The translations under genes were made by a program, and so were the position numbers. From a virus: DNA of 26,085 nucleotides. The stretch is from positions 1 through 26,085 of IMG/VR virus record IMGVR_UViG_3300012039_000025; one strand, written 5' to 3'. Position 1 is the first letter of the stretch. Each line of letters begins with the position of its first letter. Positions 1 to 26,085 of the stretch are shown piece after piece. The notes under the pieces are model-generated. The model saw only the letters and a list, made by a program, of their open reading frames with translations. It did not search any database and had not been told where the DNA came from.

Positions 1-16
1 CACCAAGTCAGGTTGA

Positions 17-364
17 CCGAATCGAGGGACCGATGAACGTTCTGACAACCCCGGTCCGGGACGGTACTCCCCTCCTGCCGTGGCCTCGGTCACCAAGACC
101 TGCCGCTACGGCACGCCGAGCATGGCAGAGGTGACGACATCCCACGTGGAGCGCTGGAATCTGTCCCTGCGCATGGGATCGTCCCGGTTCGCCAGACTCA
201 CGCTCAACTTCTCCAAGAGCGCGGACGCCCTACGAGCGGCGGTGGCGCTGCATTGCGCCCACCACAATTACTGCCGCCCGCACATCACGTTGAAGGGGGA
301 GACACCAGCTCAACGTGCTGGTATCGAGCACCGGAGATGGGAGATCCTGGAGCTTCTCTCCTAA
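17..364 (+). pseudogene. IS1-like transposase, C-terminal remnant
   Basis: An open frame from about position 17 (in-frame stop at 14-16) encodes the C-terminal part of an IS1-like DDE transposase. The segment HVERWNLSLRMGSSRFARL followed by a conserved NYCRPH stretch and a TPAQRAGI-type ending matches the end of this family (typical form YVERQNLTMRM...RFTRL...NFCRIHKTL). The first possible start codon is GTG at 80, with no ribosome binding site. The N-terminal DNA-binding part and the first catalytic aspartates are missing, so I call it a 5'-truncated or frameshifted remnant rather than a working gene. It is GC-rich like the next 900 bp and unlike the phage genes from about 930 on. No terminal inverted repeats of the element can be identified. 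Confidence 0.65.
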
Positions 365-380
365 GAGAAGGCTTCTCCAG
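347..380 (+). terminator. Hairpin after transposase remnant
   Basis: CTGGAG (347-352) pairs with CTCCAG (375-380), and directly inside CTTCTCT (353-359) pairs with AGAGAAG (364-370) around a 4-nt loop. The hairpin overlaps the stop codon of the transposase remnant. No T-run follows, so a terminator role is only a guess. Confidence 0.3.
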
Positions 381-417
381 TGTGTACCCACTACGTCAAA
401 ATAGACGACGCTTTAGG

Positions 418-490
418 CGCCCCCGGCGGGGTTCGAACCCGCGACAGGCGGATTAACAATCCGCTGTTCATGCCACTGAACTACGGGGGC
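418..490 (-). tRNA. tRNA-Asn (GTT anticodon)
   Basis: The minus strand folds into a complete 73-nt cloverleaf. The acceptor stem is GCCCCCG/CGGGGGC, the D stem GTTC/GAAC, the anticodon stem GCGGA/TCCGC with loop TTGTTAA (anticodon GTT, asparagine), and the T arm GCGGG-TTCGAAC-CCCGC, followed by discriminator G. CCA is not encoded. All stems pair perfectly. It lies in the GC-rich left segment, with its 3' end facing the transposase remnant. It may be a host tRNA or a phage tRNA. No integrase gene or duplicated tRNA 3' end (attachment site) is visible in the window. Confidence 0.93.
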
Positions 491-504
491 GTTGAAAGCT
501 CGGA

Positions 505-549
505 GGGGAGCGGCGGAAACGTCCCGCGAAGATGCTACCGCCGCTCCCC
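505..549. repeat. 12-bp inverted repeat between tRNA and minus ORF
   Basis: Positions 505-516 (GGGGAGCGGCGG) are perfectly complementary to 538-549, with a 21-nt loop. A second hairpin, GGCGCCG (571-577) with CGGCGCC (587-593), lies beside it. Both are downstream of the minus-strand ORF ending at 635 and upstream of the tRNA in that orientation. They could end transcription or mark tRNA processing. Neither is followed by a T-run. The rest of 491-634 holds nothing I recognise. Confidence 0.5.
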
Positions 550-634
550 GGCTTCTGACTTACTAGTCACGGCGCCGCCGAGTCATCGGCGCCTCAACTT
601 TCCTGAGCATCGCGCTCTCCCTTCTCGGCGTCGA

Positions 635-988
635 TCAGGTCACCGCGAACGGCTTCCAGTCGCCGATGATGGCGGTCAACTTCCACGTCCCATCGCCGAC
701 CTGCTCGGCGATCTTGTCGGTGCGGAGGATGTCGTTCACGTTCGCCACGTTGGCGGCGTCCTCGCCCCACCGCTTCTGAATCGCCTTGGTGATCTGCGTG
801 GGGCCGGCGGCCTTCAGCGCATGCAGCACCTCGACCACGCGATCGCGCCGCGTAGCGCGGTCCTTGGCGTGCGGGTGGGCAGGTGCAGGGGAGAGGGACG
901 GGCGGCCGACCGCGCCCCGGGAAAGACCAAAACCATCCAGTGCCGTAATTTTTATGTAGCGCGAAGGGCGATGAGACGGTAAACTCAT
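635..988 (-). CDS. Small winged-helix-like hypothetical protein
   Basis: A GC-rich minus-strand frame encodes up to 117 residues. Residues from about 42 on (KDRATRRDRVVEVLHALKA, then a helix-turn-helix-like stretch, then VGDGTWKLTA) read as a small winged-helix domain: three helices followed by a beta-hairpin ending in GTWKL. Codons in this part strongly prefer G or C at the third position, which supports the frame. The N-terminal part is doubtful. The only ATG (986-988) lies inside the inverted repeat of the + strand promoter at 955-985, has no ribosome binding site, and the first 25-30 codons fall in the AT-richer DNA beyond the compositional break near 930. The true N-terminus may have been lost at that junction. 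No specific function is assigned. Confidence 0.5.
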   Translation of the reverse strand: MSLPSHRPSRYIKITALDGFGLSRGAVGRPSLSPAPAHPHAKDRATRRDRVVEVLHALKAAGPTQITKAIQKRWGEDAANVANVNDILRTDKIAEQVGDGTWKLTAIIGDWKPFAVT

Positions 989-990
989 CG
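955..990 (+). promoter_or_regulatory. Phage promoter P1 with inverted repeat over -10
   Basis: The octamer TGTAGCGC (955-962) is followed by 17 bp and TAAACT (980-985). The same octamer and spacing recur at 24883-24913, and a near match occurs at 4523-4553. A T-rich stretch (948-953) precedes it, as at 24877-24880. CGATGAG (969-975) is complementary to CTCATCG (984-990), so the -10 sits inside a possible operator. It would drive the metallohydrolase gene at 1028. Confidence 0.6.
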
Positions 991-999
991 TTTGCGCTA

Positions 1000-1020
1000 G
1001 AACCCACAGAACCCAAGGAG
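1000..1020 (+). promoter_or_regulatory. Tandem GAACCCA leader motif plus RBS
   Basis: Two copies of GAACCCA (1000-1006 and 1009-1015) separated by 2 nt, then AAGGAGA as ribosome binding site before the ATG at 1028. The first copy begins 15 nt after the -10. The same tandem layout, again with a 2-nt gap, occurs at 25259-25274. Confidence 0.55.
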
Positions 1021-1027
1021 AGCGAAG

Positions 1028-1795
1028 ATGGCTGTAGCTGTGAGAAGGACAGTCAAGAACGTCACCACGGTCTACCGACTGCCCAGAAGGGATAGTCAAA
1101 GGAAGAGGCTGTACCGAGCCGAGCGTAACGCGTTCGATTCGGCCTTCGACGTTCTTCTTGATCGCCCAGATGAACGCGGAATCCAAAAGGTCATTCGGCG
1201 CGTTCGTAGGTCGAAGACCTGGAAATCGATCCTTCGTGAGTTCAACGTCACCCCTTACGAAGGACAGTTCCGCGTGACGCTCATCAAGTCACAGAAGAAA
1301 GGCGCGAGCGCGGATTCTCGTGACGGTCTTAAGTTCGGGACGTTGATGATCACGCTGCCTGTCATCCTTCATGAGCTCGCACACGTAGCCACAGGCTACG
1401 TGTGCGGTCACTCCTGGCCGTTCGCAAACGTGTACGTCAGGTTGGTAAGCCGGTTCATCGGACGGAGCGCGCGAAACGACCTCCGAAGGGCGTTTCGCGC
1501 GCTTAAGGTGCGGTACACGCCCCCTCGGAGCCTGTCGCCGGAGCGGATTTTAGCCCTCCAGGACCAAGGGCGAAGACTCTCGGCCCAAGCCGCGTTGGGG
1601 AGGCTCGATGGTGTAAAGGCCTTACCGACCTCACCCGAGGCTCGCCTCGCCGAGCCCCCGGAGACCATCGTCATTCCTCCTCAACGAGACATAGGTTCTC
1701 GAGCGGAACGTCGATCCTTCGCGAGCCAAGGGCTACGTGGATCATCTCGGCCATCGGTTTCTCGTCCTCGTCCACTGTCGCACGGAGTTCGATAA
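1028..1795 (+). CDS. HEXXH zinc metallohydrolase, TIGR04338-like
   Basis: The 255-residue product carries a zinc-binding HELAH motif (near residue 118) and a downstream HSWPFANVYVRLV segment that would give the third ligand. The N-terminal RDSQRKRLYRAE resembles the start of the TIGR04338 metallohydrolase family, which I associate with actinobacteria and their phages. Substrate and biological role are unknown. AAGGAG lies 8 nt before the ATG, and promoter P1 and the tandem GAACCCA leader sit directly upstream. The recognisable domain ends near residue 165. The remaining 90 residues are Arg/Ser/Pro-rich and low in complexity, and the last 125 bp overlap the oppositely oriented gene ending at 1671. 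That tail may be real, or may be read-through after loss of a stop codon. Two perfect hairpins (1379-1405 and 1466-1503) lie inside the conserved domain. Confidence 0.75.
   Translation: MAVAVRRTVKNVTTVYRLPRRDSQRKRLYRAERNAFDSAFDVLLDRPDERGIQKVIRRVRRSKTWKSILREFNVTPYEGQFRVTLIKSQKKGASADSRDGLKFGTLMITLPVILHELAHVATGYVCGHSWPFANVYVRLVSRFIGRSARNDLRRAFRALKVRYTPPRSLSPERILALQDQGRRLSAQAALGRLDGVKALPTSPEARLAEPPETIVIPPQRDIGSRAERRSFASQGLRGSSRPSVSRPRPLSHGVR
1379..1405. repeat. Intragenic perfect hairpin, 12 bp, 3-nt loop
   Basis: GCACACGTAGCC (1379-1390) and its exact complement (1394-1405) flank the loop ACA, directly after the HELAH codons of the metallohydrolase gene. Confidence 0.9.
1466..1503. repeat. Intragenic perfect hairpin, 13 bp, 12-nt loop
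   Basis: AGCGCGCGAAACG (1466-1478) is the exact complement of 1491-1503, within the metallohydrolase gene. Confidence 0.9.
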
Positions 1796-1877
1796 CTTCT
1801 CCGTTGACCTCCGCCTCCAGGAAGACTACGTCGCCCTTCCTGAAGGGACGGTTCTCAGGATCAGTCTCTTGGAGCAT
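1671..1877 (-). CDS. Small acidic hypothetical protein
   Basis: A 68-residue acidic protein beginning MLQETDPENRPFRKGDVVF and ending in Leu-Val-Glu-Glu-Glu. The alternating hydrophobic segments around GDVVFLEAEVNGEVIEL suggest a small beta-barrel (SH3- or KOW-like), but no family is recognised. The ATG at 1875-1877 lies 14 bp inside the end of the upstream minus-strand gene (1861-2136), so the two are probably translationally coupled. Its last 125 bp overlap the + strand metallohydrolase gene tail to tail. A longer frame upstream of this ATG is a shadow of the neighbouring gene. Confidence 0.6.
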   Translation of the reverse strand: MLQETDPENRPFRKGDVVFLEAEVNGEVIELRATVDEDEKPMAEMIHVALGSRRIDVPLENLCLVEEE

Positions 1878-2136
1878 GGCGGAGCACCTTATGAACGTAC
1901 ATGTGGACGAGGTCAAAGAACTTGTACGTCCTTGCGGCTGGGTACCTACGATCCTCGCAGAAGGCCCCAGCTGCCATGTAGATACTTGGTATGGCCGACG
2001 TCTGCCAGTAGTCCAGGAACTCGACGAATTCGATAGCCGTCTCGCCATCACGGCGTGTGATCCCGGAGATCTGGATCTTGTCCTTCCCCTTCATGACGCC
2101 ATCTCGCGGTAGGATTTGGCGAGCTTTCGTAGTCAT
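1861..2136 (-). CDS. Hypothetical protein
   Basis: A 91-residue protein, MTTKARQILPRDGVMKGKD at the N-terminus. I chose the ATG at 2134-2136 because GTGGAG lies just upstream and a GAACCCA leader motif (2152-2158) and a candidate promoter (2175-2205) precede it, as for several + strand phage genes. A TTG start at 2175 would put the leader motif inside the gene. Mixed beta-strand and aromatic content (YWQTSAIPSIYMAAGAF), no recognised domain. It forms a two-gene minus-strand unit with 1671-1877, pointing against the rest of the early region. Confidence 0.6.
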   Translation of the reverse strand: MTTKARQILPRDGVMKGKDKIQISGITRRDGETAIEFVEFLDYWQTSAIPSIYMAAGAFCEDRRYPAARTYKFFDLVHMYVHKVLRHAPRD

Positions 2137-2151
2137 GGCTAGCTCCACAGT

Positions 2152-2205
2152 TGGGTTCTCTCGTAACACCAACAACCTTACGGCTTTCTAACCCCCGCTA
2201 CTAGT
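2152..2205 (-). promoter_or_regulatory. Candidate minus-strand promoter and GAACCCA leader
   Basis: On the minus strand, ACTAGTAG (2205-2198), 17 bp, TAAGGT (2180-2175), 16 nt, then GAACCCA (2158-2152). The spacings match those of the + strand promoters at 955, 4523 and 24883, although the -35 is a poor match. The 142 bp between the divergent genes (2137-2278) show no other clear signal, and I see no promoter for the gene at 2279. Confidence 0.4.
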
Positions 2206-2278
2206 GGAAAATTCAGAAGAATCTTTCCCAGGGGCGTCATTTTCTCGATAACCCCCGGAAATCTCATTCCGACTGAGC

Positions 2279-2821
2279 ATGATCATGGCCAAGCTCGCCT
2301 CCGCTTTCCGGGCTGCTCCAAAGAAAGAGCTTGTCGAAACCCTCTCTATGGTCGCCGATCAATACCGCGATCGGCGAGGGATGAAGCCAAGGTGGGCTTC
2401 ATGTACTCGATGCAAAGGAACCGGGATCATCAGCTGGTCCTCGCTCATCCCCGACACCAAGCTCCCTGACCTTCCATGTCATTCTTGCCGCACAACAGGC
2501 AAGTTCTTCCCACCGGACTCGCTCATGATCGAGGATGCTGTCACGTTCAAGGGACATCTTCGCTCGAGCTACAGATCGAACAAGGATGCGCGCTGCTACT
2601 ATGTGTGGCGCATGGCCAGATTCCACGGTGGGAAGGATGTCACGATGCCAGTCACAGCATCGTGCGTTGTCAGTGGGGATCCGTTCATCCGGACCCTTGA
2701 CCTCATCGCCGACGCCATCGCGAGGCGATACCTCGGCACCGACGTCGCCGCAGCCTACCGCTGGGGTAACGCGCTTGGCTACCTCCCCGACATTCCTTCT
2801 GGGCGATCTGCGACTGCCTAG
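2279..2821 (+). CDS. Zinc-ribbon hypothetical phage protein
   Basis: A 180-residue protein with a DnaJ-like zinc-ribbon pattern: CTRCKGTGII near residues 42-51 and a second pair CHSCRTTGK near residues 67-75. That arrangement usually binds one Zn ion and contacts nucleic acid or protein. The C-terminal half is helical and Ala/Arg-rich, with no recognised domain. Start choice: ATG at 2279 or ATG at 2285; neither has a convincing ribosome binding site. A short perfect inverted repeat (TCGCCGATC, 2352-2360, with 2369-2377) lies in the N-terminal part. Confidence 0.65.
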   Translation: MIMAKLASAFRAAPKKELVETLSMVADQYRDRRGMKPRWASCTRCKGTGIISWSSLIPDTKLPDLPCHSCRTTGKFFPPDSLMIEDAVTFKGHLRSSYRSNKDARCYYVWRMARFHGGKDVTMPVTASCVVSGDPFIRTLDLIADAIARRYLGTDVAAAYRWGNALGYLPDIPSGRSATA

Positions 2822-2835
2822 GGGGTCAAAATTCA

Positions 2836-2880
2836 CGATTTTTGTCCTAGCGTTAGAAGTCGCTGAGGGTGGCGAAGTTG
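2836..2880 (+). promoter_or_regulatory. Degenerate phage promoter P0
   Basis: CCTAGCGT (2846-2853) is identical to the -35-like octamer at 4523-4530, including the preceding GT, and follows a T-run as at P1 and P4. The downstream part (GGCGAAGTTG, 2871-2880) resembles GGTAAAGTTG of the other promoters, but the -10 core is CGAAGT at 19-bp spacing. It is a weak or regulated member of the family, upstream of the small gene at 2898. Confidence 0.35.
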
Positions 2881-2897
2881 AACGCGGAGCCAAGGAA

Positions 2898-2984
2898 ATG
2901 AAGCGCCTTGCCAGTATGGTCTGGGTCATTTGCGTCGCAGCGATGCTCGTCCTCGCTGCATGGACTTATCTGATGTCGCCATGA
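2898..2984 (+). CDS. 28-residue single-pass membrane peptide
   Basis: A 28-residue ORF, MKRLASMVWVICVAAMLVL and onward, ending Ser-Pro. A Lys-Arg N-terminus followed by about 20 hydrophobic residues makes it a likely single transmembrane segment. AAGGA lies directly before the ATG, and the stop overlaps the next gene's start (ATGA at 2981), the usual sign of translational coupling. Function unknown. Small phage membrane peptides of this kind often act on the host envelope or on superinfecting phage, but nothing here proves that. Confidence 0.5.
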   Translation: MKRLASMVWVICVAAMLVLAAWTYLMSP

Positions 2985-3211
2985 GGACCAAAGACATCGA
3001 AGGATTTTGTTCAGTCTGTTCATTCAAGATCGAACGAACAGACGACGGTGCTGGGTTGGCTCATAAATTCCTTAACTCAAAGGAGTGGGAGGAACAGAAT
3101 CCTCAAGTATGTGAGGATTGCGTGAAGGATCTCGCCGCAATTCTTGGACTCAGCGAAGAAGTTACGAGTCAGGTCCTCAAACAAGGATCACAACCACAAC
3201 CAGGAGTCTAG
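2981..3211 (+). CDS. Small CxxC zinc-ribbon protein
   Basis: A 76-residue protein beginning MRTKDIEGFCSVCSFKIE, with a second pair CEDC near residue 48: two CxxC knuckles about 35 residues apart, consistent with one structural zinc. The C-terminal helix (LAAILGLSEEVTSQVL) may be a protein-binding helix. I chose ATG 2981 because it overlaps the stop of the membrane peptide upstream (ATGA). A start at 2930 would overlap that gene heavily. No family recognised. Confidence 0.6.
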   Translation: MRTKDIEGFCSVCSFKIERTDDGAGLAHKFLNSKEWEEQNPQVCEDCVKDLAAILGLSEEVTSQVLKQGSQPQPGV

Positions 3212-3215
3212 AAGC

Positions 3216-3359
3216 ATGAAAATCTATCTTATCCTCTGCGTTGTAACTCCTGTCCTATTTGCCTGCGCCTGTGCACTCGGTCGGTACAATCGCGACCGTA
3301 GGTATAGGAGCATGACTAATGGCAATCGCGTTCCCCAGCGCCCAGGGTTACGGAACTGA
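3216..3359 (+). CDS. 47-residue membrane or lipoprotein-like peptide
   Basis: A 47-residue ORF beginning MKIYLILCVVTPVLFACAC, with a hydrophobic N-terminal segment and then a basic, Asn/Arg-rich tail. The LFAC stretch is a loose lipobox, so it could be a lipoprotein, but a simple membrane anchor is equally likely. CAGGAG (3201-3206) is a good ribosome binding site. The last 41 bp overlap the pectate-lyase-like gene. Function unknown. Confidence 0.5.
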   Translation: MKIYLILCVVTPVLFACACALGRYNRDRRYRSMTNGNRVPQRPGLRN

Positions 3360-4491
3360 TACTCCTGGTGGCCTTGGAGGGAAAATCCTCCGCGTTACGA
3401 ACGGGAACGACGACGGCAGCCCAGGCAGCTTCCGCTGGGCAGTAAAGGAACCTTACCCCCGCATCGTCGTGTTCGAGTATGCCGGGGTGATCACACTCAA
3501 CACTCCATTGTCGATTAACCAGCCCTATTGCACAATTGCTGGCTATCTTGCTCCGCCCGGTGGCGTAACTCTTCGCGGAGAAGAACTACGTTTCCGCTCT
3601 CACGACATCGTCATTCGCCACATGCGTCATCACGCGGGGCATATTGTCCCAGCACGGGACACATTTGACGACCGCGATTGCATGAACACGGATGGTGGCT
3701 CTGGCATCCACCACATCGTCGTTGATCACTGTGACCTTCTCTGGTCTGTGGATGAGTGCTTTGCAGCTTGGGGTGGTGCCCAGTATATGACGATCAGCGA
3801 TACGCTGATTGGCGAGCCGCTCTGGCACTCGGTTCATCCTAAGACTGTCGGCCCACCGTTCAAGGGCCACTCGATGGGCTTGGTAATCAGTAGCGCCGAC
3901 CCATTGAATCCAACGAAGTACGTCTCAGTCATTCGTACCGCGGTTGCTAATTCTAATCAGCGTAATATTCAGATCGACAACGCTGACTTCGTCGATGTTC
4001 GTAACCTTTACGTCTATAATTATGGTAATTTCGGTACAGCAGAACCTGGCGCTCCATTCGAATTTGAAGGCATTGCGGATAAGCAGATTAACCTTGTCGG
4101 TGCTGTCTATGATCCTGGTCCAAATTCCTATCCCCTTCACCCTGGCATTGTTATTCTCGCCAATAACGCCAACGGTAAACTCTTCATCGATCAGTGCCGT
4201 GGCCCTTGCGACGGAGTCCTGAATAGTGGTGGCGCGCCTGGCTTCAATCAGTGGAACTTCGTGAGACTTGGAAACGGTACTGTGCCGCCCGAAACGGGGC
4301 ATCGACTCGACGCCCCGTTCGCTGCGCCAGAGGTCCGAATGACTGATCCTGACAAGCTTAAGGACTGCATACTCGCTAACTGCGGCGCGACGAAGCCAGG
4401 TCGAGATTCTCACAATCAGAGAATCATGGATCAGATTCGCAACAACACTGGAGCGATCATCGACGACGAGACGACGGTGGGAGGCTTCTAG
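3319..4491 (+). CDS. Pectate-lyase-like beta-helix protein
   Basis: The 390-residue product matches secreted pectate lyases of the right-handed beta-helix type. It starts with FPSAQGYGTDTPGG, continues with RVTNGNDDGSPGSFRWAV, IVVFEYAGVI, a TIAG turn, HDIVIRHMRHH, and the conserved IVVDHCDLLWSVDE region (near residues 136-150), where Asp and His residues of this family bind Ca and substrate. The known reaction is beta-elimination of polygalacturonate; here the true substrate may be another uronic-acid polymer. There is no signal peptide. ATG 3319 has ATAGGAGC 8 nt upstream and overlaps the previous small gene. The C-terminal 60 residues are not recognised. It is odd among early replication genes, because phage polysaccharide lyases are usually tail-spike parts. 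It may be an auxiliary gene acting after lysis, or a displaced depolymerase. Confidence 0.75.
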   Translation: MAIAFPSAQGYGTDTPGGLGGKILRVTNGNDDGSPGSFRWAVKEPYPRIVVFEYAGVITLNTPLSINQPYCTIAGYLAPPGGVTLRGEELRFRSHDIVIRHMRHHAGHIVPARDTFDDRDCMNTDGGSGIHHIVVDHCDLLWSVDECFAAWGGAQYMTISDTLIGEPLWHSVHPKTVGPPFKGHSMGLVISSADPLNPTKYVSVIRTAVANSNQRNIQIDNADFVDVRNLYVYNYGNFGTAEPGAPFEFEGIADKQINLVGAVYDPGPNSYPLHPGIVILANNANGKLFIDQCRGPCDGVLNSGGAPGFNQWNFVRLGNGTVPPETGHRLDAPFAAPEVRMTDPDKLKDCILANCGATKPGRDSHNQRIMDQIRNNTGAIIDDETTVGGF

Positions 4492-4504
4492 AACCCCAGT
4501 AAAA

Positions 4505-4586
4505 GTGCTCTTTCCAGCACGTCCTAGCGTAGGCCACCCCGGAAGGGTAAAGTTGCCGCCCGAGCGAAAGAACCCCGGAGAACCCA
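4505..4586 (+). promoter_or_regulatory. Phage promoter P2, leader motifs and short hairpin
   Basis: GTGCT/AGCAC (4505-4509, 4516-4520) is a weak hairpin after the pectate-lyase-like gene. Then come CCTAGCGT (4523-4530), 17 bp and TAAAGT (4548-4553), within a short CGG/CCG repeat. Two GAACCC motifs follow (4570-4576 and 4580-4586), the first 17 nt after the -10. The second, joined to GGAG, forms the ribosome binding region directly before ATG 4587. Confidence 0.6.
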
Positions 4587-6143
4587 ATGTTCGTCATGAA
4601 GACGGAGCCGTTCCCGCATCAGGCGGAGTGGTTTGATCGTACGAAAGACCTCACAGCGTGGGGTCTTTTGTGGGAGCAGGGAACCGGGAAGACCAAGCCC
4701 ACTCTTGATACCGCAGCGTATCTCTACCACAAGAGCGTAATCGACACTCTTCTTATCGTCGCGCCATCTGGCGTTCACAGACGGTGGATTAGCGACCAAA
4801 TTCCCGCACATCTCCCTGAATGTGGAGACGTGTGGACCTTCTCCTGGTCTGGGCAGAAGTCGTCCACGCAGAAGCATGCTCTCGCCGCAGCAATCGCCCA
4901 GCGACACAAAGGAGGTCTCCTTTGTGTCGCAATATCATACGATTCTCTGATGACAGACCGTGGCGGGGACTTCGTGAAGGGCCTTCTTACGAAGAGGAAG
5001 TGTCTCTACGTCCTTGACGAATCGGATAACGTCAAGTCGCCGAAGGCGAAGAGAACGATTCGTGTTTTAGCCTCCAGCAAGTATGCAGTCTACCGACGGA
5101 TCCTTACAGGGACTCTCGTAGACGAGAGTCCCTTTGATGTTTACTCCCAGCTCAAATTCCTCGACTCCGGAATCTGGGAGAAGATTGGCTGTAAGGGATT
5201 CGCGGCCTTCAAATCGTTCTTCGGCATCTTTGAGGAGCGAAGAATTGGTGGCCAAGACGGTAGGGCCTATCCACAGCTCATTAGTTATCGGAATCTTGAG
5301 CTTCTTAAAGGAGTGATTAGCTCTACCTCGAACCGGGTCACGAAGAATGGCACACTTAAGCTCCCACCGAAGCTCTACCAGAAGCGATACTTTTCGATGA
5401 CCGCTGAGCAGTGCAGGGTCTACGAGAACCTTAAGAACGAATACGAGTCCACGATTCATAGCGGCGAGACGATTACTGCGGTTCTCGCCATGGTCCGTCT
5501 CACGCGGTTCCAGCAGATTACTTCTGGATTCGTGCCCACGACTGCAACCGTCGACTGGGGAGACAAGATTACTGCAAACTATGATCCAGAGGATCTAGAG
5601 GAATTCTATACCGACATACTTGAGACAAAATCGAATCTTGTTAAGAACGAGTTCCTTAATCTTCACCCAGACGCAAGTAACCCCCGTCTTGAATGCCTCC
5701 GAGAAATTCTTGAGCAGACGAACGGCCAGCTCATTATCTGGGCCAAATTCACGCGGGACATAGATTTGATCTGTGACCTTCTTGGTCAGATGAAAATCAC
5801 CTTCGCTCGTTATGACGGCAAAGTTGCCCCAGACGATCGCCATCGGGAAGAGGACCGTTTCCACTCTGGAGAGGCCAGGGCCTTCGTATCGAAGGCATCG
5901 GTTGGTGGTGCTGGGCTTACGCTGATTGAGGCGAGAACTGTTATTTATTACAATAACACTTTTCGTCTCAAGCATAGGCTTCAGTCTGAAGATAGAGCCC
6001 ATCGTCTTGGGCAGGACAACCAAGTTCTCTACATCGACATCGTTGCCGAGGACACTGTAGACGAAAAAATTCTCAACGCGCTCAGAACAAAGCGGCGAAT
6101 CGCCAGTGAAGTCAACGGCGATAACCTCGCAGAATGGGTCTAA
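4587..6143 (+). CDS. SNF2-family DNA helicase/ATPase
   Basis: A 518-residue superfamily 2 helicase of the SNF2 type. The N-terminal FPHQAEWF is the Q-like region, GTGKT (residues 32-36) is motif I, LIVAPSGVHRRW motif Ia, VLDESD (142-147) motif II in a DE.D form, and LTGTLVDESP motif III. The second domain has LIIWAKFTRDI (IV), SVGGAGLTL (V) and EDRAHRLGQDNQV (VI), the last typical of SNF2 proteins. Phages commonly carry such a helicase beside the two genes that follow. It would act on duplex DNA in replication or recombination, or in displacing bound proteins. The length fits the phage subfamily, which has no accessory domain. Two long perfect hairpins lie inside the gene (4901-4930 and 5108-5133). 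Confidence 0.92.
   Translation: MFVMKTEPFPHQAEWFDRTKDLTAWGLLWEQGTGKTKPTLDTAAYLYHKSVIDTLLIVAPSGVHRRWISDQIPAHLPECGDVWTFSWSGQKSSTQKHALAAAIAQRHKGGLLCVAISYDSLMTDRGGDFVKGLLTKRKCLYVLDESDNVKSPKAKRTIRVLASSKYAVYRRILTGTLVDESPFDVYSQLKFLDSGIWEKIGCKGFAAFKSFFGIFEERRIGGQDGRAYPQLISYRNLELLKGVISSTSNRVTKNGTLKLPPKLYQKRYFSMTAEQCRVYENLKNEYESTIHSGETITAVLAMVRLTRFQQITSGFVPTTATVDWGDKITANYDPEDLEEFYTDILETKSNLVKNEFLNLHPDASNPRLECLREILEQTNGQLIIWAKFTRDIDLICDLLGQMKITFARYDGKVAPDDRHREEDRFHSGEARAFVSKASVGGAGLTLIEARTVIYYNNTFRLKHRLQSEDRAHRLGQDNQVLYIDIVAEDTVDEKILNALRTKRRIASEVNGDNLAEWV
4901..4930. repeat. Intragenic perfect hairpin, 14 bp, 2-nt centre
   Basis: GCGACACAAAGGAG (4901-4914) and its exact complement (4917-4930), separated by GT, lie between motifs Ia and II of the SNF2 helicase gene. 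Confidence 0.9.
5108..5133. repeat. Intragenic perfect hairpin, 12 bp, 2-nt centre
   Basis: AGGGACTCTCGT (5108-5119) and its exact complement (5122-5133), separated by AG, lie in the motif III region of the SNF2 helicase gene. Confidence 0.9.
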
Positions 6144-6144
6144 C

Positions 6145-6507
6145 ATGCTACCACGAGTATTCGTAGTCCAGAATCATCTTCGTTATGACCGGAACAGAGG
6201 CGACCTGGTCCCGAAGTATGACATTAGCCCAGCAGAAAAATTTGGAGAGTTTAAGTTCGTTCTGCCGCCCCGAGCGACTCTAGAAAACATTCCAGAGGTT
6301 CTCGGTCTAATGGAACGTTCTCTGTCTGATTACAGCGACAAAGACTCGCTACTCCTAATTGGCAATCCAGTATTCATCGGCTGGGCCGTTGCGATTGCAG
6401 CAAAGCATAATGGTGGCCGAGTTCGCTGCCTGTACTGGTCAGGCGGGACCCAGAGCTACGAAGTTGCCGCCGCAACAATTCCAGGGGTGGGAGTGATTCA
6501 TGCCTGA
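6145..6507 (+). CDS. Conserved phage protein next to SNF2 helicase
   Basis: A 120-residue protein, MLPRVFVVQNHLRYDRNRG at the N-terminus, then VPKYDISPAEKFGEF, then LLIGNPVFIGWAVAIAA and GGRVRCLYWSGG. I know this pattern from many tailed-phage genomes, where it follows or precedes the SNF2 helicase. No biochemical function is established to my knowledge. The GNP turn followed by a hydrophobic helix suggests a Rossmann-like fold. It starts 2 nt after the helicase stop and overlaps the next gene by 8 nt (ATGCCTGA), so the three are co-translated. Confidence 0.7.
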   Translation: MLPRVFVVQNHLRYDRNRGDLVPKYDISPAEKFGEFKFVLPPRATLENIPEVLGLMERSLSDYSDKDSLLLIGNPVFIGWAVAIAAKHNGGRVRCLYWSGGTQSYEVAAATIPGVGVIHA

Positions 6508-7048
6508 GGACGTTTACGCACGGTACAGAAAGGATCCACCGGCAACGGATATGCAACAGCTTCGATCGCTCGCGCAGAGACAGGTCGAAGCTGAGGTAGA
6601 GGTCGAAAAGGCAGAGATCGCTCTGAAGAAAGCGAAGGAAGCCCTAGAGACCGTCTCAGAAGAGCTCCTTCCGAATGAGATGGAACGAATTGGGCTCGAG
6701 ACATTTAAGACCAAGGAAGGTCTAAAGATCCAAGTCAGATCCACCATCTACTGCTCGATTCCGAAGGAAAAGAAGGAAGAAGCGATGCAGTGGCTGATTG
6801 ACAACCAGCAGGGCGGGATGATCAAGAGAGAAGTTCTTGTCTCCCTCACCCAGCAGGAGGAAGTTGAGGCGATGGCTCTCTTTCTGATCCTGAAGAAGGC
6901 GTTCCCGAATGTGAAGATTGACCGCTACGTTGAATCTTCAACAATGCGCGCCCACATCGCGGAGGAGCTTGAAGAGGGGCGACCCTTCCCTATGCAACTC
7001 TTTGGTGCCGGCGCCGTCAAGAAGGCCAAGGTAGAAGTTCCCGCCTGA
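6500..7048 (+). CDS. Coiled-coil conserved phage replication-region protein
   Basis: A 182-residue protein with a charged heptad-rich helix at residues 15-60 (LRSLAQRQVEAEVEVEKAE and onward, predicted coiled coil). It then has SEELLPNEMERIGLETFKT and a beta-rich KEGLKIQVRSTIYCSIPK domain. Small proteins of this layout (long N-terminal helix plus a compact domain) are frequent in phage early regions beside ssDNA-binding proteins, but the role is unknown. GGGAG lies about 7 nt before ATG 6500. The 3' end carries promoter P3 signals just after the stop codon. Confidence 0.65.
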   Translation: MPEDVYARYRKDPPATDMQQLRSLAQRQVEAEVEVEKAEIALKKAKEALETVSEELLPNEMERIGLETFKTKEGLKIQVRSTIYCSIPKEKKEEAMQWLIDNQQGGMIKREVLVSLTQQEEVEAMALFLILKKAFPNVKIDRYVESSTMRAHIAEELEEGRPFPMQLFGAGAVKKAKVEVPA

Positions 7049-7099
7049 TTGTCCCTGAGGCGGTAAAGTTACAGGGATGAACTAAGAACAAGGAACCTA
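7039..7099 (+). promoter_or_regulatory. Phage promoter P3 and GAAC leader motifs
   Basis: GGTAAAGTT (7062-7070, -10 TAAAGT at 7064-7069) matches the core of P2 exactly. The arms TCCCTG (7052-7057) and CAGGGA (7072-7077) enclose it. The expected -35 (7039-7046, TCCCGCCT) matches poorly and overlaps the end of the upstream gene. Two degenerate leader motifs, GAACAAG (7086-7092, 17 nt after the -10) and GAACCTA (7093-7099), lead to ATG 7103, with AAGGAA as ribosome binding site. Confidence 0.5.
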
Positions 7100-7102
7100 A
7101 GA

Positions 7103-7957
7103 ATGGTACGCAAGCGCAACGCATCACCCCCGCCCTCGTCAGAGCCAGCTGCCCAGGAGTCCCAGCTGCCGGTGAAGTATGACTACGGCCAGCACCAGGG
7201 CAAGGGCTTTGAGGGCACGAGTCAGGCAGACTTTGCTCTCCCGTTTCTCGGCGTGATTCAGTCGAACAGTCCGGAAGTGATCCAGGGTAAGCCGAAGTAC
7301 GACGACAAGGCAAAGCCTGGAATGCTCATCAATTCGGTGACTCGCGAGATCATCGACGGTGTCAAGGGCGTCTACTTCATCCCCTGCGCTACCCAGCACG
7401 TTTTCGTCGAGTTCCGGCCGCGTGCCCAGGGCGGAGGGTTCCAGGGCGTGCACCCCGTTGATTCTGATATCGTCACGACTGCGAAGAATGCTTCGAAGGA
7501 GTTCGGGGACTATAAGACGGATGAAGGCAATGAACTGACTGAGACCTTCTACGTCTTCGGTATCCGGCTCGCAGCCCCCGATTCTACGGAAGGAGTGGAG
7601 GCCGTCTGCGTCGCTTTCACCAGCACGAAGATCAAAGTCTACAAGCGGTTCATGCAGGTTCTTCGTTCGTACAAGGGGAAGCCCCCGCTCTTTGCGCATC
7701 GACTGCTACTTCGTTCGGTGCCTGATAAGAACGCCCAGGGCGACTTTTTCAACTTCGCGGTTGGTCCCGCCATCGACGACAGTACGGCGAAGTCCCTACT
7801 GCCGCCGGTTCTTGAGGACGGGAAGACCCCGAATCCATTGCTCGAAGAGTGCGCTGCACTGAGCGAGCAAATTGCTCAGGGTGCGCGTGGCGCTGATCAC
7901 GCTGCTGGTGCTGCCAGTGGTGAGTCGAGCGGCGCGAACGCCGACAAGCTCTTCTAA
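7103..7957 (+). CDS. Conserved phage protein, putative ssDNA-binding
   Basis: A 284-residue protein. A Pro/Ala/Ser-rich N-terminus (residues 1-25) is followed by FALPFLGVIQSNSPEV, KPGMLINSVTREII, VKGVYFIPC and FVEFRPRAQGGGFQG, a pattern shared with abundant phage early proteins often annotated as single-stranded DNA binding. The C-terminus is Ala/Gly/Ser-rich and flexible and ends Asp-Lys-Leu-Phe, like the flexible tail ending in Phe of SSB-type proteins. The family link is from memory of similar phage proteins, and DNA binding is inference. It has its own promoter (P3) and a good ribosome binding site, which fits high expression. A strong double hairpin follows (7947-8036). Confidence 0.6.
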   Translation: MVRKRNASPPPSSEPAAQESQLPVKYDYGQHQGKGFEGTSQADFALPFLGVIQSNSPEVIQGKPKYDDKAKPGMLINSVTREIIDGVKGVYFIPCATQHVFVEFRPRAQGGGFQGVHPVDSDIVTTAKNASKEFGDYKTDEGNELTETFYVFGIRLAAPDSTEGVEAVCVAFTSTKIKVYKRFMQVLRSYKGKPPLFAHRLLLRSVPDKNAQGDFFNFAVGPAIDDSTAKSLLPPVLEDGKTPNPLLEECAALSEQIAQGARGADHAAGAASGESSGANADKLF

Positions 7958-8036
7958 GAAAGAGCTCCCTGCGGTGGCTGGCGGAGTCTTTCCCCTCCCC
8001 AAACCGCCGTCTCCGTTAGCCATCGCAGGGGGTTTT
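7947..8036 (+). terminator. Two adjacent hairpins and T-run before RecD-like gene
   Basis: The first hairpin is AGCTCTT (7947-7953) with AAGAGCT (7960-7966), over the stop codon of the upstream gene. Immediately after it a long stem forms. Positions 7967-7979 pair with 8018-8030 (13 bp with one G-U); a 2x2 internal loop follows; then CGGAG (7982-7986) pairs with CTCCG (8011-8015). A GG and TTTT (8033-8036) follow, as in an intrinsic terminator. It would separate the putative ssDNA-binding gene from the helicase at 8043, or act as an attenuator in that gene's leader. Confidence 0.7.
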
Positions 8037-8042
8037 ATCGCT

Positions 8043-9257
8043 ATGCAACTCGCGCCTCAGCAAAAAGAAGCTCTCCTCGCCGTTCGAGCGTGGCTCGAAG
8101 CTGGAATAGAGCCTCTCTTCAGGCTCTTCGGCTATGCCGGAACAGGAAAGACAACGCTGGCGAAGGGATTCTCTGCGGACATTGAAGGTCTTGCGCTATT
8201 CGCAGCCTTCACAGGCAAAGCTGCCTCGGTGCTTCGAAGCAAAGGATGCCTTAACGCCACAACTATCCATAAGCTGATCTACAACCCAGCTGAGAAGTCG
8301 AAGCTTCGGCTTATGGACCTGAAGCACATGCTGGTGAAGGAGAATGAGAAGAAAGACGAAAAATCTCTCACGGAAGTTTCTCGCCTCACCAAAGAGATCC
8401 TAGACGAGGAGAAGAGGCTGAAACAGCCGTCCTTCTCCTTGAAGTGCAAAGAAGCCAGCGATCTCTCAAGGGCAAAGCTGGTAATCATTGACGAATGCTC
8501 GATGGTCGACCGCAAGATGGGGGAGGACCTCTTGTCCTTTGAATGCCCAATCCTCGTCTTGGGTGACCCTGCCCAGCTGCCGCCGGTAAGAGGCTGCGGA
8601 TATTTCACCGAGGGGACCCCCGATATCATGCTGACGGAGATTCACCGTCAGGCCGAGGGTTCGCCGATCATCGACCTGGCGACTAAAGTCAGACTTGGGG
8701 AGTACCTCAGTAACGGAACCTACGGAACATCCTTAGTCATTCCTCGGCGTGAGCTGACGCCAGAGAAGGTGATGGAGTATGATCAGATTCTCGTCGGTCG
8801 TAATTCGACGCGGCAGAGCGTTAACCGTCGATGCCGCGAGATCCTGGGCAGGAAGGACCTTCTTCCGGTTGCGGGGGACAAGATAGTTTGTCTCAAGAAC
8901 AACCATGAACTTGGACTCTTAAACGGCGAACTCTGGGTTGTCGTTAGCAGTAACGTGATCGACGATGAAATGCTTGCGATGTCCATTCTTCGCCCAGAGC
9001 AGTCTAAGGAGGATCCCCCGCTCGAAATCCCAGTCTATCGGCATGCATTCGAAGGACGTGAGCTAGGACATTGGGAGCATGGCCAAGCGGAAGAGTTCGA
9101 CTACGGTTATGCGTTGACGGTTCACAAGTCGCAAGGATCACAATGGGGATCGGTCCTTGTGTTTGATGAATCCTATTGTTTCCGTGACACAGCACAACGC
9201 TGGTTGTATACGGCAATTACTAGAGCGTCTAATAGGGTTACGCTGGCAAGATCTTAG
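8043..9257 (+). CDS. RecD/Dda-like SF1B DNA helicase
   Basis: A 404-residue superfamily 1B helicase. GYAGTGKTTLA (residues 30-40) is motif I, FTGKAA motif Ia, KLVIIDECSMVD motif II, LVLGDPAQLPPV motif III and HRQAEGSP motif IV. The C-terminal UvrD-like part has FDYGYALTVHKSQGSQW (V) and WLYTAITRA (VI). These proteins unwind DNA 5' to 3'; T4 Dda is the best-known phage example. I chose ATG 8043 because the conserved protein begins there (MQLAPQQKEALLAVRAWLE). The frame is open upstream to 7872, but that stretch overlaps the preceding gene and the hairpins. A G-rich stretch at 8028-8032 is the only possible ribosome binding site and is sequestered in the upstream stem, so translation may depend on opening it. 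Confidence 0.9.
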   Translation: MQLAPQQKEALLAVRAWLEAGIEPLFRLFGYAGTGKTTLAKGFSADIEGLALFAAFTGKAASVLRSKGCLNATTIHKLIYNPAEKSKLRLMDLKHMLVKENEKKDEKSLTEVSRLTKEILDEEKRLKQPSFSLKCKEASDLSRAKLVIIDECSMVDRKMGEDLLSFECPILVLGDPAQLPPVRGCGYFTEGTPDIMLTEIHRQAEGSPIIDLATKVRLGEYLSNGTYGTSLVIPRRELTPEKVMEYDQILVGRNSTRQSVNRRCREILGRKDLLPVAGDKIVCLKNNHELGLLNGELWVVVSSNVIDDEMLAMSILRPEQSKEDPPLEIPVYRHAFEGRELGHWEHGQAEEFDYGYALTVHKSQGSQWGSVLVFDESYCFRDTAQRWLYTAITRASNRVTLARS

Positions 9258-9266
9258 GAGATCTAG

Positions 9267-11783
9267 GTGGAAGGGCCGCAACTAGAGTTTTCGGACACGC
9301 TGCACGCTGAGAAGTACCGACACGGTGGGGAGACATTCAAGGAGGCAATGAACCGGGTCGCTTCGGCGCTCAAAGACAACGACGAGCATTACTTCAAGAC
9401 ACGCGACATCCTTCTCGGGATGCGCTTCTTGCCAGGTGGTAGGATCCAGTCAGCGATTGGGTCCTCCAAGCGAACGACGCCGTACAACTGCTTCGTCAGT
9501 GGAACCATCGAGGACTCCTTCGTCGATGGCCACGGCTCTATCATGGAGCGTGCGAAGGAAGCGGCGACTACGATGAGGATGGGAGGTGGAATCGGTTACG
9601 ACTTCAGCACGCTCCGCCCACGCGGCGCTCTGATCCGCAAGCTGAGTTCCAAGTCCTCTGGTCCGATATCCTTCATGGATATTTTCGACGCTATCTGCCG
9701 TTGCGTCGCCTCCTCTGGGCACCGGCGCGGAGCCCAGATGGGTGTTCTCCGCGTTGATCACCCAGATATCGAGGAATTCGTCCACGCGAAGCAAAATGGG
9801 ACGCGCCTTACGGGATTCAATATCTCGATCGCCGTGACTGACGGCTTCATGCAGTGCGTCGAGAGTGGCACCCCGTTCATGCTGAAGTTTGCTGGAGAGA
9901 ACTACCGCGAGATTGATGCTCGCGCTCTCTGGGAACAAATCATGCGCTCGACTTGGGACTGGGCGGAACCTGGCGTCCTATTCATCGACGCGATCAACCG
10001 CATGAATAACCTGTACTATTGCGAACAGATCGCTGCGACGAATCCCTGTTTCACTGGTGATACTCATGTATGGACAGCAGAGTATGGACCTGTCCAGTTC
10101 TCGACTCTCGCTGAGGCTAACCCGGAAAGTGTCCTCGTCCTAACACAGCTTCCTGATGGTAAACTTGTCTATCGAAAAATGGCTAACATTCGTCGGACTG
10201 CGACCAAAGCAAAGTTAGTTAGGATTAAGCTTGATAATGGTGGCGAGATTCGTTGTACTCCTAATCACGTTTTCTATATGCGTGATGGTAGTGAGTGCAA
10301 AGCAAAGGATCTACAGCCTAAGGATTCTTTGGCATCCGTCTATAGGCATAAGGCCAATTCGAAAGGGTACTTAAACCTTTTGAACGGAATTGTTCACCCA
10401 CTTGAACATCATGTCCCGTTTGAAGGAATTAAGGGTCTTGGATCTAAAGTCCATACCCATCATATCAACGGCAAGAAAGGCGATAACAGGCCTTCGAATC
10501 TAGAGGTCATCGACTCTACTGAGCACCAGCGTCTTCATATGTCTGGTGACTCTAATCCTTTAAGAAGGATGCCGGGCAGAAACCCAATGAAGCTTTTCCC
10601 AGATTGCACACGAGGGCCAAAGAATGGCCGTTGGAGAGATGAAGTCTCCACGGAAAAAATTCTTGAGCTTCGTGGGTCTGGTCTTAGCTTCAACAAAATT
10701 GCGAAGCAAGTTGGTTGCTCGAAGTACACGGTTCAGCATCGGATCAAGACGGCTAACCATAAGGTCATCTCTGTCGAATTCCTCGAAGAAGTAGAAGATG
10801 TCTTTTGTGGAACTGTCGAAGAAACTAATCGTTTCTTCATCCAAACCGGCAAGAACGACGGCGTCCTCGTACATAACTGCGGGGAGCAACCTTTACCTCC
10901 TTATGGTGCTTGTCTACTTGGCTCCTTTAACCTCGCCAAATACGTGGATAAGAATGACAATAACGCGTTCCGCCTCGGCATGCTTGAGGAGGACATCCCG
11001 CATGTTGTTCGCGCGATGGATAATGTCGTAGACCGCGCTGTCTATCCGCTCTATGAGCAGGAGAAAGAAGCGCGGAGTAAGCGACGGATGGGTCTGGGCG
11101 TAACGGGTCTCGCGAATGCGTGTGAAGCACAGGGCCTTAAATATGGAACTCCTGAATTCATTAGCCTGACTGAAACCATCCTAAGAATAATCAAGGAAGG
11201 ATGTTACCGAGCTTCCATCGACTTAGCAAAGGAGAAAGGTTCCTTCCCTAAGTATGAGGATGAGTATCTCGATGGGCAGTTCATTCGAAGTCTCAGCGAA
11301 GAAACTCGTGCTGGAATTAAACGACACGGTATTCGCAACTCGCACTTGACGTCTATCGCCCCGACTGGCACGATTAGCCTGTGCGCTGATAACGTCTCTA
11401 GCGGAATCGAACCTGTCTTTTCTCACAAGACAGAACGGACCGTCATCGAGTTCGAAGGACCTCGTAAAATCACGGTCGAGGATTATGGCGTTAAGAACTT
11501 TGGCGTGTTCGGTAAGAAGGCGGCGGATGTAAGTATCGACGAGCATCTTGCCGTGCTCGTCGCTGCCTCTAAACACGTAGACTCCTCCGTGTCAAAGACT
11601 TGCAACGTCCCAGCTTCCACAAAATGGGAAGATTTCAAGAATCTTTATTTCCAGGCTTGGAAGAATGGCTGTAAAGGTTGTACGACGTTTCAGATGGAAG
11701 GGAAACGCGCACCGATTTTGAAGGACGTTGAGCCTTCATCCTGCGCGTTCGATCCGGCTACTGGCCGTCGAGACTGCAACTAA
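9267..11783 (+). CDS. nrdJ: Class II ribonucleotide reductase with intein
   Basis: An 838-residue precursor of adenosylcobalamin-dependent ribonucleotide reductase, which makes deoxynucleotides. Family marks: LLGMRFLPGGRIQSA (near residue 50), PYNCFVSG, RMGGGIGYDFS, SSGHRRGAQMGVL, NPCGEQPLPPYG (split by the intein), SHLTSIAPTGTISL and NGCKGCTTFQ. The C-terminus has the two-cysteine tail SSCAFDPATGRRDC, used for re-reduction. Residues 261-537 are an intein; the mature enzyme would be 561 residues without an ATP-cone, so probably simply regulated. Start GTG 9267 has AGGAG 6 nt upstream, at the stop of the helicase gene. The intein sits directly before the cysteine of NPCGEQ, which by family knowledge is the thiyl-radical residue, so no activity is expected before splicing. 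Confidence 0.92.
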   Translation: MEGPQLEFSDTLHAEKYRHGGETFKEAMNRVASALKDNDEHYFKTRDILLGMRFLPGGRIQSAIGSSKRTTPYNCFVSGTIEDSFVDGHGSIMERAKEAATTMRMGGGIGYDFSTLRPRGALIRKLSSKSSGPISFMDIFDAICRCVASSGHRRGAQMGVLRVDHPDIEEFVHAKQNGTRLTGFNISIAVTDGFMQCVESGTPFMLKFAGENYREIDARALWEQIMRSTWDWAEPGVLFIDAINRMNNLYYCEQIAATNPCFTGDTHVWTAEYGPVQFSTLAEANPESVLVLTQLPDGKLVYRKMANIRRTATKAKLVRIKLDNGGEIRCTPNHVFYMRDGSECKAKDLQPKDSLASVYRHKANSKGYLNLLNGIVHPLEHHVPFEGIKGLGSKVHTHHINGKKGDNRPSNLEVIDSTEHQRLHMSGDSNPLRRMPGRNPMKLFPDCTRGPKNGRWRDEVSTEKILELRGSGLSFNKIAKQVGCSKYTVQHRIKTANHKVISVEFLEEVEDVFCGTVEETNRFFIQTGKNDGVLVHNCGEQPLPPYGACLLGSFNLAKYVDKNDNNAFRLGMLEEDIPHVVRAMDNVVDRAVYPLYEQEKEARSKRRMGLGVTGLANACEAQGLKYGTPEFISLTETILRIIKEGCYRASIDLAKEKGSFPKYEDEYLDGQFIRSLSEETRAGIKRHGIRNSHLTSIAPTGTISLCADNVSSGIEPVFSHKTERTVIEFEGPRKITVEDYGVKNFGVFGKKAADVSIDEHLAVLVAASKHVDSSVSKTCNVPASTKWEDFKNLYFQAWKNGCKGCTTFQMEGKRAPILKDVEPSSCAFDPATGRRDCN
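10047..10877 (+). mobile_element. Intein with HNH homing endonuclease in RNR
   Basis: A 277-residue in-frame insertion. It begins with Cys (CFTGDTHVWT, block A) and ends VLVHN before the extein Cys (block G). Block B is RCTPNHVFYM and block F is VFCGTVEETNRFFI. Between them lies an HNH-type nuclease (HTHHINGKKGDNRPSNLEV, near 10,455-10,510). A helix-turn-helix (ILELRGSGLSFNKIAKQVG), probably for DNA recognition, follows. All splice residues (first Cys, Thr and His of block B, terminal His-Asn, +1 Cys) are present, so splicing should work. The codons for the extein flanks Asn-Pro and Cys-Gly-Glu-Gln would form the homing site in intein-less alleles. Confidence 0.93.
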
Positions 11784-11795
11784 GGGGGATTGGCG

Positions 11796-12563
11796 ATGGC
11801 GGGCAAGATCGACATTTCGGTTATAACCCTAGGCACAGAACCCGAGGAGGCTGGCCTATTCGAGATGTTGAATCGGATTCCTAAATCTATTACGATCTCG
11901 ACGATCGAAAGATCTTACACGACCTTCTCTCTTTCTCTTGCTAAAGCGTGCCAAGCTAGGGAAAGGCAGTGCCTCTTCTTTACTTCTGGCGGCCCAGAGT
12001 CACGGCACGCCGAAGCCGCGGCACACGGCGCGATCCCGATGTTGATTGAGCGCGCTAAGCTCAGTGAACAAGAAGCAATCGTCCGGTTCTTCATTAAGAA
12101 GAACGGCATCGGCGAGAGCCTGATTCTCTGGGACTGGAGCGACTGCCTAGAGATAACGAAGACGATCCGGGAGCGGCTTCTTACCCATCCTGACATGTTT
12201 GGGACATATGGTCATGTCCTGGTTCAAGACGACTCAGGGAGGGCGGTCTCTGCCCTTCTTTCGCTTATATTCAGGAATATGCCCTTTGCTTTCACTGTTT
12301 GTGCGTATCTAAGCCATAAGCCAACTTCCGGCTTCCTAGACCACTACCGCAAGAAGATCATAAAGGAAGCTGTAGATCTTGGCGTTCAGATCAGCGGCTC
12401 TAACTTGCATATTATTCATGATGACTATGTTCTGAACGAGATGTCAGAGCCAGGAGATGATCCACCTCATGGCTTGGATCTTGATCGCCGATACGGACTC
12501 AAAGCATATCGCTGGGCCGGTCGGAAGTTAACCGGCAAAGTTCTTCTGGTGGCCCAGAGATGA
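11796..12563 (+). CDS. Unknown protein at head of hypermodification locus
   Basis: A 255-residue protein I do not recognise. ATG 11796 has GGGGGA 6 nt upstream; the in-frame TTG at 11790 lies in that ribosome binding site. Alternating beta strands and helices (KIDISVITLG, CLFFTSGGPESRHAEAAAHGA, HVLVQDDSGRAVSALLSLI) suggest an alpha/beta fold with two glycine- or serine-rich turns that could hold a phosphate or cofactor. No P-loop, SAM-binding, radical-SAM or clear PLP-lysine motif can be named. It overlaps the amino acid:DNA transferase-like gene by 4 nt (ATGA) and lies directly after ribonucleotide reductase. The context points to a step in thymidine hypermodification: an additional transferase, decarboxylase or amine supply. 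Confidence 0.75.
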   Translation: MAGKIDISVITLGTEPEEAGLFEMLNRIPKSITISTIERSYTTFSLSLAKACQARERQCLFFTSGGPESRHAEAAAHGAIPMLIERAKLSEQEAIVRFFIKKNGIGESLILWDWSDCLEITKTIRERLLTHPDMFGTYGHVLVQDDSGRAVSALLSLIFRNMPFAFTVCAYLSHKPTSGFLDHYRKKIIKEAVDLGVQISGSNLHIIHDDYVLNEMSEPGDDPPHGLDLDRRYGLKAYRWAGRKLTGKVLLVAQR

Positions 12564-13645
12564 CCCTATCACCTGGGCTCGACTTCCGGAAGAAGGAATA
12601 CCGAAGAGAAACATTCCTTCGGTTCTATGAATTTCATCTTCGGTACAAGTCCCATCCCGGTGGTGTGTACTATCTAATACCATTCCTTCGAGAGCGGTAT
12701 AAGTGGGATGATGAGCAGACGCTCTTCTTCTGTTTCCTCAACGGTAACACGCAGAACCCAGTTACAAGTTGGCTCCTCTTCAATGCAGGCAAGGATGATC
12801 TTGGATCGTTGAAGAAGTTCTACGAGGAGAACTATGGCCGTCTTCAGTACGACACCGATCGACGGCACCATAAACCTTTCCTTATGGAGTCTTTGGCGTC
12901 GTATTATAATCTCCTTGGAGATTATAGTCAGAAGAAGTTCTTGGACCAAATTGCAGATGGTGGTTTCTCCGCCATCTGGGACGCGGCGACTTCTGTCTAC
13001 ACCTTTGGCCGACTCTCAGCCTTCTCATACAGCGAATACCTTAAAATCGCTGGTGTCAAATTCGACTGCGACACACTCTTCCTTCACGATATGAGCGGTA
13101 GTAAGTCGCACAGGAACGGTCTCTGCATCGTTACTGGGAGAGATGAGTATGACTGGCACCATTCAAATCCAATGTTCGGAGGCGATTATCCGCCGGGTCT
13201 GGTGGAGACACTTATCCAAGAGGCAGATGAAATACTGGCTGAGGTACATGAGCGAGGTGCTATGGGTAGTAAGGATGCGAACCTCTTCACCCTTGAGAGC
13301 GCTCTATGCACGTACAAAAGCTGGCATCGGCCGAATCGTAGGTATCCAAACGTCTACAACGACCTCATGCACGATCGTATTTGTGCTGCCGAGTATTCAT
13401 GGCCCGAGATAGACTTCTCGGTGTTCTGGGAGGCTCGGACAAAGTATCTTCCCTCTTATCTAAGGTTGGAAGATACTCTGTCCGATCCTGGCTGTGTCCC
13501 CGTCAAGCAGAACCACTACCTACGCACGGGTCAGCCGATTATGATGGATATAGAGCACGAGTGCTTCAAGAATAGCTTTAACGATGGCGTTAGGAACGCG
13601 GATGGGGAGCCTTCTCGCCTCCGCAAATTCTGGAGAAGGAAATGA
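12560..13645 (+). CDS. Amino acid:DNA transferase (ADDT)-like protein
   Basis: A 361-residue protein matching, from memory, the phage family predicted by comparative genomics to transfer amino acids to activated hydroxymethyl-uracil in DNA. Marks: FLRFYEFHLRYKSHPGGVYY near residue 20, FLNGNTQNPVTSWLL near residue 53, DTDRRHHKPF, TFGRLSAFSYSEYLKIAG, DMSGSKSHRNGLC, and ALCTYKSWHRPNRRYPNVYND near residue 255. The all-helical, His/Arg/Tyr-rich character suits DNA binding, but catalytic residues are not assigned. It may instead be a sister helical family from the same pathway (the kinase-associated helical domain); the neighbourhood role is the same. ATGA overlap upstream and a 4-nt overlap downstream place it in one operon. 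Three alternative hairpins lie inside the gene. Confidence 0.7.
   Translation: MTLSPGLDFRKKEYRRETFLRFYEFHLRYKSHPGGVYYLIPFLRERYKWDDEQTLFFCFLNGNTQNPVTSWLLFNAGKDDLGSLKKFYEENYGRLQYDTDRRHHKPFLMESLASYYNLLGDYSQKKFLDQIADGGFSAIWDAATSVYTFGRLSAFSYSEYLKIAGVKFDCDTLFLHDMSGSKSHRNGLCIVTGRDEYDWHHSNPMFGGDYPPGLVETLIQEADEILAEVHERGAMGSKDANLFTLESALCTYKSWHRPNRRYPNVYNDLMHDRICAAEYSWPEIDFSVFWEARTKYLPSYLRLEDTLSDPGCVPVKQNHYLRTGQPIMMDIEHECFKNSFNDGVRNADGEPSRLRKFWRRK
12905..12926. repeat. Intragenic perfect hairpin, 10 bp, 2-nt centre
   Basis: TATAATCTCC (12905-12914) and its exact complement (12917-12926), separated by TT, lie inside the transferase-like gene. Nearby, at 12593-12620, GAAGGAAT/ATTCCTTC and ACCGAAG/CTTCGGT form two mutually exclusive hairpins. 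Confidence 0.9.
13435..13485. repeat. Intragenic two-part hairpin, 16 bp
   Basis: TCGGAC (13435-13440) pairs with 13480-13485; after a 2x2 internal loop, AGTATCTTCC (13443-13452) pairs with 13468-13477. The loop is 15 nt. It lies near the 3' end of the transferase-like gene. Confidence 0.9.
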
Positions 13646-13932
13646 CGGATCAGCAGGAGCAGCAGCCGGACAAGATTGAAGAACTTGATTGTGGCTGTAA
13701 GAACCACTACTACGGCGAAAAGAAGGCTACTGCCCCATGTAAGGGCTGCGCCACTCTCACAATTGGTAATCATCTCATGACGATTGCTAATTCTCTTGCT
13801 GGCATTGCTTCTGTCCTGATCGCTGCTGGGACGAAGGACTCTGTTGATCGAGCGAATTCTAAGAAAGCGTCTGAGCAGAGAGAATTCGAAGCGATCAGGA
13901 ATAAGATCGCTCCGACTCTGAGGAAAGTGTGA
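13642..13932 (+). CDS. Small Cys-cluster protein in hypermodification locus
   Basis: A 96-residue protein with an N-terminal cysteine cluster (CGCKNHYYGEKKATAPC then KGC, residues 17-36, C-x-C-x14-C-x2-C), suited to one zinc or an iron-sulfur site. A mildly hydrophobic helix (LMTIANSLAGIASVLIAAG) and a charged C-terminal helix follow. Not recognised. GGAGAAGGA precedes ATG 13642, which overlaps the upstream stop (ATGA), and its own stop overlaps the kinase start. Its place between the transferase-like and kinase genes suggests a partner of one of them. Confidence 0.65.
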   Translation: MTDQQEQQPDKIEELDCGCKNHYYGEKKATAPCKGCATLTIGNHLMTIANSLAGIASVLIAAGTKDSVDRANSKKASEQREFEAIRNKIAPTLRKV

Positions 13933-14513
13933 TGTTCGTTAATATTCGCGGCACCAACGGCTCAGGAAAGACGACTCTTGCTCGAAAGTTTCTCGAGCAA
14001 GCGGTTAGGGTGCTGGACCTAGGACCGCTTATCTGCCCTTTAAGTGGGAAGTCGGTTATCATCCCAGGGCACGTGACTGGGGATGGGATCTGTGTGATTG
14101 GCAGCTATAAGATGATGTCCGGTGGTCTTGATTCAATCAAGAGCACCGACACCCAAAGGGACGCCATCCGTCTTGCAGTCAAAACAGATGGCGTTAAGCA
14201 CGTCCTCGCGGAAGGAGCTCTTGCCTCCGGTCTTTTCTCCTCGTGGTACGAATTCGCTGCTGAATTTCCGACCACCTGGGCTTACCTCGAAACTTCTCCT
14301 GAAGAGTGTGTCAAAAGGATCTACGCCAGGAACGGTGGCAAGGCCTTCCAAGAGAAGAATGTTCGTCACAAGCATGACGCCGTTCGCTCAACGAGGCGGA
14401 AGGCGATGCAGAGCCAACGAGTCAAGGTTCTAGATCTTCCAGCAGGTCAAGAGTATCAGACGCTCGTGAAGTATCTCTGGGACTGTGAGATGGCGGTCAA
14501 TGCTCTACCCTGA
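13932..14513 (+). CDS. 5-hydroxymethyl-dU DNA kinase (HMUDK)-like P-loop kinase
   Basis: A 193-residue P-loop kinase: MFVNIRGTNGSGKTTLARKF carries Walker A (GTNGSGKT, residues 7-14), IGSYKMMSGGLDSIKSTD is a family-typical substrate region, and HVLAEGALAS is the Walker B-like strand. LETSPEECVKRIYARNGGK is the lid region with arginines. This pattern matches phage kinases that phosphorylate 5-hydroxymethyl-uracil already in DNA, the activating step of thymidine hypermodification. ATG 13932 follows GAGGAAA by about 7 nt and overlaps the upstream stop (ATGA); an in-frame GTG three bases earlier is less likely. The neighbours on both sides are the expected next enzymes. Confidence 0.8.
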   Translation: MFVNIRGTNGSGKTTLARKFLEQAVRVLDLGPLICPLSGKSVIIPGHVTGDGICVIGSYKMMSGGLDSIKSTDTQRDAIRLAVKTDGVKHVLAEGALASGLFSSWYEFAAEFPTTWAYLETSPEECVKRIYARNGGKAFQEKNVRHKHDAVRSTRRKAMQSQRVKVLDLPAGQEYQTLVKYLWDCEMAVNALP

Positions 14514-15417
14514 ACCGCTCTGGTACTGGATGACGGAGCGTGAGAAAATCCGTCAAAACCGAATGGCAGGAATACGCCCTCCGTTTACGCAGGACGTTAT
14601 CTTGCAGACCTTTAAGTTCTGCAATGTGTTCCGGGAGCATGATCGCGTTACGACTTGGATCCGTGAAAACATTCGAGAGCCCTATGACAAGCATCCAAAT
14701 TTGTTTGTGATGCTCGGCATGGCTAGAATCTACAACCTCCCAGAGACACTTCAAGCTCTCATTGACGGTGGACCTGAGACGTGGCCGGTTATCTCGCGCG
14801 CTTTTGATTCTCGCGCCGTTACGAAACTGACGCAGGAGCGTAAGGATCAAGGTCGTAAGATCTATACGGGTGCCTACATGATTAGCGCACCGAGCAGCCC
14901 AAGTAACCTGTGGTTCGGCCAGTCGAAGCAGGCCTACATCGCAGAAGGAGTGGTTGGTGGCCTCTTCGCAAGGCGACGCGACTGCCCATTCCGTCATTCT
15001 AGCGACTCTCCGCTTCCACTTGAAGGTGCTTGGTCCTGGATGCGTACGAATAAGCTTCTTGGGTGGGGACCGTTCATGTCCTATGAGCTTGTTACGGACG
15101 CTCGATGGACCTCTCTCCTCCGTTGTTCGCCCGACATTGACTCCTGGGCTAATGCAGGTCCTGGAGCCATCAGAGGGCTCCGTCGGCTCCTACGAGAGGA
15201 CGGCCGTCTACGGGGAGTACCCTCGCCCACGGTCTCTAGAGCCGAGGCTCTACCGCTTATGCAGAGGCTCTTAGAGGAGGCCCCCCGGAACCTTCCTAGG
15301 TGGTTCCCACGTCTCGAAATGCGGGATATCCAGCATAGTCTCTGTGAGGTTGATAAATATCTCAGAGTGAAGCACGGAGAGGGAAGACCACGTTCTGTGT
15401 TCCATGGAGCAGCATGA
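14500..15417 (+). CDS. Alpha-glutamyl/putrescinyl thymine pyrophosphorylase-like protein
   Basis: A 305-residue helical protein of the DNA-glycosylase-like fold class used in thymidine hypermodification (aGPT-Pplase clade 2). Marks: MTEREKIRQNRMAG, PPFTQDVILQTFKFCNVFRE with HDRVTTWIRENIRE, KIYTGAYMIS, GWGPFMSYELVTDARW, and the C-terminal CEVDKYLRVKHGEGRPRS. The family is predicted or shown to displace pyrophosphate from activated hydroxymethyl-uracil and attach an amino acid or polyamine. ATG 14500 lies 14 bp inside the kinase gene. An in-frame GTG at 14485 and ATG 14531 are alternatives; the family match begins near the latter. Its C-terminal third is rich in Arg and Leu. Confidence 0.75.
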   Translation: MLYPEPLWYWMTEREKIRQNRMAGIRPPFTQDVILQTFKFCNVFREHDRVTTWIRENIREPYDKHPNLFVMLGMARIYNLPETLQALIDGGPETWPVISRAFDSRAVTKLTQERKDQGRKIYTGAYMISAPSSPSNLWFGQSKQAYIAEGVVGGLFARRRDCPFRHSSDSPLPLEGAWSWMRTNKLLGWGPFMSYELVTDARWTSLLRCSPDIDSWANAGPGAIRGLRRLLREDGRLRGVPSPTVSRAEALPLMQRLLEEAPRNLPRWFPRLEMRDIQHSLCEVDKYLRVKHGEGRPRSVFHGAA

Positions 15418-15418
15418 C

Positions 15419-15682
15419 ATGGAAGAGAATGGAGTAAGACTTAGCGATTACGTTAAGCAGCAATTCCTTGAAGGCAAATTCCCAGCAGAAGGGGAATTTG
15501 TCGGAAATGTCAGAATTACGGTTCAAGATACTTACAAAAGAAAGTGTCTTCTAGTCGAAGTTGTTGACGAGAAAGGTAACCCCCTTTTGTCATTCGTTTC
15601 GAGATTACTAATGAACGGGGAGTACCTCCTGTTCCCTTCAGACTGGAAGTTCAGAATTCCGTTTAAACTCACTACCACTTAG
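15419..15682 (+). CDS. Small hypothetical protein
   Basis: An 87-residue protein, MEENGVRLSDYVKQQFLEG at the N-terminus, then a beta-rich segment (GNVRITVQDTYKRKCLLVEVV). No family recognised. I chose ATG 15419 because GGAG (15406-15409) is at a proper distance. ATG 15404 in the same frame lacks a ribosome binding site. It starts 2 nt after the preceding stop and probably belongs to the hypermodification operon. A 9-bp perfect hairpin (15475-15483 with 15492-15500) lies inside. Confidence 0.55.
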   Translation: MEENGVRLSDYVKQQFLEGKFPAEGEFVGNVRITVQDTYKRKCLLVEVVDEKGNPLLSFVSRLLMNGEYLLFPSDWKFRIPFKLTTT

Positions 15683-15691
15683 GAGAACCCA
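15664..15691 (+). promoter_or_regulatory. Candidate -10 and GAACCCA leader before TS homologue
   Basis: TAAACT (15664-15669) equals the -10 of P1. GAACCCA (15685-15691) begins 16 nt later and abuts ATG 15692; with the preceding AGGA it forms the ribosome binding region, as at 4577-4586. No -35 octamer is visible 17 bp upstream, so promoter activity is uncertain, but the leader is clear. Confidence 0.4.
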
Positions 15692-16741
15692 ATGTACGTC
15701 TTCCAAGGAAGGAATGCACAACAGATCCTTCCGCGTGTTGCCCAGCACATGAAGCTGTACGGCGTGGAACGCGAAAGCCGGAACGGGAAGGTGAAGGTCT
15801 TCCCGTATCCAGTCACAACGGTATACGAGCGGCCGCAAGAACGTGTTATCTTTTCGAAAAGCAGAAAAGCTAACCCGTTCTTTCACTTCTTCGAAGCTCT
15901 CTGGATGCTGGATGGGCGTAAGGACGTATCCTGGATCGAGTTCTACAACTCGACCTTCGGCCAGTTCAGCGACGATGGACTGACGTTCAACGGCGCTTAT
16001 GGTGCTCGTTGGCGCAGCCATTTTGGTTATGACCAACTAGAACGTATCGCCAGCGCCCTAGCTGAGCATAAGGACGACCGTCGTCAAGTTCTCACAATGT
16101 GGGACGCTCGATTGGACCTGGGCCTTGCCAGCAAGGATGTGCCGTGCAATACGCACTGTTACTTCCAGGTTGGGACGTCTGGATCGTTGGACCTGTTCGT
16201 TTCGAATAGGTCCAACGACATGATCTGGGGAACCTACGGCTCAAACGTAGTTCACTTTTCTATGCTGTTAGAATTTATGGCCACGCGCATCGGCGTGCCG
16301 GTTGGAAAGTATTACCAGGTCTCGATGAACACGCACATCTACGAGCGGCACTTTTCGTTGCTGAATGACTTACCTTCAGAGGTAGGTCTATTCGGCGATG
16401 AGAAAACCTGGAAGACTAGCAAGATTAAGGAGACGGATCCATACGTTGTGCGTCCTGGCGAAATCATTTCCATGGTGAAGAATGGGGAGTCAGCTTCTGA
16501 CTGGCGCAACGACCTCAGCCAGTTCATGAAGAACGAGCCTTCAATCTACGTGACTCGATTCTTTAATGAAGTTGCATCTCCTCTCAGAGCAGCCTGGGCT
16601 CTATTTAAGAAAAAGAGCGAGGACCGCTTCGATAGCGCTCTTGAAGCGCTAGGACGGTGCGCAGCGTCTGATTGGGCTCTTGCGTGCAGGGACTTCATTC
16701 ACGAAAGGAGAGCCAATGCTGTCACCAGAAAAGAAGGCTGA
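15692..16741 (+). CDS. Thymidylate synthase homologue, probable dUMP hydroxymethylase
   Basis: A 349-residue thymidylate synthase superfamily protein. The nucleophile loop DVPCNTHCYFQV, the phosphate/nucleotide segment SNRSNDMIWGTYGSNVV and the YQVSMNTHIYERH strand align with TS and dCMP/dUMP hydroxymethylases. The asparagine kept in GSNVV points to a uracil substrate. The family uses methylene-tetrahydrofolate; with water instead of hydride as final acceptor it yields 5-hydroxymethyl-dUMP. The choice of dUMP hydroxymethylase over true TS rests on the neighbouring kinase, transferase and pyrophosphorylase genes, not on a residue I can prove diagnostic. AGGAGAACCCA gives the start at ATG 15692. 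The last 26 bp overlap the HD gene. A 16-bp hairpin sits over the catalytic region (16184-16218). Confidence 0.85.
   Translation: MYVFQGRNAQQILPRVAQHMKLYGVERESRNGKVKVFPYPVTTVYERPQERVIFSKSRKANPFFHFFEALWMLDGRKDVSWIEFYNSTFGQFSDDGLTFNGAYGARWRSHFGYDQLERIASALAEHKDDRRQVLTMWDARLDLGLASKDVPCNTHCYFQVGTSGSLDLFVSNRSNDMIWGTYGSNVVHFSMLLEFMATRIGVPVGKYYQVSMNTHIYERHFSLLNDLPSEVGLFGDEKTWKTSKIKETDPYVVRPGEIISMVKNGESASDWRNDLSQFMKNEPSIYVTRFFNEVASPLRAAWALFKKKSEDRFDSALEALGRCAASDWALACRDFIHERRANAVTRKEG
16184..16218. repeat. Intragenic hairpin, 16 bp, 3-nt loop
   Basis: TCGTTGGACCT (16184-16194) pairs with 16208-16218; a G-U pair and TTCG/CGAA extend it to a TTT loop (16200-16202). It precedes the conserved RSND codons of the TS homologue. 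A second short hairpin with one G-U (16367-16375 with 16380-16388) lies downstream. Confidence 0.9.
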
Positions 16742-17252
16742 GAAGCTCCTCTTTCTAAGAGAAGCGGGTGCTGTGGAACGGTCACATGCGTGTCCGCATC
16801 ACGGATCGTATAGCATCGCCCAGCACTCGTTCCAAATGGCAATGATCGTTCTAACGTATCACCCGTCACCTTCCTTAGCGGTGCTTGAAGCTGTGCTTCT
16901 TCACGATGTCCACGAGAGGGTGACGGGTGATATTCCGGCTCCAGCACGGTGGTCCTCTCCTGAGCTAAAGGAAGCAGAGCATGGTCTACGGGATCTCCTT
17001 CGGAAGAAGCACGAGATCATGCTTGAACTTCCTGCAGACGAGAAGGCTTGGCTTAACTCAGCCGACCGCCTCGAGCTATTCCTCTGGGCAAGGGACCAGC
17101 TAGCCTTTGGTAATCGCCATATTGAAGGAATCATCGAAGAGCTCAAAAGCTGGTTTCGTGAGAGCTGGTCTCGCGTCCCAGACGAATTGAAGCCAGTCGT
17201 AAAGTCCTTGACGGACATGACGACATGGAAGAGGGGGAGCGATCGACCGTGA
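16716..17252 (+). CDS. HD-domain 5'-deoxynucleotidase (YfbR-like)
   Basis: A 178-residue HD-domain phosphohydrolase. Metal-binding residues lie in SIAQHSFQMA (His), LLHDVHERVTGDIPAPARW (His-Asp) and LNSADRLELFLWA (Asp), the arrangement of YfbR-type nucleotidases that dephosphorylate deoxynucleoside monophosphates. GAAAGGAG precedes ATG 16716, within the end of the TS-homologue gene. In phages that replace thymine, dTMP must be removed and dUMP kept, so this enzyme may clear dTMP or tune dUMP; that is inference from context. It is followed by a GTGA overlap with the next gene. A long-range 14-bp inverted repeat (16857-16870 with 16919-16932) lies inside. Confidence 0.75.
   Translation: MLSPEKKAEKLLFLREAGAVERSHACPHHGSYSIAQHSFQMAMIVLTYHPSPSLAVLEAVLLHDVHERVTGDIPAPARWSSPELKEAEHGLRDLLRKKHEIMLELPADEKAWLNSADRLELFLWARDQLAFGNRHIEGIIEELKSWFRESWSRVPDELKPVVKSLTDMTTWKRGSDRP
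16857..16932. repeat. Intragenic inverted repeat, 14 bp, 48-nt loop
   Basis: TATCACCCGTCACC (16857-16870) is the exact complement of 16919-16932; the second arm lies in the HD-motif codons of the nucleotidase gene. Confidence 0.9.
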
Positions 17253-17578
17253 GCGACTACATCGACCATCTTTCTGAGATCGGCGCGGAAGATGCCGCTG
17301 GATTGAAAAAGGCCCAAGAGTCGTATGGGGACTCCTGGAAGAAGCGTGGCGGTACTGGTGCCTTCATGATGCTGGCCAGAAAGATGGACAGATTGGAACT
17401 TCAAGCAAAGAATTTCAATTATGACATCTTTGTTGCGATTGAAGAAGATACCCGTGCCGAAGGGATCATCGACGACATCCGCGACCTTCGTCGCTACCTG
17501 ATGCTCGTCGAGGCAGAGATGCGCGCCCAGGGAGCGATGTCGGCCAAGTCAACGCATCGGGATAACTCTAATGCCTGA
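17249..17578 (+). CDS. Small conserved phage protein, DUF1599/Nmad-like
   Basis: A 109-residue helical protein. SYGDSWKKRGGTGAFMMLARK followed by MDRLELQ and EGIIDDIRDLRRYLMLVEAEM resembles small all-helical proteins (DUF1599, 'nucleotide modification associated') found with phage nucleotide-modification genes. The assignment is from motif memory only. GTG 17249 overlaps the upstream stop (GTGA) and has GAGGGGGAG upstream; an ATG at 17225 would sit before that ribosome binding site. Possibly a nucleotide-binding or nucleotide-pool protein in the MazG-like manner. Confidence 0.55.
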   Translation: MSDYIDHLSEIGAEDAAGLKKAQESYGDSWKKRGGTGAFMMLARKMDRLELQAKNFNYDIFVAIEEDTRAEGIIDDIRDLRRYLMLVEAEMRAQGAMSAKSTHRDNSNA

Positions 17579-18119
17579 ATTCAGCCACGTGATGATCGAC
17601 CTGGAAACTCTAGGCCGCGCGCCCACCTCCGTCTTTCCGTCCCTGGGCTGGTGTGTCTTTGACCCGTTCTCGGATAGGATGGGAGACCAGGGTCAGGTTA
17701 ACATTAAAATTGACTCGGCTATCGGCTCTGGTCTAACAATGGACGGTGACACGATCGAATGGTGGATGGGGCAGACTGGCCAAGCCAGAGTAAACCTGTT
17801 CAAGTCACCACAGGCCATTGAAGAGGCGCTCTCCATCTTCTCTGAGATGTTTCGAACGCAAGTCGGCCCAGAGGCCCTCCTCTGGGCCAGCGCTCCTAGC
17901 TTTGACATCGCGATACTTGAGAACGCTTACTTTAAGCTTGGGTATGAACGACCCTGGAAGTACAACCATACTCGCTGCCTCCGAACGCTACGGGACATGG
18001 CAAGGATGAGAGCAATCGAAGTCCCTAAGATGGAAAACCCGCATGTTGCGCTCCTAGACGCAATCAATCAGGCGAAGGAAGTTCAGTTCATTTACAGCGC
18101 GCTAGGCGTGAAGCCGTGA
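17571..18119 (+). CDS. DEDD 3'-5' exonuclease (Rv2179c-like)
   Basis: A 182-residue exonuclease of the RNase T/DEDD superfamily. HVMIDLETLG gives the first Asp-Glu (residues 9-11), LLWASAPSFDIAILE the second Asp, and NPHVALLDAINQAKEV the His and final Asp of a DEDDh site. The start of the protein and its size fit the Rv2179c/phage exoribonuclease family, which degrades RNA or single-stranded DNA from the 3' end. ATG 17571 overlaps the upstream stop (ATGCCTGA). A perfect 10-bp hairpin (17865-17888) covers the codons for the GPEALLWA strand. Confidence 0.8.
   Translation: MPEFSHVMIDLETLGRAPTSVFPSLGWCVFDPFSDRMGDQGQVNIKIDSAIGSGLTMDGDTIEWWMGQTGQARVNLFKSPQAIEEALSIFSEMFRTQVGPEALLWASAPSFDIAILENAYFKLGYERPWKYNHTRCLRTLRDMARMRAIEVPKMENPHVALLDAINQAKEVQFIYSALGVKP
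17865..17888. repeat. Intragenic perfect hairpin, 10 bp, 4-nt loop
   Basis: GGCCCAGAGG (17865-17874) and its exact complement (17879-17888), with loop CCCT, lie inside the exonuclease gene. Confidence 0.9.
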
Positions 18120-18310
18120 AGAAGCTAGGCGACAAGGATCGGATGCCGTTTGGAAAGTATAACGGAAAGACCATGGAAGAGGTCCCAGCGGGATATCTTC
18201 TTTGGCTAGATACTGAGTTGGAGGAGCAAACTCTTCTTAACGAGGCGCAGCAAGCTGTTAGGGAGTACATTGACGACAACCGTTCGGTGCTCGAGAGCGA
18301 ATCGAAATGA
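18116..18310 (+). CDS. DUF3820 small protein
   Basis: A 64-residue protein. MPFGKYNGKTMEEVPAGYLLWL is the signature of DUF3820, a small family common in phages and bacteria next to DEDD exonucleases or polymerases. Function not established; it may bind nucleic acid. GTG 18116 overlaps the exonuclease stop (GTGA), and its own stop overlaps the polymerase start (ATGA), so exonuclease, DUF3820 and polymerase are probably made together. Confidence 0.8.
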   Translation: MKKLGDKDRMPFGKYNGKTMEEVPAGYLLWLDTELEEQTLLNEAQQAVREYIDDNRSVLESESK

Positions 18311-20226
18311 CGCTCCAGCATCCAATGTTTAAGCCTAAGATAGAATGGGCGCCACCCACGATGGCAAGTATGCCCTCGTGGGCGGGCGCAGGGAGGGTCT
18401 CAATTGACCTCGAAACGCGCGACGAAAAGCTCTCGAGTCTGGGCCCAGGGGTTAGGCGAGGTGCGTATATCGTTGGCATTGGATTTGCCATCGAAGACGG
18501 TCCTGCGCACTATCTACCGATCCGACATCTCGAAGGTGATAACCTCCCTGATGGGCAGGTTATTTCGTACTTCAAAAATCAAGCTAAAGTCTTTACAGGT
18601 GACTTGGCCGGCACTAATCTCCAATATGACCTTGACTACCTCCTCCAAGAGGGAATCGAGTTCAAACCGCGTTTCTTCCGCGACGTCCAAATCGCGGAGC
18701 CGATCCTCGACGAGCTCCAAGACTCTTACTCGCTGGATAGCATCGCCGGACGCTACGACCTCCCTGGTAAGGAAATGCGGACGATCTCAGACGCTGCATC
18801 GGCATACGGATTTGTTGGGTCCGAGTTCTGGCGTAACCTCTGGAAGCTCCCAGCACGATACGTCGCGGACTATTGCGTACAGGACGCACGCCTCCCCCTT
18901 ACTATTCTCAGGAAGCAAGAGTCTAAGATCGACGAAGAAGAGCTCTGGGAGATCTACAACCTCGAATCGAAGCTGATGCCCGTCCTCCTTCGCATGAAGA
19001 GGAGGGGGATCAGATTTAGTCCGGATCGTCTAGAGAGGGTGGAGAAATGGTCTCTAGAAGAAGAGACTAAAGCACTCGAGACGGTCCGGGCTGAAACCGG
19101 AGTCCGAATTCAACCCGGCGAATGCATGAAAGCTGAGTTGCTGGCGAGGGCGCTGAAAACGATTGGGGTTGAAGCACCTCTAACCGAAAAGACTCGTAAG
19201 CCTAGCATCGATAAAGAGTTCCTGGCTTCGGTGGATCACCCCGTCGCGCGCGCGTTGGAGCGCGCACGAAGAGTGAACAAAGTTCGTTCGACCTTTGTTG
19301 AGTCGATTCGTACGCACGCGATCGGGGATCGAGTGCATTGCGGCTTCAATCAGCTTAGGAGGGAGAAGGATGAAAAAGAAAGCTACGGGGAAGGTGCTCT
19401 TGCTGGGGCCGCTTACGGCAGAATATCTTCTGAACACCCGAACATGCAGCAACAACCTGCCAGGGATCCGGAGATCGGTCCACTCTGGCGCTCGATCTAT
19501 GTTCCGGAAGACGGTGAAAGTTGGGCAGTCCTTGATTTCTCTCAGCAGGAACCCCGAATTCTTACGCACGGTGCGGAGCTTGCTGGGTGCGTTGGAGCTT
19601 ACGAAGCCGCCGAGCGATACCGTAAAGATCCTTCAACAGACAATCACGCTATGCTTCGAGACATGCTTCGGTGGGAAGGTAAGACAGGACGAGATCGAGC
19701 TAAGAATATCTTCCTTGGGCTCTGTTACGGTATGGGGGAAGCAAAACTTTGTCGCCAGGTGGATCTCCCTACCAAGTGGGAGTATTCATCGAAGTACAAG
19801 AGAACGATCGAGGTTGCTGGGCCAGAAGGCAAAGCACTCCTCGATGAATTCAATCGTCTTGTGCCGTACCCCAGACAGCTCGCTCGCATCATTCAGCGCC
19901 TCGCAGACCAACGTGGATTCATTCGAACACTTGGCGGGAGACGGTGCCGGTTCCCACGCAAACAGGACGGCACCTTCGACTGGACGCACAAAGCGCTCAA
20001 TCGCTGGGTCCAAGGCTCGTCTGCGGATCAGGTAAAGATCAGTATGGTCCGTGCAGACGAAGCGGGCTATCAGCTTCGCCTGCAGGTTCACGATGAACTT
20101 GATCTCTCAGCACCTTGTAGGGAAAGTGTCGAGGGTCTAGCCGAAATCATGCGGAGCAGCCTCGACCTCAATGTCCCCTCGAAGGTGGACATTGAGGTCG
20201 GACCAAGTTGGGGGGAATGCAAGTGA
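18307..20226 (+). CDS. Family A DNA polymerase (PolA-type)
   Basis: A 639-residue replicative polymerase without the 5' nuclease domain. The 3'-5' proofreading domain has SIDLETRD (Exo I), GTNLQYDLDYL (Exo II) and YCVQDA (Exo III), all carboxylates present. The polymerase domain has motif A DFSQQEPRIL (near residue 409), motif B RDRAKNIFLGLCYG (462-475) and motif C LQVHDELDL (near 594). In motif B the residue equivalent to E. coli Phe762 is Leu (residue 470), the Leu762 class known from environmental phages and linked to slower or temperate replication. It should copy DNA containing hydroxymethyl-uracil. ATGA overlap upstream; the end overlaps the deaminase start (GTGA). A 14-bp hairpin lies just before the stop (20163-20200). 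Confidence 0.95.
   Translation: MTLQHPMFKPKIEWAPPTMASMPSWAGAGRVSIDLETRDEKLSSLGPGVRRGAYIVGIGFAIEDGPAHYLPIRHLEGDNLPDGQVISYFKNQAKVFTGDLAGTNLQYDLDYLLQEGIEFKPRFFRDVQIAEPILDELQDSYSLDSIAGRYDLPGKEMRTISDAASAYGFVGSEFWRNLWKLPARYVADYCVQDARLPLTILRKQESKIDEEELWEIYNLESKLMPVLLRMKRRGIRFSPDRLERVEKWSLEEETKALETVRAETGVRIQPGECMKAELLARALKTIGVEAPLTEKTRKPSIDKEFLASVDHPVARALERARRVNKVRSTFVESIRTHAIGDRVHCGFNQLRREKDEKESYGEGALAGAAYGRISSEHPNMQQQPARDPEIGPLWRSIYVPEDGESWAVLDFSQQEPRILTHGAELAGCVGAYEAAERYRKDPSTDNHAMLRDMLRWEGKTGRDRAKNIFLGLCYGMGEAKLCRQVDLPTKWEYSSKYKRTIEVAGPEGKALLDEFNRLVPYPRQLARIIQRLADQRGFIRTLGGRRCRFPRKQDGTFDWTHKALNRWVQGSSADQVKISMVRADEAGYQLRLQVHDELDLSAPCRESVEGLAEIMRSSLDLNVPSKVDIEVGPSWGECK
20163..20200. repeat. Intragenic perfect hairpin, 14 bp, 10-nt loop
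   Basis: CGACCTCAATGTCC (20163-20176) is the exact complement of 20187-20200, at the 3' end of the polymerase gene, just before the deaminase ribosome binding site (20210-20216). A role in translation coupling or mRNA processing is possible. Confidence 0.9.
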
Positions 20227-20675
20227 CAGATGGAACGTTCTACAAGTGGGACGAACGGTTTCTTAAGCTCGCGAAGGAGATCTCGAAATGGTCTAAGGAC
20301 CCCAGCACAAAAGTTGGCTGTGTGCTAACAGATCACAATAGGCACGTTATCTCAACAGGCTACAACGGATTCCCACCAGGGGTGGTCGATCGCCCAGAGT
20401 GGCTTGCAGACCGCGACACGAAGCTCCTGTTCACGATTCACGCGGAGATGAACGCGGTACTGCAAGCACGGAGAGACCTCCGTGGCTGTAACGTGTACGT
20501 CTCGGTCCCTTTCATCTGTAAGGAGTGCGCACGTAACTTGATCGGTGCTGGAGTTGGTCGAATCTGCGTTGCTGGCGGAGAAACCCCGACACGGTGGAAG
20601 GACGAATGGGAGAAGTCCCTAGAGATCTTCGGGGCCTCGACCGTTGAACTGATCGAAGAGTCCATCGATGTCTGA
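20223..20675 (+). CDS. dCMP deaminase
   Basis: A 150-residue zinc-dependent dCMP deaminase, converting dCMP to dUMP. Zinc and proton-shuttle residues are in TIHAEMNAVLQA (His, Glu) and VPFICKECARNLIGAG (Cys-x-x-Cys); the N-terminal DPSTKVGCV and GYNGFPPGV are family marks. GTG 20223 is chosen because GGGGGGA lies 6 nt upstream and the codon overlaps the polymerase stop (GTGA). ATG 20217 would abut the ribosome binding site. It would supply dUMP for the TS homologue at 15692. Confidence 0.9.
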   Translation: MTDGTFYKWDERFLKLAKEISKWSKDPSTKVGCVLTDHNRHVISTGYNGFPPGVVDRPEWLADRDTKLLFTIHAEMNAVLQARRDLRGCNVYVSVPFICKECARNLIGAGVGRICVAGGETPTRWKDEWEKSLEIFGASTVELIEESIDV

Positions 20676-21072
20676 ATCCCATATGCGCGGGATGGTTGTG
20701 AAGGCTCTCCATAACTTTCATGCCGTCGCGGTTGAGAATCCGATCTGGCCTGGGACACCAGATGTGAATTACTCGCTGGGGTGGATTGAGCTTAAAGAAC
20801 TTAAGGGTTGGCCAGAACAGGAGGACACTCCTGTTCTGATCGATCACTTCACCCAGGAGCAACGACTCTTCAGCAAGATGCGTGGGCGTGCTGGTGGGTC
20901 GTCCATCCTTATTCTTAAGGTCGGAAACGAATGGCTCTTCTTCAATGGTGAGCCGGTCTGGGAATCGGTGGGGAAGGTTTGTAAAGCAGATCTATTTTTG
21001 TACGCGCAAAAGTATTTTGCAAAGAACCCGAGCCTTGACGAACTCCGGGACGCTGTTCTGACCGTGTCGTAA
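20668..21072 (+). CDS. PD-(D/E)xK nuclease, VRR-NUC-like
   Basis: A 134-residue nuclease. WPGTPDVNYSLGWIELKELK contains the catalytic pattern G-x-P-D and E-x-K of phage VRR-NUC-like PD-(D/E)xK enzymes, followed by IDHFTQEQRLFSK and GGSSILILKVGNEWLFF. Phages use it for DNA processing in replication or recombination. ATG 20668 overlaps the deaminase stop by 8 nt; no strong ribosome binding site is seen. A perfect 11-bp hairpin lies directly after the ELK codons (20813-20838). Confidence 0.85.
   Translation: MSESHMRGMVVKALHNFHAVAVENPIWPGTPDVNYSLGWIELKELKGWPEQEDTPVLIDHFTQEQRLFSKMRGRAGGSSILILKVGNEWLFFNGEPVWESVGKVCKADLFLYAQKYFAKNPSLDELRDAVLTVS
20813..20838. repeat. Intragenic perfect hairpin, 11 bp, 4-nt loop
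   Basis: CAGAACAGGAG (20813-20823) and its exact complement (20828-20838), with loop GACA, lie inside the nuclease gene. Confidence 0.9.
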
Positions 21073-21075
21073 CCG

Positions 21076-23451
21076 ATGAATACCGACACCTTAGAGGTCA
21101 GGAAGTTCCTATCGATTTGGGAACCCCTGGGCGAATTCTGGGGCATGACGGCTATCCGCATTGACCAGAAGGGAACCGTCACACGAACATTTTCGCCAGG
21201 CGAAATTGAAGAGGCTCTTCAATGGATCATCCTTCAGAATGAAGTCGAGAGGCGGAATCTCTACTTCACGGTCAATTCCGTCAAAGAGAAGACTGGGATT
21301 AAGCCATCCCGTGACGATATTAAAGAGCTCCGCTGGCTTCACGTAGACATCGACCCCCGTAAGGGTGAGGATCTTGCCCAGGAGCAGAAGAGGATCGAGG
21401 CGCTTATTTCGTCCGACAACCCCGCTGGGCTACCGTCACCCTCTCTGGTGACTTTCTCAGGCGGTGGTTACCAAGCGTTCTGGAGACTGAAGTCGCCGGC
21501 GGTTGTGATCGACATCAATCATGCTGAGGAGTTGAAGCTCTATAACCTCCAGATCGAGAACCAACTTGGTGGCGATAAGTGCCACAATATCGACCGCCTC
21601 ATGCGGATTCCTGGGACGATCAACTGGCCCAGCGAAAAGAAAATTAAGTCTGGTCGTGTTCCAAGTATGGCCAGGCTTGTCCTCGCCCGAAATGTTGCCT
21701 ATGACCTAACCGCCTTCAAGAAAGCCAAGGTAGAGAGGCTCAAACCGACCCACCAGAATGGCGTTGCGATTGGGCATACGCTCAACATCCCAGACCTGAA
21801 GTCAATTCCTCGTCTCAAATCGATCGAAGAACTGCCTTCAGAGGTCAAAGACTACACTAAAGTCGTCATAGTTCAGGGTGGCGACCCAGAGGATCCGCAG
21901 AAGTGGGGCGGAGACCGTAGCGACGTCGTCTGGTATGTAGCCTGTGAACTTGTCCGTGCTGGCGCCACGGATCTAATGATCTACAGCATCCTCACAGACC
22001 CCGCATTCGGAATCAGCTCTCACATACTAGAGCAGAAAAACCCCGAAAAAGTCGCTCTCAGAACCATCGAACGCGCTCGTGAGATGGCGATTGACCCAAA
22101 GCTGCTCGAGCTCAACGAGCGCCATGCGGTGATCGCCGACATCAGCGGTCGCTGCATGGTAGTCTCCGAGATCTTCGATCACAACATGGGCCGAGTCCGT
22201 ATCAGCCGTCAGACCTTCGAGCACTTCTCTAACCGCTATCTCAATGAGAAAATTGAGTCTGAAGACGGCAAGTTCAGCGCGCCCATTGGAAGGTGGTGGC
22301 TTCACCATCCCCGTCGGCGACAGTATGAATCCCTCGTATTTGCTCCGGGGCAGGACATCCCAGGCGCTTACAACATGTGGAGGGGCTTCGCCGTAGAATC
22401 GAAGGCGGGGGATTGTTCAGTCTTCCTTGACCACATGAAGAATGTACTGTGTAAGGGTGATGAAGAAGCCTATCAGTATCTTCTCTTTTGGATGGCTAAT
22501 GCGGTTCAGCACCCCGCTGAACCGGGGCAGGTGGCTGTCGTCCTTAAGGGACGGATGGGAACAGGAAAGTCCTTCTTTTCCAGCACATTCGGGTCCCTCT
22601 TCGGGCGCCACTACATCGCCGTCTCAGACTCGAAGCACCTCGTCGGCAGCTTCAACGCTCACCTGCGTGACTGTGTCATTCTATTCGCAGACGAGGCGTT
22701 TTATGCTGGGGACAAGAAGCATGAAGCCATATTGAAGACTCTAATTACAGAGTCCTCGTTGGCCATCGAATCTAAAGGGTATGACATTGAGATTCAAAAG
22801 AACTGCACACATCTGATCATGGCCTCCAACGAGTCCTGGGCTGTCCCTGTGGATATGGATGACCGTCGGTTCTTTGTCCTTGACGTCTCTGATGAAAGGA
22901 TGCAGGACCGAAGTTACTTCCGTGAAATGGCCCAGAGTATGAGGGCTGGAGGAAGTTCGGCCCTGCTGAACTTTCTCCAGTCTCTGCCTCTCGACGACTT
23001 TGATGTTCGAAATCGTCCGAAGACCGCGGCTCTTCGGAAGGAGAAGCTGCTGTCTATGTCGATGGAAATGGACTGGTGGTACGGCTGCCTCAGAGAAGGA
23101 AGAGTCCTTCTCGGTGACGGTGAGTGGCCCCCATATGTCCTCACGGATGCTCTTCAAGCATCCATGATGCGACACTGCAAGATCTGGAAGACCTACTCTG
23201 CTCGCTCCAGCCAAACGAGGCTGGGCCAATTCCTTCGTAAAGTTTTACCACAACCTCTGAAAAAGCGAAGATTAATGGGAATTTCAGGGTATAAGGATGC
23301 AGATGGGCGCGATGTAACGGTCGAAAATGGGGTGGCGCTTTTGCTGCCACCCCTTGAAGCTTGTAGGAAACGTTGGGAATCAGAGTTCGAGTTGTTAGAA
23401 CCCTGGCCGGAGGATTACGAGAATGTTAGTCTCAAAACTCTCAAGCCTTGA
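21076..23451 (+). CDS. Primase-helicase (AEP-like primase plus SF3 ATPase)
   Basis: A 791-residue two-domain replication protein. The N-terminal part has ELRWLHVDIDPRKGED (Asp-x-Asp, near residue 90), FSGGGYQAFW and NIDRLMRIPGTINWPSEKK, the marks of RepB/AEP-type primases. The C-terminal part is an SF3-like helicase (DUF5906 type): VVLKGRMGTGKSFFSSTFG (Walker A, near residue 495), CVILFADEAFYAG (Walker B), LIMASNESWAVPVDMDDRR (sensor 1 and arginine finger). It primes and unwinds DNA for the family A polymerase upstream. ATG 21076 follows the nuclease stop by 3 nt with no good ribosome binding site. Two adjacent palindromes lie at 21191-21223, a 9-bp hairpin at 22502-22524 and an 8-bp hairpin at 23093-23112. 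Confidence 0.88.
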   Translation: MNTDTLEVRKFLSIWEPLGEFWGMTAIRIDQKGTVTRTFSPGEIEEALQWIILQNEVERRNLYFTVNSVKEKTGIKPSRDDIKELRWLHVDIDPRKGEDLAQEQKRIEALISSDNPAGLPSPSLVTFSGGGYQAFWRLKSPAVVIDINHAEELKLYNLQIENQLGGDKCHNIDRLMRIPGTINWPSEKKIKSGRVPSMARLVLARNVAYDLTAFKKAKVERLKPTHQNGVAIGHTLNIPDLKSIPRLKSIEELPSEVKDYTKVVIVQGGDPEDPQKWGGDRSDVVWYVACELVRAGATDLMIYSILTDPAFGISSHILEQKNPEKVALRTIERAREMAIDPKLLELNERHAVIADISGRCMVVSEIFDHNMGRVRISRQTFEHFSNRYLNEKIESEDGKFSAPIGRWWLHHPRRRQYESLVFAPGQDIPGAYNMWRGFAVESKAGDCSVFLDHMKNVLCKGDEEAYQYLLFWMANAVQHPAEPGQVAVVLKGRMGTGKSFFSSTFGSLFGRHYIAVSDSKHLVGSFNAHLRDCVILFADEAFYAGDKKHEAILKTLITESSLAIESKGYDIEIQKNCTHLIMASNESWAVPVDMDDRRFFVLDVSDERMQDRSYFREMAQSMRAGGSSALLNFLQSLPLDDFDVRNRPKTAALRKEKLLSMSMEMDWWYGCLREGRVLLGDGEWPPYVLTDALQASMMRHCKIWKTYSARSSQTRLGQFLRKVLPQPLKKRRLMGISGYKDADGRDVTVENGVALLLPPLEACRKRWESEFELLEPWPEDYENVSLKTLKP

Positions 23452-24847
23452 ATACGACTATGTGGTCGAGGATGGGCATGCGTACGAGAAATTCACGAAC
23501 AAGGTGACAGGATACTCCTCGGTGTGGAACGCTGAGACTGGGTATTCGGCGAAGTATCTTCTAGAAGGGCATACGGGAAAGGTCCTGGTGGCGGGTGACC
23601 CATCGAAAGAGAAACCGAACCTCTTCGCACTACATATGATGGCTAGGCTGATACCTCCAGCTTCAGTAGCCTGGACGCCTTTGGATAAGAACGAGAAGAA
23701 CGACCTTGTTCCGTGGACGCACACGACTGGACCTTCTGCCCGGCGGTATACGTCGCCTGCGCTGAGATATGCGGTGGACTTGGATGCGGCGAGAAGGACC
23801 GAAGGCCTGGCGGCGCTTCGGTCCTTCTCGAACGACGAGCATCAACGACCCCTCTCCCACGTCCAGCCGTTCGATGTTCGCGAGGATCTGTCGATCAATA
23901 AGGATACCGCGAATAGCTGGACAACCGATCAGAAGACGACCGCTGGATTCAATGCCTGGGATCCTGCCCACTGCTGCCTAGCCAACGAGTTCGCTTCGGC
24001 GATCGTCGGCCAGGATGAAGGTCTCGAGGCCTTTATCATGCAGTGGCGAATTCTTGCTAAAGGTTTCCCCTCGAAGACCTCATTCTGGTACAACCAACAG
24101 CGAGCAACAGCGTGGTCACTGATCTGTGACTGGGAGGCATCGTGGCTAGGCTTGTCGGACGACTTCTGTCGTGCAACGGGCCTGATGGTTGGTCCTAAGG
24201 AGTCGTTGAAGGCACGTCTTCGAAAAATCTGCTCCGAGCTCCCTTACGATCCTCTCGTCAGTGGCCCAGCAGACGATCGTGTAATGGAGGTCATCGGTCA
24301 GTTCTCGTGTGATGGCGTGGACTATGGAGTTCAGTGCCACGGCGAGTACATGTGGCAGAAAGCGATGCGAACAACGAGTCTGGCGCTTATCGCGTCAGAC
24401 TCGTTGTTGAGCGACGACGGTTTGGTGAAGAAACTTGCTCGTGACTATGCCCTGAAGAGCGTGAAGGACATGTACGCGATGTACGTTCATGGGACCGGGA
24501 TCGCCTGGTGCGCAAATTACACGTTGATGCCGTATGAAGTCGCAGCGAAGTTGATCGCTATGTGTACTGCCCAGGGGATTAATAGTGGCCGGAAATACAT
24601 CGCCTACCCTGTAAGTGGCTTGTATAAGGTAGGGGAGGTTCCTATCGCCCAGGACTGCGCGCTTCACCTTCTGGGCTGGCTCCTCCTTTACAAGGAGCGC
24701 AACGCTGTGCTCGACGACCTGTACCGTATCTGCCCTTCCCCTGGCGCGACGCGCTACGAGCCGCAGGTACAGGATGCCTCGGTGGCGCTCTACCTTGCTA
24801 TGGGGTCGAGCGGGGGCGACGCTATGGGGATCCCTGGGGTTACATGA
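23423..24847 (+). CDS. Large unknown protein after primase-helicase
   Basis: A 474-residue protein I do not recognise. Its start (ATG 23423, GGAGG upstream) overlaps the primase-helicase end by 29 bp, so it is part of that operon. Composition is mixed alpha/beta, with many Trp and Cys residues in the second half. No membrane segment, P-loop or zinc cluster is evident, and nothing links it to a known terminase, portal or nuclease. The frame is continuous and codon use matches its neighbours, so it is very likely real. It contains the two longest stable hairpins of the right half (23791-23829 and 24370-24408). Confidence 0.75.
   Translation: MLVSKLSSLEYDYVVEDGHAYEKFTNKVTGYSSVWNAETGYSAKYLLEGHTGKVLVAGDPSKEKPNLFALHMMARLIPPASVAWTPLDKNEKNDLVPWTHTTGPSARRYTSPALRYAVDLDAARRTEGLAALRSFSNDEHQRPLSHVQPFDVREDLSINKDTANSWTTDQKTTAGFNAWDPAHCCLANEFASAIVGQDEGLEAFIMQWRILAKGFPSKTSFWYNQQRATAWSLICDWEASWLGLSDDFCRATGLMVGPKESLKARLRKICSELPYDPLVSGPADDRVMEVIGQFSCDGVDYGVQCHGEYMWQKAMRTTSLALIASDSLLSDDGLVKKLARDYALKSVKDMYAMYVHGTGIAWCANYTLMPYEVAAKLIAMCTAQGINSGRKYIAYPVSGLYKVGEVPIAQDCALHLLGWLLLYKERNAVLDDLYRICPSPGATRYEPQVQDASVALYLAMGSSGGDAMGIPGVT
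23791..23829. repeat. Intragenic perfect hairpin, 14 bp, 11-nt loop
   Basis: GAGAAGGACCGAAG (23791-23804) is the exact complement of 23816-23829, inside the unknown gene at 23423. Confidence 0.9.
24370..24408. repeat. Intragenic hairpin, 17 bp, 5-nt loop
   Basis: AACAACGAGTCTG (24370-24382) pairs with 24396-24408; a G-U pair and CGC/GCG continue the stem to the loop TTATC. It is the most stable-looking stem in the window by length. Confidence 0.9.
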
Positions 24848-24872
24848 AATCTTTAAGAATTTTGGAGTTTTG

Positions 24873-24920
24873 ACGATTTTCCTGTAGCGCCAGGGGTGGA
24901 TAGGTGGTACAGTTTGGCGC
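24873..24920 (+). promoter_or_regulatory. Phage promoter P4 with inverted repeat over -10
   Basis: GATTTT (24875-24880), then TGTAGCGC (24883-24890), 17 bp and TACAGT (24908-24913): same octamer and spacing as P1. GCGCCA (24887-24892) and TGGCGC (24915-24920) form an inverted repeat spanning the -10. GAAACTG (24930-24936), 16 nt after the -10, is at the place of the GAACCCA leader. It drives the winged-helix gene at 24951. The rest of 24848-24950 holds no gene. Confidence 0.6.
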
Positions 24921-24950
24921 GTTGTGAGTGAAACTGGTAGGAGTAAGACC

Positions 24951-25244
24951 GTGGCCCGACCGAAACCTCCAAAGCGTCCCCGACCCTTCACAAAGCTAAA
25001 GGATCGCGGGCATGGGATGCCCGCCCTGCGAATCAAGCGCGATGAAGCCATCCTTCACTCGAAGGCCCTTCGAGTGATCGCGGACGGTGCGTCCTCGAAG
25101 GCTGACGTAGCGCGAGCGCTTCGGTGGTCCCCTTCGAAGGTGTCGCGTGTGGTCGCGCAGCTGGTGAAGGGGGGTTCGATCCAGTCGGATTTCACTCTCA
25201 CCCGGCGCGGCGCTGGTAGGCTGCGATTCCCGATCCTGATCTGA
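24951..25244 (+). CDS. Winged-helix DNA-binding protein
   Basis: A 97-residue basic protein. After an Arg/Lys/Pro-rich N-terminus (residues 1-25), AILHSKALRVIADGASSKADVA leads into ARALRWSPSKVSRVVAQLVKGG, a clear helix-turn-helix with recognition helix, and a short wing (IQSDFTLTRRGAGRLRF). This looks like a MarR- or IclR-type winged helix and could be a transcriptional regulator. GTG 24951 is chosen because AGGAG lies 7 nt upstream; the in-frame GTG at 24924 lies at the expected transcript start. Promoter P4 sits directly before it, so it may regulate itself through the repeat in P4. Two hairpins lie in the gene (25006-25024, 25055-25077). Confidence 0.7.
   Translation: MARPKPPKRPRPFTKLKDRGHGMPALRIKRDEAILHSKALRVIADGASSKADVARALRWSPSKVSRVVAQLVKGGSIQSDFTLTRRGAGRLRFPILI
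25055..25077. repeat. Intragenic perfect hairpin, 10 bp, 3-nt loop
   Basis: TCACTCGAAG (25055-25064) and its exact complement (25068-25077), loop GCC. GCGGGCAT (25006-25013) with 25017-25024 (loop GGG) lies just upstream. Confidence 0.9.
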
Positions 25245-25258
25245 CGCATCCGACGTGT

Positions 25259-25304
25259 GAACCCAAAGAACCCAATTAACAAAAGGAGCATGAGGATGGC
25301 CTGA
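25259..25304 (+). promoter_or_regulatory. Tandem GAACCCA leader and 4-codon mini-ORF
   Basis: GAACCCA at 25259-25265 and 25268-25274, with the same 2-nt gap as at 1000-1015. Then AAAAGGAG (25281-25288) and ATG 25290, which opens a frame of only four codons (Met-Arg-Met-Ala, stop TGA 25302-25304). The downstream gene starts with GTG at 25306, 1 nt later, in another frame. No clear -10 is seen at the expected distance upstream. Confidence 0.45.
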
Positions 25305-25305
25305 C

Positions 25306-25578
25306 GTGATCCTGATCTGCGGTGATTGCAAGTCCCAGTTCATACTGGAGGCAGCTGCAGCAGGGCAGTTCGAGCTAAGAACGTGCTGTTTAACTAACGT
25401 TCTCAAGTTTGAAGAGCTCTGTAAGGTTACCGTGATGAATCAGATCATCAAGAAAAACACGCAAGCTCTGGGCGACGATCTGAAGAAGCTGGTCGATGCC
25501 GCTGTGGTGTCAAATGACCAGGATCTACGCAAGTTAGCGATGCAATTTCGACCAACCTTTACCATTCAAGGAGAATGA
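25306..25578 (+). CDS. Small hypothetical protein with Cys pair
   Basis: A 90-residue protein, MILICGDCKSQFILEAAAA at the N-terminus, with CxxC (residues 5-8) and a CC pair near residue 27 that could complete a zinc site. The second half is helical and charged. No family recognised. GTG 25306 is the first possible start after an in-frame stop (25291-25293). The strong ribosome binding site upstream is spaced for the mini-ORF at 25290, not for this GTG, so initiation probably depends on re-initiation. The stop overlaps the next gene's ribosome binding region. Confidence 0.55.
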   Translation: MILICGDCKSQFILEAAAAGQFELRTCCLTNVLKFEELCKVTVMNQIIKKNTQALGDDLKKLVDAAVVSNDQDLRKLAMQFRPTFTIQGE

Positions 25579-25580
25579 AG

Positions 25581-25946
25581 ATGGCTACGAGCAAGAACGC
25601 GACTCCCGCTGCTGCTGCGACTCCGAAGGCGCCGAAGGTCAAGCGCGACCCGACGCTTCCGAAGGTCTCCGGTCTGTACATGGACCTCTCTGCGGCCGAG
25701 TCGGCGCTGAAGTCGGACAAGAACTTCGTCGGGATGCGGGCCTTCTCGATCCGCACCGGGCGGAACCCTCCGTCGTTCATCCTGTCCGTGTCCCGTTCGC
25801 AGGCGCTGCGCGCTGCCGTCGCTGCGGCCAACATCACGGTCGATGGCGCGGGGGTCAAGCGGAAGAGTCTGCTCGACAGGCTGGACAGCCTGACCCCTGC
25901 GCAGCTGCAGGAGCTCAAGGCCCGTCTGCAGCAGAAGGGCGTCTGA
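25581..25946 (+). CDS. Ala/Lys-rich hypothetical protein
   Basis: A 121-residue basic protein. Residues 1-30 are an Ala/Pro/Lys-rich tail (MATSKNATPAAAATPKAPK and onward). A compact domain (VSGLYMDLSAAESALKSDK, then FSIRTGRNPPSFILSVS) follows, and the C-terminal helix LLDRLDSLTPAQLQELKARL is typical of small DNA- or oligomer-forming proteins. AAGGAG lies 7 nt before ATG 25581; ATG 25575 would be too close. The gene is markedly GC-rich, with G/C at most third positions, like the DNA at 1-930 and unlike the genes before it, which suggests high expression or a different origin. Function unknown. Confidence 0.7.
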   Translation: MATSKNATPAAAATPKAPKVKRDPTLPKVSGLYMDLSAAESALKSDKNFVGMRAFSIRTGRNPPSFILSVSRSQALRAAVAAANITVDGAGVKRKSLLDRLDSLTPAQLQELKARLQQKGV

Positions 25947-25968
25947 CGTGTAGCACCGGCCCAGGGCA

Positions 25969-25986
25969 CCCCCCCCCCCCCCCCCC
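25969..25986. repeat. 18-C homopolymer tract
   Basis: An uninterrupted run of 18 C, 23 bp after the last stop codon. The remaining end of the window (25947-26085) is GC-rich and shows no gene I can support. The tract could be a slippage-prone regulatory run or a sequencing/assembly artefact. Confidence 0.9.
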
Positions 25987-26085
25987 GCCGCCCGTCGCGC
26001 TCATCCCACAAAGCCAGAACCCGCGGCAGCGAAAAGCTGTTGTCATCCCGCAGGGGGGTGTAGTAGTCGTGCTTGGGGCCGGCGC

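Follow-up and report, generated by a model that had tools for sequence, protein, structure and literature searches.

The hypermodified base of Salmonella phage ViI (Vi01) is 5-(2-aminoethoxy)methyl-dU (5-NeOmdU), which resembles a decarboxylated O-linked serine. In ViI, as in Pseudomonas phage M6, the amino acid is presumably decarboxylated by a fold-type-II PLP enzyme. 5-NedU has been reported from the DNA of M6 (PMC6449724), and an M6-like cassette has been published as a hydroxymethylase, aGPT-Pplase1, a kinase, a radical SAM enzyme, a PLP enzyme and aGPT-Pplase2 (PMC9476957).

We compared these systems with a locus at 11796–17578 of the window, the whole 26,085-nt stretch of viral DNA that was analysed. 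Its genes are found there unbroken, each on the + strand, and neighbours overlap by 4–28 nt except for P6 and P7, which are separated by a 9-nt gap with the preferred starts. The genes and their flanking neighbours are:

9267..11783, + strand: ribonucleotide reductase with intein (PF02867, 2.2e-106; PF14890, 1.3e-14), the upstream neighbour as in YuA/M6
P1, 11796..12563, + strand: diverged relative of the M6/YuA fold-type-II PLP enzyme (YuA gp11, M6 gp52), predicted pseudoenzyme
P2, 12560..13645, + strand: predicted amino acid:DNA transferase (ADDT, formerly aGPT-Pplase2) of the ViI-type clade (PF18724, 3.2e-14)
P3, 13642..13932, + strand: small Cys-containing protein with a homologue in IMG/VR contig L205
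P4, 13929..14513, + strand: putative P-loop 5-hmdU DNA kinase (HMUDK), Walker A GTNGSGKTT (HMUDK_HMUD1, PF18748, 5.8e-14)
P5, 14500..15417, + strand: HMUDK helical-domain protein (older name aGPT-Pplase1; PF18723, 4.2e-49), preferred start ATG 14500
P6, 15404..15682, + strand: 92-aa protein, no Pfam match at E≤1
P7, 15692..16741, + strand: thymidylate synthase homologue, predicted dUMP 5-hydroxymethylase (phrog_5131, 4.5e-114)
P8, 16716..17252, + strand: HD-domain nucleotidase, YfbR-like (PF13023, 6.1e-9; PF12917, 5.8e-8)
P9, 17225..17578, + strand: conserved protein with a YGDSWKKRGG motif, directly after the HD gene
18307..20226, + strand: DNA polymerase A (PF00476, 3.3e-42), the downstream neighbour as in YuA/M6
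20208..20675, + strand: dCMP deaminase (PF00383, 6.1e-18), which may supply dUMP

One operon holds, by Pfam placement, the kinase, its helical partner, the ADDT, the thymidylate synthase homologue and the HD nucleotidase. An earlier note, made from the letters alone, had recognized the kinase, an ADDT-like protein, the synthase homologue and the HD nucleotidase in this overlapping string; their Pfam and PHROG matches lie far above chance, and the HMM search it had proposed, when run against Pfam, put the kinase and transferases in their families. Together with the synteny with YuA/M6, this placement supports the note's view that the locus probably directs thymidine hypermodification. The protein it had called aGPT-pyrophosphorylase-like is indeed there, as P5, but the name is superseded: Pfam now calls the family the helical domain of 5-hmdU DNA kinase (HMUDK_hel), and P5 homologues carry both names in phage records.

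Four IMG/VR contigs hold the whole or part of the locus at 99.5–99.8% DNA identity. Two near-identical sister contigs, G001 and G002 (50 kb and 56 kb, possibly incomplete), span the larger part of the window. Compared with its G001 counterpart, P5 of the window differs by 15 synonymous and 1 non-synonymous changes and P7 by 8 and 1, the mostly synonymous pattern expected of working genes; P6, with 4 and 6, does not follow it. In the loci searched, nothing matches P6 at E≤1, and its PHROG match, to a family of unknown function, is weak (0.017). P4 is 37% identical to YuA gp13, with no match in a PDB sequence search, and P8 is a relative of YuA gp18 (4.9e-34). The closest P5 homologue found is a protein of L205 (53%), and the PDB sequence matches of P5 are weak at most. 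P3 also has its match in this contig (phmmer, L205:971-1234, 5.1e-6), where a radical SAM gene and a kinase gene flank the homologue. P9 has 52 matches at E≤1 among the ORFs searched, its own copies apart.

P7 is 45% identical to YuA gp17, recorded as a 'putative deoxyuridylate hydroxymethyltransferase', and its closest solved relative in the PDB is the CMP hydroxymethylase MilA. In the alignments the catalytic Cys is kept, the Asp of CMP hydroxymethylase is replaced by Asn and the Trp of thymidylate synthase by Phe, in line with the predicted dUMP 5-hydroxymethylase.

P2 exceeds the cut-off of the ADDT family PF18724 and matches phrog_3271 at 7.8e-72. A profile of P2 and two relatives finds the ViI ADDT (8.7e-38) and no ADDT at E≤0.1 in M6, PaMx11, phiW-14 or TM26. 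In a tree, P2 and ViI split from M6, PaMx11 and phiW-14 with 100/100 support, from a bootstrap that had not settled and with a long ViI branch. The P2-type profile, in which P2 is itself included, gives it 555 bits; the M6-type profile does not pick it up. P2 is thus best assigned to the ViI-type rather than the M6-type clade. It retains residues that are invariant among its relatives. Identity to the ViI ADDT is 25%, so the amino acid used may differ from that of ViI, and the PDB sequence search gave weak matches at most.

The clade of the transferase goes with the clade of the PLP enzyme. Three of the locus searches took in 80 loci each, where the relatives numbered 146, at least 586 and 309 respectively; loci with identical ADDTs were counted once. 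M41/ViI-type PLP enzymes accompany 50 of the 69 ViI-type (P2-type) loci, none being detected in 19, a row that takes in our phage's own copies L003 and L005 together with Magpie. Among 71 M6-type loci, 39 carry a gp11-type enzyme and 32 none; 27 loci of this set were gathered with gp11 itself, so 39/71 overstates its frequency, leaving unaffected the absence of cross pairs from all 69 + 71 loci. With the M41 profile, the PLP enzyme of ViI is found at 9.8e-99, and it retains the NGSKLR lysine motif. In contig L085 a single 711-aa protein comprises an M41-type PLP enzyme (residues 1–312) and a P2-type ADDT (344–705), a fusion that ties the two pathway steps together.

The earlier note had seen no PLP enzyme and had left two genes of the locus without assignment. 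P1 changes both statements, since it can be placed as a remote M6-type PLP-fold relative, albeit one without the active-site motifs. Its alignment with gp11 scores 43.8 over 206 columns in hhalign, against 31.3 for the best of 200 shuffles and 25.6 for the best unrelated ORF; an assignment to the M41 type was rejected (17.7). In a phmmer search of 14,946 ORFs the sole matches, own copies apart, were four gp11-type proteins (E 0.007–0.08). BLASTP gives 1.2e-4 over 230 aa, and 11 matches lie at E≤1, one of which (0.26) is an ADDT rather than gp11-type; L316–L318 are the nearest relatives by tblastn/BLASTP. Only three of 114 stretches bearing gp11 patterns passed tblastn against P1. The relationship is remote: neither the gp11 nor the M41 profile picks up P1 in HMMER, a gp11 search of G001/G002 did not recover it, tblastn against 50,697 phage records gave nothing at E≤0.1, and Pfam, PHROGs and NCBIfam gave no match. 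Scanning genome contigs with P1 produced 29 pattern matches, none confirmed as a relative. Against PDB sequences, P1 gave weak scattered matches (best 0.23), and a profile of P1 with gp11 rows none at 0.001. An AF2 model has a pLDDT of 82 with 28 relatives and 39 with the near-identical own copies alone, and its best PDB fold match is D-cysteine desulfhydrase (Z 14.6); gp11 rows were input to this model, which is therefore not independent evidence. We take P1 to be probably homologous, though remotely, in sequence and fold to the gp11/M6-type fold-II PLP enzyme.

The active site of P1 is a different matter. The lysine of FSKxRG, the HS pair and the Thr of SSGT are each present in 43/43 relatives, and P1 has none of the three. 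DSGR occupies the SSGT phosphate-loop site and YT the HS-loop site, while the lysine site, where alignment is ambiguous, falls in a deletion in one alignment and on Glu17 in another, Lys appearing in neither. The three nearest relatives of P1 retain the lysine, which by analogy with the fold family would form the Schiff base. A lysine segment in another frame just upstream of P1 was checked for and rejected. P1 is predicted to be a pseudoenzyme lacking the Schiff-base lysine, HS loop and SSGT phosphate loop. Among the papers listed, no title or abstract opening describes a PLP-fold pseudoenzyme in hypermodification.

Other tailoring enzymes were sought in G001 and G002, which, as said, may be incomplete. 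Because M41-type enzymes escape Pfam PALP, which finds none in Montesquieu, two purpose-made profiles were added; PALP, M41-type and gp11-type searches gave no match in either contig. Radical SAM PF04055, present in YuA, is found in neither, in keeping with the earlier note, which had seen no such enzyme. A Pfam scan took in 10 of the 33 ORFs (≥110 aa) outside the window; five of the ten had no match. The host or an unsequenced part of the genome could provide a tailoring enzyme.

We propose, with a probability of about 0.5, that a YuA/M6-type chassis has here been fitted with a ViI-type ADDT and an inactive P1, and that its pathway stops at an undecarboxylated amino-acyl thymine. The dCMP deaminase would generate dUMP, which P7 would convert to 5-hydroxymethyl-dUMP. 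The phage polymerase would then place hydroxymethyl-dU in DNA, replacing part of the thymine, and P4 and P5 would phosphorylate its hydroxymethyl group within the DNA. P2 would exchange the phosphate for a free amino acid. A first guess is serine, linked through its side-chain oxygen, given the likeness of the ViI product to a decarboxylated O-linked serine. P1, the one PLP-fold protein found, lacks the active-site motifs, is of M6 type and adjoins a ViI-type transferase; an undecarboxylated product is therefore the most likely end point, which for serine would be 5-(O-seryl)methyl-dU. We know of no description of this zwitterionic base. Historically, a ViI-type ADDT probably replaced the M6-type ADDT and radical SAM genes in a module swap, after which P1 would have had no substrate and could decay or gain a non-catalytic role. 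In L205 an M6-type radical SAM gene (67% to YuA gp12) lies directly upstream of the P3 homologue, in the place of P2 here; the contig ends inside that gene, so the swap rests on one partial contig.

A complete, decarboxylating pathway, with P1 active though diverged or with a PLP enzyme from the host or a missing part of the phage, would yield 5-NeOmdU or a similar base. The presence of a fold-II PLP gene in 60/77 P2-type IMG/VR loci (own copies L041–L043 left out) speaks for it, as do the unbroken P1 frame, some conserved C-terminal residues and a fold predicted to be kept, in a model built with relatives. P1 nevertheless lacks the lysine and cofactor-loop residues of all 43 relatives and agrees at 13/53 highly conserved columns, and the sister contigs offer no other PLP match; we regard this outcome as unlikely. 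Somewhat less doubtful, and compatible with our preferred reading, is that P1 has been repurposed as a partner holding the ADDT, the kinase or modified DNA. Its frame, intact and nearly invariant across the contigs, and a start coupled to its neighbours (4-nt overlap with P2) suggest that the gene may be useful rather than decaying, the L085 fusion shows that PLP enzyme and ADDT can form one protein, and P1 keeps 7/20 highly conserved C-terminal columns against 2/14 in the lysine-bearing N-terminal part. The interaction is putative, though, and the near-invariance of P1, with one amino-acid change between copies, leaves too few changes to measure selection.

The locus might also yield only 5-hydroxymethyl-dU or its phosphorylated form, P2 being inactive or acting elsewhere, as its distant membership of PF18724 would allow. 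Against this, P2 keeps residues invariant among its relatives, and P2-type loci, many of them on short contigs, carry at E≤1e-3 a kinase in 67/77 cases and a synthase or TET-like gene in 56/77, both in 50 and neither in 4; we consider this reading improbable. Least credible of all is that P7 is an ordinary thymidylate synthase in a nucleotide-metabolism operon that modifies no base. P7 does match those families and passes the PF00303 cut-off, but it scores 39–73 bits against NCBIfam thymidylate synthase cut-offs of 108–427, has MilA as its closest solved relative and sits with the kinase, helical and ADDT genes of a modification pathway.

The preferred reading, with its undecarboxylated product, turns sequence alone into a testable base prediction, as the transferase clade and the missing decarboxylase would imply a specific mass. 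The pairing of ADDT and PLP clades, with no cross pairs in the loci examined, offers a rule for guessing the hypermodified base of uncultured phages; this phage is an exception to it, suggesting that modules can be swapped. If the reading is true, P1 would represent a pseudoenzyme of the PLP fold within a phage pathway of DNA modification. A thymine whose carboxylate and amine are both free would also offer chemists a useful handle, and the restriction enzymes that it blocks may differ. That a whole side-chain-linked amino acid on thymine, a ViI-type transferase in an M6-type cassette and a dead decarboxylase kept as a partner all occur together is a good deal more doubtful than the preferred reading itself.

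With the Pseudomonas phages M6 and YuA the locus shares gene order, the hydroxymethylase, the split kinase and helical protein, the HD gene, and the downstream polymerase and deaminase. It differs in that no radical SAM gene is detected, the ADDT is of another clade, and the PLP-type protein lacks active-site motifs and precedes the ADDT instead of following it. With ViI it has in common the ADDT clade, HMUDK_hel, and adjacent thymidylate synthase homologue and HMUDK kinase, but the PLP enzyme of ViI is of the M41 type, keeps its lysine motif and has no counterpart found here, and the ViI genes are scattered over the genome. Among the matches listed, Glutamicibacter phage Montesquieu, Mycobacterium phage Magpie and IMG/VR loci have ADDTs 40–58% identical to P2. 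Unlike the present locus, most such IMG/VR loci have the fold-II PLP gene, and 48/77 a TET-like gene; Magpie, whose gp2 has a Tet_JBP match (5e-6) that fails the Pfam cut-off, likewise has no PLP match (PALP, M41-type or gp11-type). L205 resembles the locus in its P5, its P3 homologue and the order P3–kinase–helical–synthase, and differs in carrying its M6-type radical SAM gene where this phage carries P2.

Nine plus-strand genes, nearly all overlapping, occupy positions 11796-17578, in line with the earlier note, which had described one overlapping string of modification genes. Its family placements for the synthase homologue, kinase, transferase and HD nucleotidase are likewise borne out by Pfam and PHROGs. 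With the genes numbered P1 to P9 in order, these databases assign P2 as an amino acid:DNA transferase (ADDT), P4 as a 5-hmdU DNA kinase (HMUDK), P5 as the HMUDK helical domain, P7 as thymidylate synthase-like and P8 as an HD nucleotidase. Gene order in the locus and its flanks is very similar to that of YuA and M6. The M6-like phage SN1 has, according to its genome paper, a cassette of hydroxymethylase, Nmad5, aGPT-Pplase1, kinase, rSAM, PLP enzyme and aGPT-Pplase2 (PMC9476957). Given these families and the YuA/M6-like order, the thymidine-hypermodification reading is correct in outline, and we put the probability that the locus makes a hypermodified thymine of some kind at about 0.9.

The locus is preceded by helicase and ribonucleotide reductase genes and followed by those for an exonuclease, DNA polymerase A, dCMP deaminase and a primase-helicase-like protein. 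Three successive genes at 6106-7957 match the gp32, gp33 and gp34 families of phage Pam3. Two further features are:

416-490, minus strand: tRNA-Asn gene, close to the left end of the window
9267-11783: ribonucleotide reductase, split by an intein that carries HNH and helix-turn-helix parts

The window is a complete 26,085-base IMG/VR record. A 50-kb sister contig, G001, matches it at 99.8% across bases 151-25975; the tRNA gene falls inside this common sequence. A 56-kb contig, G002, overlaps the same sequence and extends beyond it. Ten of the 33 listed ORFs of at least 110 aa outside the window were scanned, with matches to a Mu F-like head protein, a terminase domain, two other domains and a MazG/PRA-PH protein, and none for the other five. 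Differences between the window and G001 are mostly clustered at 14400-16700, in P4-P7. Substitutions are largely synonymous in P5 (15 synonymous, 1 non-synonymous) and P7 (8 and 1), unlike those in P6 (4 and 6), and the cluster is possibly a recombination patch inside the modification genes.

In sequence comparisons P2 groups with the ADDT of ViI. With a profile combining P2 and its relatives in Mycobacterium phage Magpie and in Montesquieu, the ViI ADDT is matched at 8.7e-38 over nearly its full length, and M6, PaMx11, phiW-14 and Rhizobium phage TM26 give no match at E<=0.1; the Pfam ADDT family is present in all four. A 39-row ADDT tree separates two groups at 100/100, with long ViI and phiW-14 branches and a bootstrap that is not settled. 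The grouping agrees with gene neighbourhoods, a fold-II PLP gene being present at 60 and absent from 17 of the 77 P2-type loci listed, many of them on short contigs and none of them P2's own near-identical copies. The PLP enzyme of ViI is of the M41 type found at these loci (profile match 9.8e-99), and that of M6 is of the gp11 type, named after YuA gp11 (1.8e-124). After dereplication, 50 P2-type loci have an M41-type enzyme and 19 none detected, 39 M6-type loci have a gp11-type enzyme and 32 none detected, and cross pairs are absent from both sets. One 711-aa frame (L085:2302-4437) is a natural fusion of an M41-type enzyme (residues 1-312) to a P2-type ADDT (344-705).

At 15 of the 77 listed loci there is a gene family which, judged by eye from motifs such as EPMAGVGLS, resembles Rossmann methyltransferases, including the following members and their relatives:

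L078:5261-5992, Rossmann-methyltransferase-like gene
L083:1586-2374, Rossmann-methyltransferase-like gene
L105:4477-5217, Rossmann-methyltransferase-like gene
L112:7062-7817, Rossmann-methyltransferase-like gene

The gene overlaps or touches the ADDT gene at 14 of the 15 loci, eight of which belong to the 17 without a PLP gene. The four members scanned have no Pfam match, and the family is a candidate alternative tailoring enzyme.

P1 has no match in Pfam, PHROGs or NCBIfam, and it is missed by HMMER profiles of gp11. Among 14,946 ORFs, phmmer with P1 finds only four proteins besides its own copies, all of the gp11 type, with E between 0.007 and 0.08. BLASTP at E<=1 gives 11 matches, 10 of them gp11-type and the remaining one (0.26) an ADDT. 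Aligned by hhalign to 43 gp11 relatives, the single P1 sequence reaches a score of 43.8 across 206 columns, against 31.3 for the best of 200 shuffles and 25.6 for the best of 598 unrelated ORFs (600 were drawn; two were P1 copies, which scored like P1 and were set apart). A dedicated scan yielded, out of 114 pattern matches, three nearer relatives (BLASTP E 1.2e-4 to 0.002), all gp11-type, with the lysine kept and with M6-type ADDT and radical SAM genes nearby. The pLDDT of the AF2 model rose from 39 to 82 once 28 gp11 rows were added, so that the model is not independent of these relatives. Its best Foldseek match is C. jejuni Cj0600 (7.1e-9), followed by D-cysteine desulfhydrase (4.4e-8 on) and ACC deaminase, at TM about 0.5-0.6; VIA-align places D-cysteine desulfhydrase best (Z 14.6, rmsd 4.8, 248 aligned).

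Judged by its aligned residues, P1 no longer has the cofactor site. All 43 of the 43 gp11 relatives retain the lysine of FSKxRG, the HS pair and the SSGT threonine. P1 retains none of the three, and its lysine position is a deletion in one alignment and Glu17 in another. Of the 53 columns with at least 93% conservation, P1 matches 13, distributed along its length as 2/14 (first 60 positions), 2/8, 2/11 and 7/20 (last part). The missing lysine motif is not in another frame just upstream. The compared copies of P1 all have an unbroken reading frame and differ by a single amino acid, in G002. Neither G001 nor G002 has a match at E<=1 to the profiles for PALP, the M41 and gp11 types or radical SAM; the same searches recovered the expected genes in YuA or M6, ViI or Montesquieu.

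P7 probably functions as a dUMP hydroxymethylase, because its closest solved relative is a CMP 5-hydroxymethylase (which we take to be MilA), YuA gp17 is 45% identical to it and it scores below the NCBIfam thymidylate synthase cut-offs. The catalytic cysteine is kept (Cys 152) in alignments to solved relatives. In the synthase family an asparagine selects uracil, and P7 Asn 185 is aligned to an Asp of MilA; loss of a tryptophan favours hydroxymethylation, and P7 Phe 89 is aligned to the Trp of a bacterial thymidylate synthase. The YGDSWKKRGG motif of P9 (17225-17578) resembles, by eye only, a segment of the C-terminal region of the Montesquieu synthase fusion protein (L012:3971-5521); the two possibly share a small domain, and the pair is not among the phmmer results.

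Kinases of the P4 family are labelled 'terminase small subunit' in M6 (gp54; L283:11686-12249) and Vi01 (Vi01_061; L040:38203-38865), which match PF18748 at 7.7e-18 and 2.6e-116. The same label is borne by phrog_800 and is likely a spreading misannotation.

In the proposed pathway, P7 would make hmU, which would enter DNA and be phosphorylated by P4/P5; P2 would then attach an amino acid, and no decarboxylation would follow. We give even odds that the pathway stops at the attached amino acid. Since ViI DNA is reported to contain 5-(2-aminoethoxy)methyl-dU (PMC6449724; PMC11721090), analogy suggests serine for the P2/ViI clade. Calculated [M+H]+ values are 259.09 for 5-hmdU, 346.12 for the O-seryl form (C13H19N3O8), 302.13 for 5-NeOmdU, 316.11 for an N-glycyl form and 272.12 for 5-NedU.

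The closest P5 homologue (53%) in the best 80 of 309 loci is on contig L205, which has the order radical SAM, P3 homologue, kinase, helical protein, synthase. Its radical SAM protein, 67% identical to YuA gp12, is encoded at the place that P2 takes in the window, where the gp11-type relic P1 lies on P2's other side. The simplest account, drawn from this one contig, cut off upstream, would be that a ViI-type ADDT replaced an M6-type block. What is new here relative to ViI and M6 is a ViI-type transferase on an M6-type chassis, together with an apparently dead PLP-fold protein.
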